DNA from: Klebsiella electrica
GTDB lineage: Bacteria > Pseudomonadota > Gammaproteobacteria > Enterobacterales > Enterobacteriaceae
Assembly (NCBI RefSeq): GCF_006711645.1
Contig: NZ_CP041247.1
Coordinates: forward strand, 1,674,001 to 1,738,000
Reading direction: 5' to 3'
DNA length: 64,000 nt
Shown here: positions 1-64,000 of the stretch, in pieces
Numbering within the stretch: position 1 is the first letter of the stretch
How the letters are laid out: every line of letters starts with the position of its first letter
Position numbers and translations under genes: made by a program
The notes under the pieces: model-generated
Seen by the model: only the letters and a program-made list of their open reading frames with translations
Databases searched by the model: none
What the model was told of the DNA's origin: nothing

Positions 1-201
1 CAGTGGCACAAAGGCACTCTGCCTTACGAATACCAGGATGGCATTCTCGATGCTCAGGCGGTCCATGAAATGTTTGAATCCAGCGACCCGATTGCGCTTT
101 ATGCCAAAGATCGGGCGCTGTTTGGTTCCCTGGCTGAACGGGCTGATTTCCTGGCGCTGATGCGCGAGAAGATTGCCGCCGTCTATTCCCTGATTCAGTA
201 G
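1..201 (+). CDS. dalD: D-arabinitol 4-dehydrogenase, C-terminal end (partial)
   Basis: The first 66 codons of the window are open in frame 1 and end at TAG (199-201). They form the tail of a protein whose start lies outside the window. The family assignment rests mainly on context: in Klebsiella D-arabinitol operons the NAD-dependent D-arabinitol dehydrogenase gene dalD directly precedes dalK and dalT, exactly as here. The enzyme would oxidise D-arabinitol to D-xylulose in the cytoplasm. The tail is helical and charged, as in polyol-specific long-chain dehydrogenases. The stop codon overlaps the GGAG ribosome-binding site of the next gene, so translation of the two is probably coupled. Confidence 0.8.
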
Positions 202-210
202 GAGCGGGCT

Positions 211-1674
211 ATGTACTTAGGCATCGATCTTGGCACCTCGGAAGTGAAAGCGCTGGTTATTGATGAGAATAATGCGGTTGTCGCCAGCCATAGCGCGCCG
301 TTGACTATTCAGCGGCCTCATCCGCACTGGTCAGAACAGGCGCCGCAGGCGTGGTGGGAAGCCACGGAATATCTGGTCGCCACGCTGCGGGAAAAATGTG
401 GCCATCACTGGTCCGCGATTAAGGCCGTTGGCCTCTCCGGGCAGATGCACGGGGCGGTACTGCTGGATAGCGGCGGGGAGGTGATCCGTCCGGCCATTTT
501 GTGGAACGATACGCGCTGTGCCCAGGAGTGTCGTGAGCTGGAGGAGAGGGCGCCTGAGCTGCATCAGGTCGCCGGAAACCTGGCGATGCCGGGCTTCACC
601 GCACCAAAACTGCTGTGGGTGCGCCGTCACGAGCCGGCAAACTTTCAGCGCACGGCAACGGTGATGCTGCCGAAGGATTATCTGCGCTACAAAATGACCG
701 GTAAAAAAATCTCCGATATGTCGGATGCCGCCGGGACGCTGTGGCTGGACGTGGCGAAACGCGACTGGTCCGATGCGCTGCTGGATAAGTGTGGCCTGTC
801 GCGCAGTCAGATGCCGACGCTGGTTGAAGGTTGCGAGGTGTCCGCCACCCTGGACCCGCAGGTTGCCGCGCGCTGGGGCCTGAATCCCTCGGTGGTGGTG
901 GCCGGCGGCGGTGGCGATAACGCGGTCAGCGCGATCGGCGTCGGCGCGGTCTCGCCGGGCGATGCATTTATCTCGCTGGGCACTTCCGGGGTGTTGTTCG
1001 TGGTGACCGATGCCTATCGGCCGGCGCCGCAGTCGGCGGTGCACGCCTTCTGCCACGTCTTACCGAACCTGTGGCATCAGATGAGCGTGATGCTCAGCGC
1101 CGCCAGCTGCCTGCAGTGGTTCTGCCGTTTAACCAGCACCACCGAAGTGGCGCTGCTGGAAGAGATTGCCCAGTTGAGCGAGGAAGAGAAAGCCAACGCA
1201 CCGTTCTTTCTGCCCTATCTTTCCGGGGAACGTACGCCGCATAACGATCCGGACGCGCGCGGAATGTTCTGGGGCATGACCCATTCCAGCCTACGTGCCC
1301 AGCTGGGTTACGCGGTGCTGGAGGGGGTGAGTTTCGGTATCAACGATGGCTTGCAGGTACTGAAAGAGAGCGGCACGCGGATTGAACAGTGTTCGCTGGT
1401 CGGCGGCGGCGCCCGCAGTCCGTTCTGGGCGCAGCTGCTGGCGGATATTCTTGCTATGCCGGTTGTGACCCACAAAGGCGGCGAAACCGGCGGCGCGCTG
1501 GGGGCGGCGCGGTTGGCCTGTCTGGCGGCGGGGAAACCGCTGGCTGCCGTCTGCGAAAAACCAGAGGTCTACCAGACCTGGCGCGCCGCACCTGAACGCC
1601 ATCACATTCTGATGCAACGCTATGCGCAATTTAAAGCGCTATATCTCAACGACCTGAATTACCGACATCACTGA
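211..1674 (+). CDS. dalK: D-xylulokinase of the arabinitol operon
   Basis: This 487-residue FGGY-family sugar kinase phosphorylates D-xylulose to D-xylulose 5-phosphate, feeding the pentose phosphate pathway. Visible hallmarks are the N-terminal phosphate-binding loop GIDLGTSEVKAL, the substrate-side motif SGQMHGAV near residue 77, the GGGGDNAVSAIGVG segment that carries the usual catalytic Asp, and the C-terminal VGGGARSPFWAQLLADI ATP-site motif. Length matches XylB-type kinases (about 484 residues). The start is supported by GGAG seven bases upstream, overlapping the dalD stop. Its position between dalD and dalT makes DalK more likely than the separate XylB of the xylose operon. Confidence 0.93.
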   Translation: MYLGIDLGTSEVKALVIDENNAVVASHSAPLTIQRPHPHWSEQAPQAWWEATEYLVATLREKCGHHWSAIKAVGLSGQMHGAVLLDSGGEVIRPAILWNDTRCAQECRELEERAPELHQVAGNLAMPGFTAPKLLWVRRHEPANFQRTATVMLPKDYLRYKMTGKKISDMSDAAGTLWLDVAKRDWSDALLDKCGLSRSQMPTLVEGCEVSATLDPQVAARWGLNPSVVVAGGGGDNAVSAIGVGAVSPGDAFISLGTSGVLFVVTDAYRPAPQSAVHAFCHVLPNLWHQMSVMLSAASCLQWFCRLTSTTEVALLEEIAQLSEEEKANAPFFLPYLSGERTPHNDPDARGMFWGMTHSSLRAQLGYAVLEGVSFGINDGLQVLKESGTRIEQCSLVGGGARSPFWAQLLADILAMPVVTHKGGETGGALGAARLACLAAGKPLAAVCEKPEVYQTWRAAPERHHILMQRYAQFKALYLNDLNYRHH

Positions 1675-1743
1675 TTTTAATAATAAAAAATCCTCCGGTG
1701 GTTGCACCGGAGAGTCTTCCTGCACCCTGAAAACGAGGTCATT

Positions 1744-3021
1744 ATGTCCGTGAATAGCAAACAGTGGTTCGGTCTGCCGCTGAATCTGATCTGGGGATAC
1801 ATCGCCATCGCCGTGTTTATGACCGGCGACGGCTTTGAGCTGGCTTTTCTCTCGCACTACATCAAGGAGCTGGGCTTCACCCCGGCCCAGGCTTCTTTCG
1901 CCTTTACCCTCTACGGCCTCGCCGCCGCCCTGTCGGCGTGGATCTCCGGCGTGGTCGCCGAGATCATCACCCCGCAGAAAACCATGCTGATCGGCTTTGT
2001 GCTGTGGTGCGTGTTCCACGTGCTGTTCCTGATTTTTGGCCTCGGCCACGCCAACTATCCGCTGATCCTGCTGTTCTACGGTATTCGCGGCTTTGCCTAC
2101 CCGCTGTTCCTCTACTCCTTTATCGTCGCCATCGTGCACAACGTGAAAAGCGACGGCGCCAGCTCGGCGCTGGGCTGGTTCTGGGCGGTCTACTCGATTG
2201 GTATTGGCGTGTTCGGCAGCTATATCCCGAGCTTTACCATCCCGCATATTGGCGAGCTGGGCACCCTGTGGCTGGCGCTGGTGTTCTGCGTCACCGGCGG
2301 CATTATCGCCCTGGTCTCGCTGCGCCATATTCAGACGCCGCGCCATATGCAGAACCTCACCACCCGCGAGAAGTTTGCCGAGCTGGGGCGCGCCGCCACC
2401 CTGCTCTACACCAACCGCAATATTTTGCTTTCCAGCATGGTGCGCATCATCAACACCCTGTCGCTGTTTGGCTTTGCGGTGATCATGCCATTGATGTTTG
2501 TCGATGAGCTGGGCTTTACCACCTCCGAGTGGCTCCAGGTATGGGCGGCTTTCTTCTTCACCACCATTTTCTCCAACGTACTGTGGGGGATCCTCGGCGA
2601 GAAACTGGGCTGGATGAAAGTAGTGCGCTGGTTTGGCTGCATCGGGATGGCGCTGTCGAGTCTGGCGTTTTACTACATCCCGCAGCATTTCGGGCATAAC
2701 TTTGCCATGGCGCTGGTGCCGGCGATTGCGCTGGGGATTTTCGTGGCGGCGTTTGTGCCGATGGCGGCGGTCTTCCCGGCGCTGGAGCCGCAGCATAAAG
2801 GGGCGGCCATTTCGGTCTACAACCTGTCGGCGGGGCTGTCCAACTTCCTGGCTCCGGCGATTGCGGTGGTGTTGCTGCCGTACTTCAGTACGATTGGAGT
2901 GGTGGTGGCGTACACCGCGCTGTACGTGCTGGCCTTTTTCCTCTGCGCCTTTATTCGCGTCGAGCAGCCGGGCTTTACCCTGAAGCCTGTGCCTGCGCGC
3001 AAAAGCGTTGAGTTTTCCTGA
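1744..3021 (+). CDS. dalT: D-arabinitol transporter, MFS family
   Basis: This 425-residue major facilitator protein has about twelve hydrophobic segments and would import D-arabinitol across the inner membrane by proton symport. I start it at ATG 1744 (MSVNSKQWFGLPLNL), which follows GAGG and a typical spacer. The frame is open back to 1702, but the extra residues are not hydrophobic and have no better ribosome site. It completes the dal catabolic set: uptake (DalT), oxidation (DalD), phosphorylation (DalK). Relatives include RbtT and other polyol permeases of enterics, so ribitol cannot be excluded on sequence alone; the neighbours favour arabinitol. Confidence 0.92.
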   Translation: MSVNSKQWFGLPLNLIWGYIAIAVFMTGDGFELAFLSHYIKELGFTPAQASFAFTLYGLAAALSAWISGVVAEIITPQKTMLIGFVLWCVFHVLFLIFGLGHANYPLILLFYGIRGFAYPLFLYSFIVAIVHNVKSDGASSALGWFWAVYSIGIGVFGSYIPSFTIPHIGELGTLWLALVFCVTGGIIALVSLRHIQTPRHMQNLTTREKFAELGRAATLLYTNRNILLSSMVRIINTLSLFGFAVIMPLMFVDELGFTTSEWLQVWAAFFFTTIFSNVLWGILGEKLGWMKVVRWFGCIGMALSSLAFYYIPQHFGHNFAMALVPAIALGIFVAAFVPMAAVFPALEPQHKGAAISVYNLSAGLSNFLAPAIAVVLLPYFSTIGVVVAYTALYVLAFFLCAFIRVEQPGFTLKPVPARKSVEFS

Positions 3022-3029
3022 CACAGTTC

Positions 3030-3063
3030 CCGGGCTGACAGGCGAGCCCCGTCAGCCCGGTTT
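3030..3063 (+). terminator. Hairpin between dalT and the HAD gene
   Basis: A perfect 10-bp inverted repeat (CCGGGCTGAC at 3030-3039 and GTCAGCCCGG at 3051-3060, 11-base loop) lies just after dalT and is followed by only three T. It may be a weak terminator or an attenuator that lowers expression of the downstream phosphatase gene, which begins 13 bases later. Confidence 0.5.
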
Positions 3064-3073
3064 GAGGTAGAAG

Positions 3074-3736
3074 ATGAGCATCAAAGCGGTTATTTTTGAC
3101 ATGGATGGGGTGATTATTGATTCAGAAGCCCTGTGGCGGCAGGCGCAACGGGAGGCGCTGGCCAGCTGGGGGGCGACGGTCAGCGAGGAGGAGTGTGAAA
3201 CGCTGACCAAAGGTAAACGACTGGACGATATTGCCCGCGTGTGGTGTCGGCACTGCCGGCTGGCGATTGCGCCACAGCAGCTGGAGGCGCTCATTTTACA
3301 ACGTATCGTTGGATTGATTACCGCCAAAGGAGCGGCGATGGGCGGCGTCAACGAGACATTGGCGCATTTTCGTGGCCTGGGCTATCGGATTGCGCTGGCG
3401 ACGTCTTCTTCTCATCAGGTGATTTCCGCGGTACTCGATAAGCTCTCTCTACGCTCCTGTTTTGATGTGATTTCCAGCGCCGATGATGAGGCGTGGGGCA
3501 AACCGCACCCGGCGGTCTACCTCTCGACCCTGGGCAAGCTGGGGCTGAGCGCCGGGGAGTGTCTGGTTATCGAGGACAGTTTTCATGGCTTTTGCGCGGC
3601 GCAGGCGGCGGGCATTGCCACGGTCGTGATTGCGCCAGACTGCCAGCATCCGCGTTTTGCCGCCGCCGTCGCCCGCCATCGCTCGTTACCGGAACTGCTG
3701 CAGACGCGCTCTGAACCTGCTCTGGCCCTCGGGTAA
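3074..3736 (+). CDS. HAD-superfamily sugar-phosphate phosphatase (HxpB/YniC-like)
   Basis: This 220-residue cytoplasmic haloacid dehalogenase-like hydrolase probably dephosphorylates small sugar or polyol phosphates. All four HAD motifs are visible: motif I FDMDGVIIDSE (nucleophile Asp near residue 9), motif II ATSSSHQ near 115, motif III Lys in AWGKPHPAVYL near 140, and motif IV VIEDSFHG near 170. The helical cap follows motif I, as in the beta-phosphoglucomutase/2-deoxyglucose-6-phosphatase subgroup. It lies 52 bases after dalT on the same strand and may ride on the dal transcript, perhaps to clear phosphorylated dead-end sugars; that role is inference. Confidence 0.8.
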   Translation: MSIKAVIFDMDGVIIDSEALWRQAQREALASWGATVSEEECETLTKGKRLDDIARVWCRHCRLAIAPQQLEALILQRIVGLITAKGAAMGGVNETLAHFRGLGYRIALATSSSHQVISAVLDKLSLRSCFDVISSADDEAWGKPHPAVYLSTLGKLGLSAGECLVIEDSFHGFCAAQAAGIATVVIAPDCQHPRFAAAVARHRSLPELLQTRSEPALALG

Positions 3737-3747
3737 CGACCTTATCG

Positions 3748-3806
3748 GTGAGCGCAGAAGCCCTGGAGATGTAAACGGTCTTTTAATCTCTTCGTTCTGC
3801 GCTCAC
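3748..3806. terminator. Long inverted repeat between two convergent genes
   Basis: A perfect 12-bp inverted repeat (GTGAGCGCAGAA at 3748-3759, TTCTGCGCTCAC at 3795-3806) with a 35-base spacer fills the gap between the HAD gene and the end of yegS. Its position between converging genes suggests a shared terminator. There is no clean T run, so it could instead be a small dispersed repeat. Confidence 0.4.
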
Positions 3807-3819
3807 TTTCCACCTGGTA

Positions 3820-4713
3820 TTATTTCAGCAGCGCGCAGTCCGGCGGCAGGCGGCAGCGCAGGGCGCCCGGGAGAATTTCCATCCGGAAATGTTTACCGCT
3901 CAAAGGCTCGCCATCAAGGTTAAAGGTCATCTCGTGCGGCGCGGTGATTTCAAACCACGACGACACGCCGTCCACCAGGTTAGGGGAGTTGTCGGGGTCC
4001 GCCAGGGTAGTAAACAGCGCGGGGAGCAGCTCTTCGCCGGTAAAAACCCGCAAATGCAGCAGTCCGTCATTAATCAGGGCCTGTGGGCAAAGCTGCTGAC
4101 CGCCGCCGGCCTGACGACCGTTGCCGATACCAATAACCAGCGCGTTTCCGCTCCAGCTAAAGTTCTCGCCGCGAATTTCGCAGCGGTCGGGTTTCAGAGC
4201 GTCCATACGCATCAGGCCATGAATCAGGTAGGAGACGCCGCCCAGCGCGGCTTTAAGTTTCTCCGGCGTTTCGGTGGTAATCCGGGTACCGAAGCCGCCG
4301 GTCGCCATGTTAATAAAGCCGGTTTTATCATTCACCCGCGCCACGTCGATGGCGATATCGCGGCCGACAATCGCCAGCTTGAGGGCGCTGGCGAGATCTT
4401 GCGGGATCCCGACGCTGGTGGCGAAATCATTGGCGGTACCCAGCGGCAGGATGCCGAGCGCTACCTGACTTTCACGCTGGACCAGCGCCGTGGCGACTTC
4501 ATTGATGGTGCCATCGCCGCCGCCGGCAATCACCGTCCCCACCTTAAGCTGTAGCGCTTCATCGACAAACCGGGCGGCATCGCCTTTTTCCCAGGTCACC
4601 CGGACATGGATGTCGACGCCTTCCTCGCGCAACAGCGCGATCGCTTCGCGAAGCTGCGGCTCGTTAGCTCCTTTGCCATTGAGAATCAGTAAGCTGGCTG
4701 GAAACACAGGCAT
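3820..4713 (-). CDS. yegS: Lipid kinase YegS
   Basis: This 297-residue diacylglycerol-kinase-fold enzyme phosphorylates lipids such as phosphatidylglycerol in vitro in E. coli. The nucleotide-binding [14 protein letters not shown] motif near residue 63 and [12 protein letters not shown] near 92 are the family signatures. The C-terminal beta-rich domain contains [10 protein letters not shown] and ends [11 protein letters not shown], as in E. coli YegS. I chose ATG 4713 ([15 protein letters not shown]) by alignment with the E. coli start; the frame extends eight codons upstream to 4737. It converges with the HAD gene and lies downstream of cyaR. Confidence 0.93.
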
Positions 4714-4825
4714 AGTTATGGCTTCCTTTTTGTGCAAGATGCAGAAAGTGTACCCTATGACAGCGAGGATGGATATTTTGTAAAGCCGGGCGGCGGCGAG
4801 AAAAGGGGCTTACAAAGCGGGTGGT

Positions 4826-4912
4826 AAAAAAATAAGCCCGCGTAAGGGAGATTACGCAGGCTAAGGAGGTGGTTCCTAGTACAGCTAGCATTTATGGGTT
4901 ATGTTTTTCAGC
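4826..4912 (-). ncRNA. cyaR: CyaR (RyeE) Hfq-dependent small RNA
   Basis: The minus strand from 4912 to 4826 reads as an 87-nt RNA nearly identical to E. coli CyaR. It has the 5' GCTGAAAAACATAACCC, the conserved seed-bearing segment with AGGAACCACCTCC, and a final hairpin (CTGCGTAATC, then CTTACGCGGG) that ends in a run of seven T. CyaR represses mRNAs such as ompX, nadE, luxS and yqaE through Hfq in E. coli. Upstream TATCAT (4920-4925) fits a -10 box. It lies between trhP and yegS; the trhP neighbour is the same as in E. coli. Confidence 0.93.
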
Positions 4913-4919
4913 AAAATGG

Positions 4920-4962
4920 ATGATACCCACTTCAAACGAAACGGTGTGTGATCCGTTTCTAA
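4920..4962 (-). promoter_or_regulatory. cyaR promoter with CRP site
   Basis: On the minus strand a -10 box TATCAT (4920-4925) lies 8 bases from the inferred RNA start at 4912. A CRP-like site spans 4947-4962 with one perfect half (TCACA read on the minus strand) and one degenerate half. Its centre falls at about -42.5, the class II position. Activation of CyaR by cAMP-CRP is established in E. coli. The GAAACGG/CCGTTTC hairpin at 4938-4959, a likely trhP terminator, overlaps the site. Confidence 0.65.
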
Positions 4963-4996
4963 TATCCGCGCATCCTGAAAAAATAACCCCGATAAA

Positions 4997-6358
4997 CTAG
5001 TTACCGTGCGGGTTTCTGGTCGTCTGACCCGTAAAGTTGCGCATCAGCAGGGCATACTGCAGCGCCATCTCTTCCGGCACAGGCAACCATACGGTGTAGC
5101 CATCGCCAGGGGCGACCGGCATCGCCTCGCCTTTGGCATTCACCATATGTTCAAGGGTGAAGTTCACGTTGCCCTGCGGGGTCATCAGCTCAAGGCTGTC
5201 GCCGACGGAAAACTTATTCTTCACTGCCACGGCGGCCAACTGGCCGTTGCGCTCGCCGGTAAATTCGCCGACAAACTGCTGGCGCTCGGAGAGGGAGTAA
5301 CCGTACTCGTAGTTCTGGTAATCGTCATGGGTATGACGGCGCAGGAAACCTTCGGTGTAGCCGCGGTGGGCCAGCCCTTCCAGCGTTTCCAGCAGGCTCT
5401 CGTCAAACGGTTTGCCCGCCGCGGCGTCATCGATAGCCTTGCGGTAAACCTGAGCGGTGCGCGCGCAGTAATAGAACGATTTCGTGCGGCCTTCGATTTT
5501 CAGTGAGTGCACGCCCATCTGCGTCAGACGCTCGACGTGCGCAATGGCGCGCAGGTCTTTGGAGTTCATGATGTAGGTGCCGTGCTCATCTTCGAAGGCG
5601 GTCATGTATTCGCCCGGCCGTTTGGCCTCTTCAATCATAAACACCCGGTCGGTTGGCGCGCCGACCCCCAGCGTCGGTTCAACGGTCTTGACCGGAATCG
5701 ACTCATGCTGGTGGACGATATTGCCAACAATATCTTCTTTGCCTTCCTGGACGTTATATTCCCAGCGGCAGGCGTTGGTGCAGGTGCCCTGGTTCGGGTC
5801 GCGTTTGTTGATATAGCCCGAGAGCAGGCAGCGACCGGAATAGGCCATGCACAGCGCGCCGTGGACGAAAATCTCAAGTTCCATCTCCGGCACCTGGCTG
5901 CGGATTTCGCCGATTTCGTCCAGCGACAGTTCGCGGGAAAGAATGACCCGGCTTAGCCCCATCTGCTGCCAGAATTTAACGGTCGCCCAGTTAACGGCGT
6001 TGGCCTGTACCGACAGATGAATCTGCATATCGGGGAAGTTTTCCCGTACCAGCATGATCAAACCCGGATCGGACATAATCAGCGCGTCCGGCCCCATATC
6101 CACCACCGGCTTCAGATCGCGAATGAAGGTTTTCAGCTTGGCGTTGTGCGGCGCAATGTTGACCACCACGTAGAATTTTTTCCCCAGCTGATGGGCTTCA
6201 TTGATGCCCAGCTGCAGGTTTTCATGGTTGAATTCGTTGTTGCGCACGCGCAGAGAGTAACGCGGCTGGCCAGCATAAACGGCGTCTGCGCCATAAGCGA
6301 AGGCGTAACGCATATTTTTCAGCGTTCCCGCCGGGGAAAGGAGTTCCGGTTTAAACAT
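4997..6358 (-). CDS. trhP: tRNA U34 hydroxylation protein TrhP (U32 peptidase family)
   Basis: This 453-residue protein is almost collinear with E. coli YegQ/TrhP, which takes part in prephenate-dependent 5-hydroxyuridine formation at tRNA wobble position 34. Visible signatures are the N-terminal ELLSPAGTLKNMRYAFAYGA barrel start, the U32 motif around EIFVHGALCMAYSGRCLLSG, and the cysteine cluster RDPNQGTCTNACRW that could hold an Fe-S centre. The start ATG at 6358 (MFKPELLSP) is chosen by family alignment; the frame runs 27 codons further upstream but that stretch is not conserved. It is transcribed toward cyaR and downstream of baeR. Confidence 0.94.
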   Translation of the reverse strand: MFKPELLSPAGTLKNMRYAFAYGADAVYAGQPRYSLRVRNNEFNHENLQLGINEAHQLGKKFYVVVNIAPHNAKLKTFIRDLKPVVDMGPDALIMSDPGLIMLVRENFPDMQIHLSVQANAVNWATVKFWQQMGLSRVILSRELSLDEIGEIRSQVPEMELEIFVHGALCMAYSGRCLLSGYINKRDPNQGTCTNACRWEYNVQEGKEDIVGNIVHQHESIPVKTVEPTLGVGAPTDRVFMIEEAKRPGEYMTAFEDEHGTYIMNSKDLRAIAHVERLTQMGVHSLKIEGRTKSFYYCARTAQVYRKAIDDAAAGKPFDESLLETLEGLAHRGYTEGFLRRHTHDDYQNYEYGYSLSERQQFVGEFTGERNGQLAAVAVKNKFSVGDSLELMTPQGNVNFTLEHMVNAKGEAMPVAPGDGYTVWLPVPEEMALQYALLMRNFTGQTTRNPHGN

Positions 6359-6526
6359 GATGTTCTCGTTCTGATGAAAGGTCAGATTCGCCACACCCGA
6401 TGCGGCGACTTGGGGAAGCACCGTTAGAACAGTGCCCACACATTAAGGGCGGGCATTGTAGCGCTGTGGGTCAGGAGAGTAAACCTTTCCCCTGAGCCCA
6501 ATCTTGCCTTGCGAAACGAGGAGGGG

Positions 6527-7249
6527 TTACGCCAGGCGACAGGCGTCGGCCTCCCAGCGGTAGCCAACGCCGTACACCGCGCGGATAAAGGACTGCTCAG
6601 CGTCCAGCGACTCCAGCTTACGCCGCAGGTTTTTGATATGGCTGTCGATAGTCCTGTCGGTCACCACCCGATAGTCATCGTACAGATGATTGAGCAGCTG
6701 CTCGCGGGAGAAAACCTTGCCCGGCTCCTGCGACAGGGTTTTCAGCAGACGAAACTCGGCAGGAGTCAGATCCAGCAGCTTATCGCGCCATGAGGCCTGA
6801 AAACGGCCCTCATCGACAATCAGCGGGCTTTCCGCATCCAGCGCCAGCAGATCCCGGCGCGGCCGGCAGCGGCGGAGGATCGTTTTCACCCTCGCGACGA
6901 CTTCGCGCGGGCTGTAGGGCTTGCAGATATAATCGTCGGCACCGATCTCCAGCCCAAGCAGCCGATCGATCTCCTCGATTTTCGCCGTCACCATGACTAC
7001 CGGAACGTCGGAAAAGCGACGGATCTCCCGGCACAGCGTAAGGCCATCGGTTCCCGGCAGCATCAGATCTAACAAGATCAAATGTGGCGGGGTCTGGCGA
7101 ACGTAAGGCAGGACCTTGTCGCCATGATTAATCAGCGTTGGCACATACCCTGCGGCGAACAGATAGTCGAGCAACAATTGACCCAGTTTGGGCTCATCTT
7201 CCACGACAAGAATGCGCGGGGTATTTTCATCAACAGGTAATTCGCTCAT
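6527..7249 (-). CDS. baeR: Envelope-stress response regulator BaeR
   Basis: This 240-residue OmpR/PhoB-type response regulator has an N-terminal receiver domain (acidic pocket VVEDEPK, phospho-acceptor Asp61 in [10 protein letters not shown], Lys in [11 protein letters not shown]) and a C-terminal winged helix (residues about 140-235, ending in the usual AVYGVGYRW hairpin). BaeR activates mdtABCD, acrD and spy in response to indole, flavonoids, metals and other envelope stress. The start overlaps the end of baeS by four bases (ATGA), so the two are translationally coupled. It is the last gene of the mdtABCD-baeSR operon. Confidence 0.96.
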
Positions 7250-8748
7250 AGGTCTCTCGGTGTATCACGTTCCAGAGGTAACTCTACTTTAATGCTAACC
7301 CCGCCAAATGGCGAATGGTCGGCTCGTAAGGTGCCGCCGTGGGCTGCCACGATGTTGACACAAATGGCCAGACCCAGCCCGGAGCCGCCGCTGGCGCGGT
7401 TGCGCGAACCTTCGGCGCGATAAAAGCGCTCGCACAGTCGTTCCAGCTGTTGGTCGCTGACGCCCGGGGCGCTGTCGGCAAAATCGAGGGTGATGCGACG
7501 GCCGGTCTGGCTGGCGCTGATCAACAGACGTCCGCCGCTATCGGTATAGCGGAGGCTGTTTTCCAGCAGGTTGTTAAAAAGCTGCATCAGGCGATCGGCA
7601 TCGCCAAATACCGTCGCGTTTTCCGGCAGCGAAACGGCGATGGTCAGCCCCCGGCTGGCAAAGCGTTCGCGGAAGGCGCCCGCGGCGACTTCCAGCAGCG
7701 TAATGATATCCACGGCGGTTTTTTGATAGGCCAGGGCGCCTTCATCGGACATCGAGAGCTGGTGCAGATCGTCGACCAGTTTGGTCAGGGTGGCGACCTC
7801 CGCCTGCAGCGAAGTGATGGAGTCCGGGGTGAATTTGCGCACGCCATCCTGAATGGCTTCCAGTTCGCCGCGCAGTACCGCCAGCGGGGTCCGCAGCTCA
7901 TGAGAAATATCCGCCATCAGGTCGCGGCGCATTTGCTGGTTGCGTTCCAGGGTGCTGGCGAGCTGGTTAAAATCCTGCGCCAGACGGCCGAGCTCATCGC
8001 CGCTGCTGACCGCCACGCGGGTGGTGAAATCCCCCGCCGCCAGGCGGTGGGTGCCTTCGACCAGACGTTTTACCGGCGCCAGCAGGCCGCGCGCCAGCGG
8101 GAAAGTCGCCAGCGCAGCAAGGATCGTCGCCAGGGCAACAATCAGCCAGCTGGTGCGCTTTTGCTGACGGTCGAAATTAATGTCGGTATTGCGCGTCAGA
8201 CGCTCGACCGGTGAAGCGATAACCTCGCCCACCGACACGCCGTTAACCATAATATTGCGTCGGCTGCCGTCTTCAGGCACCCGTTCGCGCGGGCCAACCA
8301 GGACGCGTCCTTGCTGATCAACGACCCAGAAAAGCGTGCGCCAGCCGTGCGGGGGCATATCCGCGCCGGGGCCGCGCGGGCCGTCCGGCGGCGGACCATC
8401 GGGCGGGGGACCTTCGGCGCCGGGGTGGCCGCCAGGGGCGCCAGCGGAATTTATTTTGTGCCCGCCGGGTAAACGATCGTCGTTATCGCGTTCGAACGAC
8501 TTTAATAGCTGGAAAATAAAGCGATCGTTATTGCGCAGAAATTTCCAGTTGCCATGCAGGGCATACTGCTCGCTCAGCGCATCGCCCAGCATCGTCAGCC
8601 GCTGTTCATTGCCGCGCTTGATATAATCGATAAATCCGCGTTCAAAGCTGATGCGTACCGCCCAGTGCATGCTGATGAGCAGCACAATGCAGGTGGCCAA
8701 AATAGCCAGAAATAGCTTACCGGTAATACCGGGACGCCATAGCTTCAT
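7246..8748 (-). CDS. baeS: Envelope-stress sensor histidine kinase BaeS
   Basis: This 500-residue inner-membrane sensor kinase phosphorylates BaeR. Order: first membrane helix (about 10-32), periplasmic sensor (about 33-198), second helix (about 199-222), HAMP (about 223-275), dimerisation domain with His283 in [12 protein letters not shown], then the ATPase domain with N box LLENSLRY, G1 DSAPGVS and G2 GGSGLGLAI. It is about 30 residues longer than E. coli BaeS. The extra length is mostly a proline/glycine-rich stretch (about 94-134) containing repeated GPPPDG in the periplasmic loop. It overlaps mdtD and baeR by four bases each. Confidence 0.95.
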
Positions 8749-10160
8749 GGCTCACTCCTGTTATGTCGGGCGATAGCGGTATTGCTGTCGGTATCATCCG
8801 GAACGCGGGAAAAAATACAGGCCGGTAGCGCAATAATTACCGCCATGCTCAGGTAGGTATAGAGAAAGACCTGATGGGTGGCGGCGGCATCGGCGCTGAT
8901 ATGCTGCTGGCCGAACAGGCCGAGCAATATCCCGGCGAGGGTCACGCCAATACTCATCGACAGCTGCATAACCATCGACAGCATGCTGTTGCCGCTGCTG
9001 GCGAGGTCGTCCGGCAGATCTTTCAGCGTCAGGGTGTTCATCGACGAGAAGCGGCTGGAGTTGATCATCCCCTGCATAAACAGCACCACCGGCAGGAGCC
9101 AGTACCAGCCCGCCAGGGCGACGGCCATAAACAGCAGGCTAACCAGCGCCAGACCAACGGTCGCCATCATTAAGACGCGGCGGTAGCCAAAGCGGTTCAC
9201 CACCTGTACCACGATACGTTTCATGCCCATACTGCCAAGCACCATCGGAATCATCATCATCCCGGCGTGAAACGGCGTAAAGCCGAGACCGATTTGCAGG
9301 AATACCGGCGTCATAAAGGGCAACATACCGCTGCCGATGCGTCCGGCAAAGCTGCCGCCGAGCCCGAGGGAGAAGGTGCGATTGCGAAACAGCTTCAGGC
9401 TGAACAGGGCGTTGTCGTTGCCCCGGGCGTAGTATAAATAGAGCAGAATCGAGGCCACACCGATCGCCACCAGCGCGCCCAGCAGCAGCGGGGAAATCCC
9501 CAGCCCTTTTTTACCGTCGAGCGCGAGGGTTAAGGTCGCCATCCCCAGCGCCAGCAGAATAAAGCCAAAAATATCGAAGCGCCGGGTCTGCAGGGTGTAG
9601 TTCGGCATCAGCCACAGGGTGGCGATGGCGCCGATAATGCCTACCGGCAGGTTGATTAAGAAAATCCAGTGCCAGGAGGCGTATTCCACCAGCAGGCCGC
9701 CGAGGGCCGGGCCAAGCAGCGGCCCGACCTGGCCGGGGAGCGTCACGAAGGTCATGGCCGCCATATACTGGGCGCGCGGCACGATTTTCATCACCGTCAG
9801 GCGACCAACGGGCACCATCATGGCACCGCCGACGCCCTGTAATACGCGGGCCAGCACTAGCCGATCGAGGGTTGCGGCCTGGGCGCAAAACAGCGACCCG
9901 AGCGTAAACAGAATGATGGCGCTAAAAAAGATATTGCGTACCCCCACCCGGTCCGCCAGCCAGCCGCTGGCCGGCAGCATAATTGCTACCGTCAACACGT
10001 AGGAGACGATGACCATATGCATATGCAAGGGGCTCTCGCCAAGGCTTTTGGCCATTGAGGGGAGGGCGGTATTCACGATAGTGGTGTCCAGCGATTGCAT
10101 AAAGAAGCCGAAAGCCACTATCCATAATTGCCAGCGCACGCTGGAGGGCAGTTCTGTCAT
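8745..10160 (-). CDS. mdtD: MFS transporter MdtD
   Basis: This 471-residue major facilitator of the 14-helix drug:H+ antiporter type has the motif A-like [11 protein letters not shown] near residue 63 and the motif C-like stretch [15 protein letters not shown] near 145. In E. coli MdtD (also called IceT) is encoded inside the mdtABC-baeSR operon but is not needed for MdtABC-mediated drug resistance; iron-citrate export has been proposed for the Salmonella homologue. It sits one base after mdtC and overlaps baeS by four bases, so it is co-transcribed. Confidence 0.93.
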
Positions 10161-10161
10161 G

Positions 10162-13100
10162 TTATTCGCTTACCGGTTGGCTGACTTTTCGCGAAAAACG
10201 CAACCGCAGACGGTCAAAGAACAGATAGACCACCGGCGTGGTGTAGAGGGTCAGCAGCTGACTCATCACCAGTCCGCCGACAATGGTTATCCCCAGCGGC
10301 TGACGCGGTTCCGAACCGTCGCCGCCCGAGAGCACCAGCGGCAGCGCGCCAAACAGCGCCGCGAGGGTGGTCATCATAATCGGGCGAAAACGCAGCAGGC
10401 AGGCCTGGAAGATTGCCTCCTCCGGCGGCAGATTGCCGTTACGCTGCGCCTCGAGGGCAAAGTCGACCATCATGATGGCGTTTTTCTTCACTATACCAAT
10501 TAATAGCATGATGCCGATAAGCGCAATCAGGCTAAACGGCGCGCCAAAGAGCTCCAGCGCCAGCAGCGCGCCCACGCCTGCCGAGGGGAGGGTGGAGAGA
10601 ATGGTCAGCGGATGGACATAGCTTTCGTACAGCACCCCGAGCACGATATAGACCGTCGCAATGGCGGCCAGAATCAAAATGACCTGCGAATTCATGGTCT
10701 GCTGGAAGACCTGCGCGGTACCGGCATAGGAGCCGCGCACGCTGGAAGGCACCCCAAGCTGAGTCATCGCGCGGTTGATGGCGTCGCTGGCTTCCGACAG
10801 CGATTGACCGGTCGGCAGGTTAAAGGAGATCGTCGATGCCGCCGACAGCCCCTGGTGGTTGACCGACAGCGGCGCGTTGGCCGGTTGCCATTTGGCGAAA
10901 TTGGCGAGCGGGATCGGCTTGCCTGCGCTGTTGATCACAAACATCTTATCCAGCGCGCTGACGTCCTGGGTATACACCGGATCGACCTCCATCACCACTT
11001 TATACTGGTTCAGCGGCTGGTAAATCGTCGAGATCTGCCGCTGGCCGAAGGCGTTATTCAGCAGATTGTTGGCATCCTTGACGCTGATCCCGAGGCGCGA
11101 CAGGGTATCGCGGTCGTAGATGAGATCCATCTCAGAGCCGTTATCCTGCTGGTCAGAGTTGACGTCCGCCAGCTCCGGCAGCGCGGCCAGCGCTTTACGA
11201 ATTTTCGGCTCCCATTCGCGCAGCGCCGAAAGATCGTCGGATAACAGGGTGTACTGATAGCTGGCGTTGGCCTGACGGCCGCCGACGCGAATATCCTGCA
11301 CCGCCATCAGGAACAGGTTGGCGCCCGGCTCTTTCGCCAGTTTTTGACGCAGCCGGTCGATAATCTGCTGCGCCGTTTCATGTCGCTGGTCGCGAGGTTT
11401 GAGGGTGATAAACATCATCCCGCTGTTGACCCGTGAGCCGCCGGTAAAGCCGGTGACGTTATCCACCGCCGGATCTTCACGAATGATCTGCATAAAGTCC
11501 TGCAGTTTGCCGCGCATTGCCTGGAAGGAGATGCTCTGGTCAGCCTGAATGCCGCCCATCAGCACGCCGGTATCCTGCTCCGGGAAGAAGGTTTTTGGAA
11601 TTGAGATATAGAGCCAGACGCTGAGCGCCATGGTTCCCAGCAGCACCAGACCGGTCACGCGGCTGTGCCTGAGGACCCACTTCAGCGATTTACCGTAGCC
11701 GCCCTGCACGGCGATCAGCAGGCGGCCAAACCCGCGCTTGCGCGTCGGCTCGTGGGGTTTGCCGCGCTTCAGCAGCCAGCCGCACATCATCGGCGTCAGG
11801 GTCAGGGAGACCGCCAGCGAAATGCCGATCGCCACCGATAAGGTGACGGCGAATTCGCGTAACAATCGCCCTGGCAGGCCGCCCATCAGCAGCAGCGGTA
11901 AAAAGACCGCCACCAGCGAGAGACTCATCGACAGCACGGTGAAACCGACTTCACGGCTCCCCTGCAGCGCCGCCTGTAGCGGCTTCATCCCGGCCTCAAG
12001 ATGGCGGGAGATATTCTCCAGCACCACGATAGCGTCGTCGACCACGAAGCCAGTGGCGATGGTCAGGGCCATCAGCGACAGGTTGTTGAGGCTGAAATCG
12101 CAGAGATACATCGCCGCGAAGGTGCCAATCAGCGAAACCGGAACGGCCACCGCCGGGATCAGCGTCGCCCGCCCGGAGCGCAGAAACAGGAACACCACGA
12201 GGATCACCAGCGCCACCGAGATAACCAGCGTCCGCTCGACTTCCTCCAGCGAGGCGCGGATGGTCGGCGAGCGGTCCTGGGCGATTTGCAGGTCGATCGC
12301 CGCCGGAATGGTTTTTTGCAGCTCCGGCAGGCGGGCGCGAATGCTGTCCACCGTCTGGATAATATTGGCTTCCGGCAGCTTGCGGATCATCAGCAAAATG
12401 GCCGGTTTGGCGTTGGTCATCCCGGCGTTGCGCACATCCTGCACCGAATCGCTGATCCGCGCGACGTCGCCAAGGCGTACCGCCGCACCGTTGCGGTAGT
12501 GCACGATCAGCGGCTGGTATTGCGCGGCGGTTTTGAGCTCATCGTTAGTGTGTATCTGCCAGCGCGAGCTGTGGTCCTCCAGCGCGCCCTGCGGTTTACG
12601 CACGTTGGCGTTATCGATAGCGGTGCGCACGGCGTCCAGCGAAACGCCCTGGTTAAACAGCGCCTGCGGGTTGAGGTCGACGCGTACCGCAGGCAGCGAG
12701 CTGCCGCCCACGTCGACGTCGCCGACGCCGTCAATCTGGGAGAGGGTTTGCGCCAGCTGAGTCGAGGCAAAATCGTACAGCTCGCCCTGCGAGTAGGTAT
12801 CCGAGGTGAGCGTCAGGATCATGATCGGCGCGTCGGAGGGGTTGGCCTTGCGATAGGTCGGGCGGCCCGGCATGCCGCTCGGCAGCAGGCTTTGCGCGGC
12901 GTTGATCGCCGCTTGCACATCGCGGGCGGCGCCGTTGATGTCGCGGTCGAAATTAAACTCCATAATGATGCGCGTGCTGCCCAGCGAGCTGGTGGAGGTC
13001 ATTTCCGACACGCCGGCGATCCGCCCGAGGGAGCGCTCAAGCGGTGTCGCCACCGACGAGGCCATGGTTTCCGGCGACGCGCCGGGCAGCGAGGCGCTGA

Positions 13101-13239
13101 TCATGATCACCGGAAAATCCACCTGCGGCAGCGGGGCCACCGGCAGCAGGCGGAAACCGAGCACCCCGCACAGGGTGATGGCGAGCGAAATCAGAATCGT
13201 CGCCACCGGGCGGTAAATGAAGAGCGCGAAAAACTTCAT
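10162..13239 (-). CDS. mdtC: RND efflux pump subunit MdtC
   Basis: This 1025-residue inner-membrane RND transporter subunit has two repeats of six membrane helices with large periplasmic loops. Characteristic segments include the N-terminal [15 protein letters not shown] helix, the fourth-helix region [15 protein letters not shown] with the proton-relay aspartates, and [20 protein letters not shown] in the second half. MdtB and MdtC form a B2C heterotrimer that works with MdtA and TolC to export bile salts, novobiocin and other compounds. It begins immediately after mdtB with no gap. Length matches the E. coli protein (1025). Confidence 0.96.
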
Positions 13240-16200
13240 TTACGCCTCCTCCTCATGTCGCGGGAAACGGCTTTTGATATACAGCGCCAGGCGGTCGAAG
13301 AGCAGATAGATAACCGGGGTGGTGAACAGCGTCAGCACCTGGCTTAGCATCAGGCCGCCCACCATCCCGATACCGAGAGGACGGCGAAGCTCGGCGCCGA
13401 CGCCGGTGCTCAGCATCAGCGGCAGCGCGCCGAGCAGGGCGGCGAGTGTGGTCATCAGAATCGGGCGAAAACGCAGCAGACAGGCCTGATAAATCGCCTC
13501 ACGCGGCGGCATGCCCTGTTCGCGTTCGGCGGCCAGCGCAAAGTCGATCATCATGATGGCGTTCTTCTTGACGATACCGATCAGCAGGATAATCCCGATA
13601 ATGGCGATCACGTCCAGCTCGCTGCCCGCCAGCCACAGCGCCAGCAGCGCGCCGACGCCGGCGGTTGGTAAGGTCGAGAGAATGGTAATCGGGTGAATAA
13701 AGCTTTCATACAGCACGCCGAGCACGATATACATCGCCACGACCGCCGCCACCACCAGCCAGACGGTGTTGCCGAGCGCCGACTGGAAGGCGAGGGTGCT
13801 GCCCTGGAACTGGGTGCGGATATCGGTCGGCAAATCCAGCGCCTGTTCGGCGGCGAGGATGGCGTCGACCGCATCGCCCAGCGAGTAGTTATCCGGGACG
13901 TTGAACGAAATGGTGGTCACCGGGAACTGATCGAGATGGTTAATCGACAGCGGCGCGAAGCGCTGCTCGACGCTGGCGATGGACTTCAGCGGCACGATGC
14001 CGCCCCCGCTGCTGGTCAGGCGAATGTTGTCCAGCGCCGCCAGTCCCGGCGTCGCGCGGGTGTCATGCTCCAGCACCACGCGATACTGATTGGCCTGAGT
14101 GTAGATAGTCGAGATCAGCCGCTGGCCGAAGGCGTTATACAGCGCGTTATCGACGTCGGCCATGCTGATGCCGAGACGGCTGGCGCTGTCGCGATCGACT
14201 TTGATATAAGCGGCGAGGCCCTGATCCTGCCAGTCGCTGCTGACGTCGGAGAGCTGCGGAAGCGCCTGGAGACGCGCCAGCAGCTGCGGCACCCAGTGAC
14301 TGAGGGCATCCAGCGAGTTCGCCTGCAGGGTGAACTGATACTGGGTCCGGCTGACGGTGGTATCGATAGTCAGATCCTGCGTTGGCTGAAGGTAGAGCTC
14401 GACGCCGGGGATCCCGTCCGCCGCTTTTTGCAGGCGGGTAATCACGGTCTGCACGCGGTCGGCGCGTTGATCCAGCGGTTTGAGGTTAATCTGCAGGCGG
14501 GCGCTGTTCAGCGCCGTGTTGGTGCCGTCCACCCCGATGTGGGAGGTCAGACTCTCGACGGCCGGGTCTTTGAGGATCGCGGCGGAAACCTGCTCCTGGC
14601 GCTGCGCCATATTGGCAAACGAAGCGGACTGCGGAGCCTGTAACGTCCCCTGAATAATGCCGTTGTCCTGAATCGGGAAGAAGCCTTTCGGAATGAAGAC
14701 CCACAGCATGATTGACAGCACCAGCGTGCCTAAGGCCACGCTCAGGGTCAGCCACGGGTGATTCAGTACCCGGCTAAGCATCCGACCATACGCGGCGATG
14801 ACCCGCTCGAAGAAGCGCTCGCTGGCCCGCGAGAAGCGGTTTTGCTTACGCAGCGACTCGTGGCTGAGCATCCGCGCGCACATCATTGGCGTTAGCGTCA
14901 GCGAGACGACGGCGGAGATCAATATCGCCACCGCCAGGGTGATGGCGAACTCGCGGAACAGCCGGCCGACGATATCGCCCATAAACAGCAGCGGGATCAG
15001 CACCGCAATCAGCGAGAAGGTCAGCGAGATGATGGTAAAGCCGATTTCTCCGGCGCCCTTCAGCGCGGCGGCGAGCGGCTTTTCGCCTTTTTCGATATAG
15101 CGCGAGATGTTTTCGATAACCACGATAGCATCATCGACGACGAAACCGGTGGCGATGGTGAGCGCCATCAGCGTCAGGTTGTTGATCGAAAAGTCGAGGA
15201 ACACCATGACCGCGAAGGTGCCCACCAGCGACAGCGGCACGGCGACGCCGGGGATAATGGTCGCCGGGACGTTGCGCAGGAACAGGTAAATGATCATCAC
15301 TACCAGCGCAATCGCCAGCATCAGCTCAAACTGGGTATCGCTCACCGACGCGCGGATGTTGGTGGTGCGGTCGGAAAGGACCTGCACCTTGACCGATTTC
15401 GGCAGGCTTTCCGTCAGCTGCGGCAGCATCTGACGCACGCTGTCGGCGGTGGCGATGATGTTCGCACCCGGCTGGCGTTGAACGTTCATGACGATCGCCT
15501 GCTGGTTGTTCGCCCACGCGCCGAGCCAGCTGTTTTCCGCCCCTTGCTCGATGGTGGCGACATCGCCGAGACGAATCGGCGCGCCGTTCTGCCAGGCGAC
15601 TATCAGGCGGCGATAATCTTCCGCCGACTGCATCTGGTCGTTGGCGGAGAGGGTCACAGCGCGGGAAGGGCCGTCAAGGCTGCCTTTTGCCGAGTTGACG
15701 TTGGCGCTGGTGATGGCGGTGCGAATGGTTTCGCTGGTCAACCCCAGCGCAGCGATGGCCTGCGCATTGAGCTTCACGCGCACCGCCGGGCGTTGGCCGC
15801 CCGCGAGAGTCACCAGCCCGACGCCGGAAACCTGGGAAATTTTCTGCGCCACGCGGGTCTCTACCATATCTTCCACTTGGGTCATCGGAATGGCGGAAGA
15901 GGTGACCGCGAGGGTCATGATCGGCGGATCGGCCGGGTTGACTTTACTGTACACCGGCGGGTTCGGCAGGTCGGACGGCAGCAGGTTGCTGGCGGCGTTG
16001 ATCGCGGCCTGCACCTCCTGTTCGGCCACGTCCAGCGGCAGGGTCAGCTGGAACTGGAGCGTGACCACCGAGGCGCCGCCGGAACTTTGCGACGACATCT
16101 GCTTCAGGCCGGACATCTGACCAAACTGGCGTTCCAGCGGCGCGGTAATCGCCGAGGTGACGACGTCCGGGCTGGCGCCGGGATAGAGGGTGACCACCTG

Positions 16201-16362
16201 GATGGTCGGATAATCCACTTCCGGCAAGGCGGAAACCGGCAGGAATCGATAGCCGATGATCCCCGCCAGCATAATCGCCACCATCAGCAGCGTGGTGGCG
16301 ACCGGGCGCAGAATAAACAGTCGGGAAGGGCCGCCCGTACTGCTCGGGGGTAAGACCTGCAT
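13240..16362 (-). CDS. mdtB: RND efflux pump subunit MdtB
   Basis: This 1040-residue RND transporter subunit is the partner of MdtC in the heterotrimeric pump, and has the same length as E. coli MdtB. Landmarks are [17 protein letters not shown] at the start, [19 protein letters not shown] in the proton-relay helix and [18 protein letters not shown] in the second half. In E. coli the MdtB subunits are thought to carry proton translocation while MdtC contributes to drug binding. The start overlaps the last base of mdtA, and mdtC follows directly, so stoichiometry is probably set by translational coupling. Confidence 0.96.
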
Positions 16363-17606
16363 CAGGAGCGCGCTCCTTTTTGGCCGTATTCACGGCTGGT
16401 GGCTTTTACCGGCGCGGCCTGCGCGCTGCGCGGCTCCACCACTTCCACTTTCGCCCCTTCGGTCAGACGGTCGATACCGTCAGTGACCACCCGGTCACCC
16501 GCCGACAGCCCGGCGTTAATCACCACTTTCAGACTGTCCTGAATACCCGGCGTGACGGTGTGTTTGCTGACTTTGTTCTCGTCGTTCAGTACCCAGACGA
16601 AGTGGCCTTCATTGCCCATTTGCAGCGCGGCGGTGGGGATGACGACGGCGTTCTGTTCCGTGTCCACCAGCATACGGGCGTTAACGAACTGATTCGGGAA
16701 CAGGGCGTCGTCCTGGTTGCTAAAGCGCGCTTTCAGTTTGATGGTGCCGGTGGTGGCGTCAATCTGGTTATCCAGACTCAGCAGGGACCCTTCGCTGATT
16801 TTTTGTTTATTGGTCCGATCCCAGGCCTCAACCTGTAGCGGTTTCCCGGCTTTCTGCGCCTGCACCACCGTGGCGATATCATTTTCCGGCAGCGTGAAGA
16901 CCACATCGATCGGATGGGTTTGGGTGAGCACCACGATGCCGGTGGTATCGGCACTTAAAATCTGATTGCCGATATCCACCTGTTTTAAGCCCACGCGGCC
17001 ATCAATCGGCGCGGTGATACGGCTCCAGTTCAACTGCAGCTGGGCGCTGGCGACGGCGGCTTCGTCGGCTTTGAGGGTGCCTTCCGTTTCGCTAACCAGC
17101 GACTGCTGGGTATCCAGCTCCTGGCGTGAAACCAGGTTGCTCTTCACCAGTTGTTGATAGCGGGCGAGATCGCGTCGGGCGTTGGCGAGCGTGGCTTTGT
17201 CTTTCGCCAGCTGGCCCTCGGCCTGGGCCAGCGCGACTTTAAACTGGCTGGGGTCGATTTCGGCGAGCAGATCGCCCGCTTTGACCTGCTGGCCCTCCTG
17301 GAAGTGGATAGCCAGCAGTTGCCCAGCCACCCGGCTACGGACGGTCACCGTATTGGCCGCCGTCACCGTACCGAGGCCGCTGAGATAGCGAGGCACCGAC
17401 TCGCTGGTGGCCGTCGCTGCCTGGACCGGCGCGAGGGCCGCACCGAAGCGACCGTGGCGACCGCCTGGCGTCTGCCGCGGGGAGTCATTCGCCGCCGCAG
17501 GCGTAGCGTTGGTCGCTTCACGACTTTGCCAGAACCAGTACCCGGCACCAGCAATGACGATGACCGCCAGCGCGGTGCCCCAACGGAGTGTATGGCTGCC
17601 TTTCAT
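16362..17606 (-). CDS. mdtA: Membrane fusion protein MdtA
   Basis: This 414-residue periplasmic adaptor (HlyD/AcrA family) bridges MdtBC and TolC. It has one N-terminal membrane anchor (about residues 8-26, followed by WFWQSRE), a lipoyl-like half motif [20 protein letters not shown] near 90, a helical hairpin rich in Gln/Ala (about 115-180), the second half motif near 190 and a beta-barrel region. The C-terminus is more charged and variable. It is the first gene of the six-gene operon, with a candidate BaeR box about 70 bases upstream. Confidence 0.95.
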
Positions 17607-17949
17607 GTATTTGCTATCTCATCCTGAAACGTTTCGCGAAATGATACTAGTTTAGTGACCAAACGCCCCGCAAAAATGGAGGAATTATGAAAAGACTGTT
17701 GAGATATGTCTGGATAAAATGCTTTTCGATGAGCCGGTTAGGCTAAAAAAACGGGGCGTCGGGTCAGGTGTTCGTCGCTGTCCGCGCGTTTTCTCGCAGC
17801 CCGGCCTGGATGGAGCGGCTTTTCATTTCTGGTATAACCGCTCCGACGCCCTTATTATCAACACGATAGGTCTGTACTGCAGGGGCGGGTACGTCGGGTG
17901 TCAGGATTTGCAACGCAAACCGGTATCCACCAGGGATTGCGGAGAGACG
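17607..17949. other. Divergent intergenic region mdtA / EAL gene
   Basis: This 343-bp gap separates two divergent genes and should hold both promoters. Apart from the BaeR-like core near 17676 and the GGAGAG ribosome site of the EAL gene (17941-17946), I see no clear structure. The frame of the EAL gene is open back to 17719, but that extension looks like non-coding sequence. Confidence 0.5.
17669..17686 (-). promoter_or_regulatory. Candidate BaeR box upstream of mdtA
   Basis: On the minus strand the sequence around 17676-17681 reads CTCCAT followed by a T-rich stretch and G. This matches the core of the published E. coli BaeR consensus (T-rich, CTCCAT, then ATTGGC-like). It lies about 70 bases before the mdtA start, a sensible operator position. 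Flanking bases fit only partly. Confidence 0.5.
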
Positions 17950-19482
17950 ATGAAACTTATCCAGAAGACGAAATGGCTGCTGGCGGGCGGCGGTGTGAGC
18001 GTGCTCGTTTCCGTTTTGCTGACCAATGTGGTGATGTTAAACAACCAGCGCGTTCAGCTTGAGACGCTGAGCCAGGAACTCCTCACGCATGCCGAAGATG
18101 TGACCACGCAAATCACGTCTGCTATTCATCATGCGCAGCGGCGGCATCTTGATGGTTGTAACAAGCAGGCGATCGCCGCCTTGCGGGAGGTCATCTGGAA
18201 GTATGCCAGCGTGGAAGATATTGGCATCGTGGAGAACGATAAGCTGGCCTGCACCGCCAACTGGGGGATGCTGGATAAACCGCTGCCGATGCCCGCCGAG
18301 AAATATGTCGTAGCAAATGGATATAGCGTTTACAAAGGCGTAGAGAATTATCTCCCGTACGGTGTGATTATGGATATGAGCCGCCAGGGTAATATTGTTT
18401 CCTTTACCTCGACATTTGCCTTTAGCGCCTTTGCCCGACGCCACCAGGACTTTAATTTTTCGTTAACCAGTTTCAATGGCGATCACATTTTTCTGAATGA
18501 TGTGAAATCCGTGGCCAAGCCGTCGATAAGCGTTAACCTATGCAGCAGTAAATACGATATTTGCAGCCATCTGACGCAGCGAAAAAAAGGGTTTTTCTCA
18601 CTCTCTCCGCTCCTTATCGCGCTCATTACCGGGACGGCTTTTATTCTCGGTGCCGCGTTCTTCTATTCGATTCTGAGCTATCTCAGCGAACGGCGGTCGC
18701 TGGAGTATCGCTTAAAAAAAGCGATTGTTAAGCAGCGTATTTATATGGAGTATCAGCCGTTGGTGCGCGCTAAAAACGAACGGGTGGTCGGCGTCGAGGC
18801 GCTGGTTCGCTGGTATGATCCGGTCTTTGGCCAGGTCTCCCCGGAACTGTTTATTTCAATGGCGGAACAGCTGAATGTATACCCCGATATTTCTAAGCTG
18901 GTGATGGAGAAGGCCACCAGCGAGTTGAAAACCATTCTGCACGCCGACGCGCAGTTTACCCTCGCGATAAATATCGGCAAATATGAAATTAACGACCCGC
19001 TGTTTTTAGATAATCTTCTGCACATTTTGCAACGTAACGGCATTCGACCCCAGAAGATTAAAATTGAGATAACCGAAAGAAGCGGCGAATACTATAAAAA
19101 AATCGCGGACTTTTCATTACAGGCGAAGAGCCGCGGATTGCGCATCGCCCTCGATGATTTCGGCACCGGATCTTCAAACCTGCAGTGGTTAACCGAAGTG
19201 TTTTATGATGAGATAAAACTGGATAAGTTTTTCGTCAACGGCCTTAAAAATGAGTATAAACGAGCCATCCTGACCTCGATTCTTGATGTCGTCTACGGGC
19301 TGAATAAGCAGATCGTTTTCGAAGGCGTGGAAAGTAAAATTGATTTTGAGTTCGTCAAATCCTTCGATGAAAATGCGTTAATTCAGGGATGGTATTTTTA
19401 CCGGTCGATGCCCATCGACAAACTCACCGCGCTGCTCCTTTCCGTCCCTCCCTCCGACCCGGCACCTGGCGTACGGGATTAG
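17950..19482 (+). CDS. Membrane cyclic-di-GMP phosphodiesterase, CSS sensor plus EAL domain
   Basis: This 510-residue protein degrades cyclic di-GMP. Order: membrane helix (about 9-30), periplasmic CSS domain (about 31-217) with the name-giving Cys198-Ser-Ser and a second Cys205, second helix (about 218-241), then a cytoplasmic EAL domain. The EAL domain looks active: VEALVRW (Glu283), KIEITERSGEY, LDDFGTGSSNL, IKLDKFFV, FEGVES and QGWYF are all present. CSS-EAL proteins of E. coli (PdeB, PdeC, PdeD, PdeG, PdeN) are controlled by redox state of periplasmic cysteines. The start at 17950 follows GGAGAG; no GGDEF domain is present. I cannot assign the exact paralogue. Confidence 0.88.
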   Translation: MKLIQKTKWLLAGGGVSVLVSVLLTNVVMLNNQRVQLETLSQELLTHAEDVTTQITSAIHHAQRRHLDGCNKQAIAALREVIWKYASVEDIGIVENDKLACTANWGMLDKPLPMPAEKYVVANGYSVYKGVENYLPYGVIMDMSRQGNIVSFTSTFAFSAFARRHQDFNFSLTSFNGDHIFLNDVKSVAKPSISVNLCSSKYDICSHLTQRKKGFFSLSPLLIALITGTAFILGAAFFYSILSYLSERRSLEYRLKKAIVKQRIYMEYQPLVRAKNERVVGVEALVRWYDPVFGQVSPELFISMAEQLNVYPDISKLVMEKATSELKTILHADAQFTLAINIGKYEINDPLFLDNLLHILQRNGIRPQKIKIEITERSGEYYKKIADFSLQAKSRGLRIALDDFGTGSSNLQWLTEVFYDEIKLDKFFVNGLKNEYKRAILTSILDVVYGLNKQIVFEGVESKIDFEFVKSFDENALIQGWYFYRSMPIDKLTALLLSVPPSDPAPGVRD

Positions 19483-19670
19483 CCTGCGGCAAGAGACCGT
19501 TATCCGACAGCGGAATGCGTCGTTTCCCCGGCAATATACAGCGTAAATTGACCGCCGTGGCCGGCTATTCAGCCGGACTGGTGACAACATCTGTTTGATA
19601 ATCAAGAAAACCCGTGGCTTTACCAGCCTGGCGGGAACAACAACGATCATTCGTCACCTGAGGGTTCTCT

Positions 19671-20432
19671 ATGCATTTTACCCAGGCTATAGCCCGCCTG
19701 CCGGCCGCAACCTGTGCCGCCGGACAAACCACCGCCCGGCTCGGCGCGCCGGATATTGCCGACACTACACGTCAGTTTCTCGCCTATGTGCACACCTTGC
19801 TGCAGCTCGGCCTGAAAGTGACGGTCTTGCCTGCGGCAGCGGATTATCCGGATGCCCATTTTGTTGAAGATACCGCGGTCGTCATGCCGGAACTGGCGGT
19901 CATCACCCATCCCGGCGCGCCGAGTCGCCAGGGGGAAGTGGCCTCGATAGCGCCGGTGCTGGCCGGTTTTCGTTCGCTGGCGCATATGAGCGAGCGCGGT
20001 CATCTGGACGGCGGCGACGTGCTGCTGGTGGGTAAGCAGTTTTTTGTTGGTCAGACCGCGCGTACCGATGAACAGGGGATCCGCGAGTTTGCGGCCGCCG
20101 TTGAACCGCATGGCTATCAGGTGACCTCCATTGAAGTGAGCGCCGGGCTGCACCTGAAGTCGATCGTCAACTATGTCGGACGCAATACGCTGCTGCTAAC
20201 GGAAGACTACGTCAATCACCCGGCGTTTAGCGGGTTCAATACCATCGTTATCCCGCAAGAAGAGTCGTATGCCGGGAATACGTTATGGATCAACGACACC
20301 TTAATTACGCCTCAGGGGTACCCTTACACCCTGGGCGAAATCAGCAAGCTGGGGATGCCGGTTGTGCAGCTCGACACCAGCGAATTTAAGAAAATGGATG
20401 GCGGCCTGACCTGCCTTTCACTGCGTTTTTAG
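19671..20432 (+). CDS. Dimethylarginine dimethylaminohydrolase-like enzyme (amidinotransferase fold)
   Basis: This 253-residue cytoplasmic protein belongs to the guanidine-modifying superfamily (DDAH, arginine deiminase). It keeps the expected residues: FVEDTAVV near 60 (substrate-guanidinium acidic residues), HLDGGDVL near 113, His in AGLHLKSIVNY near 163, and the catalytic Cys in GGLTCLSLRF five residues from the end. DDAH hydrolyses methylated arginines to citrulline and methylamines. Downstream on the same strand are an amino-acid binding protein and two permeases, so the substrate is probably an imported arginine derivative. The start at 19671 follows GAGGG. Confidence 0.85.
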   Translation: MHFTQAIARLPAATCAAGQTTARLGAPDIADTTRQFLAYVHTLLQLGLKVTVLPAAADYPDAHFVEDTAVVMPELAVITHPGAPSRQGEVASIAPVLAGFRSLAHMSERGHLDGGDVLLVGKQFFVGQTARTDEQGIREFAAAVEPHGYQVTSIEVSAGLHLKSIVNYVGRNTLLLTEDYVNHPAFSGFNTIVIPQEESYAGNTLWINDTLITPQGYPYTLGEISKLGMPVVQLDTSEFKKMDGGLTCLSLRF

Positions 20433-20461
20433 CCACGTCGCTGACATCAGGGGTCACAGAT

Positions 20462-21235
20462 ATGAAAACAGGTATTGCCGCTTTACTGGCTTGTATGGCC
20501 CTGAGCGCGCCGCTGGCCGCTCAGCAGTTCGACACCATCAGCTTCGGCGTTGACGGCGGCTATCCGCCCTTTGACGTGCTGGCGCCCAGCGGCGAAATAA
20601 CCGGCTTTGACATTGATATTGCCAACGCGCTCTGTACGCAGCTGAAAGCGAAGTGCGTTTTCGTCAAGCAACCGTTTGAGAGCATGATCGCCGCGCTGAA
20701 CGCACATAAATTTGATGCAATTATTGCTTCGCTGAATATTACCGACGAGCGGAAGAAGGAAGTGGATTTCACCGACCGCTACTATCGCAGCGCGGCGCAA
20801 CTGGTGGCGCGCAAGGGGAGCCCGCTGCTGCCGGATGCCGCCAGCCTCAAGGGCAAGACCGTCGGCGTACAAACCGGCTCGACGCATGAAGCTTACGCCA
20901 GAAGCCACTGGGCCGGTCACGGCGTGAAGATCGTGGGCTACGCCAACCAGGACAACGTCTATCTGGATCTGCTCTCCGGGCGTATCGATGCCTCCTTACA
21001 GGACAATATCCAGGCGGCGACCAGCTTTGTCGACACGCCGCGCGGACAAAAATTCGCCTTCGCCGGTCCGGTCATCAGCGACGGCAGCATTTCGTCTGAC
21101 GTCGGCATTGCGGTCAATAAAGACAATCCGGCATTGCGTGACGCTCTCAACGGAGCCATCAAGCAAATCCGCGCCGACGGCACCTACGCCGCGATTGAGA
21201 AAAAGTACTTTAGCTTCGATATCTACGGCAATTAA
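20462..21235 (+). CDS. Periplasmic amino-acid-binding protein (ArgT/HisJ-like)
   Basis: This 257-residue type II periplasmic binding protein (SBP_bac_3) has a signal peptide (residues 1-20, cleavage probably after PLAAQ or nearby). The mature part starts with FGVDGGYPPFDV and has the family signature GEITGFDIDIANALC near residue 45. The hinge region KGKTVGVQTGSTHEAYA is typical of basic-amino-acid binding proteins. It would deliver a cationic amino acid or arginine derivative to the two permeases encoded downstream. Gap to the DDAH-like gene is 29 bases. Confidence 0.9.
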   Translation: MKTGIAALLACMALSAPLAAQQFDTISFGVDGGYPPFDVLAPSGEITGFDIDIANALCTQLKAKCVFVKQPFESMIAALNAHKFDAIIASLNITDERKKEVDFTDRYYRSAAQLVARKGSPLLPDAASLKGKTVGVQTGSTHEAYARSHWAGHGVKIVGYANQDNVYLDLLSGRIDASLQDNIQAATSFVDTPRGQKFAFAGPVISDGSISSDVGIAVNKDNPALRDALNGAIKQIRADGTYAAIEKKYFSFDIYGN

Positions 21236-21237
21236 GC

Positions 21238-21279
21238 CGTAAAGGGGAGGGCGTGGTCGGCGACCGGCGCCCCTTTACG
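21238..21279 (+). repeat. Intercistronic stem-loop between binding-protein and permease genes
   Basis: A perfect 10-bp inverted repeat (CGTAAAGGGG at 21238-21247, CCCCTTTACG at 21270-21279) encloses a nested GGTCG/CGACC hairpin. No T run follows. Such stems after a binding-protein gene commonly stabilise its mRNA and keep permease expression lower. The permease gene starts 20 bases later. Confidence 0.7.
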
Positions 21280-21299
21280 CCACGGGTGGAAGACAGAAT

Positions 21300-21992
21300 A
21301 TGGTTGCAGATTATTTACCGCTACTGTTACGCGGCGCGGGGGTGTCGCTGTGCGTGATGCTGGTCTCGCTGCTGGTGGCGCTGCTGCTGGGGCTGGTGAA
21401 CGCGCTGATTAAGCTGTTCGGACCGCGCTGGCTGCGGTGGTTTTCCACCGGTTATACCACGCTGGTGCGCGGCATCCCGGAGCTGGTGATTATGCTGCTG
21501 CTGTTTTTTGGTGGCGAGATGCTGGTCAACGCCCTGCTGTCGCTGGCTGGAGTTGGGCCGGTGCGTTTTAATACCTTTATTTCCGGCGTGCTGGCGATTG
21601 GCTTCGTGTTTGGCGCCTATTACACCGAGACGTTTCGCGGCGCGTTTCTCACCGTCGATCGCGGACAAACCGAAGCGGCTGAAGCCTACGGCATGCGGCC
21701 GTGGCTGGTCTTCCGGCGCATCATGCTGCCGCAGATGCTGAGCTTTGCCATTCCGGGCATCAATAATAACTGGCTGGGACTGATGAAAGCGTCGGCGCTG
21801 GTCTCCATTCTCGGTTTAGAAGATATGGTGTGGCTGGCGGAACAGGCCGGGCGCGCCACGCAAAAACCCTTTTTGTTCTACTTCCTAGTCTCGCTGATTT
21901 ACATGGTTATCACCGCCTTGTCCAGCTGGCTGTTTAGCCGTCTGGCGAAGCGCTACGCGCTGCGTTCGTCAACGGCGGGGGCGGCGCAATGA
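21300..21992 (+). CDS. Amino-acid ABC transporter permease (HisQ-like)
   Basis: This 230-residue inner-membrane permease has about five hydrophobic helices and the ABC permease loop EAAEAYGMRPWLVFRRIMLPQ near residue 118, where the ATPase would dock. It resembles HisQ/ArtQ. It overlaps the next permease gene by four bases (ATGA), so the two probably form the heterodimeric channel. The start at 21300 follows GGAAG. No ATPase gene is found in the cluster. Confidence 0.9.
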   Translation: MVADYLPLLLRGAGVSLCVMLVSLLVALLLGLVNALIKLFGPRWLRWFSTGYTTLVRGIPELVIMLLLFFGGEMLVNALLSLAGVGPVRFNTFISGVLAIGFVFGAYYTETFRGAFLTVDRGQTEAAEAYGMRPWLVFRRIMLPQMLSFAIPGINNNWLGLMKASALVSILGLEDMVWLAEQAGRATQKPFLFYFLVSLIYMVITALSSWLFSRLAKRYALRSSTAGAAQ

Positions 21993-22714
21993 ATCTGCAG
22001 ACCTTTATCGAGGCGGTACCGGGCTATTTGTGGAGCGATGGCAACGGTTCGACGAGCGGGCTGGCGATGACGGCGGAGCTGTTTTTGCTCTCCCTGGCGC
22101 CCGGAATGGTGCTGGCGGTGCTGCTGGCGATAGGCCAGGTCTACGGTCCGCGCCTGCTGGCCTGGCCCGTCCGCGGCTTTACCTGGTTTTTCCGCAGCAC
22201 GCCGCTTTATCTGCAGCTGATGCTTATCTATTACGGGCTGTCTCAGTTCGATATTGTCCAGCTGGGCTGGCAAAACGATCGGCCGTTCTGGCTGCTGTTC
22301 CGCGACGCCACCTTCTGTGCCACCCTGGCGCTGGTGCTGAACACCGCGGCCTACGTCGCGGAATTGCTGGCGGGGATGATGGCGACGTTTCCGCGCCAGG
22401 AGTGGGTGGCCGGGGAAGCCTATGGTATGACTAAGTGGCAGATTATTCGCCGACTGGTGCTGCCCGCTACGCTGCGGCGGGGGATTCCGGCGCTGAACAA
22501 TGAGATGGTGTTTTTGCTCCACGCCACTTCGCTGGCCAGTACCGTGACGTTGCTGGATATCACCGGCGTGGCGCGCGCTTTCTATGCCATCACCTACTCG
22601 CCGTTTATCCCGTTCCTGATGGCCGCCGCGCTCTATTTAGTGTGCACCTTTTTGCTGATTTTCGTCTTTTCGCGGGCGGAACGACGTTGGCTGGCGTTTA
22701 TCAAGCGCCCCTGA
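21989..22714 (+). CDS. Amino-acid ABC transporter permease (HisM-like)
   Basis: This 241-residue permease is the partner of the preceding HisQ-like protein. It has the coupling loop AGEAYGMTKWQIIRRLVLPATLRR near residue 148 and ends with a hydrophobic helix followed by a basic tail (ERRWLAFIKRP). It resembles HisM/ArtM. Its stop codon is immediately adjacent to the end of the convergent Lrp-family gene, with no intergenic base, so transcription from the two sides must be terminated inside the opposing genes or collide. Confidence 0.9.
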   Translation: MNLQTFIEAVPGYLWSDGNGSTSGLAMTAELFLLSLAPGMVLAVLLAIGQVYGPRLLAWPVRGFTWFFRSTPLYLQLMLIYYGLSQFDIVQLGWQNDRPFWLLFRDATFCATLALVLNTAAYVAELLAGMMATFPRQEWVAGEAYGMTKWQIIRRLVLPATLRRGIPALNNEMVFLLHATSLASTVTLLDITGVARAFYAITYSPFIPFLMAAALYLVCTFLLIFVFSRAERRWLAFIKRP

Positions 22715-23170
22715 TCAGGAGCGTTTGATGGACTGTAGTTCCGTCAGGGTGACGATTTTATCGATGCGAAATTTTTTGCTGGTCAGCCAGCCGTCGGCCA
22801 GCTGGCAGTAGTGCGCCATGCTGCGACAGCCGATACGCACCAGAAAGTCAAAGCTGCCGCTGACCAGCCAGCAGTCGAGCACCTCCGGCGTCTGGCGCAT
22901 CTCCTGCTCAAAGACCGGCTGTGAGCGGCCATGGTCGGCCAGCGCAATTTGCGCCTGCACCACGAAAGCATGTTCCGGTTCCGGGAGTTCAATCACCGCG
23001 CTGTAGCCGCGGATAATGCCGTCGCGCTCAAGGCCACGTACGCGTTCCAGGCAGGGACGGGCGGTGAGGTTTACCTGCTCCGAGAGCTTTTGATAAGAAA
23101 TGCGGCCATCCCGGCGCAGGATTTCAAGGATCTTATGATCGATACGGTCGAGCCGGGCTTTCTTTTCCAC
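22715..23170 (-). CDS. Lrp/AsnC-family transcriptional regulator
   Basis: This roughly 151-residue feast/famine regulator has an N-terminal helix-turn-helix (RLDRIDHKILEILRRDGR then YQKLSEQVNLTARPCLERV) and a C-terminal ligand-binding RAM domain (about residues 63-145). I place the start at GTG 23170; the frame is open to a TTG at 23185, which would overlap the divergent deacylase ATG. The regulator lies between the permease genes and the deacylase gene and probably controls both in response to an amino acid. Closest named relatives cannot be assigned without a search. Confidence 0.85.
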   Translation of the reverse strand: MEKKARLDRIDHKILEILRRDGRISYQKLSEQVNLTARPCLERVRGLERDGIIRGYSAVIELPEPEHAFVVQAQIALADHGRSQPVFEQEMRQTPEVLDCWLVSGSFDFLVRIGCRSMAHYCQLADGWLTSKKFRIDKIVTLTELQSIKRS

Positions 23171-23184
23171 AGATAGGACGTCCA

Positions 23185-24303
23185 ATGAAAATTAAACACT
23201 ATACCTTACCCGAACATGCGCTGAGTGGGCAGCGGCAATTAACCCATTTTCACTTTGGCGAACCCGGCCGCGGAGAGAAAATCTATCTGCAGGCGGGGCT
23301 GCACGCCGATGAAATCCCGGGCATGCTGGTACTGCATTATCTTAAAAGATTACTTAACCAGGCGGAACGGCGCGCCGAGCTGCGCGGTGAGATTATCCTC
23401 GTGCCGGTCGCTAACCCGCCGGGGCTGGCGCAGGTCGTGCTCAACGGCGGGATCGGACGATTTGATCTCGCCAGCGGCCGCAACTTCAACCGCGATTTTC
23501 CCGACCTCGCCCACCTTGCGCAGCGCTATCTCGGCGCCGATGCCCCGCAGACCCGCGAAGCGTACCTGCGGCAGGTCCGCGCGGCGATGCGCGAGGCGCT
23601 GGCCGCCGAACCGCAGCGCAGTGAAGTTCAGGCGTTACGCCACCATCTGCTGAGCCTGGCCTGTGATGCCGATGTGGTGCTGGATCTGCACTGTGACGAT
23701 CGGGCCATTTTGCATCTGTACGCCGATCCGGCCTGGCAGGCGGAGGCCGGGGTGATGGCGGCCTTTTTAGGTATTGAAACGGTACTGCTGTCGCAAGAGA
23801 GCGGCGGTTACTCGTTTGATGAAGCCTGCGGGCTGCCCTGGCATCACCTGGCGGCGCGCGCTCCGCAATGGCAGCACGGCCAGCCTGGCTGTATGGCGGT
23901 GACCGTGGAGCTGCGCGGTCAGCAGGATGTGAATCACGCGCTGGCCCGCGAGGACGCTGAACGTCTGTACCGTTATCTGCAATATCGCGGCGTGCTGGCG
24001 GGCGAAGTCCAGCCTGTCCCGCAGCAGGAGACGCTGATGCTGCCGTTTGCGGCGGGAGAGATAGTGACCGCGCCGGCGAGCGGGATCTTCGTAGCGTTGA
24101 AACAGCCCGGCGAGTGGGTCAGCGCCGATGAGGTGGTGGCTGAGATTATCGATCCGCTCACCGATATGATTCAATCGGTCCGCCCGCAGACCGGAGGGTT
24201 GATCTACGCCAGCCGTCGGGCGCCTTTTGTCACCTTTGGCGCCGAGGTGATGAAAATCGTCGGCAGGCAGAGTTATGCCGGAGGCGGCGGGCTGGCGATG
24301 TGA
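23185..24303 (+). CDS. Succinylglutamate desuccinylase/aspartoacylase-family zinc hydrolase
   Basis: This 372-residue M14-like amidohydrolase has the zinc-site motif GLHADEIPGMLVL near residue 39 (H-x-x-E), VPVANPPGLAQV near 74, the arginine/asparagine region GRNFNRDFPD near 97, the third zinc ligand in VVLDLHCDD near 170 and a catalytic Glu in VTVELRGQ near 238. The C-terminal beta domain (about 285-372) resembles a lipoyl-like cap. It would deacylate an N-acyl amino acid. It is divergent from the Lrp-type gene, with almost no space between the two, and may process the substrate of the neighbouring transporter. Confidence 0.82.
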   Translation: MKIKHYTLPEHALSGQRQLTHFHFGEPGRGEKIYLQAGLHADEIPGMLVLHYLKRLLNQAERRAELRGEIILVPVANPPGLAQVVLNGGIGRFDLASGRNFNRDFPDLAHLAQRYLGADAPQTREAYLRQVRAAMREALAAEPQRSEVQALRHHLLSLACDADVVLDLHCDDRAILHLYADPAWQAEAGVMAAFLGIETVLLSQESGGYSFDEACGLPWHHLAARAPQWQHGQPGCMAVTVELRGQQDVNHALAREDAERLYRYLQYRGVLAGEVQPVPQQETLMLPFAAGEIVTAPASGIFVALKQPGEWVSADEVVAEIIDPLTDMIQSVRPQTGGLIYASRRAPFVTFGAEVMKIVGRQSYAGGGGLAM

Positions 24304-24311
24304 CCCGTTGG

Positions 24312-25220
24312 TTAAACCGGCGGCATTGATGTCGAACGGGCCAGAAAGTCGCTCACCGTCTTCATGCACAGTTCGCGCTCTTCCACGTGCGGCATATGGC
24401 TTGAGGCTTCGAAAATGACCCACCGGGCATCAGGAATGTGGTCCATAAAAGGCTGTACCACTGCCGGCGTGGCTTCATCGTAACGCCCGGAAATCAGCAG
24501 CACCGGGACCTCAATTTGCGGCAGACGGTCGATAATGGTCCACGCTTTCATGCTGCCGATAACGTGGAATTCGGTGGGGCCGTTCATCGCGTGATAGACC
24601 GTCGGGTCCGCGTCCATCGCATCGAAGGTGCGCCGTACTTCCGGCGGCCAGGGATCAAGCCGACAGACGTGGCGTTGATAAAAGACCTGGCTTGCCGCCT
24701 TATATTCCGCGCTGTCCAGCGTCCCGGCGGCCTCGTGCTGCAACAGCGTTTGCTGGATATCGGCGGGCAACTGCGCCCGCAGCTCTGCCGCCCCCTGGAG
24801 CCACAGCGCCATTGAGGCCGGGGAGTTGGCGATAACCAGCGCTTTTAAGCCTTTTGGCTGCGTCACCGCGTGCTCCGCGCCCAGCATCCCTCCCCACGAT
24901 TGACCGAGCAGGGCATAATTATCGGCAATATTGAGGTGTCGCAGCAGGTTATCCAGCTCGTCGAGAAACAGCGCCGGCTGCCAGAAGTCGGCAGGCTGCT
25001 GCGGGAGATGGGTTGAGCGCCCGTTGCCTAACTGATCGTAGTGGATCACCGCTCGTCCGCTCAGCGCGATGTCGCGGAACGCATCGACATAATCGTGCGT
25101 ACACCCCGGCCCGCCGTGGGCCACGACCAGCGGCGTCAGTCCGCTATCGATATTGCCGCAAATACGAAACCAGGTTTGATACTGCCGAAACGGGGCATAG
25201 CCTTCGCGAATGGTATACAT
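24312..25220 (-). CDS. Proline iminopeptidase-family alpha/beta hydrolase (copy 1)
   Basis: This 302-residue S33 hydrolase has the oxyanion-hole motif [13 protein letters not shown] near residue 33, the acid/substrate segment [12 protein letters not shown] near 60, the nucleophile elbow [15 protein letters not shown] near 105 (Ser in GQSWGG), and the catalytic His in [10 protein letters not shown] near 275. Such enzymes remove N-terminal proline or act on related small amides. It lies just downstream of the LuxR solo gene on the same strand but has its own 81-bp leader with a dyad element and a 10-bp hairpin. The second hydrolase (26259) is a paralogue. Confidence 0.88.
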
Positions 25221-25227
25221 GAGTGAT

Positions 25228-25264
25228 CTTTACCCTGTTAAATGGACCGGCTTTCAGGGTAAAG
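25228..25264 (-). promoter_or_regulatory. Leader stem-loop of the first iminopeptidase gene
   Basis: A perfect 10-bp inverted repeat (CTTTACCCTG at 25228-25237 and CAGGGTAAAG at 25255-25264, 17-base spacer) lies 8 to 44 bases before the start codon. In the mRNA the 3' arm contains CAGGG, the nearest purine-rich ribosome-binding candidate, so the stem could mask it. It may alternatively be a protein-binding palindrome. Confidence 0.55.
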
Positions 25265-25277
25265 GGTCATCGGCGAA

Positions 25278-25306
25278 GCTGAACACTAGTAAAAATGCTA
25301 GTTATT
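25278..25306 (-). promoter_or_regulatory. lux-box-like dyad upstream of iminopeptidase copy 1
   Basis: Read toward the hydrolase gene, the element is ACTAGCATTTTTACTAGT followed by GTTCAGC. The ends ACTAG and CTAGT are a perfect inverted pair in an 18-bp dyad, close to the 18-20 bp of known lux boxes. It covers the last bases of the LuxR solo gene and lies about 58 bases before the hydrolase start. A matching element precedes the other hydrolase gene. Confidence 0.6.
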
Positions 25307-26057
25307 GGCTGTCGAGCAGGCGGTAATGCAGGGCGCGAACCACCGCCTGTACGCGGTTGCTGGCGCCCAGTTTTTTCGCCGCGGTATTCAGGTGCAACGT
25401 CACCGTCGCCACTGAGCGATGGAGCTTGCGGGCGATCTCTTTGGCGGTGAGTCCTTCGGCGGACCAGGCCAGACATTCGCGCTCGCGGTTGCTTAATTTC
25501 ACGTGGCGGCAGGTCAGCATGGTGCTGTCGAACAGCGGAAAAGCCGTCTCCTGAAACTGATGGGCAAGCAGCATCAGCTGCGCCAGAGTGGCGCTGATTT
25601 CCGGCTCCTGACGCTGATCGGTGTGAATACCGGTCAGGGTGACGAAACCGCCGTTAGGCAGATGCAGGGGAACCGTGGCGCCGCAGGGCATATTGTGTTC
25701 ACGCATATAGTGGGTGACGGCGGTCGTATGCGGGTCCAGTCTGCCGCGCAGCATGTTGCTGTCCGGGCGCTGATAGGACCAGATAAAGGGCGCGCAGCTC
25801 TCCAGCGCGCAATGCTGCACCGGATCAAGCTGGTAATAGCCGCGTTCGCACCATAGCTGACGCATATCCTCCGGCACATTGCACGTTTTGAGCAGCGAGG
25901 GCGTAATCAGCTCCCCTTCCAGAGAGCGCGGGACCGGGGTGTAGTCGTAAATAACCGCGTCAAACCCCAGCTTTCGCGTTTGCTGAAATAGCCCGCCGAA
26001 TGCCTCATCCAGGCTGCCAGCCTGCGCGCCGCCGGGGCGTTCAAACTCCAGTCGCAT
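25302..26057 (-). CDS. LuxR solo of the OryR/PsoR/PipR (plant-responsive) group
   Basis: This 251-residue regulator has an N-terminal autoinducer-binding domain (about 15-165) and a C-terminal LuxR/FixJ helix-turn-helix (about 187-245; LSNRERECLAWSAEGLTAKE). Counting back from the conserved DPV (Asp78), Met65 and Trp69 stand where acyl-homoserine-lactone receptors have Trp57 and Tyr61; Trp93 and Gly126 match Trp85 and Gly113. The Met/Trp pair defines the plant-associated LuxR solos, which respond to plant compounds and control an adjacent iminopeptidase gene. No luxI gene is nearby. A strong GAGGGGGG ribosome site (about 26063-26070) supports the start. Two iminopeptidase genes and a peptide transporter flank it. 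Confidence 0.9.
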   Translation of the reverse strand: MRLEFERPGGAQAGSLDEAFGGLFQQTRKLGFDAVIYDYTPVPRSLEGELITPSLLKTCNVPEDMRQLWCERGYYQLDPVQHCALESCAPFIWSYQRPDSNMLRGRLDPHTTAVTHYMREHNMPCGATVPLHLPNGGFVTLTGIHTDQRQEPEISATLAQLMLLAHQFQETAFPLFDSTMLTCRHVKLSNRERECLAWSAEGLTAKEIARKLHRSVATVTLHLNTAAKKLGASNRVQAVVRALHYRLLDSQ

Positions 26058-26163
26058 ATAACCCCCCTCACATAAAAACGAGACCTGCTACGGGCATGAT
26101 TTGTGCAAATCCGTCAATCGCCCGCTGTGAGGTATGCAATTCCGATGCCGTACCGGCGCGGCG

Positions 26164-26193
26164 TAAAACTAGTATTTTTGCTAACTGTTCAGC
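26164..26193 (+). promoter_or_regulatory. lux-box-like dyad upstream of iminopeptidase copy 2
   Basis: Read toward the second hydrolase gene the element is ACTAGTATTTTTGCTAACT followed by GTTCAGC. It aligns with the element before copy 1 with one extra base and a few substitutions, in the same orientation and at a similar distance (about 65 bases) from the start codon. A GCGTTAACGC palindrome (26211-26220) lies between it and the gene. Confidence 0.6.
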
Positions 26194-26258
26194 TTCCGGC
26201 GATGCCGTTAGCGTTAACGCAACGCCAGTAGCCAGCCCTGTACGACGAGGAATAGACC

Positions 26259-27158
26259 ATGTGGAGTGAAATAACGGCCGATCGATGCCATAACATTGCG
26301 GTAGACGGATACAACGTCGTGGCCTGGGAATTTGGCGACGGCGATGAGTGCGTACTCTGCCTCAACGGCGGGCCGGGGCTACCCTGTGACTATCTGCGCG
26401 AGGCCCACTCCTGCCTGAAACAGCACGGCTATCGGGTGATCGCCTTCGACCAACTGGGGACCGGAAAATCGGACCGGCCAGATGACACCAGCCTTTGGAC
26501 CATGGCGCGCTACGTGCGGGAGGTGGAAACCGTTCGTCAGGCGCTGGGGCTCGGCAAGGTGCATCTGCTTGGTCACTCGTGGGGCGGATGGCTGGCCATT
26601 GAAGTGGCATTGCACCATCCTGGCGCAATTCGCTCGCTGATTCTGGAAAATACCGTCGCCGATATGCCGCATCTGGTGCAGGAGCTTAATCGTCTGCGCG
26701 GTGCGCTGGGGCCAGAAACCGTCGCCATGATGCAGCGCTATGAAGCGCTGGGCTGGCTGGATCATCCGGCCTATCAGGCGGCGATTACCCTACTGAATTA
26801 TCGCCATGTGTGCCGTCTTGACGTCTGGCCCGAACCGGTTAAACGCTCGCTGGAGGACTGGAATATGGCGCCGTATATCACCATGCAGGGGCCGAACGAA
26901 TTCCTCTATACCGGTAATTTAAAAGCCTGGGATCGCAGCGCCGAACTGAGCTTAATCCGGGCGCCGTGCCTGATCACCAGCGGCCAGCATGATGAACTTA
27001 CTCCCGCCTGCGCCCTGAAAATGAAGCAGGGGCTGGCGAATGCCGAAATCGCGATTTTTGCCAACAGCAGCCATATGCCGTTTTATGAAGAGCCGCAGGC
27101 TTACTACCCGGTGCTGCTCGACTTTCTGGCACGCCAGCGCGATACAGGAGGCCGTTAA
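26259..27158 (+). CDS. Proline iminopeptidase-family alpha/beta hydrolase (copy 2)
   Basis: This 299-residue S33 hydrolase has NGGPGLPCDYL at the oxyanion hole (near residue 37), IAFDQLGTGKSDRP near 65, the nucleophile elbow LLGHSWGGWLAIE near 107 (Ser in GHSWGG), the acid in TSGQHDELTP near 245 and the catalytic His in ANSSHMPFYEEP near 273. GAGGAA precedes the ATG. It overlaps the first permease gene by one base, so hydrolase and importer form one operon. This is the arrangement described for pipA next to PipR in Pseudomonas, where the peptidase gene is the target of the LuxR solo. Confidence 0.9.
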   Translation: MWSEITADRCHNIAVDGYNVVAWEFGDGDECVLCLNGGPGLPCDYLREAHSCLKQHGYRVIAFDQLGTGKSDRPDDTSLWTMARYVREVETVRQALGLGKVHLLGHSWGGWLAIEVALHHPGAIRSLILENTVADMPHLVQELNRLRGALGPETVAMMQRYEALGWLDHPAYQAAITLLNYRHVCRLDVWPEPVKRSLEDWNMAPYITMQGPNEFLYTGNLKAWDRSAELSLIRAPCLITSGQHDELTPACALKMKQGLANAEIAIFANSSHMPFYEEPQAYYPVLLDFLARQRDTGGR

Positions 27159-28096
27159 TGCATCGCTACCGCTTTCTGCTGTTTCGTCCGCTACAACTGA
27201 TCCCGGTTCTGTTAGGCATCAGCCTGATTACCTTCATGATGGTGCGCGCGATCCCCGGCGATCCGGCGCGCATTCTGCTGGGGACGCGGAGCACCCCGGC
27301 GGCGTTGGCGCGCATCCGCGCGCAGTTTGGCCTCGACGAACCGCTGTGGGTGCAGTACGGCTACTTCCTGCGCAATCTGTTGCAGGGGGAGCTGGGAAAA
27401 TCCATCGTCTATCGGGTCGACACCCTCAAGCTGATTGCTTCCCGACTTGAGCCAACGCTGTGGCTGGTGCTGGGCAGCGTGCTGTTGGCTATCGTTCTGA
27501 CGGTGCCGCTGGCCGCGATTGCCGCCCGCCAGCGTGGACGTCTCGCCGATCGGCTGATCCGCCTCTTTACCACCGCCGGGCTGGGTTTTCCGGCGTTCTG
27601 GCTCGGCATTATGCTGATTCTGCTGTTCAGCATCGCGCTGGGCTGGTTTCCGGTCTCCGGCTATGGCAGTGATTTTTTTGACCAGCTGCACCATATGGCG
27701 CTGCCGTGTCTGACCGTGGCGCTGGCTCTCTCAGCGGTATTGATTCGTAACCTGCGCGCCAGCCTGCTGATGGAGATGAGTAGCGACTATGTGGTGGCGG
27801 CGCGGGCGCGCGGACAGCGGGAAAGACGCATTTTCTGGCGGCACGTGCTACCCAATTCGCTGGTCCCGACCATCAATCTGCTGGCGGTGAATATCGGCTG
27901 GCTCATCGGCAGTACGGTGGTTATCGAAAGCGTGTTTGCCATCCCCGGCCTCGGCCAACTGCTGATCAAGGCGATTTTTAGCCGCGACTACATGGTGGTC
28001 CAGGGGGTGGTGATGGTCTTTGCCCTCGCCACCGTGGCGGTCAGCCTGCTGGCGGATATGTTGACCGTGGCTCTCGACCCGAGGATAAAGCTATGA
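27158..28096 (+). CDS. Peptide ABC transporter permease (DppB-like)
   Basis: This 312-residue inner-membrane permease has six predicted helices. The N-terminal segment RPLQLIPVLLGISLITFMM is typical of DppB/OppB proteins, as are the MVRAIPGDPAR motif near residue 27 and the coupling loop VAARARGQRERRIFWRHVLPN near 214. It overlaps the DppC-like gene by four bases (ATGA). Together they would form the channel of an oligopeptide, dipeptide or nickel-type importer; no metal-binding feature points to nickel, and the hydrolase neighbours favour small peptides or amides. Confidence 0.92.
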   Translation: MHRYRFLLFRPLQLIPVLLGISLITFMMVRAIPGDPARILLGTRSTPAALARIRAQFGLDEPLWVQYGYFLRNLLQGELGKSIVYRVDTLKLIASRLEPTLWLVLGSVLLAIVLTVPLAAIAARQRGRLADRLIRLFTTAGLGFPAFWLGIMLILLFSIALGWFPVSGYGSDFFDQLHHMALPCLTVALALSAVLIRNLRASLLMEMSSDYVVAARARGQRERRIFWRHVLPNSLVPTINLLAVNIGWLIGSTVVIESVFAIPGLGQLLIKAIFSRDYMVVQGVVMVFALATVAVSLLADMLTVALDPRIKL

Positions 28097-28938
28097 AAGC
28101 GATCGCGACTTTTTCTCGTCTGCGTCAGCGGGTCATCCCGCGCCAGCAGGCGTTATATTTCGGGCTGGCGATTGTCGGTTTATGGTTCCTCATCGCCTGT
28201 CTGGCGCCGTGGATAGCGCCGTTCGATCCGATAGCCCAGGATGCCTCCTCCAGCCTGCTGCCGCCGGGCGGCGCGCATCCGTTCGGCACCGATAACTTTG
28301 GCCGCGATATTTTTTCCCGCGTGCTGTGGGGGGCGAGGGTGGATCTGCAGATCTGCCTGCTGGGGGTGCTGTTTCCTTTTATGCTCGGCACCACGCTGGG
28401 GGCGCTCTCTGGCTATGCCGGCGGCGCCGTTGATGCGCTGATCATGCGCATCATTGATATCGTGCTGGCCTTTCCGTTTCTGGTACTGATGCTGGCGATC
28501 ATCGCCGTCCTCGGGCCGGGACTGGGCAGCTTTTATATCGCTATGGCGCTGGTGGGCTGGGTTTCCTACGCCCGGCTGATACGTGCTCAGGTACTGACCT
28601 TAAAGCAGCGCGATTTTGTCCTGGCGGCCCGCAGCCTCGGCTATGGGCACCCGCGGATTTTATTTCGTCATCTGCTGCCGAATGCGCTGAGCGGGGCGAT
28701 TGTTTTTTCGATGTCCGACTGCGTGCTGGTGTTGCTTAACGGGGCTTCGGTGAGCTATCTGGGGCTTGGCGTGCAACCGCCTACCGCCGAGTGGGGCGTC
28801 ATGATTGCGGAGGGGCAGAGTTTTATCACCACCGCATGGTGGATAACCACCTTTCCCGGACTGGCCATCGTGCTGCTGGCGATGGGGTTTAGCCTGCTGG
28901 CCGACGGGCTGGGCGATAAATCAGGAGCGCGCGGATGA
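28093..28938 (+). CDS. Peptide ABC transporter permease (DppC-like)
   Basis: This 281-residue permease begins with a basic cytoplasmic tail, a first helix near residue 25, then the family motif PFGTDNFGRDIFSRVLWGARV near 65. The coupling loop VLAARSLGYGHPRILFRHLLPN near 175 would dock the ATPases. It ends in a helix followed by the hydrophilic [11 protein letters not shown]. It overlaps both neighbours by four bases, a pattern of tight translational coupling across the transporter genes. Confidence 0.92.
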   Translation: MKAIATFSRLRQRVIPRQQALYFGLAIVGLWFLIACLAPWIAPFDPIAQDASSSLLPPGGAHPFGTDNFGRDIFSRVLWGARVDLQICLLGVLFPFMLGTTLGALSGYAGGAVDALIMRIIDIVLAFPFLVLMLAIIAVLGPGLGSFYIAMALVGWVSYARLIRAQVLTLKQRDFVLAARSLGYGHPRILFRHLLPNALSGAIVFSMSDCVLVLLNGASVSYLGLGVQPPTAEWGVMIAEGQSFITTAWWITTFPGLAIVLLAMGFSLLADGLGDKSGARG

Positions 28939-29915
28939 CTCTGCTGAAGGTAAACAATCTGACGGTCATGCGCGGCGCAGATCTGGCGCTGGTGGACAAC
29001 GTTTCGTTGAGTCTCGACGCCGGAGAGATGCTGGGGCTGGTCGGCGAGAGCGGTTCGGGTAAAACCGTGACCTGTCGGGCGCTGATGCGTCTGCTGCCGG
29101 GGGCCGGGTTGCGGATTACCGGTGGCGAGGTTGTGCTGAACGGGCGCGATATTCTGACCTTGAGCGACGACCACATGTCGGCGGTGCGCGGGCGGGAGGT
29201 CGGCATGATTTTTCAGAACCCAACCAGCCATCTTAATCCGGTGATGACCATCGGCGAACAGATTGCCGAAAGCCGCCGCCTCCATTTCGGCGCCAGCCGC
29301 CGTCAGGCGCGGGAGGATGCGCTGGCATTGCTGCGGCAGGTGGGGATCCCCGACCCGCAAAACCGGCTCAATAACTATCCGCATGAATTCTCCGGCGGCA
29401 TGCGCCAGCGGGCGATGATTGCCGTCGCTCTCGCGCCGGAGCCCGCGCTGCTGATTGCCGATGAGCCCACGACGGCGTTGGACGTGACCGTGCAGATGCA
29501 GATTCTGCGCCTGCTCAGCGACCTGCGCGCCGAGCTGGGGCTGGCGGTCATTATGATCACCCACGATCTCGGCGTAGTAGCGCAAACCTGCGACCGCATT
29601 GCGGTGATGTACGCTGGCCGGTTGTGTGAGGTCGGCGGTAAGCGCGAAGTGCTGGCCGGGCCGCTGCATCCCTATACCCGCGGGCTTATCGACTGCCAGC
29701 CGGTCAGCGAAGGCGGGCGGGGGAGGCTGACGACTATCGACGGCCAGCCGCCGGTCGCCGACCATTTTCCGTCAGGCTGCCGCTTTCACCCACGCTGCCA
29801 CCGCGCCGATGAGGCTTGCCTGCACCAGCCGTCGCTGGCTTACGGGCAGGATAGCCACAGTCATGCGGCGGCTTGTCATCACATGTTGCCGACGCTCGTC
29901 CGGCGGGAGGAATAA
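28935..29915 (+). CDS. Peptide ABC transporter ATPase (DppD-like)
   Basis: This 326-residue ATPase has Walker [15 protein letters not shown] near residue 37, the Q-loop in [18 protein letters not shown], the signature [19 protein letters not shown] near 154, Walker [13 protein letters not shown] and the switch His in ITHDLG. The C-terminal extension carries [15 protein letters not shown] and a later Cys, the cysteine pattern of oligopeptide-transport ATPases that can hold an Fe-S cluster. It ends in TAATG, sharing one base with the next ATPase gene. Confidence 0.93.
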
Positions 29916-30949
29916 TGGTGCGTACTCATTGGCCGTTGCTGGAGGCCGATAATCTTTCCGTTACCTTTCCGCTTTCCGGCGGATGCGGGTTGTCGAAACG
30001 GGCGGTGCATGCCGTCAGTCAGGTTTCGTTGCAAATTTATCCCGGCGAGACGCTCGGTCTGGTCGGCGAATCCGGCAGCGGTAAAAGCACGCTGGGTCGG
30101 GTGCTGTTACAGCTTGAGCGGGTGACCGCCGGAGAGGTGCGCTTCGATGGTCAGCGAATTACGCATGGTTTAACCAGCGATATCGCCCGTCTGCGCCAGC
30201 AAAGCGCGATGATTTTTCAGGACCCCTTTGGCTCACTGAACCCACGTCAGACCATCGGGGAAAGCATCGCCGAGGTGCTGCGGGTTCATCAAAAGGTGCC
30301 GGGCGGCGCGGTCGCGCAGCGAGTCGCGGAGTTGCTCACTCAAGTCGGCCTGCGTCCGCAGCAGGCCAGCGCCAAACCGGCGCAGCTTAGCGGCGGCCAG
30401 TGCCAGCGCGCCGGTATAGCGCGAGCGCTGGCGATGGAACCGCGGCTGATCGTCGCCGATGAGTGCGTCGCGGCGCTGGATGTCTCTATTCAGGGGCAGA
30501 TCGTCAATTTACTGATGGATCTGCAGGAGAAGATGGGGCTGGCGATTCTGTTTATCGCGCATGACCTGGCGATTGTGCGTCGGCTCTGCGATCGCGTCGC
30601 GGTGATGTATCTCGGGCGTATCGTGGAAGAAGGGCCGGTGGAAGCGGTTTTCAGCCGACCGCTGCATCCGTATACCGCCGCGCTGGTGGCGGCAATCCCG
30701 GAGATCGACCCCGATAAGCCGTTGCCGAAGAGTGGGTTGGGGGGCGAGCCGCCCAGTCCCGTCGCTGTTCCACAAGGCTGTGCATTTCATCCGCGCTGCC
30801 CTTATGCGCAGGTGCCGTGTCGCACCGGCGCACCACCACCAACCCGGCAGATTGCCGATCGCGCATATGCCTGCGTACTCAACCACACGGGTAATGAGAC
30901 CGTTTTTCCTTTTACAGGGGGATCTTTTGATGAAGCACAGACATGTTAA
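29915..30949 (+). CDS. Peptide ABC transporter ATPase (DppF-like)
   Basis: This 344-residue second ATPase starts at ATG 29915 inside TAATG, with GGGAGG just upstream. The frame is open for 14 more codons upstream, but that start would lie within dppD-like coding sequence. It has Walker [15 protein letters not shown] near residue 51, the signature [19 protein letters not shown] near 154, Walker [13 protein letters not shown] (Cys replaces the usual Pro after Asp-Glu) and IAHDLAIV. The C-terminus again has [15 protein letters not shown]. It overlaps the binding-protein gene by 20 bases. Confidence 0.92.
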
Positions 30950-32444
30950 GTTACTGGCGGCGAGCGTTTTTCTGGCGCTGAGCGTGGTCAGCGAAATGGC
31001 GCAGGCGGCGGGCGTATTGACCATCGGTCGCCGTGAGGACAGCACCACGTTTGACCCGATAAAATCGGCGCAGAATGCCGATAACTGGGTCTTTTCCAAC
31101 GTCTTCGACCCGCTGGTGCGGGTGGATAAGACGGGGACGAAGCTGGAGCCGGGCGTGGCGGAGAGCTGGACTATCTCCGCGGATGGCAAGGTCTATACCT
31201 TTAAAATTCGCGAGACTAAATTCTCGGACGGGACGCCGTTGACCGCCAGCGATGCGGCTTTTAGCCTGCTGCGTATCCGCGACGATGCGGGATCGCTGTG
31301 GCGCGATTCCTACAGCATTATTGCGCAGGCGCAAGCGACGGACCCGCGAACCCTGGTGGTGACGCTGAAATCGCCTTCAGCCCCTTTCTTATCGCAACTG
31401 GCGTTGCCGAATGCGTCGGTGATTTCGCAGCAGGCGATGAAAACGGAAGGCGAGGAGGCTTTTGCCGAAAAACCGGTGGGATCCGGCGCGTTTAGCGTCA
31501 AGGAGTGGCTGCGCGGCGAAAAAATCGTGCTGGTCAAGAATCCCAACTTCTGGCAGGCGAAAAACGTCAGTCTTGATGGCGTGGAGTGGTTAACCATTCC
31601 GGATGATAATACCCGCATGCTGAAGGTGCAGGCGGGCGAACTGGATGCCGCGTTGACGGTGCCTTTCTCGCGGATTGCATCCTTACAAAAGGACGCCAGC
31701 CTGAAGGTGGAGCTTGACCCGTCAACCCGCGAAGATCATCTGCTGATTAACCATTCTCATGGCGCGCTGGGCAAAGTGGAAGTGCGCCAGGCGCTGGATT
31801 TTGCCATTGATAAAGACGCTATCGTCAAGACCGTGACCTTTGGCTATGGTCAGGTGGCGAACTCCTACATTCCCGCCGGGGCGCTTTATCACTACGCGGA
31901 CAATCTCCGTCGGCCATACGATCCGCAAAAGGCCAAAGCGATGCTGAAAGCGGCGGGGGCCGCCGACCTGAAGCTGAACTATGTGGTGAACGCCGGGGAT
32001 GAAGTGGATGAGCAAATCGCTATTTTACTCCAGCAGCAGCTGGCGAAAGCTGGGGTGACGGTCAATTTACAAAAAGTGGACCCGAGTCAGAGCTGGGATA
32101 TGCTGGTGGCCGGAGATTACGATATTTCGGTGATGTACTGGACTAACGATATCCTCGACCCCGATCAGAAAACCACCTTTGTGCTGGGGCATGACGCCAA
32201 CATGAACTATATGACCCGCTACCATAACGAGCAGGTCAAAGCGCTGGTGGCCGCCGCACGTGTGGAGATGGACAGTAAAAAGCGGGAGCAGATGTATATC
32301 GAGCTGCAGAAAATGGCGAAGGCAGACGTGAACTGGATCGATCTGTATTACAGCCCGTACCGCAACGTCAGTCGTAAAAATATTAGCGGTTTCTATCAGA
32401 ATCCGCTGGGTCGCTTCTTCCTCGAAGATACCGTGAAAAACTGA
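30930..32444 (+). CDS. Periplasmic peptide-binding protein (SBP_bac_5 family)
   Basis: This 504-residue substrate-binding protein has a signal peptide (about residues 1-26: [19 protein letters not shown], ending near MAQAAG). The mature part has TTFDPIKSAQNADNW and the family segment AESWTISADGKVYTFKIRE near 80. I start it at ATG 30930 by the signal peptide; the frame is open further upstream inside the ATPase gene. It is the last gene of the importer operon and sets its specificity, which cannot be read from sequence. In Pseudomonas PipR loci the equivalent protein is needed for the response to plant-derived ethanolamine-type signals. Confidence 0.9.
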   Translation: MKHRHVKLLAASVFLALSVVSEMAQAAGVLTIGRREDSTTFDPIKSAQNADNWVFSNVFDPLVRVDKTGTKLEPGVAESWTISADGKVYTFKIRETKFSDGTPLTASDAAFSLLRIRDDAGSLWRDSYSIIAQAQATDPRTLVVTLKSPSAPFLSQLALPNASVISQQAMKTEGEEAFAEKPVGSGAFSVKEWLRGEKIVLVKNPNFWQAKNVSLDGVEWLTIPDDNTRMLKVQAGELDAALTVPFSRIASLQKDASLKVELDPSTREDHLLINHSHGALGKVEVRQALDFAIDKDAIVKTVTFGYGQVANSYIPAGALYHYADNLRRPYDPQKAKAMLKAAGAADLKLNYVVNAGDEVDEQIAILLQQQLAKAGVTVNLQKVDPSQSWDMLVAGDYDISVMYWTNDILDPDQKTTFVLGHDANMNYMTRYHNEQVKALVAAARVEMDSKKREQMYIELQKMAKADVNWIDLYYSPYRNVSRKNISGFYQNPLGRFFLEDTVKN

Positions 32445-32452
32445 GCCTTCTC

Positions 32453-32487
32453 GCGTCGGTCGGCCCCGGTCGCCGACGCTTTTTTTA
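32453..32487 (+). terminator. Rho-independent terminator after the peptide-transporter operon
   Basis: GCGTCGG (32453-32459) pairs with CCGACGC (32473-32479) and is followed directly by seven T. It lies eight bases after the stop of the binding-protein gene and should end the hydrolase-importer transcript. Confidence 0.88.
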
Positions 32488-32701
32488 TCGCTGCCGACGG
32501 TCCTGCCGCGCAAAACCTGACAACCCGAACGGGATTGATATGTGTCAAGGTTTGCTTCAACTATGGAGATAAATAACTAAAAAAGAGTTGTAACCCTGGC
32601 GTCTTTTATTCAATTTATGTGGTGAATGTTTAATGCACTCGTATAAAAAAAACATATGTGCATTAAAATCAATACATTAAATAAATCAGGGGTTCTTTTT
32701 T

Positions 32702-33970
32702 GTGGCAAGTGCAAACAAACTTACGCTGTTTATCGTTATTTTCATGCTGTTGGGGATCCTTTCCGGCGCAGTGATCCATGCGTATGCCTCTCCGGGCACG
32801 ATTACCGCATGGGCAGAAAATATCACGCTCTTTACCGACATGTTCTTACGACTGATTAAGATGGTGATTGCGCCATTAGTCTTCAGTACGCTGACGGTGG
32901 GGATTATGCGTCTGGGAGAAACCGCGACTATCGGACGAGTAGGCGGCAAGGCGATGGTGTGGTTCATCACCTCGTCGATCCTCTCTATTCTGGTCGGGCT
33001 GGTGATTGTGACCATTGAACATCCCGGCGCGGGCTTAAACCTGGCGATTCCGAAAGAGTCGGTTGATACCGGCCTCGCGGTCAGCGGAATGAGCTTGAAA
33101 GGATTCCTGTCTCACACCATCCCGACCAGCATTACCGAGGCGATGGCGAACAACGAAATTCTGCAAATCGTGGTGTTCTCGATGTTCTTCGGCATTGCCG
33201 GGGCCTCGTTGGGGGAAAAATTCAACGCGCCGCTGGTCGCTGCGCTGAATGTCGTCTCGCATATCATGCTCAAGGTCACCGGATATGTGATGTACGTGGC
33301 GCCGTTAGCGATTTTTGCCGCGATCTCGTCGGTTATCGCCTCACAGGGGATGGGCATTCTGCTTAACTATGCCTCCTTTATCGGCGGCTACTATGTGGCG
33401 GTGCTGCTTACCAGCGCGGCGCTGCTGGCGGTGGGCTATATGGTGCTGAAAAAAGAGGTTTTCCGCCTGCTCAATATGCTCAAAGATCCGGTGCTGGTGG
33501 CCTTTACCACCAGCAGCTCGGAAGCGGCGTATCCGAAGACGCTGGAGCGGCTGGTCAGCTTTGGCTGCTCGCGCAACATCGTCTCCTTCGTGCTGCCCAT
33601 TGGCTACTCCTTTAACCTGGTGGGGTCGATGGTCTACTGCTCGTTCGCCTCAATGTTTATTGCCCAGGCTTATAATATCCAGCTGAGTTTTAGCGAAATT
33701 ACCGTCATGATGCTGACGTTGATGCTGGCTTCAAAAGGGATTGCCGGGGTTCCCCGTTCCGCGCTGGTGGTACTTGCCGCCACGATCCCGAGTTTCAATA
33801 TTCCCGTCGCCGGGATTTTGTTGCTGATGGGCATCGACCATTTCCTTGATATGGGCCGTTCGGCGATCAATGTGCTGGGCAATGGCATTGCTACGGCGAT
33901 GCTGTCGAAAAACGAAGGGCTGTTAGAGGAAGAGGAGCCGGAAGCGGAGCCTCAGCAGGCGCAGGCCTGA
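32702..33970 (+). CDS. Dicarboxylate/amino acid:cation symporter (DAACS family)
   Basis: This 422-residue inner-membrane transporter of the GltP/DctA family uses Na+ or H+ to import acidic amino acids or dicarboxylates. It has about eight helices plus re-entrant loops; the serine-rich hairpin TTSSSEAAYPKTLERL near residue 275, GYSFNLVGSMVY near 303 and the SKGIAGVPRSALVVLA loop near 345 are family landmarks. The C-terminus is a Glu/Gln-rich tail. The start is a GTG at 32702, preceded by AGGGG. The usual NxDG-like region of helix 7 reads NLVGS, so the substrate may differ from plain C4-dicarboxylates. Confidence 0.9.
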   Translation: MASANKLTLFIVIFMLLGILSGAVIHAYASPGTITAWAENITLFTDMFLRLIKMVIAPLVFSTLTVGIMRLGETATIGRVGGKAMVWFITSSILSILVGLVIVTIEHPGAGLNLAIPKESVDTGLAVSGMSLKGFLSHTIPTSITEAMANNEILQIVVFSMFFGIAGASLGEKFNAPLVAALNVVSHIMLKVTGYVMYVAPLAIFAAISSVIASQGMGILLNYASFIGGYYVAVLLTSAALLAVGYMVLKKEVFRLLNMLKDPVLVAFTTSSSEAAYPKTLERLVSFGCSRNIVSFVLPIGYSFNLVGSMVYCSFASMFIAQAYNIQLSFSEITVMMLTLMLASKGIAGVPRSALVVLAATIPSFNIPVAGILLLMGIDHFLDMGRSAINVLGNGIATAMLSKNEGLLEEEEPEAEPQQAQA

Positions 33971-34276
33971 TAGCTCAACGCCCTCTTCGCGGGGGGCGTA
34001 TTTTCCGCCGGTTGCGGAAAAAGAAGCCCCCAACAGGCACGCAAGGGGCAATGTGACGAAAGAATATCACCCGCGATTAACGTCTTATTTTCATGGTACA
34101 AAAATACGCGGCAGTATCTTTATACCCGGGTGTGGGATAATTTTACCGGTTAATTGCGCGGCATGAGAAGTTATTTCCCGCTTATAAGATTGTTTTCAGA
34201 ACGGATAACCCGGGCAACCCGGCGAATTCCGAATTTTCACTGTTTTTAATCCTGTCCCGTATCACGCTGATTGATC
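33971..34276. other. Convergent intergenic region with stem-loops
   Basis: This 306-bp gap holds ACGCCC/GGGCGT (33978-33999, followed by ATTTT), a likely weak terminator for the symporter, and TTTTCCGC/GCGGAAAA (34001-34021) just after it. The rest has no clear feature. Confidence 0.5.
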
Positions 34277-34894
34277 TTATCCGCGCTCTTTTAACACGCT
34301 AATGAACTGAAAGAAGTCATGATGATTATTCAGTCCATATTTTTCCATGATCTGGTTCTTATGATAAATAACGGTCTTCGGGCTAATCTGGTGCAGTGCG
34401 GAAATTTTACCAATATCAAAACCATTCATCAGACCATGGGCAACGACGACCTGCGAAGGCGACAGGCTTTTGTGCGGGCAGTTGGCGCATATTGATGCTG
34501 AATCGACCGCCCGTTTTGATTCCGGCTGTTCATTCTTCTTTAGCGCCCTGGCAATAATTTCACGCATGCTGTCAATATTGACCGCTTTGACCGGAACGAA
34601 GGTAACGTCTTTCAGGCAATTGACGATCCGCGTCTTTTCCGGCAGCTCATCATAACTATGCAAAATGATGACCGAACTGTTTTGTTTACGGTTTTTAATA
34701 CTGGTATTACAGAGATGAATCTCACCCGGGAGAATCTCAGCGATGATAATGTCCGCAGCGGACAATTCGCTTGAGTGACCGCTAAACCTGATGGTCAGGT
34801 CGTCGCGGGTCCGGGTGAGATCGTTGACAATTGCCATTAGCGACGCCTTGAGGAAGGTGTTTCGGCTGATAATCGCGATGCTTATTTTTCTCAT
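34277..34894 (-). CDS. LuxR-type transcriptional regulator with CxxC linker
   Basis: This about 205-residue protein has a receiver-like N-terminal region (MRKISIAIISRN at the start) that lacks an obvious phospho-acceptor Asp pattern, and a C-terminal helix-turn-helix (LSPSQVVVAHGLMNGFDIGK and KTVIYHKNQIMEKYGL) like RcsB/FixJ regulators. A CANCPH segment lies between the domains. I start it at ATG 34894, preceded by GGAAAG; an upstream in-frame ATG exists at 34921. The target is unknown. It resembles the many unlinked LuxR-type regulators of Klebsiella that control surface structures, but that is inference. Confidence 0.75.
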   Translation of the reverse strand: MRKISIAIISRNTFLKASLMAIVNDLTRTRDDLTIRFSGHSSELSAADIIIAEILPGEIHLCNTSIKNRKQNSSVIILHSYDELPEKTRIVNCLKDVTFVPVKAVNIDSMREIIARALKKNEQPESKRAVDSASICANCPHKSLSPSQVVVAHGLMNGFDIGKISALHQISPKTVIYHKNQIMEKYGLNNHHDFFQFISVLKERG

Positions 34895-35046
34895 GGCGTG
34901 ACTTTCCGGCGGCATCAACATAATACCATGCTGCGAGTAACCTTTCTGGCGTTTACGGCAATTGCCGTGAATCGGGAATATCGTATTTGATGAACGGAAA
35001 ATGGCCTTTCATCAACACGACGGGAGGGGCAGAAGCTCTGCCATGA

Positions 35047-35184
35047 TTATTTCCTTCGCATTTTTCGGTCGGCGAAGGGGATTTTCTGTTTTCTTCTGTC
35101 TTTTATGTAAGAAATAAAGCTATAAACGGAGATGCCGAAGAAAAACAGGCATAGCAATAAAGCCAGCCACGTTTGCAAAGCCAT
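35047..35184 (-). CDS. Small membrane protein, 45 residues
   Basis: A 45-codon frame starts at ATG 35184 after a good ribosome site (AAGGA, nine bases upstream). The product has one hydrophobic helix (about residues 4-27, containing WLALLLCLFFFGISVYSF) followed by a very basic tail (KDRRKQK, then RKMRRK). This is the layout of short single-helix inner-membrane proteins with a cytoplasmic basic tail. No family name can be given. It lies between the LuxR-type regulator and the two-component genes. Confidence 0.7.
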   Translation of the reverse strand: MALQTWLALLLCLFFFGISVYSFISYIKDRRKQKIPFADRKMRRK

Positions 35185-35605
35185 AATGGATCATCCTTAA
35201 CTGAGTTTTGTGCTGTGATAAATATGCATCAGCGCGAACGCCAATATTATTATTCTGTTATTCCGCGTGAAGCTGCTGCTGTCGTCGCGGCGTCTGCCGC
35301 GTAAAATTTTCGCGCGACATCGCCGCCTGGAACCCAACCCTGGCAGAGTGAAACCCGGCCTGTCCGCAAGATGGCTAGTACGAAAGGGCGGGCGCGGTTC
35401 CCCTCTCGTCGCATGGCTAATTTTGGGCGCTACCGTTGCGGTATAAGGTCAATGTAAGAAAATTCTTAATGTACTGTCAGTCTCATTTCTCTCATTTCTC
35501 TCAAAAAATGAGAAAAATTAACAACAATAGCAAAGTAAATAACGTATGGATGATCGAGCTGGCGGAGAATGCCTCTCGCCGGTCGTATGACGGCGGTGAG
35601 GACCC
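35185..35605. other. Intergenic stretch upstream of the small membrane protein gene
   Basis: This 421-bp gap should hold the promoter of the 45-residue protein. A 103-codon plus-strand frame crosses its right part into the regulator gene but has no ribosome site and is not convincing. I see no other structure. Confidence 0.4.
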
Positions 35606-36301
35606 TCAGGGAATAAACGCCAGACCTTTGCCAAAAATGGCCCGGATGGGCAAGGTCATACCGTGTAGCCTCGCTTTGTTGCGCAGCCGGCTGATCACCA
35701 CGTCAATGCGGTGCAGTTCCGCCTCATCTTCATCGGGGAAAAGATAGGCGTGCAGATCGACCTTGCGACAGACTTCGCTGGGGTTACGCATTAAGCGCGC
35801 TATCAGCCGGTGCTCTTGCTGGGTCAGCGGCAGCGCGATGCCGGACGGCGCCAACAGGCTTTCCGGCTGCAGTACCCAGGATGAAGAGGCGGCCTTCTCG
35901 TCGACGGGGGCCGCGACAGGGGGGGCGGGGGTTTGCTGCACAAGCCGGGCGCCCAGCGAATCAATGGTCTCCGCCAGAACGGAAAAATTCACCGGCTTGA
36001 TGAGATAGAAGTCTGCGCCAAGATTGAACGCCTGCAGCTTATCCTGCTCATGCCCTCTGGCCGTCATGACGATCAGCCCGTACTCGCCAATCTCATGCAG
36101 ATACTCCAGAACGCTGAAGCCGTCTTCGCCGGGCAAGCCAATATCAACCAGCACAATGTCTACCGGATCGCGATGCAGCTGCCGCCAGAACGCTTCCGCG
36201 CTGTGTACGCCCCATGCGCTGAAGCCGCGAAAGCGCAGGAAGGCCAGCAGTTCATCAAGGAGATCGGCGCTATCTTCGATGATGGCGACGCGTAATGTCA
36301 T
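35606..36301 (-). CDS. Two-component response regulator (winged-helix type)
   Basis: This 231-residue regulator has a receiver domain (acidic pocket IIEDSAD, phospho-acceptor Asp53 in IVLVDIGLPGEDGF, Lys in YLIKPVNF near 104), a proline/alanine-rich linker (about 124-140) and a C-terminal winged helix (about 150-231; LPLTQQEHRLIARL, then IDVVISRLRNKA). It overlaps the sensor kinase gene by four bases, so they form one operon. The sensor gene upstream carries a frameshift, so the regulator may lack its normal input. Confidence 0.88.
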   Translation of the reverse strand: MTLRVAIIEDSADLLDELLAFLRFRGFSAWGVHSAEAFWRQLHRDPVDIVLVDIGLPGEDGFSVLEYLHEIGEYGLIVMTARGHEQDKLQAFNLGADFYLIKPVNFSVLAETIDSLGARLVQQTPAPPVAAPVDEKAASSSWVLQPESLLAPSGIALPLTQQEHRLIARLMRNPSEVCRKVDLHAYLFPDEDEAELHRIDVVISRLRNKARLHGMTLPIRAIFGKGLAFIP

Positions 36302-37818
36302 GATTTACCCTTTTGCTGTGGTGGGGCATCCTGGGGAAGCGTGAGCGTAAATTCGCATCCCGTCGGACCGTTTACTGCCAGCCAAAGCTCACCGCCGTGA
36401 GCCTGGATGATTTGTCGGGCGACATACAGCCCAAGACCGGTGCCAACCGGCGTCGCGGTACAGACGACGCCGCGCCGGTAACGCTCAAAAATCTGGTCAA
36501 CATGATCAAGGGCAATCCCGGGCCCGTGGTCACGAATGCCGATTTCGCAGCGCTCCGCCTGCGGGCGAATGGCGATCGCAATCTCGCCGGACGGCGTGTA
36601 CTTCACCGCATTGTCCAGGAGGTTGGCCAGCGCAATGCATAGCAGTGCGCTGTCGGCAAACAGCGGCGGCGAACGGGTCGTCGAGTCGACCCTGTGCCCG
36701 TCCAGCGTGATAGTCAGATAATGATTGGCCGAGAGTTCAACGACGGTGGCCGCCATGCGGATAACCGAGAGCAGATCGGCGTTTTGTTTATCCACATGCA
36801 GCGCACTGGAGGAGAGCCGGGCATCGGCCAGACAATTATCGGTTAACTGAACCAGGCGTGTGGTGGCGCGTTGCATGCGCTCCAGGCGCGGCCGTTGCGC
36901 CGGTTCCGGGGAGCACAGACGCAGGTTCTCCAGCGCGGCCTGGATAACCGAGAGCGGCGTTCGGAATTCATGTGCCACCATGCCCATAAACTGACGTTGA
37001 TGAAAGCTTGCTTCGCGCTCGATCCGCAGTTCGCGCGTCAGCTGTTGTTTTTGCACCAGCCTGCGGTTTTCGGCCCGTACGCGCAGGACTGCAATAATCA
37101 GCACGGCGATGATATGTACAATCAGCGCGTACTGCCAGATGGAGTAAATCGCGTTGTGAAAGGGAATGATGCCATGGATCGATAACAGTGCCAGCGCGGT
37201 GGCAACAACATACGCCGGCGGGAGCAGCCCCAACAGGAATGTATTCCAGTCAATGGCTTTTCGTCGCCAGAGCGCCCATGAGGTCACCAGCAGCACGGGG
37301 GCGGCGACAAAGAAGATCCCCGCCTCAATTTGCATAGCCAGTCCGTAAAAGTCCAGTGGAATGCTGGCGAGGAGGAGCATATTCAAACCGATAGCCGCGA
37401 CGAGTATCCGCTGTAAGCGCGGCATATTGTTCTTAAGATCAAACACCTCGCTATGCAGCCACAGCGCTGTAGCGTAACTGAGCAGCGACAGGTAGCTGAT
37501 CATCGCGTCCTGGATCCGGAGAACGGCGTTGCCGAAAAACCACTCCGGGTAGCCGTGCAGAGCGGCCACCAGCGGATAGTTGAGGGAAAACAGGCAGATC
37601 CCCCACAGTAAACGGCGGCGCAATAAAACGGCGAGCCACAGAGCGACGCCGCTGGCGATCACCGCCAGGCCAAAGTAAAAGCTCCAGAATGCGGTATCCC
37701 GGGTCGCGGACTGGAGAAACTCCTGCGGCGAAGAGAGTGTGCTCAGCAGCAGCAGGGTGCTGCTACTCTGAATGCGGAACACCACGTCGTAGCCTGTCGC
37801 CGCCGGGGGCGGCGGCAA
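36298..37818 (-). CDS. 7TMR-DISM sensor histidine kinase, membrane and kinase part (downstream of a frameshift)
   Basis: This frame encodes the seven-helix membrane region (about first 200 residues), a short coiled coil, the dimerisation domain with His in MVAHEFRTPLSVIQAAL, and an ATPase domain (N box LANLLDNAVKYT, G1 RDHGPGIAL, G2 GTGLGLYVARQ). There is no proper start here: the first in-frame codon usable is a TTG at 37818, and the frame continues upstream as WIKKEFGD-type residues that complete the periplasmic domain in the frame of the next feature. The gene therefore spans 36298-38279 with a -1 shift near 37885-37905. Confidence 0.8.
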   Translation of the reverse strand: MPPPPAATGYDVVFRIQSSSTLLLLSTLSSPQEFLQSATRDTAFWSFYFGLAVIASGVALWLAVLLRRRLLWGICLFSLNYPLVAALHGYPEWFFGNAVLRIQDAMISYLSLLSYATALWLHSEVFDLKNNMPRLQRILVAAIGLNMLLLASIPLDFYGLAMQIEAGIFFVAAPVLLVTSWALWRRKAIDWNTFLLGLLPPAYVVATALALLSIHGIIPFHNAIYSIWQYALIVHIIAVLIIAVLRVRAENRRLVQKQQLTRELRIEREASFHQRQFMGMVAHEFRTPLSVIQAALENLRLCSPEPAQRPRLERMQRATTRLVQLTDNCLADARLSSSALHVDKQNADLLSVIRMAATVVELSANHYLTITLDGHRVDSTTRSPPLFADSALLCIALANLLDNAVKYTPSGEIAIAIRPQAERCEIGIRDHGPGIALDHVDQIFERYRRGVVCTATPVGTGLGLYVARQIIQAHGGELWLAVNGPTGCEFTLTLPQDAPPQQKGKS

Positions 37819-37820
37819 AA

Positions 37821-38279
37821 TCAGGACGCTTTCACGATAGTCAAGATCGCTCTCCCTGGCCGATGAACGGTCGCCAAACTCTTTTTTAATCCATGGCCGC
37901 CTTGCGCTGAAGGGCGGTAGAAAACGCTGAAATGATCGATAAAGGAGGGGCCGAGCTGAAGCCAGCGCTGCTCCCCGCTGAAGTACGCCGCCGGTAACGA
38001 AGCTTTGAGCCAGTAAACTTTTGACGAGTAGCCAAATGAGGGAATGCGTTGCGCGGTAGTCAGCGCGCTCGCGGGCAAAGCGATAAATTCATCTACCGTC
38101 ATCTTGCCGGTGGCGTCGGCATACCCATGGACGGGAATATCAATGCCAAACTGGCGCACCTGGGCATGAAGCGGCCCGGACATCTGGAAGAAAATAAACA
38201 GGCCGCAACACAGCCGAAAAGTGGCGCGGAGCCAGCCCGCCGCCCGAGCAGAATGAATAACAGCGCACACGTGATTCAA
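37821..38279 (-). pseudogene. 7TMR-DISM sensor kinase, N-terminal periplasmic part (frameshifted)
   Basis: This 152-codon frame begins with a signal-like hydrophobic segment (LCCGLFIFFQMSGPLHAQ near residues 23-40) and continues as a DISMED2-type periplasmic domain (VYWLKASLPAAYF, then LGPSFIDHFSVFYRP). It leaves the domain after about residue 130; the rest of the domain is in the -1 frame and continues into the kinase at 36298-37818. Either one base was lost in the GGCGGCC stretch, or a ribosome slips at A-AAA-AAG (about 37886-37892). Confidence 0.75.
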
Positions 38280-38672
38280 TCACGCCCCCTTGTGGCATCT
38301 CTTACGATATGAGTTCGATTTAAATAGTCAGCGCGTTTACAACCCGCATCGCCAATCTTCCCTGATTCTAGGAAAATTCTTAGGTCCGGACGGTGAGGCA
38401 TTTTGCTGACGTGCGCGAGATTATTCCAGCCTTATCTGTTATGCGCGATACTGGCCAGACCTGCGCCGCTAAAGGCAACAAACCGAATAGCGGTGGCGGC
38501 ATCGGTATACCACAGCGTGGTGAACCGGAGGATACGATTTTGTGATAGTTCGATTTTGTGATAGCGGGCGGGTCTGGCGGATTAAAAAAGTTCTGCACGC
38601 TATGTCGTGAAAAACAGGTGCAGGACTTTTTAGCGATGAATGTCGGCTGACGTGTATTTAACGCGATGAATA
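38280..38672. other. Intergenic region with tandem repeat and long stem-loop
   Basis: This 393-bp gap contains two tandem copies of CGATTTTGTGATAG (38535-38548, 38551-38564) and an imperfect 14-bp stem (38585-38598 with 38618-38631) bounded by A and T runs, a possible bidirectional terminator for the esterase transcript. A 72-codon minus-strand frame here has no supporting feature. Confidence 0.5.
38585..38631. terminator. Possible bidirectional terminator
   Basis: AAAAAGTTCTGCAC (38585-38598) pairs with GTGCAGGACTTTTT (38618-38631), with one G-T wobble and a 19-base loop. It lies about 40 bases beyond the stop of the esterase gene (minus strand). Confidence 0.5.
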
Positions 38673-39281
38673 TTATTCAGCCTGAAGCAGCGGGGTTAAA
38701 AAGTGCGCCGCTTTCATGGCGCCATTCGTGGTGATGGTGTGACCGACGCCGGGTTCAAAGTAGGTATCGACATCCACGCCGAGGGCAGCGAGTTTGTGCG
38801 CGGCGTTTACGCTCTCGGTCTGACTGATGACCGGATCGTTGCTGCCGTGGACCAGCAGCGCGGGCGTGCCATAAACCGGCTGCCAGGGCTGCGGAGAGGC
38901 AAGGCGTCCGGAAAAGGAGATGACCGCGGCGAGCGGCAGATGTCCGCTGACCAGCGCATCCAACGACATAATCGCCCCCTGAGAGAAGCCCGCGAGGATC
39001 AGCCGATCTTCGTCAGGGGAAATATGATGTTTATCCATCACCTCTTCAAGGGTGCGGTTGAAGGCGCCGCGCGCGCTGGCGATACGTTCGGCGCGCGACG
39101 CTTCGCTGATGCCGTTGACGCTGAACCATTGATAACCCGGCCCCATATCAAACGCGTCAGGGCCGTCAGGCGTGGCGACCATCACCTCCGGTAGATTCTG
39201 ACGCCAGAAATGGCCCAGCCCTTGTAAATCTTCGCCGCGGCTACCGACGCCGTGGAGCAAAATAATCAGTGTCTTGTTCAT
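38673..39281 (-). CDS. Carboxylesterase/phospholipase-family hydrolase (YpfH-like)
   Basis: This 202-residue alpha/beta hydrolase has HGVGSRGEDL at the oxyanion hole, the nucleophile elbow ILAGFSQGAIMSL near residue 98 (Ser in GFSQG), the acid in LVHGSNDPVIS near 145 and His in PGVGHTITT near 180. It resembles YpfH and other small bacterial esterases. It lies ten bases after yqjG on the same strand and probably belongs to the doxX-yqjG operon, perhaps handling esters of quinone-type compounds; that link is inference. Confidence 0.85.
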   Translation of the reverse strand: MNKTLIILLHGVGSRGEDLQGLGHFWRQNLPEVMVATPDGPDAFDMGPGYQWFSVNGISEASRAERIASARGAFNRTLEEVMDKHHISPDEDRLILAGFSQGAIMSLDALVSGHLPLAAVISFSGRLASPQPWQPVYGTPALLVHGSNDPVISQTESVNAAHKLAALGVDVDTYFEPGVGHTITTNGAMKAAHFLTPLLQAE

Positions 39282-39291
39282 TGCGACTCGC

Positions 39292-40248
39292 TTAAAGTCC
39301 GTAGCGGCTCAGGTCTGGCCCTGCCGGTACAATACCGTTGGGGTTCAGCGCTTTAATGGAATAATAGCCCTGCTTAATATGATCGAGACTGACCGTTTCA
39401 CGAATACCCGGAACTGCCAGCAGATCGCGTACATAGCGGTCAATATTGTGGTAGGCCGTCAGGGGACGGAGATTACATTTAAACAGGCCGTGGTAGGCGG
39501 CATCGAAACGAATCAGGGTCACGAACAGGCGAATATCCGCCTCGGTCAACGCCTCGCCGCACAGGTAGCTGCGGGTGGCGAGGCGCTGCTCCAGCCTATC
39601 GAGCATTGAGAAGACATCGCTTACGGCGTCCTGATAGCTCTCCTGGGTCGTGGCAAACCCGGCGCGATAGACGCCGTTGTTGAGCTGCGGATAAATTTCG
39701 GCATTGAGCCTGTCAATCTCTTCGCGCAGCGCCTGCGGGTACAGATCGATATCGTGACGGGCCAGTTCGCCAAAGCCGCTGTTCAACATCCGTACGATAT
39801 CGGCAGACTCGTTGTTGACGATGGTCCCGGTGTGTTTATCCCACAGCACCGGGACCGTGGCGCGCCCGGTAAAGTGGGGATCGGCCAGGGTATACAGCTG
39901 ATGAACCCATTCGGCGTTATTCAGCGTATCGCGGTTAGCGCCGGGGTAGTCGCCAAAATGCCAGCCTTCATTCAGCAGCCAGGGTTCGACGACCGATACG
40001 CTGACCACCGCCTCCAGCCCTTTGAGTTTACGGGCAATCAGTGTGCGGGAGGCCCACGGGCAAATCAGCGCGACGTACAGATGATACCGGTCGGGTTCAG
40101 CGACAAACCCGCCGTTACCGGTGATGCCGGGGGCGCCATCCGGCGTGACCCAGTGGCGAAAACTGGAGGTCTGACGCACGAAACCGCCCCGACTATCCGT
40201 TGCCTGTACCGGGTGCCAGTCGGCGGTCCATTTTCCATCGATGAGCAT
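39292..40248 (-). CDS. yqjG: Glutathionyl-hydroquinone reductase YqjG
   Basis: This 318-residue Xi-class glutathione transferase reduces glutathionyl-hydroquinones to hydroquinones. The catalytic Cys63 lies in LICPWASRTLIARKL; TVPVLWDKHTGTIVNNESADI provides the glutathione-binding cis-Pro and Glu-Ser. The C-terminal helical domain (about 170-300) is complete. It lies ten bases after the DoxX gene, the same pair (yqjF-yqjG) as in E. coli. Length is close to the E. coli enzyme (328). Confidence 0.93.
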   Translation of the reverse strand: MLIDGKWTADWHPVQATDSRGGFVRQTSSFRHWVTPDGAPGITGNGGFVAEPDRYHLYVALICPWASRTLIARKLKGLEAVVSVSVVEPWLLNEGWHFGDYPGANRDTLNNAEWVHQLYTLADPHFTGRATVPVLWDKHTGTIVNNESADIVRMLNSGFGELARHDIDLYPQALREEIDRLNAEIYPQLNNGVYRAGFATTQESYQDAVSDVFSMLDRLEQRLATRSYLCGEALTEADIRLFVTLIRFDAAYHGLFKCNLRPLTAYHNIDRYVRDLLAVPGIRETVSLDHIKQGYYSIKALNPNGIVPAGPDLSRYGL

Positions 40249-40258
40249 AGCGACCTCG

Positions 40259-40666
40259 TTAACGTTTTGCCGACGTTGGTTTTAAAGCATATTTACCATC
40301 CCCGGTCAGCGCCAGGACGAGCAGGCCGACAATCCACAATGCCGGGAATTCCCAGCCGCCGTTGGGGTTGGTAAAGAAGAAGCCTGCCGGGCCGTGAACG
40401 GTGAAAATCGCGCCCAATAAAATGGGGATCAGCACCACGGCGACGATACGGGTATAAATTCCCAGAATCAGGGCGATGGCGCCGAAGAATTCAACGGCCA
40501 TGGTGATATAGGCCAGCCAGCCGGGAAGACCGAGCGAGACGAAAAACCTGGCGGTTCCGGCGGGGGTGAAGGCGAAAAACTTGAGACTAAAATGCGCGAG
40601 GAAAAGAATACCGAGCGCAAGGCGCATGACCAGGGCAGCATAAGGGGTGGTGCGTTGATCGAACAT
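40259..40666 (-). CDS. DoxX family membrane protein (YqjF-like)
   Basis: This 135-residue inner-membrane protein has four predicted helices and the DoxX family pattern: RLALGILFLAHFSLKFF at the start, FFVSLGLPGWLAYITMAVEF in the middle and NGGWEFPALWIVGLLVLAL near the end. It corresponds to YqjF of E. coli, the gene before yqjG there, which is induced by quinone-like aromatic compounds. It is the first gene of the three-gene minus-strand operon. Confidence 0.87.
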   Translation of the reverse strand: MFDQRTTPYAALVMRLALGILFLAHFSLKFFAFTPAGTARFFVSLGLPGWLAYITMAVEFFGAIALILGIYTRIVAVVLIPILLGAIFTVHGPAGFFFTNPNGGWEFPALWIVGLLVLALTGDGKYALKPTSAKR

Positions 40667-40773
40667 GGTGGAGTCCTCATTTTCAGTTGACTGAAGGACT
40701 GTACACTATTTCTTTTTTGTGGATTATCCCGTTAAAACGCGCATGTTTATTTCTATATTGGAAATAATAAGGC

Positions 40774-41682
40774 TTAATACTTCACCCGTTCTTGCGCGGC
40801 GGAAAAGATATCCACCAGAAAATCGATCACCACCCGTGATTTATGCGCCAGATAGCGCGCGGGCGGAAACACGGCGAACAGCGCCAGCGGCGGCGCTTCA
40901 TAAGCGGCCAGCACCGGCACAACCTGGCGCTCATCCAGCGCTTTGCGGGCAATAAAAAACGGCAAGCGCGCGATCCCGAGCCCGGCGCAGGCGGCGGCAA
41001 GGCAAATTTCGGCATTGGAAAATTTCATCTTTCCGCGCACCGGCTGGGAATGCAGCTGTTGCTGCTGATCGAGAAACGGCCAGTGCCAGGGATCGCGAAA
41101 GTTAGTATCGACAATCAAATCGTGCTGGCTAAGCGCTTCCCAGCTTTGCGGTTCGCCCCGCTGGGCCAGGTATTCCGGCGAGGCAATCACCACGCTGCGC
41201 ACGGGGCAAAGGCGACGGGCGAACAGGGTGCTGTCGGTTAAATTCCCGATCCGCAGGGCCAGATCGAAACCCTCATCGACAACGTTCACCAGCCGGTCGG
41301 AAAAACTGACATCCAGTTCAATATCCGGATAGTGGCGGGCAAAGGTCACCAGGTGAGGGGCCAGCTGCGTGGTGCCAAAGGTGACGGGGGCGGAGATACG
41401 CAGCTGCCCGGCAGGGGCGTTGGAGATGTTGCGAACCGAGTCGTTGAGCTCATCGAAATCAATCAATAGCTGGCGGATACGCTCATAATAGGCGAGGCCA
41501 ACATCGGTTGGCGTCAGCGAGCGGGTACTGCGTCTGAGCAGGTGTACGCCAAGGTCGCTTTCGAGACGGGAGATGAGTTTTGAGGCTTGGCCGTGGCTCG
41601 TACCGCAGCGCTGTGCGGCGAGCGTAAAACTGCCCGTTTCCATTACCGCGACAAACATCCGATCGCAATCCAGCCGTTCCAT
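40774..41682 (-). CDS. LysR-family transcriptional regulator
   Basis: This 302-residue regulator has an N-terminal winged helix-turn-helix (FVAVMETGSFTLAAQRCG, KLISRLESDLGVHLLRR) and a LysR-substrate domain (about 90-295; GQLRISAPVTFGTTQLAP, AGLGIARLPFFIA). It is of the type often found next to oxidoreductase genes. It lies upstream of the doxX-yqjG-esterase operon on the same strand, 107 bases before doxX, and may regulate it. It is not the YhaJ type that controls yqjF in E. coli. Confidence 0.9.
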   Translation of the reverse strand: MERLDCDRMFVAVMETGSFTLAAQRCGTSHGQASKLISRLESDLGVHLLRRSTRSLTPTDVGLAYYERIRQLLIDFDELNDSVRNISNAPAGQLRISAPVTFGTTQLAPHLVTFARHYPDIELDVSFSDRLVNVVDEGFDLALRIGNLTDSTLFARRLCPVRSVVIASPEYLAQRGEPQSWEALSQHDLIVDTNFRDPWHWPFLDQQQQLHSQPVRGKMKFSNAEICLAAACAGLGIARLPFFIARKALDERQVVPVLAAYEAPPLALFAVFPPARYLAHKSRVVIDFLVDIFSAAQERVKY

Positions 41683-41770
41683 TCGGGCACCCTTTTAGTG
41701 TGAAAGCGCCATTATAGCAAAGGACGGCGGAGATCCGGGCGTTTCGCGGAGAGCGACGGCTGAGCAGCCT

Positions 41771-41792
41771 GCCGGGGGACGCCGCCCCCGGC
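41771..41792 (-). terminator. Terminator-like hairpin after yegD
   Basis: A perfect 8-bp stem (GCCGGGGG at 41771-41778, CCCCCGGC at 41785-41792, six-base loop) lies just beyond the yegD stop. It lacks a T run, so it may only slow polymerase. Confidence 0.45.
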
Positions 41793-41797
41793 ATCAA

Positions 41798-43150
41798 TCA
41801 ACGAAAGACGACCTGCGCCCAGCGGGCCAGACCGGCGGTGACGGAGCCAAAATCATCGCCGCCGGCGATCGGGATACCCGGCAGGTGAGCCGCCAGCGCT
41901 TTCTTAATCAGCGGAGAACGGGCGCTCCCCCCGGTCAGGTAGATCACATCCGGCGTTTCGCGGCTGTTGTCCAGCGCCAGCTGAACCTGCTCCATAATAC
42001 GCGTCAGCGGCTGATTCAGCGCGGCTTCCAGCCCTTGCTGGCTGATAGCCGCGGCCAGTTCATTGCCGATAAACGGCAGTCCGGTGGTCACCTGCTCCTG
42101 CGCGGAGAGGGCGATTTTACTCTCCTCGGCACTGCGCACCAGGCGGTAGCTCAGGCGCTGGCGCCAGACTTTCAGCAGCAGCGCGACTTTATCGCCGTCG
42201 CGGGCATTGCGCAGGAGATCATTGAGCAAGCGACCGTTGGCGCTGCTGTAGAAATCGGTTTGCGCCGGTACATCGTTGATAGCGACGGCGTTCCACCACG
42301 GCAGCACCGGTAAGGCGATCCCTTTTTCCGTTTCGCCGCCCATCCCCAGCAGCGGCATCAGGCATTTAAACGCCAGGGCGATGTCGAGATCGTTCCCGCC
42401 GACGCGACAGCCGCTGTGGCCGAGTAAACTTTGCTGGCGATCGGCTTTCTGCCGCCACTGCGGCCCCATCAGCAGCAGCGAACAGTCGGTGGTGCCGCCG
42501 CCGATATCGACGACCAGCACGCGTTGTTCTTCTTTGAGCGTTGCTTCGAAATCCAGCCCGGCGGCAACCGGCTCAAACTGGAAAACAACGTCGCGGAAAC
42601 CGGCGCGCTTCGCCGCGCGCTCAAGGATCCCCTGCGCCTGGGCGTTGGCGTCATCGCCGCCGAGCCCCTGGAAGTTGATCGGTCGGCCAATCACCGCCTG
42701 GTCAATGGTTTCCGGCAACTGCGTCTGCGCCTGCTGCTTAATATGCAGCATCATGGCGCACACCAGATCTTCAAACAGCGCGACCTGCTGCGGCTTCAGG
42801 CCGCTGGCGCCGAGGAACGATTTCGGGGATTTAACGAAGTACACTTCTTGCGGATCGTCGACATATTGATGCAGCGAGGCCAGACCAAACTGGACGCTGT
42901 TGTCGAGGACGTCGATGTCTTCATCGCGGTTATAGTTGATGGCGCGACGCAGCAACGCCTGGTTTTCATCGCCGTTGGTCGGCACGTCATGATGGCGATA
43001 GAGCCATTCGCTGACCGCTTCGCGGGTCGGCGCCGACAGCATTGACGGCAGCAGCTTGCTGCCGTTTTCCAGCGTTAACAAGTGCGGAAGATTATCGCGC
43101 ATTACGGCAACCGAGCAGTTGGCGGTGCCGTAGTCAAAACCAATAAACAT
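41798..43150 (-). CDS. yegD: Hsp70-family chaperone YegD
   Basis: This 450-residue actin/Hsp70-fold ATPase has the N-terminal phosphate motif FIGFDYGTANCSVAVM, the second phosphate loop VLVVDIGGGTTDCSLLL near residue 210 and the adenosine motif VIYLTGGSARSPLI near 410. It lacks the substrate-binding domain of DnaK, as E. coli YegD does. I start it at ATG 43150 to match that protein (450 residues); the frame is open 28 codons further. Its cellular role is not well established. It is divergent from alkA. Confidence 0.93.
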   Translation of the reverse strand: MFIGFDYGTANCSVAVMRDNLPHLLTLENGSKLLPSMLSAPTREAVSEWLYRHHDVPTNGDENQALLRRAINYNRDEDIDVLDNSVQFGLASLHQYVDDPQEVYFVKSPKSFLGASGLKPQQVALFEDLVCAMMLHIKQQAQTQLPETIDQAVIGRPINFQGLGGDDANAQAQGILERAAKRAGFRDVVFQFEPVAAGLDFEATLKEEQRVLVVDIGGGTTDCSLLLMGPQWRQKADRQQSLLGHSGCRVGGNDLDIALAFKCLMPLLGMGGETEKGIALPVLPWWNAVAINDVPAQTDFYSSANGRLLNDLLRNARDGDKVALLLKVWRQRLSYRLVRSAEESKIALSAQEQVTTGLPFIGNELAAAISQQGLEAALNQPLTRIMEQVQLALDNSRETPDVIYLTGGSARSPLIKKALAAHLPGIPIAGGDDFGSVTAGLARWAQVVFR

Positions 43151-43284
43151 GACCTGAAAAATCCCCATGCCAGTGAAGAAGGGGGGCGACTTTAGCGGAT
43201 TGCCGCCACGGCGACAACAGGAATTTAAAAGCAAGGTAGCCCGGGCGTGGAGGGTCTATCATTGAGGCAATTAAAGAAGGAGAA

Positions 43285-44136
43285 ATGATGACGCTGTTAC
43301 CCTGGCACTCCCCCTACGACCCGCAATGGATATTCGGTTTTCTACGCGCCCGTGCGGTGGCAGGTATTGAAACGTTCAGCGAGGAGCGTTACACCCGCAG
43401 TTTTTCCCTGGCGGGCCATCGCGGCCTGATCACGGTTGAGCCCGATCTGGCGGCGCAGGGATTACGCGTGACCTTATCTGAGGGCCTGCTGCCGGTGGCC
43501 GCTGCATGCCACGCCCGGGTGGCGCGCCTGTTTGATTTAGCCTGCGACCCGCATCAGGTGGCCCGGACGCTGGGCGCGCTGGCCAGCGCGCGTCCGGGGC
43601 TGCGCCTGCCGGGATCGCTGGATGCCTTTGAGCAAGGGGTGCGCGCGATACTGGGGCAGCTGGTCAGCGTGGCGATGGCGGCGAAGCTGACGGCAAAAGT
43701 GGCGGCGGCTTACGGCGAACCGCTGGCGGAGGCGCCGGAATACAGACTCTTTCCGCAACCGCACACTCTGGCGCAAGCGGATCCGTTAGCGCTTAAAGCC
43801 GTGGGCATGTCGCGGCAACGCGCTGAGGCCCTTATCTATCTGGCGCAGGCGGCGGTTGATGGTCAGTTGCCGCTGGAGGCGCCGGACGACATTGAGGCGG
43901 CGATCAAACAGCTGCAAACGCTGCCCGGTATCGGCCGCTGGACCGCCAGCTATTTTGCCCTGCGCGGCTGGCAGGCGAAGGACATTTTTCTGGCGGATGA
44001 TTACCTGATTAAGCAGCGGTTCAGCGGTATGACTCCGGCGCGTATTGCGCGTTACGCCAGCCGCTGGCAGCCGTGGCGTTCTTATGCGCTGTTGCATATC
44101 TGGTATAGCGAAGGATGGGCGCCGACTGAGGAATAG
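43285..44136 (+). CDS. alkA: DNA-3-methyladenine glycosylase II
   Basis: This 283-residue base-excision enzyme removes alkylated purines and pyrimidines from DNA. It has an N-terminal TBP-like domain (about 1-95), DAFEQGVRAILGQLVSVAMAA near 113, the helix-hairpin-helix LQTLPGIGRWTASYFALRGW near 211 and the catalytic Asp in IFLADDYLIKQRF near 238. It starts ATGATG (43285/43288). In E. coli alkA is induced by methylated Ada; no ada gene is present in this window. Confidence 0.94.
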   Translation: MMTLLPWHSPYDPQWIFGFLRARAVAGIETFSEERYTRSFSLAGHRGLITVEPDLAAQGLRVTLSEGLLPVAAACHARVARLFDLACDPHQVARTLGALASARPGLRLPGSLDAFEQGVRAILGQLVSVAMAAKLTAKVAAAYGEPLAEAPEYRLFPQPHTLAQADPLALKAVGMSRQRAEALIYLAQAAVDGQLPLEAPDDIEAAIKQLQTLPGIGRWTASYFALRGWQAKDIFLADDYLIKQRFSGMTPARIARYASRWQPWRSYALLHIWYSEGWAPTEE

Positions 44137-44364
44137 CCATGCGGGGCGCATATCACTGGTATCGACGCGCTGAAATCCCTATAATTGCCGCGTTTGACGG
44201 TCAAACGTCACCCTTCCAATACATGAAATTATTCGAGATGCGTCTCAAAACTGTTAGCGTTTTGAACAAACCCCACAGGGGCGAGGCGGCAAGCCGGGTC
44301 ACGCGGGGGCAGCTCGAAGGGTTATGTGTATATACATCCAGGTTAATCAGGTCGCAAAAAAGTT

Positions 44365-45006
44365 ATGACTGATACGTCTCATCAGTGCGTCATTATTGGT
44401 ATCGCCGGCGCATCGGCTTCGGGAAAAAGTCTTATCGCCAGCACGCTGTATCGCGAATTGCGTGAACAGGTTGGTGATGAACATATTGGCGTTATTCCGG
44501 AAGACAGCTACTACAAAGATCAAAGTCATTTGTCGATGGAAGAGCGTGTTAAAACGAACTATGACCATCCCAGCTCGATGGATCACAGTTTACTGCTTCA
44601 GCATTTGCAGATGTTGAAAAGCGGCCAGCCGATTGAATTACCGGTCTACAGCTACGTTGAACATACGCGTATGCCGGAAACTATCCATATCGAACCCAAA
44701 AAAGTGATCATCCTCGAAGGGATTTTACTGCTGACCGATGTTCGCCTGCGCAATGAGCTGAACTTCTCTATCTTTGTTGATACGCCGCTGGATATCTGCC
44801 TGATGCGCCGCATCAAGCGCGATGTGAATGAACGCGGGCGCTCGATGGATTCGGTGATGGCGCAATATCAGAAAACGGTTCGTCCGATGTTCCTGCAGTT
44901 TATTGACCCTTCCAAGCAGTATGCCGACATTATTGTGCCTCGCGGCGGTAAAAACCGCATCGCGATTGATATTCTGAAGGCGAAAATCAGTCAGTTCTTT
45001 GAATAA
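44365..45006 (+). CDS. udk: Uridine kinase
   Basis: This 213-residue pyrimidine salvage kinase phosphorylates uridine and cytidine. Walker A is [18 protein letters not shown] near residue 13; [12 protein letters not shown] near 46 and [14 protein letters not shown] near 68 are substrate-side motifs, and [12 protein letters not shown] near 150 is the lid. It is followed after a 91-bp gap by dcd, the same pair as in E. coli. Upstream of it (44137-44364) E. coli carries yegE, which is absent here. Confidence 0.96.
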
Positions 45007-45097
45007 CACAGACGAATTGTGTAACGTGCAAAGAGAACCCAAATTGCCCTTAACCCCGGAAGGTGTGGGGGCGCGATGCCATAAAAGGAGAGAGCTC

Positions 45098-45679
45098 ATG
45101 CGTCTGTGCGACCGAGATATAGAAGCCTGGTTGGATGAGGGGCGGCTATCTATCAGCCCGCGCCCGCCCGTTGAACGTATTAACGGCGCGACCGTAGACG
45201 TCCGGCTGGGGAATAAATTTCGCACGTTTCGCGGCCACACGGCGCCCTTTATCGACCTGAGCGGGCCAAAAGCGGAAGTGACCGCGGCGCTGGATCGGGT
45301 GATGAGCGAAGAGATCGTGCTGCCGGAAGGCGAAGCCTTCTATCTGCATCCGGGAGAGCTGGCGCTGGCGGTGACCTACGAGTCGGTGACGCTGCCGGCC
45401 GATCTGGTTGGCTGGCTGGACGGTCGTTCCTCGCTGGCGCGTCTGGGATTGATGGTGCACGTCACCGCTCACCGTATCGATCCTGGCTGGTCAGGCTGCA
45501 TCGTGCTTGAGTTCTTTAACTCCGGCAAGCTGCCGCTGGCGCTGCGTCCGGGGATGCCGATCGGCGCATTGAGTTTTGAACCGCTGTCAGGCCCTGCGGC
45601 ACGGCCCTATAACCGCCGTGAAGACGCCAAATATCGCGACCAGCAGGGTGCGGTGGCGAGTCGAATCGACAAGGATTGA
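45098..45679 (+). CDS. dcd: dCTP deaminase
   Basis: This 193-residue homotrimeric enzyme deaminates dCTP to dUTP, feeding thymidylate synthesis. It matches E. coli Dcd in length, with [15 protein letters not shown] near residue 60, the active-site [20 protein letters not shown] near 107 and the Glu in [14 protein letters not shown] near 138. The true start is ATG 45098 ([12 protein letters not shown]), preceded by AAGGAGAG; the frame is open further upstream but without a ribosome site. Confidence 0.96.
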
Positions 45680-45706
45680 TAACGTAAGCGGTGTACTGAG
45701 GGTGCC

Positions 45707-47554
45707 ATGAGACGAATTCTGACGACGCTGATGATCTTGCTGGCGGTGGTTGTCGCCGGGCTGACCGCGTTGGTATTGCTGGTTAATCCCAACGATTTTC
45801 GCGCCTATATGGTGCATAAGGTGGCGGAACGTAGCGGTTATCAGCTTGAACTCGATGGCCCGTTGCGCTGGCACGTCTGGCCGCAGCTGAGTATTCTTTC
45901 CGGGCGCATGACGCTGACGGCGCCGGGCGCCGCTGAACCGGTGGTGCGTGCGGATAATATGCGTCTTGATGTCGCCCTGCTGCCGCTGATTTCCCATCAG
46001 CTGCAGGTCAAACAGGTGATGCTCAAGGGCGCGGTGATTCAACTGACGCCGAAGACCGAAGCGGTACGCAGTCAGGATGCGCCGGTGGTTCCTCACGACA
46101 GTACGCTGCCGCTGGTGGTGGATGACAGCGGCTGGTCCTACGATGTGCGGCAGCTGCAGGTGGTGGACAGCGTCCTCTTTTTCCAGCATGAAGATGGCGA
46201 GCAGGTGACGGTACGCGATATTCGTCTGCAGATGGATCAGGATGAACATCAGCACGCGACGCTCGATTTTTCCGGACGCATCAACCGCGACCAGCGCGAT
46301 CTGGCGCTCTCTTTCTCCGCCGAGGTGCAGGGCGGCGACTATCCGCACTCTTTGCAGGCTGACATCTCGCAACTTAACTGGCAGCTGCGCGGCGCTGAGC
46401 TGCCGGCTGACGGCGTGAGCGGGCAGGGCAGTTTGCAGGCGAACTGGCAGGAAGATGGGAAAAAGCTGAGCTTCGATAACCTCAATCTGACGGCGAACGG
46501 CAGCACGATTGCCGGCAACGCCAGCGTGATTTTAGGCGACCGGGCCGACTGGAATCTCAATCTTCATGCCACCACTCTTGACCTCGACAATCTGCTGACG
46601 CACGGCTTGCCGGCGACGGATTCTGGCGCCAGCCAGCAGGGGCAAGGTCAGCCGAGGCCATTGCGCCCGGTGATTGCCGACAGCGATATCCAGGCAGATT
46701 ACACTAGCCTGCGGGGATTTACCGCCCATCTGTCGCTGACGGCCGACCAGCTTCAGTGGCGCGGGATGACCTTTACCCAGGTGAAAAGCGACATCAGCAA
46801 CCAGCTTGGACTGCTGACGATCAATCAGCTTCAGGGCAAGCTGGATGGCGGGCTGATATCGTTGCCCGGCACCCTCGACGCGCGCGGGGAGACTTCGCAG
46901 GCCTCTTTCCAGCCGAAGCTGGATAACGTTGAGATCGCCACCATCGTGAAAGCGTTTAACTATTCGCTCAATCTGACCGGTAAGCTCTCCTTAACCGGGG
47001 ATTTCTCCGGCAAAAGAATTGATGCCGACGATTTCCACCGTCACTGGCAAGGGGATGCGCAGATACAGATGGCGAATCCTCGTACCGAAGGGCTGAACTT
47101 CCAGCAGCTGGTGCAGCAGGCCGTTGAGCGCAGCACCAATGTGCAGGCGCAGGAAAATTACGATAACGCCACCCGCCTGGATTCTCTGAGCAGCGAGCTG
47201 CAGCTGGCGCAGGGGCAGGTCACGTTGCAAAGCCTGCAGGGGCAATCAGATTTGATGGCGCTGACCGGGCAGGGCGACCTGAATTTGCTGGACGAAGAGT
47301 GCGATATGCGCTTTAACGTGCGCGTGCTGGGCGGCTGGAAAGGCGAAAGCAAGCTTATCGACAGACTCAAACAGACCTCGATTCCGCTGCGTATCTACGG
47401 CAAATGGCAAACGCTGAGCTATAGCCTGCAGGTCGACCAGTTGCTGCGTAAGCAGTTGCAGGATGAGGCCAGACAGCGGCTTAACGACTGGATTGAGCGC
47501 AATAAAAATACCCAGGACGGGAAAGACGTGAAGAAGCTGCTTGAGAAACGTTAA
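45707..47554 (+). CDS. asmA: AsmA family protein
   Basis: This 615-residue inner-membrane protein has an N-terminal anchor (about residues 3-28) and a long periplasmic region of repeating beta-strands, the AsmA fold of bridge-like lipid transfer proteins. The N-terminal part has NPNDFRAYMVHKVAERSGY, LDGPLRWHVWPQLSI; the C-terminal AsmA domain (about 400-560) has LTGKLSLTGDFSG and LNLLDEECDMRF. In E. coli asmA follows dcd directly and affects outer-membrane lipid homeostasis. Length is close to the E. coli protein (617). Confidence 0.94.
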   Translation: MRRILTTLMILLAVVVAGLTALVLLVNPNDFRAYMVHKVAERSGYQLELDGPLRWHVWPQLSILSGRMTLTAPGAAEPVVRADNMRLDVALLPLISHQLQVKQVMLKGAVIQLTPKTEAVRSQDAPVVPHDSTLPLVVDDSGWSYDVRQLQVVDSVLFFQHEDGEQVTVRDIRLQMDQDEHQHATLDFSGRINRDQRDLALSFSAEVQGGDYPHSLQADISQLNWQLRGAELPADGVSGQGSLQANWQEDGKKLSFDNLNLTANGSTIAGNASVILGDRADWNLNLHATTLDLDNLLTHGLPATDSGASQQGQGQPRPLRPVIADSDIQADYTSLRGFTAHLSLTADQLQWRGMTFTQVKSDISNQLGLLTINQLQGKLDGGLISLPGTLDARGETSQASFQPKLDNVEIATIVKAFNYSLNLTGKLSLTGDFSGKRIDADDFHRHWQGDAQIQMANPRTEGLNFQQLVQQAVERSTNVQAQENYDNATRLDSLSSELQLAQGQVTLQSLQGQSDLMALTGQGDLNLLDEECDMRFNVRVLGGWKGESKLIDRLKQTSIPLRIYGKWQTLSYSLQVDQLLRKQLQDEARQRLNDWIERNKNTQDGKDVKKLLEKR

Positions 47555-47577
47555 CCACGGTGCGACTTGCCGGGCCA

Positions 47578-47933
47578 ACGATTGACCCGGTACGACCCGC
47601 CCGACCCGGATTGCGGCGCTAACGCCTTATCCGGGCTACCAGGCTTCCGACCCGTAGCCCCGGTAAGCGCAGCGCCACCGGGGAGAGCAGCGGGGCTCGC
47701 CACGATTGACCTCGGTGCGACCCGCCGACCCGGATTACGGCGCTAACGCCTTATCCGGGCTACCAGGCTTCCGACCCGTAGCCCCGGTAAGCGCAGCGCC
47801 ACCGGGGAGAGCAGCGGGGCTCGCCACGATTGACCACGGTGCGACCCGCCCGACCCGGATCGCGACGCTAACGCCTTATCCGGGCTACCAGGCTTCCGAC
47901 CCGTAGCCCCGGTAAGCGCAGCGCCACCGGGGG
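47578..47933. repeat. Three tandem 124-bp intergenic repeats
   Basis: Units begin at 47578, 47702 and 47826 with ACGATTGACC, a period of 124 bases; the third is cut after about 108 bases. Each holds two palindromic parts: CCGGAT...ATCCGG and GTAGCCCCGGTAAG...CACCGGGG, typical of enterobacterial REP/BIME-like elements. They lie between the convergent genes asmA and yegH. Units differ at a few bases and compensating one-base indels. Confidence 0.85.
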
Positions 47934-47971
47934 AGCGCGACAGAGCCGTAGGGGAGAGCAACAGGCGGGGT

Positions 47972-49561
47972 TCACACTTCGTAACTCAGCTCATCGTCCC
48001 GCGGCGGCGGCGGGATAATCTGCACTTTCTGCACCCGGTGACTCTCGACCTGCAACGTTCGTACGATGTAGTCGCCAATTTTCACCTCTTCGCCCGCTTC
48101 AGGGACATGCTGCAGATTCTCCATCAACAGACCGGCAATCGTGTGATACTCGCGCTTATCATCGAGCGGCAGGGGAATGTACTGCACTAAATCTTCCAGC
48201 GGCATGTGCCCATTGGCGGTCCAGCTACCGTCAGGGTTTTTCGCGATATTGTGGCGGGCATCAATCTCTTCAGCCTCGTTGGGTAAATTGCCGGCGATGG
48301 TTTCCATGACATCGCTCAACGTCACCACCCCCTCAACGGAACCAAACTCATCCACCACGAAGGCAAAATGGGTCCTGGCATGGCGGAATTGCTCCAGCGC
48401 TGACAACAGAGGCAGCGTCTCAGGGAACACCAGCGGCTGCCGGAGCAGAACGCGCAGGTCGAGCGGTTCGTGGCGCAGCGATTGCTGTAGCAGGTCGATA
48501 ACGTGAACCACGCCAAGCAGATCCTCATCATCATTTCCGCCGGTGACGACCAGCCGGGTATGCTGATTTTTCTCCAGCAGCGCGCGGATTTCATTTTCCG
48601 GCGCGCTAAGATCAATATGCTCGATATCATGGCGCGAGGTCATAATACTGCTGACGGTGCGCTGGTTGAGATTCAGCACCCGGCCAATCATCCGGCGTTC
48701 CTGGGGGTTGAACAGCGGATTATCGACCTGGCTGTCAATGAGTGCGGCGGTATCGCTACTGAGTTCGGCGGTTTCTTTATGCCCGCTGAGTAAATTCATC
48801 ACCGCTTCGGTTGTCCGCTGGCGGAGCGTGAGGTTCGCGGAGAGGAAGCGACGGCGGTTGAACAGCGCCAGCTGGTTCAGCGACTCAATGATGACCGAGA
48901 AGCCAATGGCCGCATACAGATAACCTTTCGGGATGGGGAAGCCAAACCCTTCGGCAATCAGGCTGAAACCAATCATCAGCAGGAAGCTCAGACAGAGAAT
49001 AGCGATAGTCGGGTGGCTGTTGACAAACCGCGTCAGCGCTTTGCTGGCGAGCAGCATCAAACTCATGGCAATAACCACGGCCGCCATCATCACCGCCAGA
49101 TGGTCCACCATGCCTACGGCGGTGATCACCGAGTCGAGGGAGAAGATAGCATCCAGCACCACAATCTGAGCGACCACGCCCCAGAACCTCGCCCCCTTGC
49201 GCTGAACCGGATTATCGCTGTCTTTACCCTCCAGCCGTTCATTCAGCTCAACGGTGGCTTTAAACAACAGGAATAACCCGCCAAACAACATAATCAAATC
49301 ACGTGCGCTAAAGCTGAGGTCGTGGTAGGTGAACAGCGGCCTGGTCAGGGTGACCAGCCAGGATATCGAGGCGAGCAGCAGCAGACGCATCAGCATCGCC
49401 AGCATCAGGCCAATCACCCGCGCGCGATCGCGCTGGGCCGGGGGGAGCTTTTCCGCCAGGATTGCGATAAAAACGAGGTTATCAATACCGAGAACCAGCT
49501 CTATAACCACCAGCGTTATGAGACCGGCCCAAATTGAGGGGTCGGCAATCCATTCCATCAT
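47972..49561 (-). CDS. yegH: TerC/CorC-type inner membrane protein YegH
   Basis: This 529-residue protein has an N-terminal TerC-like membrane domain (about 1-245; helix motif [20 protein letters not shown] and [16 protein letters not shown], whose acidic residues suggest metal transport), two CBS domains (about 300-425; [31 protein letters not shown]) and a CorC-HlyC domain (about 435-520). It matches E. coli YegH in layout and length (527). It starts ATGATG. It is the last backbone gene before the capsule region. Confidence 0.93.
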
Positions 49562-50279
49562 TAGTTAAAACCTATACTACCTGAGAGTGCCATCCGTCGA
49601 TCATGGATAAGCGACGGTTAAATTGCAATATATTCTCACCTTATGTCGTCGAGAGAAGCGGGAGAATGTCCCGGCTCGCGATATTAAACTGCATGAATTA
49701 TAGACGTGCGCGATTATTTTTTATGCGAATAAGCTTATTAGGAAAAAGTATGGCAGCGAACAACTGAATATAAATATTGCAAATATTGTACTGGATCAAT
49801 AATGCCTGGTTATTGCCCTCTCTGGACGAATAGCAGTATGAAAATCAGACGCCATCAGGAGCAGGGTGACAAACACCGTATTCAATCAACAAATCCTCGC
49901 TATCCAGCTTTTCATACTACTGAATGTCGTGGCTTGCAAAATATTTTGTTTAATCAGAGGATGCCAGTAGCTTTAAATGAGGTGTAAAACCCAGGGCCGA
50001 GGGAAGGCATGATGGGCGCAGCGGAAAGCTTCCCGCGCTATTTTCTAGCGAAAATAGCGGCAATCATTATTTTTATGAATTATGGCCGGGTGTTCATGAG
50101 AATAACCCCTCTTTTTTCTGCATTTTACGCAGTATTCAATAGCGCCCTCCGTAGCGTCCTCTGCCGGGAAAGTAGAGAGAAGTCCTGCAAGTTGTACGAA
50201 AACAGAAGAAAGTCCTGATGCAGCGTAGAAGATGACGCCAGTTTCATGAGAAATTTCTTAAACCACTCTGTCGGACCTA
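49562..50279. other. Intergenic region yegH / IS copy 1
   Basis: This 718-bp AT-rich stretch is the left part of the yegH-galF gap, which the IS element has split. Two short frames (49802-49987, 50009-50218) lack ribosome sites and family features. No terminator or known regulatory motif is clear. Confidence 0.5.
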
Positions 50280-51195
50280 GGCTGTGTCCCTTAATCGTCT
50301 GAGCTATAGTAACCATCTGTTTCTACAACATATTGAACTATGGCCCGCTACGACCTTCCCGATGAAGCATGGGATATCATCCAGCCTTTACTGCCCGCTC
50401 AACCTGCAACACCACGGGCCGGACGCCCATGGGCGGAGCATCGTATGATCATCAATGGCATGTTCTGGGTGTTGTGCTCTGGTGCCCCATGGCGTGATTT
50501 ACCTGAACGATACGGCCCATGGAAAACCGTATATAACCGCTTTAACCGGTGGTCTAAGTCGGGTGTGATTAATATTATTTTCAACAGGTTGCTTTCTTCT
50601 CTTGATGCTCACGGCCTCGTTGACTGGTCAGCTACTGCGCTGGATGGCAGCAATATCCGGGCACTCAGGTGCGCCGCCGGCGCGCAAAAAAACATCCCGA
50701 TATCGCCGGAGATCATGGGCTGGGTCGCTCTCGCGGTGGTTTTGGCACCAAAATCCATATGGCGACGGATGCAGGCGGTCTCCCGTTAAATATCGTGCTG
50801 AGTCCCGGACAGGCTCACGAAAGCCAGTTCGCATTACGCCTTCTGGACGGAATTGGTGTTCAGCGCCAGAACGGCAGCATGAAACGTCGTGGTTATGCGG
50901 TGCTGGCTGACAAAGCCTACTCAGGACATGCGCTTCGCAATGAGCTGAAACGAAAAGGGATAAAAGTGGTTATCCCGCGGAAATCTAATGAAAAAATGGC
51001 AGCAGATGGTCGTTCACAGCTTGATCGTGATGCTTATCGTAATCGCAACGTTGTTGAGCGGTGTTTTGGCTGTCTGAAAGAATACCGTCGCATTGCCACG
51101 CGTTACGACAAAACGGCGAGGAATTATCTGTCGATGGTGAAACTGGGTTGCATTAGACTGTTTTACAAAAAATTATGCAATGAAGGGACACAGCC
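50280..51195 (+). mobile_element. IS5-family (IS427-group) insertion sequence, copy 1
   Basis: The element is 916 bp with terminal inverted repeats beginning GGCTGTGTCCCTT; the right end matches at 12 of 13. TA flanks both sides, consistent with a short target duplication. Two overlapping frames encode the transposase through a -1 shift. It sits 155 bp before galF, transcribed in the same direction. A second copy at 62615 differs at only three positions that I can see. Confidence 0.88.
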
Positions 51196-51448
51196 TAATA
51201 CTTTGGGTGTATTCTTTGAAGAAATATGTCGTTTCGGAATTTTGCAGGACGTCGGACTGAGAGCAAAAGGGAAATATCACAGATTGATACCAGGGGAACC
51301 TGTAATCGGGCGGGTATCGAAGATTTATCACTATATAGGTGGATATGAGAATGGCGAGTTTGAAAGCAGTTATTCCGGTAGCCGGATTGGGGATGCATAT
51401 GTTGCCGGCCACCAAGGCGATTCCGAAGGAGATGTTGCCAATCGTTGA
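50340..51448 (+). CDS. IS5-family transposase, copy 1 (orfA/orfB by -1 frameshift)
   Basis: orfA (50340-50789) encodes the DNA-binding part and first catalytic Asp ([10 protein letters not shown]). orfB (open from 50669) supplies the second Asp (VLADKAYSG) and Glu ([15 protein letters not shown]). The frames join at a slippery A-AAA-AAC heptamer near 50688-50694, where a -1 slip leads into [15 protein letters not shown]. In this copy the stop codon at the end of orfB is lost, so the frame runs through the right inverted repeat and into the start of galF, ending at 51448. Confidence 0.8.
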
Positions 51449-52241
51449 TAAGCCGATGGTTCAGTATATCGTCGACGAGGTTGTGGCTGCAGGAATCAAG
51501 GAGATTGTACTGGTTACCCACTCTTCTAAGAATGCCGTGGAAAACCATTTCGATACCTCCTATGAACTGGAAGCGCTGCTTGAGCAGCGCGTCAAACGTC
51601 AGTTGCTGGCTGAGGTACAGGCAATCTGCCCGCCGGGTGTGACCATTATGAACGTACGTCAGGCGCAGCCGCTTGGATTGGGACACTCTATTCTCTGCGC
51701 GCACCCGATCATAGGGGATAACCCGTTCGTTGTCGTGCTGCCGGACATCGTACTGGACGATGCCAGCGCTGACCCGCTGCGTTATAACCTTGCAGCCATG
51801 GTAGCCCGCTTTAACGAAACCGGGCGTAGCCAGGTGCTGGCCAAGAGAATGGAAGGCGACCTGTCCGAGTACTCCGTGATCCAGACCAAAGAGCTGCTGA
51901 ACGTGGAAGGACAGGTTGGTCGGATCGTTGAGTTTATTGAGAAGCCTGATGAGCCGCAGACGCTGGATTCCGATCTAATGGCCGTAGGACGCTATGTTCT
52001 TTCCGCCGATGTGTGGCCCGAGCTGGAGCGCACTCAACCTGGCGCATGGGGCCGTATTCAACTGACCGATGCGATCGCTGAGCTGGCGAAGAAGCAGCCT
52101 GTGGACGCGATGTTAATGACGGGCGAAAGTTACGACTGCGGGAAAAAAATGGGTTATATGCAGGCCTTCGTAAACTACGGGCTGCGTAACCATAAAGAAG
52201 GCGCAAAATTCCGCGAAAGCATTAAGAATTTGCTGAGATAA
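51351..52241 (+). CDS. galF: GalF, UTP-glucose-1-phosphate uridylyltransferase-like protein
   Basis: This 296-residue nucleotidyltransferase is the first conserved gene of Klebsiella capsule loci. It has the GalU-fold start [20 protein letters not shown] (GalF has Met-His where GalU has Thr-Arg), [12 protein letters not shown] and the later [15 protein letters not shown]. GalF is thought to be weakly active and to modulate GalU and UDP-glucose supply. I start it at ATG 51351, preceded by AGGTGG; in-frame ATGs at 51339 and 51345 are possible. An IS copy ends 155 bp upstream, so its promoter is altered. Confidence 0.92.
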
Positions 52242-52711
52242 TTAGTCTGCGACGGATTTAAGTCGTGTGAAAATGTAGGGTTTACAGAAGTATGAGACAT
52301 AAAATAATTATGTCACATGCTTCTGTAGACAAGGATGTTGATTAAAAAAGAATGTTTTTTAAGAACTAATCTATAAAAATCATATGGTTGTAGTCCTTTC
52401 ATGCGATAAGATTAATGTATAAACAGAAAGCGATTTCAGAGACATCTGGTTGTTGTGCGGGCCTGCTGATGATGCAATGTTCGCAGTAGCATAAAATTAT
52501 GTTTTCCAATAACCACTTAGTAGGAAAATTCTTAATAAAATATGTATAATGGGTGTTGTCATAAAAAAATAAAGCTTGACTGAGAACATGCTTACGCATT
52601 AAACAACAGTCATGCATGCATAAGAATGTGAAGTATTGGATGTGTGTGCCCATACCAACGTCATGGAAAAAGCGCTGCAAACTGGAGAAATCGTCAAAGG
52701 ATGAAAAATAA
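52242..52711. other. galF-cpsACP intergenic region
   Basis: This 470-bp AT-rich gap contains a long imperfect palindrome at 52283-52327 (listed separately). The rest holds no clear coding or regulatory motif. Confidence 0.5.
52283..52327. repeat. Long imperfect palindrome downstream of galF
   Basis: Arms 52283-52302 and 52308-52327 match at 18 of 20 positions, with one further G-U pair possible in RNA and a loop of AATAA. The outer part reads TACAGAAG/CTTCTGTA and the inner part ACATAA/TTATGT. No T run follows. Confidence 0.8.
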
Positions 52712-53341
52712 ATGAATTGGCAGTGGGTCTCTTTTTTTGGTGATAGTACCGTGCTGTTACCCAGTGCGGCAGCAGTGTTCATGGTTTTGTTTCTGCGCAG
52801 GCCTTCCAGACAGATTGCTTGGCAGTGGGGATTGCTGTTTGGTATCACCGGCGCCATCGTCAGCGCATCAAAACTGGCTTTTATGGGCTGGGGAATAGGC
52901 ATACGCGAACTTGATTTCACTGGTTTTAGCGGGCATACCGCTTTGTCTACGGCCTTCTGGCCCATTTTCTTATGGCTGCTTTGTGCTCGCGGTCGTGCTG
53001 CTTTACGTCGGACCGCGATTGTGATGGGGTATTTGCTGGCTGGCCTCGTGGGGTATTCCCGTCTGGCGGTTCATGTGCACTCCTCATTTGAAGTGATTGC
53101 CGGGCTGTTGCTTGGCGTCTGTGGCAGTACGCTGTTTTTGCTGCTGCAGCGGAATTCGTCACAGGTGGTTAATGCGAAGCTCTCATGGGGCGGGGTGCTG
53201 AGTCTGATTATTATCCCCGTCGTGCTGCTAAATACCGGGGTTAAAGCGCCAACGCAGTCTCTGCTGGGTGAAATTGCCGTCAAGTTTGGCCCGGTGGAAA
53301 AGCCCTTTACCCGGGCGGATTTGCATAAGCATCTTTACTGA
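52712..53341 (+). CDS. cpsACP: PAP2-family acid phosphatase of the capsule locus
   Basis: This 209-residue membrane protein has about six hydrophobic helices and the PAP2 motifs TGFSGHTALS near residue 69 (His) and YSRLAVHVHSSFEVIAG near 111, with Glu where Asp is common. It is orf2/cpsACP of Klebsiella capsule loci, between galF and wzi, and may dephosphorylate polyprenyl pyrophosphate carriers. The first RP motif is weak. The start at 52712 follows AGGATG. Confidence 0.9.
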   Translation: MNWQWVSFFGDSTVLLPSAAAVFMVLFLRRPSRQIAWQWGLLFGITGAIVSASKLAFMGWGIGIRELDFTGFSGHTALSTAFWPIFLWLLCARGRAALRRTAIVMGYLLAGLVGYSRLAVHVHSSFEVIAGLLLGVCGSTLFLLLQRNSSQVVNAKLSWGGVLSLIIIPVVLLNTGVKAPTQSLLGEIAVKFGPVEKPFTRADLHKHLY

Positions 53342-53862
53342 GTGTACTGCTGATGCTGAATGATGCCAGAAAGAATAATGAAACTAATCTTGCCTCGGCA
53401 TATTCATATGTGTGCAATAAATAGTTGTTACTACATTATGAAAAATATTTTAGCTAGCACCGCAATAATGAGACTGAGAACTATCCACAGTGGAAAAGAA
53501 ATGTCATGCTCATGAATATAAATTATGTTTGTCAAGTATAAAAATTAATAAAAGGTGTTAATTCTTGTGGTTGACGGAGGTAATACAAGTCAGTCGTGAT
53601 GATTAATGTTATCGAGTTAAATTGCTGTTAAAAAAACAGCAGGTTGCGTTTTATCGATGCCTGGCTAATTTTCGCAGGTCCGGCGAGATATTGCTTTGAG
53701 GAGTATTAACTTGTCGGGCGAGTAAAATTTAGCTGTTTTTATAAGCGAGTGGTTGTTATTTTTGCTCCCGTTTTTGGGGAGCGCCTCTTAAACTTAATGC
53801 CGCTAAAATATTGTCATTGGATAATAATAATCAAGCAGCTACTGACGGGTATAAATGAAGTA

Positions 53863-53903
53863 CAGTGCATTGGTAGCTGTTAAGCCAAGGGCGGTAGCGT
53901 ACC
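53863..53903 (+). promoter_or_regulatory. JUMPStart element with ops site (copy 1)
   Basis: The sequence from CAGTGCATTGGTAGCTG to AAGCCAAGGGCGGTAGCGT matches the 39-bp JUMPStart consensus of enterobacterial polysaccharide operons nearly throughout. The ops part GGCGGTAGCGT is at 53890-53900. On transcription it pauses RNA polymerase and recruits RfaH. Confidence 0.93.
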
Positions 53904-54262
53904 GAAAATATCAGTCTTAATATATAACTCAGCTTAGTTTAGACCTGTCTGCCAAAAAAGTCCGTATAACCGGCAGTACTGGCTTTGCGCTTCACCGGTA
54001 CCCGTTCATTAGTGGTGGAAAAATCAACAAGCGGTTATGGCTAGAAATTTTCTCTCTGGCGATGTACGACCTGCTTTTATTTTTGTGTGTTAAGTTGTTT
54101 TTATTTTATTTGTTTTTTGATAGATGCTGTACTATTGTCATAAATAATAATTTCGCTATCGGGTGGTCATGTCTTCGATAAACAAAGTGTCGAAGAAGCA
54201 GCAACCGGATACGTTCTTCATGGCAAAATAAAATAATAAGAAGGCAATAAATTAGTGTCTGT

Positions 54263-54301
54263 TAGTGTATTGATAGCTGTTGAGTCAAGGGCGGTAGCTT
54301 G
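54263..54301 (+). promoter_or_regulatory. JUMPStart element with ops site (copy 2)
   Basis: A second, more diverged JUMPStart (TAGTGTATTGATAGCTG, then GAGTCAAGGGCGGTAGCTT) with an intact ops core (GGCGGTAGCTT at 54290-54300) lies exactly 400 bases after the first and 320 bases before wzi. Confidence 0.88.
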
Positions 54302-54620
54302 AAAAAAACTGTTATTTTGAATGCTAAATAGCACACCGTTCTACAACGTTTATTCCTCCCCATTGCTTTATTTTTGTTTGATTTTTATATGCCAGAGGTA
54401 TCTGTTTTCCGTTGTATCACGAACTGGCTATATAAATTGTAATATTCTGTCGTTTGCTCAGTTGGACAATACCGAATAATGCGACTGTTAATTTTGGATT
54501 GCTCCTGGTTTTAATATTATAGCAGGTGGTGCATAAACTGGCGACGATGAGTATTTTCCTTGGCATTCCCCAGTAATCGTGCAATACGTACGAGCGCGGG
54601 GTTAAAATGGACCTTGCATA

Positions 54621-56060
54621 ATGATAAAAGTTGCTCATATTGCGTTGACGTTGGGTTTGTTTTCCACATTAAGTACCCAGGTTGCTGCCTCAGGTTTAGT
54701 GCTTAATGACAATGATCTGCGTAACGATTTGGCCTGGCTGTCTGACCGGGGAGTTATTAACCTGAGTTTGTCTACCTGGCCACTGAGTCAGGAAGAGATT
54801 ACGCGGGCGCTGGGAAAAGCCAGACCTTCATACTCCTCTGAGCAAGCTGTTCTTGCGCGTATCAATCAGCGGTTGTCAGTGTTAAAAGCCGATGTCCGCG
54901 TTACCGGTTATACCTCTACCGATAGGTCTGGCGCACCGCAGGGGTTTGGGCAAACCACAGCGGCAGAACATTCACTGGGTCTGGCGCTCAGTGGCTGCGG
55001 CGAGTGGTGGGATTTGCACTTGAAGGGTAATGTGGAAGCAAAGGAGCAGATCGGTAATGGCTCACGTTTTAATGCTAATGGCGCATATGGCGCGGTAAAA
55101 TTCTGGAATCAGTGGCTCTCTTTTGGCCAGATGCCTCAGTGGTGGGGGCCTGGTTATGAGGGAAGTCTGATACGCGGCGATGCAATGCGACCAATGACCG
55201 GTGTTCTGATGCAGCGTGCTGAGCAGACCGCACCAGAAACCTGGTGGATGAACTGGGTGGGTCCATGGCAATACCAGATTTCCGCCAGTCAGATGAATCA
55301 GTATACTGCGGTTCCACATACCAAAATTATCGGCGCTCGTTTGACCTTCTCGCCATTCCAGTCACTGGAGCTTGGGGCTTCACGTATTATGCAATGGGGA
55401 GGTGAAGGGCGTCCGCACTCATTAAGCAATTTCTGGGATGGCTTTGTCGGAAATGATAATACTGCACCTGACGATCCCGACGAACCGGGAAATCAGTTGG
55501 CGGGGGTTGACTTTAAATACAAACTTGAACCGACTCTCGGATGGCCTGTCAGTTTCTATGGTCAAGTTATAGGTGAGGATGAAGCCGGTCACTTACCATC
55601 ATCAAATATGTACATCGGCGGCGTGGAAGGCCATCATGCACTGGGTAAAGATGCGGTGAATTGGTATTTTGAGGCGCATGATACCCGAACTGGCATGGGG
55701 CGCACTGATTACAGTTATACCCATCATATTTATAAAGATGGTTACTATCAGCAGGGTTATCCATTGGGTGATGCTATCGGTGGCGACGGACGATTGTTTG
55801 CCAGTAAGGCTGAGTTAGTCACTGAGGACGACCAGCGCTGGAGCGTGCGGGTATTCTACGCAAAAGTTAATCCAGAGAATCAGCGCATCAACCGCGCTTT
55901 TCCACAAGCGGATACACTAAAAGGCGTACAATTCGGCTGGGGAAGCGATATTTACAAATCCGTTCGTCTTAACGTGGCAAGTTGGTATACGGATGCCGCA
56001 CATAATCAAGGGAATGATGTTGGCGTTAGCATGGCGGTTGACATTCCGCTAAACCTTTAA
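54621..56060 (+). CDS. wzi: Outer-membrane capsule-anchoring protein Wzi
   Basis: This 479-residue outer-membrane beta-barrel lectin attaches capsule polysaccharide to the cell surface. It has a signal peptide (about residues 1-23, ending near QVAASG), then VLNDNDLRNDLAWLSDRGV; amphipathic strands follow, with GQMPQWWGPGYEGSLIRG near 172 and the C-terminal VSMAVDIPLNL ending in an aromatic-free strand. Length (about 478) matches Klebsiella Wzi, whose allele is used for capsule typing. It is followed by a 520-bp gap before wza. Confidence 0.95.
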   Translation: MIKVAHIALTLGLFSTLSTQVAASGLVLNDNDLRNDLAWLSDRGVINLSLSTWPLSQEEITRALGKARPSYSSEQAVLARINQRLSVLKADVRVTGYTSTDRSGAPQGFGQTTAAEHSLGLALSGCGEWWDLHLKGNVEAKEQIGNGSRFNANGAYGAVKFWNQWLSFGQMPQWWGPGYEGSLIRGDAMRPMTGVLMQRAEQTAPETWWMNWVGPWQYQISASQMNQYTAVPHTKIIGARLTFSPFQSLELGASRIMQWGGEGRPHSLSNFWDGFVGNDNTAPDDPDEPGNQLAGVDFKYKLEPTLGWPVSFYGQVIGEDEAGHLPSSNMYIGGVEGHHALGKDAVNWYFEAHDTRTGMGRTDYSYTHHIYKDGYYQQGYPLGDAIGGDGRLFASKAELVTEDDQRWSVRVFYAKVNPENQRINRAFPQADTLKGVQFGWGSDIYKSVRLNVASWYTDAAHNQGNDVGVSMAVDIPLNL

Positions 56061-56580
56061 TCATCAACGTGACTTGATTTTTTGGATGTCGGCGGCTGGC
56101 TGGGCACCTGAATAAAGAAACTGGTTGGTGATATCAGGGAAGAGTTTTGGCTAAGTGAAAGCGTTACCTGCAGTCAACTAATAGCTGGACTATTTTCGTG
56201 TGAGCTAATAATAATTCACCAACCGTCATCATGAGTATTGGCGACTTATTGATATTAATCAGTAAGTCTGTCTGGACTCCCTTTAAGGGGGCTCAGACGT
56301 AAAGATCTCGGTATGCAAATATTCAGTTAAAGGAGGGGGCCATCATAACTTAACTCTGACCGATGGGAGGTTCGCACTCTCCGTTGAATTAGTTGCTTTC
56401 GTATAAAGCCATGTGTAGTAAAAATATGCAGACGGACAAACGATACCGCTTTTTGTATCGTTGTCTGTAATAACATTCTACTGAGACAGGCGCCGGGCCT
56501 CTCTCAATGTGAGATAAAAACAGGCTTAAGAGCAAGTAAAATTGTCAGTAATCTTAACCTTTAACTAATGAATTAAATTA
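56061..56580. other. wzi-wza intergenic region with hairpin
   Basis: This 520-bp gap lacks genes. A stem at 56435-56465 (GACAA, bulged A, CGATAC pairing with GTATCGTTGTC, loop CGCTTTTT) and CCCTTTAAGGG (about 56279-56289) could act as attenuators or processing sites before wza. Confidence 0.55.
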
Positions 56581-57717
56581 ATGAAAAAAAACTTACTAAA
56601 ATTCATAACTACAGTCGGTTTCCTGGGATTGTTGAGCGGCTGTACGGTCGTTCCTGGTCAGGGTATCAATAGCCTGCGTAAAAACGTTGTGGAGCTTCCC
56701 GATAGCAATTATGACTGGGATAAAATGGTCAATGTCTATGCGATGACTCCAGGGCTGATTGAACAATTGCGTCCTGCATCAGTTATAGCGAGGCCGAACC
56801 CACATTTAGATAGTTTGCTGAGTTCTTACCAGTACCGGATTGGCACGGGTGATGTGTTGATGATTACTGTGTATGACCATCCGGAACTTACCACGCCTGC
56901 GGGTACCTATCGCAGTGCCAGCGATACGGGTAACTGGGTAGGTTCAGATGGCAGCATCTTCTATCCTTATATTGGCAAAGTGCAGGTCAAGGGAAAAACG
57001 CTAGATCAGGTTCGCGTTGAAATCTCCAACAGACTGTCAACATTTATCCAGAGTCCGCAGGTCGATGTCAGCGTCGCTGCTTTCCGTTCGCAAAAAGTCT
57101 ATGTGACTGGTGAAGTGGCAAAATCAGGCCAACAGCCGATTACCAACGTTCCTCTGACCGTCATTGATGCGATTAACGCAGCGGGCGGTTTATCGGCGGA
57201 AGCCGACTGGCGTAATGTTGTACTGACGCATGACGGTAAAGATCGTGTGATATCTCTGCAGGCATTGATGCAGAAGGGAGACCTGACGCAGAACCACTTG
57301 CTGTATCCTGGCGATATCCTTTTTGTTCCGCGTAATGATGATCAGAAAGTGTTTGTAATGGGTGAAGTTGGCGTGCAGCGAACGCTTAAAATGGATCGTA
57401 GCGGCATGACATTGGCGGAAGCCATGGGGAATGCGCAGGGAATGAATCAGGCATATGCTGACGCTTCCGGTATATTTGTCATTCGCCAGATAGCCAAAGA
57501 CAAGGATGGCCGCATTGCGAATATTTATCAGTTGAATGCAAAAGATGCATCAACGATGGTGCTGTCCACCGAATTCCAGTTACAACCTTATGATATCGTA
57601 TATGTGACAGCTGTACCGCTGGTGCGCTGGAACCGTGTTATCGCACAGCTGCTGCCAACAATTAGTGGTGTACATGACATGACAGAAGCGGCTCGGTATA
57701 TTAAACAATGGGATTAG
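56581..57717 (+). CDS. wza: Outer-membrane polysaccharide export lipoprotein Wza
   Basis: This 378-residue lipoprotein forms the octameric channel for capsule export. The signal peptide ends in the lipobox LLSGC (Cys21). It has the PES domain ([19 protein letters not shown] near residue 86) and SLBB-like repeats ([35 protein letters not shown]). The C-terminal amphipathic helix ([17 protein letters not shown]) forms the outer-membrane alpha-barrel. It is followed by wzb after six bases. Confidence 0.95.
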
Positions 57718-57723
57718 TTATTA

Positions 57724-58152
57724 ATGTTTAATTCTATTTTAGTCGTATGCACAGGTAATATATGCCGTTCCCCGATAGGGGAACGTTTGTTACAAAAAGA
57801 ATTTCCGGGGAAAAAAGTTGACTCTGCCGGTATTGACGCGTTGGTTGATCATCCCGCAGATCAATCATCAGTAGAGGTAGCAGAGAGGCATGATTTGTCG
57901 CTTGCCGGGCATAAAGCCCGGCAATTGAGTAGGAGAATGCTTAATAATTATGATCTTATTTTAGCCATGGATAAGTCACACATTGACTTTATAGACCGTT
58001 TAGCGCCGGAAGTTCGGGGAAAAACGATGCTATATGGCCACTGGCTGGGGGGAAAAGAAATTCCGGACCCGTACAGGAAAAGCCAGGATGTCTATGATAT
58101 TGTGTGGCAGCTTATAGAGCAGGCCAGCAAAGGCTGGACAACAAGATTGTAA
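57724..58152 (+). CDS. wzb: Low-molecular-weight protein-tyrosine phosphatase Wzb
   Basis: This 142-residue phosphatase has the active-site loop VVCTGNICRSPIGE (nucleophile Cys9, Arg15) and the general acid Asp in IPDPYRKSQDVYD near residue 115. Wzb dephosphorylates the tyrosine autokinase Wzc and so controls capsule polymerisation and export. Normally wzc follows at once; here a terminator-like hairpin and a non-coding gap follow instead. Confidence 0.95.
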   Translation: MFNSILVVCTGNICRSPIGERLLQKEFPGKKVDSAGIDALVDHPADQSSVEVAERHDLSLAGHKARQLSRRMLNNYDLILAMDKSHIDFIDRLAPEVRGKTMLYGHWLGGKEIPDPYRKSQDVYDIVWQLIEQASKGWTTRL

Positions 58153-58671
58153 CCAGCTGCCGAAGTGACTTAAATTAATCAGCGCCCTATTTTTGATAAC
58201 CATACAGTCACTTCTTTTTCGTCCGAAGCATGTCCTCATGTAACATTTTTCTGTTAAACATCTACAGAAAATATGGTCGTGTTCCCTGATATTTTTCTTC
58301 CGCAGTTAAAATGTATCGGCACATTATTAACGGGTGACAGTCTATAACCTGGTCATCTCAGTATCTATGAAGCGTAACGTCACGTAACAACCATTGAACT
58401 GGCATATGCCACATCGTGACGCGCCAATCACGGACAGTGAAGATAGATAACATACTATGTGTATTACTACGGGCTACGGGATTTATTTCGTGTAAGAGAG
58501 AATACTTTGCCTGATACTCTCGAATGCAGAGAATATTGATCTCTTTCAGATCCTACAATTAAGATAAATGTCAATGCGTTGATATATTATATGCTTCCAT
58601 TACAAACTGTAATTGAGTCATTTATCATTGATACTCGATTTATTGTATAAACACATCACGTAGGGTAGCGA
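58153..58671. other. Gap after wzb where wzc is expected
   Basis: This 519-bp AT-rich gap has no gene of meaningful size and no recognisable trace of wzc (Walker motifs or the tyrosine-rich tail). It starts with the hairpin at 58162 and should carry the promoter of the glycosyltransferase gene. Confidence 0.6.
58162..58219 (+). terminator. Terminator-like hairpin after wzb
   Basis: A perfect 9-bp stem (GAAGTGACT at 58162-58170, AGTCACTTC at 58206-58214, 35-base loop) is followed by five T, ten bases after the wzb stop. The loop is long, but the layout fits a rho-independent stop. Confidence 0.6.
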
Positions 58672-59580
58672 ATGAAATTTTGTATAGTTATTCCCACTTA
58701 TAATGGTGGCGATTTATGGGCAGAAACTGTATCCAGTTTAAGCAAATATGGCCCAAATGCAGCTGATGTGTATATTATTGATTCAAACAGCAGTGATCAA
58801 ACAGTCAACCTCGCGAAAAGCGTAGGATTTAATGTAAAAGTTATTGATAAGTCGAGCTTTAACCACGGTGGCACACGTAATGAAATGGCTTTATCATTGA
58901 AAGATAAATATGATATCGCTATTTTCTTAACTCAGGATGCGATACCGGAAGAAGGATTTTGCGAGGCGATTATAGCGTCATTTTCTGATGACAAGGTTGC
59001 CTGCTCATATGGCAGACAATTACCACATACTAATGCGAATGTGTTGGCAATACATGCCCGAAATTTTAATTATCCTGCTACAAGTCACTGTTATTCAATG
59101 CAAGATGCCAATAGCGTAGGATTAAAAACAGTCTTTACATCAAACTCTTTTGCCGCGTATCGATTAAGTATTTTTGACATGATTGGGGGGTTTCCTACAC
59201 GTACAATACTAAGTGAAGATATGTACTTCGCAGCGCAAGCAGTGATTACAGGCTATAAAGTCGCGTATGTATCTGAAGCCAGAGTCAGACATTCCCATAA
59301 TTATTCAGTAATGGAAGAGTTTAAGAGATACTTTGATATCGGGGTATTTCATTGTGAGCAGCCATGGATTCGCGATAAATTTGGCGGAGCGGGGGGGGAA
59401 GGTAAAAAATTTATTATTTCAGAGTTGATGTATTTATTAAAAATGAGCCCTCTTGCAATTCCACGCGCCTGTATTAGCAATATGGCAAAAATCTCAGGCT
59501 ATAAAGCAGGGCAGAATTATAAGAAATTACCTGAATCGTTGGTGAGAAAATTCAGTATGCACAAACGATACTGGATGTAA
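58672..59580 (+). CDS. Family 2 glycosyltransferase, probable rhamnosyltransferase
   Basis: This 302-residue GT-A enzyme begins CIVIPTYNGGDLWAETVSSL, has the nucleotide-binding DSNSSDQTVNLAKS near residue 38, FNHGGTRNEMALSL near 64 and FLTQDAIPEEGF near 85 (Asp of the metal site), then SEDMYFAAQAVITGYKV near 183. FNHGGTRN and TQDAIP are typical of RfbN/WbbL-like dTDP-rhamnosyltransferases. The nearby rmlB and rmlA genes, which make dTDP-rhamnose, agree. The C-terminal part is basic and amphipathic, suggesting membrane association. AGGGTAG precedes the start. Confidence 0.85.
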   Translation: MKFCIVIPTYNGGDLWAETVSSLSKYGPNAADVYIIDSNSSDQTVNLAKSVGFNVKVIDKSSFNHGGTRNEMALSLKDKYDIAIFLTQDAIPEEGFCEAIIASFSDDKVACSYGRQLPHTNANVLAIHARNFNYPATSHCYSMQDANSVGLKTVFTSNSFAAYRLSIFDMIGGFPTRTILSEDMYFAAQAVITGYKVAYVSEARVRHSHNYSVMEEFKRYFDIGVFHCEQPWIRDKFGGAGGEGKKFIISELMYLLKMSPLAIPRACISNMAKISGYKAGQNYKKLPESLVRKFSMHKRYWM

Positions 59581-60143
59581 CAGGTTGCACATGTCATAAA
59601 GTTAAGCGTGTTGCATATTGCTTGTAGTTATAATCAAGAGTGTCTTGCCAGGTAAGGCCAGGTAAGAATTTTACTACCTGATATGCGAAATGGGCAATAA
59701 AGCCTCTTACATATGTTAGTTGTGTAGTGTGCAGAGCGCTGAGATACGCCACTTCGCTTATCGGCATGCATGCTGTTTCTAACACTTCTCAATGCTGATT
59801 GTGGCAAAGCTCTTTATTTTTACCGATGTCATGGATTGACAGGTGTTACATCCAAATGGTTCACGGGGATGATGTAAGTGAATGCCGGAGCGGTTTTTGT
59901 TAGTCTCTAAGTCGTATAAATATTAATTAAATGCTGAAGCCACTGCTGATTTTAATTTTAGGTTCTTCAGTAATTTTTCTATGCTATCTGGTTTACGATA
60001 TGATTATCGTAAATAACCAACACAACAAAAGTGACTGTCATGACATCTAAAATGAACTATGGCCTTCTGAGTTTTAAATATATAAAGAAATTTACTGCGG
60101 ACGTTATATATTAAATTCAACTAATCCGAGACATCACTAAATT
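59581..60143. other. Gap between glycosyltransferase gene and wcaJ
   Basis: This 563-bp AT-rich gap has a tandem 10-bp repeat (GCCAGGTAAG at 59647-59656 and 59657-59666) and a 63-codon minus-strand frame (59594-59785) that may be a remnant of an unknown gene. No promoter or terminator is clear. Confidence 0.45.
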
Positions 60144-61529
60144 ATGAAAGGTTACGTTAACTTTAACAGATCAAAAACCAATGCATCTTTGATTTCAGTT
60201 ATTCAGCGTATTGCTGACATGACCTCAACATTTTTTTCCGGCTACTTAACCTGTATTTTCTTTGATGTTAGTTTTTATTACCAACCACTCATTATCTCAT
60301 TTGTCCTGATGACCTATTTTCAGTTGATTGGCGGGATAACTGATTTTTATCGTTCGTGGCGTGGAGTCAATTTTTCAACTGAGTTAATCTTTACTTTCCA
60401 AAACTGGGGGCTGGCAATACTACTGGCCATCGGCACTTGCTTTCTTATCAGTAGTTTCAATATTCCCCCTTTGTTTTTTGTTGGCTGGCTTTTAACCTTT
60501 ATTGTTCTTGATCTGGTCATGCGTTTCATCATTCGCTATCTTGCGGGCTACTTCAGAAGTCTGGGGTACAATAAACGCACGGTAGTGATTGCCGGTGATA
60601 TGCCGGTAGGTAAAAAATTAATTGATAGCTTCAATGACCAGCCTTGGCTGGGCTTTGAAGTTATCGGTTACTACACTCAGGACGCAACGCAGGGCAATCG
60701 TTTAGGTGATTATGAACAACTTATTGCTGATGCAAAAAAAGGTGGGATCGATAGGATTTATCTGGCATTTAATATGGCCGATAAGAACGAACTTGACTGG
60801 CTCGTAAAAGAACTTGCAGATACCACCTGTTCGGTAATGCTAATACCAGATATTTTTACCTATAATATACTTCATTGTCGTACGGAAGAGATCAATGGTA
60901 TACCGGTAGTACCACTATTTGAAACACCGATAAACGGTATTAATAAAATTCTTAAGCGGATGGAAGATATTATTTTCTCCTTCGGTATCCTCGTTCTAAT
61001 AAGTCCGGCATTGTTAGTGATTTCAATAATGGTTAAATTAACGTCACCTGGCCCTGTATTCTTCATTCAGAAGCGATATGGTATGGATGGTAAGGCAATT
61101 AAGATTCTGAAGTTCAGAACAATGCGCGTTATGGAAGACGGTGATGACGTAAAACAGGCTATAAAAAATGATATCCGCGTGACACCCATTGGGAGATTTC
61201 TGAGAAGAACATCATTAGATGAATTGCCACAATTTATAAATGTTTTATTTGGCAGTATGTCGATCGTTGGACCAAGACCGCATGCTGTAGCACATAATGA
61301 GCAGTACAGAATGCTCATTAAAGGTTACATGTTACGCCATAAAGTTAAACCAGGAATTACGGGGTGGGCACAAATAAATGGCTGGAGAGGAGAAACTGAT
61401 ACTCTCGAAAAAATGGAAAAGAGAGTGGAGTTTGATCTTGAGTATATCCGCCAATGGAGTTTGTGGTTAGATGTGAAAATAATATTTCTTACAGTGTTTA
61501 AAGGTTTTGTCGGTAGTACAGCTTATTAA
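60144..61529 (+). CDS. wcaJ: Undecaprenyl-phosphate glucose phosphotransferase WcaJ
   Basis: This 461-residue membrane enzyme starts capsule-unit synthesis by moving glucose-1-phosphate from UDP-glucose to undecaprenyl phosphate. Order: four N-terminal helices (about 20-120), a Rossmann-like CoA-binding fold (about 140-255; [14 protein letters not shown]), a fifth helix (about 278-300, [17 protein letters not shown]), then the catalytic domain with [52 protein letters not shown] and [18 protein letters not shown]. The layout and length match E. coli WcaJ (464). It ends 17 bases before rmlB. Confidence 0.94.
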
Positions 61530-61546
61530 TTTTAAAAGGTAACTTT

Positions 61547-62608
61547 ATGAAAATTTTAGTAACTGGTGGTGCTGGATTTATTGGTTCTGCTGTAGTCCGA
61601 AATATTATAGAAAATACTGCTGATGAGGCAATTGTTGTCGATTGTTTGACTTATGCCGGAAATCTTGAATCGCTTGAGAAAGTAGCAAAAAGCGATCGTT
61701 ATCATTTTGAACAAGTTAGTATTTGTGACCGTCAGGCACTTGATGCGATCTTCAGTAAATACCAACCTGATGCGGTAATGCATCTGGCGGCAGAAAGCCA
61801 CGTTGACCGCTCTATCGATGGTCCGGCGGCATTTATAGAAACCAATGTTGTCGGCACATATACATTGCTGGAGGCGGCTCGTCAGTATTGGAATACCCTC
61901 GGACCACAGGCAAAACTAGATTTTCGTTTTCACCATATTTCTACTGATGAAGTGTATGGCGACCTGGAAGGGACAGATGACCTGTTCACTGAAACTACAC
62001 CTTATGCACCGAGCAGTCCATATTCCGCCTCTAAGGCTTCCAGTGATCATCTGGTTCGTGCGTGGTTGCGTACTTATGGTTTGCCAACCATTGTGACCAA
62101 CTGTTCAAATAACTATGGTCCATATCACTTCCCGGAAAAGCTGATTCCGCTGATTATTCTTAACGCCTTAGCTGGAAAACCGCTTCCTGTTTATGGCAAT
62201 GGTAGCCAGATCCGTGACTGGCTCTATGTCGAAGATCATGCTCGTGCTCTTTATACTGTTGTGACGCAGGGTGAGATAGGTGAAACCTATAATATCGGTG
62301 GTCATAACGAACGTAAAAACATCGATGTGGTAAAAACTATCTGTGCTTTATTAGAAGAATTAGTATCAGCTAAACCTGCCGGTGTAAAAAATTATGCAGA
62401 CCTGATTACTTATGTGAAGGATCGTCCGGGCCATGATGCGCGTTATGCGATTGATGCATCTAAAATTGCCCGTGAATTGGGTTGGACGCCGGCTGAAACG
62501 TTTGAGTCTGGGATCCGCAAAACAGTTGAATGGTATCTGAACAACGAAGTGTGGTGGAAACGGGTTCAGGATGGTTCATATGCTGGTGAGCGTCTTGGTG
62601 CTCTTTAA
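61547..62608 (+). CDS. rmlB: dTDP-glucose 4,6-dehydratase
   Basis: This 353-residue short-chain dehydrogenase makes dTDP-4-keto-6-deoxyglucose for dTDP-L-rhamnose. It has the NAD-binding [14 protein letters not shown] near residue 7, the [11 protein letters not shown] active-site stretch (Thr-Asp-Glu near 134), and the [12 protein letters not shown] catalytic Tyr-Lys near 168. The C-terminal part is complete ([17 protein letters not shown]). AAGGTAAC precedes the start. An IS copy is inserted right after it, before rmlA. Confidence 0.95.
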
Positions 62609-62614
62609 CAACTA

Positions 62615-63530
62615 GGCTGTGTCCCTTAATCGTCTGAGCTATAGTAACCATCTGTTTCTACAACATATTGAACTATGGCCCGCTACGACCTTCCCGATGA
62701 AGCATGGGATATCATCCAGCCTTTACTGCCCGCTCAACCTGCAACACCACGGGCCGGACGCCCATGGGCGGAGCATCGTATGATCATCAATGGCATGTTC
62801 TGGGTGTTGTGCTCTGGTGCCCCATGGCGTGATTTACCTGAACGATACGGCCCATGGAAAACCGTATATAACCGCTTTAACCGGTGGTCTAAGTCGGGTG
62901 TGATTAATATTATTTTCAACAGGTTGCTTTCTTCTCTTGATGCTCACGGCCTCGTTGACTGGTCAGCTACTGCGCTGGATGGCAGCAATATCCGGGCACT
63001 CAGGTGCGCCGCCGGCGCGCAAAAAAACATCCCGATATCGCCGGAGATCATGGGCTGGGTCGCTCTCGCGGTGGTTTTGGCACCAAAATCCATATGGCGA
63101 CGGATGCAGGCGGTCTCCCGTTAAATATCGTGCTGAGTCCCGGACAGGCTCACGAAAGCCAGTTCGCATTACGCCTTCTGGACGGAATTGGTGTTCAGCG
63201 CCAGAACGGCAGCATGAAACGTCGTGGTTATGCGGTGCTGGCTGACAAAGCCTACTCAGGACATGCGCTTCGCAATGAGCTGAAACGAAAAGGGATAAAA
63301 GTGGTTATCCCGCGGAAATCTAATGAAAAAATGGCAGCAGATGGTCGTTCACAGCTTGATCGTGATGCTTATCGTAATCGCAACGTTGTTGAGCGGTGTT
63401 TTGGCTGTCTGAAAGAATACCGTCGCATTGCCACGCGTTACGACAAAACGGCGAGGAATTATCTGGCGATGGTGAAACTGGGTTGCATTAGACTGTTTTA
63501 CAAAAAATTATGCAATTAAAGGACACAGCC
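62615..63530 (+). mobile_element. IS5-family (IS427-group) insertion sequence, copy 2
   Basis: This 916-bp element is the near-identical partner of copy 1, in the same orientation, with the same GGCTGTGTCCC left end and TA on both sides. It lies six bases after rmlB and 21 bases before rmlA, splitting the rml genes. Its right inverted repeat differs from copy 1 at two bases. Confidence 0.9.
62675..63519 (+). CDS. IS5-family transposase, copy 2 (orfA/orfB by -1 frameshift)
   Basis: orfA (62675-63124) is identical in protein sequence to copy 1. orfB (open from 63004) has one substitution (Ala for Ser in NYLAMVKLG). The same A-AAA-AAC heptamer joins them. Here the stop TAA is present inside the element, giving a transposase that ends KKLCN. 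This looks like the intact form. Confidence 0.85.
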
Positions 63531-63551
63531 TAATCACAGGAAACATATTCA

Positions 63552-64000
63552 ATGAAAGGTATCGTTTTAGCGGGTGGTTCTGGTACGCGTTTATATCCAA
63601 TTACGCAAGGTGTATCCAAGCAATTAATGCCGATCTACGATAAGCCGATGGTTTATTATCCGATATCGGTACTTATGCTGGCGGGGATCCGTGAAATCCT
63701 GATTATCTCAACGCCGGATGATATGCCCGGGTTTAAACGGTTACTGGGCGATGGTAGCCAGTTCGGCGTCACCTTCTCGTATGCTATTCAGCCAAGCCCG
63801 GATGGTCTGGCACAGGCATTTTTGATTGGCGAAGAGTTTATTGATGGTAATCGCTGTGCCCTGGTCTTAGGAGACAATATCTACTTTGGTGAGAGCTTTG
63901 GCCGCAAGCTTGAGAATGTGGCAAAGCGAACTGAAGGGGCAACGGTATTCGGCTATCAGGTTCTCGATCCTGAACGTTTTGGTGTTGTTGAGTTTGATGC
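63552..64000 (+). CDS. rmlA: Glucose-1-phosphate thymidylyltransferase (partial, runs off the window)
   Basis: The first 149 complete codons of RmlA are present. It has the nucleotide-binding [20 protein letters not shown] at the start, [15 protein letters not shown] near residue 24, [13 protein letters not shown] near 80 and [10 protein letters not shown] near 107. The enzyme makes dTDP-glucose, the substrate of RmlB. CAGGAAAC ten bases upstream is the ribosome site. The IS copy separates it from rmlB, so it may depend on readthrough or a promoter at the IS edge. The 3' part lies beyond the window. Confidence 0.95.

Follow-up and report, generated by a model that had tools for sequence, protein, structure and literature searches.

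Does the 64,000-nucleotide stretch of Klebsiella electrica DNA analysed here (the window) carry a complete circuit for sensing and degrading a plant signal, of the kind described for PipR and OryR? The original prediction was of a LuxR solo lying between two hydrolase genes and next to a peptide-type importer, and every part was found where it had been placed. The LuxR solo (25302..26057, minus strand), an orthologue of KoyR, PipR and PsrR, contains an autoinducer-binding domain (PF03472, E = 5e-26) and a LuxR helix-turn-helix domain (GerE/PF00196, E = 5e-16). It is flanked by pip1 (24312..25220, minus strand), encoding a PipA orthologue (proline iminopeptidase-type hydrolase), and by pip2 (26259..27158, plus strand), encoding an AapA orthologue (alanine aminopeptidase-type hydrolase). 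The two products score 257 and 269 bits, respectively, against TIGR01250 (proline iminopeptidase-family hydrolase), both above its cut-off of 168 bits.

A complete ABC importer of the peptide type is encoded 3' of pip2 on the plus strand. It consists of permeases of the OppB/DppB type (27158..28096; PF00528, PF19300) and the OppC/DppC type (28093..28938; PF00528, PF12911), ATPases of the OppD/DppD type (28935..29915) and the OppF/DppF type (29915..30949), each with PF00005 and PF08352, and a periplasmic binding protein of family 5 (30930..32444; PF00496) orthologous to AapF. The ATG at 29915 was read from the sequence, and it is likewise our own reading that the binding protein starts at the ATG at 30930 and not at the first GTG of the open reading frame at 30732. 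A stem followed by a T-run (32459..32477, plus strand), found by pattern match, is by virtue of its place alone the likely end of the pip2-importer unit; the region contains 7 such terminator-like patterns, compared with 7.8 in shuffled sequences.

The five residues highlighted in the LuxR solo (Met65, Trp69, Asp78, Trp93 and Gly126) are exactly as claimed. However, the proposal that Met and Trp at TraR positions 57 and 61 define OryR, PsoR and PipR did not hold, because 38 of the 80 relatives have Trp at TraR-57 (the other 42 have Met) and because PipR itself is published with Trp at this position (W104; PMC7301841). TraR-61 is Trp and TraR-73 is Gln in all 80 relatives as well as in the window LuxR. 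These two residues are family-wide features, whereas Met at TraR-57 is not. The tree analysis suggested along with the prediction was run with other rows of the plant-associated type (PAB-type; 39 rows, with those for OryR, XccR, NesR and GM79 PipR left out) and 9 AHL/SdiA-type rows, and it separated the PAB-type solos, including the window LuxR, from the AHL/SdiA-type receptors with support of 100/100. A search of the genome for the LuxI family (PF00765) yielded no match, as was also the case for 14 control genomes; across the order, the same search matched 14 of 79 genomes, with E < 1e-20 for six. The protein thus has the domains of a PAB LuxR solo and no cognate luxI, together with a substituted AHL pocket, an adjacent pip gene and a lux-box-like dyad before pip.

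It is very improbable that the window LuxR is instead an SdiA-like receptor that eavesdrops on AHLs. Its best NCBIfam match is indeed SdiA, but at 53 bits this is far under the cut-off of 350, and although the genome's own sdiA is interrupted, the residues that mark SdiA and other AHL receptors (Trp57 and Tyr61 in TraR numbering) are replaced here by Met65 and Trp69, and Gln takes the place of Val at TraR-73. The split in the tree and the presence of pip genes and boxes likewise argue against this reading.

The presence of two hydrolases instead of one, to which the original prediction had drawn attention, turned out to be common: a pip1-type gene lies downstream of luxR in all 80 relatives, both hydrolases are encoded in 61 of the 80 loci, and GM79 is reported to possess both AapA and PipA (PMC4981722). 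The two genes form separate clades (100/100), and pip2 is assigned to the AapA type on the basis of orthology.

Two 18-bp sequences, each with no mismatch to the box, are presumably binding sites of the LuxR solo. Box 1 (ACTAGCATTTTTACTAGT, 25285..25302, minus strand) shares one base with the stop codon of luxR and is centred approximately 74 bp upstream of the pip1 ATG, and box 2 (ACTAGTATTTTTGCTAAC, 26168..26185, plus strand) is centred approximately 82 bp upstream of the pip2 ATG and 119 bp upstream of the luxR ATG. Dyads of this type were found upstream of pip1 in 80 of 80 and upstream of pip2 in 61 of 61 relatives, which are not independent of one another, compared with shuffle means of 1.8 and 2.2. 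In the genome containing the window, the enteric box occurs at two sites at ≤2 mismatches, both at this locus. Because a reversed-box control at the same threshold gave as many matches or more in most genomes, the evidence for restriction is limited to sites with ≤1 mismatch, and in eight Klebsiella-group carriers such sites occur solely at this locus. Among 13 enteric genomes, four of which, judged by coordinates, are also in the set of eight, 26 sites with ≤1 mismatch were identified; one lies elsewhere (G373:C20) and one is on a second contig of G381. A looser pattern applied to eight genomes of Pseudomonas and Rhizobium was discarded as too degenerate, its reversed control giving far more matches. 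In the loci of Kosakonia (4/4) and Rahnella (3/3) that lack pip2, a box is retained upstream of oppB, which points to direct control of the importer by the regulator; a strict box within 240 bp of oppB is absent in 7 of the 16 pip2-less loci that contain oppB.

Immediately upstream of the pip1 start, the window also contains CTTTACCCTG-N17-CAGGGTAAAG, which was considered as an RNA hairpin. A test for pairing between the upstream and ribosome-binding regions yielded a mean z of -1.29 for 81 pip1 leaders (20 at p ≤ 0.05; window z, -3.80) and -1.40 for 62 pip2 control leaders (26 at p ≤ 0.05). In the enteric subset, which consists of close relatives, the signal does look confined to pip1, with a mean z of -3.26 for pip1 (14 of 15 at p ≤ 0.05) and -0.07 for pip2 (0 of 8). 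A consensus fold of the 15 pip1 leaders retained four stem pairs, none of which was changed on both sides, and the stem is mismatched in three of the four Kosakonia leaders. Given these features and a pip2 control that was as strong overall, the hairpin was not used in our explanation. The conserved block upstream of pip1 may be read as a -10 region, its distance from box 1 being that predicted if the box is centred near -42.

How does this locus compare with known systems? The gene order reported for the PipR system of Pseudomonas GM79 (transporter-aapA-pipR-pipA; PMC4981722) agrees gene for gene with that of the window, bearing out the view that all known parts of a PipR/OryR-type circuit are present. 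The GM79 peptidase pair and the repeat centred at -71.5 before pipA also have counterparts here, whereas in GM79 the aapA site and the start of the pipR coding sequence overlap (PMC4981722) and box 2 of the window is intergenic. As in the GM79 system, an AapF-type binding protein and an importer are encoded in one locus, and the window binding protein is identical to AapF (PDB 7kz8/7kz9) at 343 of 480 residues (71%). Within the genus, the same layout was published in 2024 for koyR of K. michiganensis LDS17, described as an M57/W61 LuxR solo with a pip gene on each side, an ABC cluster and lux-box-like repeats in both pip promoters, and KoyR was reported to cluster with PAB solos (PMC11064500). 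The suggestion that such a role is seldom described for the genus is thus not supported. The window LuxR is regarded as an orthologue of KoyR from its 94% identity to the LuxR of K. michiganensis DSM 25444, a distance at which it probably belongs to a different species of the group. OryR, XccR, NesR and PsoR, likened here by description only, are listed in a review table as PAB LuxR solos beside pip. Therefore, the circuit is of a kind already described and the finding is largely ordinary; what is added here is the conservation of the boxes, their restriction to the locus and the presence or absence of the module as a unit.

We consider it probable (approximately 0.78) that the importer, LuxR solo, two boxes, pip1 and pip2-importer unit form a PipR-type import-sense-degrade circuit. 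The importer would take up a small compound, peptide-like or of the ethanolamine type, which the LuxR solo would bind in the cytoplasm. The protein, presumably as a dimer, would then bind both boxes and activate pip1 and the pip2-importer unit, and the peptidases would degrade the inducer or a derivative and thereby shut the circuit down; induction of the importer would sharpen the rise of the response. The parts, their orthology and synteny, the conserved and locus-restricted boxes and the separation from AHL receptors are direct observations, and import dependence, activation and feedback are inferred from GM79. In GM79, the transporter mutant is reported to be blind to the signal, peptidase mutants hyper-responsive and activation abolished by mutation of the box (PMC4981722), all of which supports this reading, whereas the weak response of aapA to PipR counts against it. 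The 7 pip2-less loci with no strict box near oppB also count against it, as does Kosakonia PsrR, whose 146-bp fragment, judged by its primer, starts inside psrR and should therefore include the box.

The compound sensed is probably of plant origin. HEHEAA, as in GM79, is an improbable ligand despite full synteny and the similarity to AapF. Of the four differing pocket positions, only Lys57 of the window LuxR agrees with PipR (K96; numbering mapped in this analysis), the residue being Glu in all four Kosakonia proteins, whereas Val61, Met65 and Arg66 are shared with PsrR (Thr, Trp and His in PipR). The characterised enteric relative, and the nearest one tested, is PsrR of Kosakonia sp. KO348, the Kosakonia loci being 80–82% identical to the window but devoid of pip2; PsrR is reported to be unresponsive to rice root macerate as well as to HEHEAA and ethanolamine (PMC7301841).

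The module is present or absent as one unit among species within the genus. Its identity to four other carriers is 86.8–87.7%, that of the flanks is 82.3–86.6% (the left flank was found in two of the four), and the flanks are 92.5–92.8% identical to those of two non-carriers. The genus includes many animal-associated species, and such a distribution would also suit a peptide/amine nutrient-use module induced by a common peptide or amine of gut, soil or decaying matter, without specific plant signalling. This reading is unlikely, although confinement of the stringent box to the module in eight carriers resembles a catabolic operon. Against it, most of the 80 relative loci belong to genera known as plant-associated. 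PipR is reported to respond also to peptone and Ser-His-Ser, but GM79 pipA responds to leaf macerate (PMC4981722), and responses to plant extracts are reported for OryR, PipR and XccR.

More tentatively, and with some doubt, the enteric branch may represent a closed single-locus processor, with a ligand other than HEHEAA and a cassette gained or lost whole among Klebsiella-group species. Since the box before the importer is retained in species without pip2 and the two boxes are nearly identical, the regulator would control both entry and destruction of the inducer, as a pulse or threshold device.

Should the import-sense-degrade circuit operate in this way, an intact circuit for a plant or peptide signal would be present in some species of the Klebsiella group and missing from their near relatives. 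PsrR having failed with the inducers reported as tried (PMC7301841), the well-defined box and apparently closed regulon would make this locus an easy system in which to seek the ligand of the enteric branch.

Domain searches recovered every part that the original prediction had named: a LuxR-type regulator gene with autoinducer-binding and helix-turn-helix (HTH) domains (25302-26057, minus strand), two hydrolase genes of the proline-iminopeptidase family flanking it on both sides (pip1, PipA-type, 24312-25220, minus strand; pip2, AapA-type, 26259-27158, plus strand), and a full importer, ending at 32444, with two permeases, two ATPases and a family-5 binding protein. The second ATPase and the binding protein start at ATG 29915 and ATG 30930, respectively, as read from the sequence. 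A terminator-like stem with a T-run (32459-32477) lies directly after the last gene; such stems are not in excess across the region. The binding protein is identical at 343 of 480 residues to AapF of Pseudomonas sp. GM79, whose structure has been solved (7kz8, 7kz9); statements on AapF and on the GM79 ligand HEHEAA are taken from the available portions of PMC7301841 and PMC10134790.

The gene order is the same as that of the GM79 PipR system, namely transporter genes, aapA, pipR and pipA, as far as the available part of PMC4981722 describes it. The same layout has also been described for koyR of Klebsiella michiganensis LDS17 (PMC11064500, available sections): that account gives M57/W61, a pair of pip genes that both have lux-box-like repeats in their promoters, the ABC cluster and a tree, and its discussion defers function to future work. 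Both the system and its occurrence in the genus Klebsiella are therefore already known, and the proposed novelty for the genus does not hold, whereas the observation that all parts are present stands; the interpretation is retained in part. By title, none of the matches listed reports a functional test of a Klebsiella/KoyR or Raoultella pip-LuxR, the subscription literature being outside this scope.

Relatives were the best 80 of at least 494 confirmed stretches, all named, from one scan of species genomes. In a regulator tree of 48 rows (the window, 38 of the 80 relatives, six LuxR-type proteins, two SdiA proteins and one SdiA-like protein), built without OryR, XccR, NesR and GM79 PipR, the plant-associated type was separated from the AHL/SdiA type with 100/100 support, so that the regulator does not cluster with AHL receptors. 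The six LuxR-type rows came from loci fetched for LuxI genes, and the two SdiA rows are proteins above the SdiA cut-off; one duplicate was omitted from the tree. The branch of the SdiA-like row is very long, and the tree carries a warning that long branches meet. All 80 of these best relatives have Trp at TraR-61 and all 80 have Gln at TraR-73, and TraR-57 is occupied by Met in 42 and by Trp in 38. The published PipR model (PMC7301841, available part) also places Trp at TraR-57, and the claimed definition of OryR, PsoR and PipR as one group by a Met/Trp pair thus fails for the Pseudomonas members examined. The only other PF03472 gene of the own genome is sdiA (G000:C1:1910691-1912430; L151:92-1831), which scores 310 bits against the SdiA model over positions 1-180 of 240 and is broken by a transposase of the IS4/5 family, present as DUF4096 and DDE pieces, with an HTH remnant beyond. 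The LuxR gene is thus the sole intact PF03472 gene there.

Among the same best 80 of at least 494 relatives, pip1 lies downstream of luxR in all 80, 76 have the binding protein at ≥60% identity (77 if a weak match is counted), and 77 have the first permease. The second hydrolase, which the original prediction had counted as an extra one, is present in 61, and pip1 and pip2 form two distinct clades with 100/100 support (33 rows, from the window and 18 of the 80 loci). Carrying two hydrolases is thus common, and pip2 is the counterpart of AapA, for which a preference for alanine is reported in GM79 (PMC4981722, available part). The 19 loci lacking pip2 belong to Kosakonia, Trabulsiella, Rahnella, Prodigiosinella, Lonsdalea, five Pseudomonas, one record named Martelella and one MAG, L034, which is cut 530 bp upstream of luxR, too near to judge pip2. 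Trabulsiella guamensis (L029, G381:C128) carries two PipR-type homologues, P0018 and P0022, and two box sites, each on its own contig.

Two 18-bp dyads, box 1 (25285-25302) and box 2 (26168-26185), lie ahead of pip1 and pip2, respectively, and agree by eye at 14 of 18 positions. Within 130 bp before the gene, the relaxed pattern CTAKN8MYAR occurs in 80/80 of the best 80 relatives for pip1 and in 61/61 pip2 carriers, compared with averages of 1.8 and 2.2, and at most 8 and 7, in 200 dinucleotide shuffles, although the sequences are related, hence not independent, and the pattern was picked after these loci had been viewed. The strict form, CTAKN8MTAR, precedes pip1 in 77/80 and pip2 in 55/61; in 9 of 16 pip2-less loci it lies ≤240 bp before oppB (4/4 Kosakonia, 3/3 Rahnella and two Pseudomonas). 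In the own genome, the enteric form at ≤2 mismatches gives two sites, both at the module. A reversed-pattern control gave seven matches at this threshold, and two-mismatch matches elsewhere therefore carry no meaning. At ≤1 mismatch, all 16 sites in eight Klebsiella-group carriers of the LuxR gene are at the locus, and none was found in 12 same-genus genomes without this gene.

The lux box proposed for Kosakonia strain KO348 spans -19 to -39 (PMC7301841, available part). In four Kosakonia species (L019-L022) this stretch corresponds to the conserved leader, whereas a dyad centred at about -74 relative to pip is clearer. The latter is the likelier regulator site, and the KO348 reporter fragment that gave a negative result should, judging by its primer, contain it.

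The pip1 leader contains an inverted repeat, CTTTACCCTG-N17-CAGGGTAAAG (25228-25264), whose 3' arm holds the ribosome-binding region. In enterics, leader pairing is above shuffles for pip1 but not for pip2; across the whole set, the two leaders do not differ, and no covarying pair was detected in the pip1-leader stem. If real, the repeat might silence read-through transcripts coming from luxR.

Eight of the 20 genomes covered within the genus, the own genome among them, carry the LuxR gene at ≥92% identity, against none of 20 further family and order members; at E ≤1e-40, the own genome is the only carrier among 274 drawn evenly from the class. A search for the binding protein at E ≤1e-60, run without a positive control, gave no match in the 12 non-carriers of the genus. 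The dicarboxylate-symporter gene that neighbours the module is present at ≥92% in eight of these 12, joined directly to the deacylase gene (23185-24303) in four and to sequence ending at about 17717 in the other four, which indicates that the module is gained or lost as one unit at a single site. The adjoining 19671-24303 segment encodes a dimethylargininase-like enzyme, a basic amino-acid-type ABC importer, an Lrp-type regulator and the AstE/AspA-type deacylase; the deacylase gene occurs in four module-less relatives and does not adjoin the module in K. indica and K. spallanzanii. Also beside the module (34277-37818), three regulators lie consecutively: one matches only a GerE-type HTH, one is a response regulator of the OmpR type and one is a 7TMR-DISM histidine kinase.

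GM79 mutants showed import dependence, pipA activation and a peptidase effect (PMC4981722), and aapA is under weak control there, according to the available text. By analogy with GM79, the importer probably takes up the inducer, the LuxR solo would bind it and probably activate through both predicted boxes, and the hydrolases probably cleave it. Since box 2 is intergenic here and near box 1 in sequence, the pip2-importer unit may be under stronger control than in GM79.
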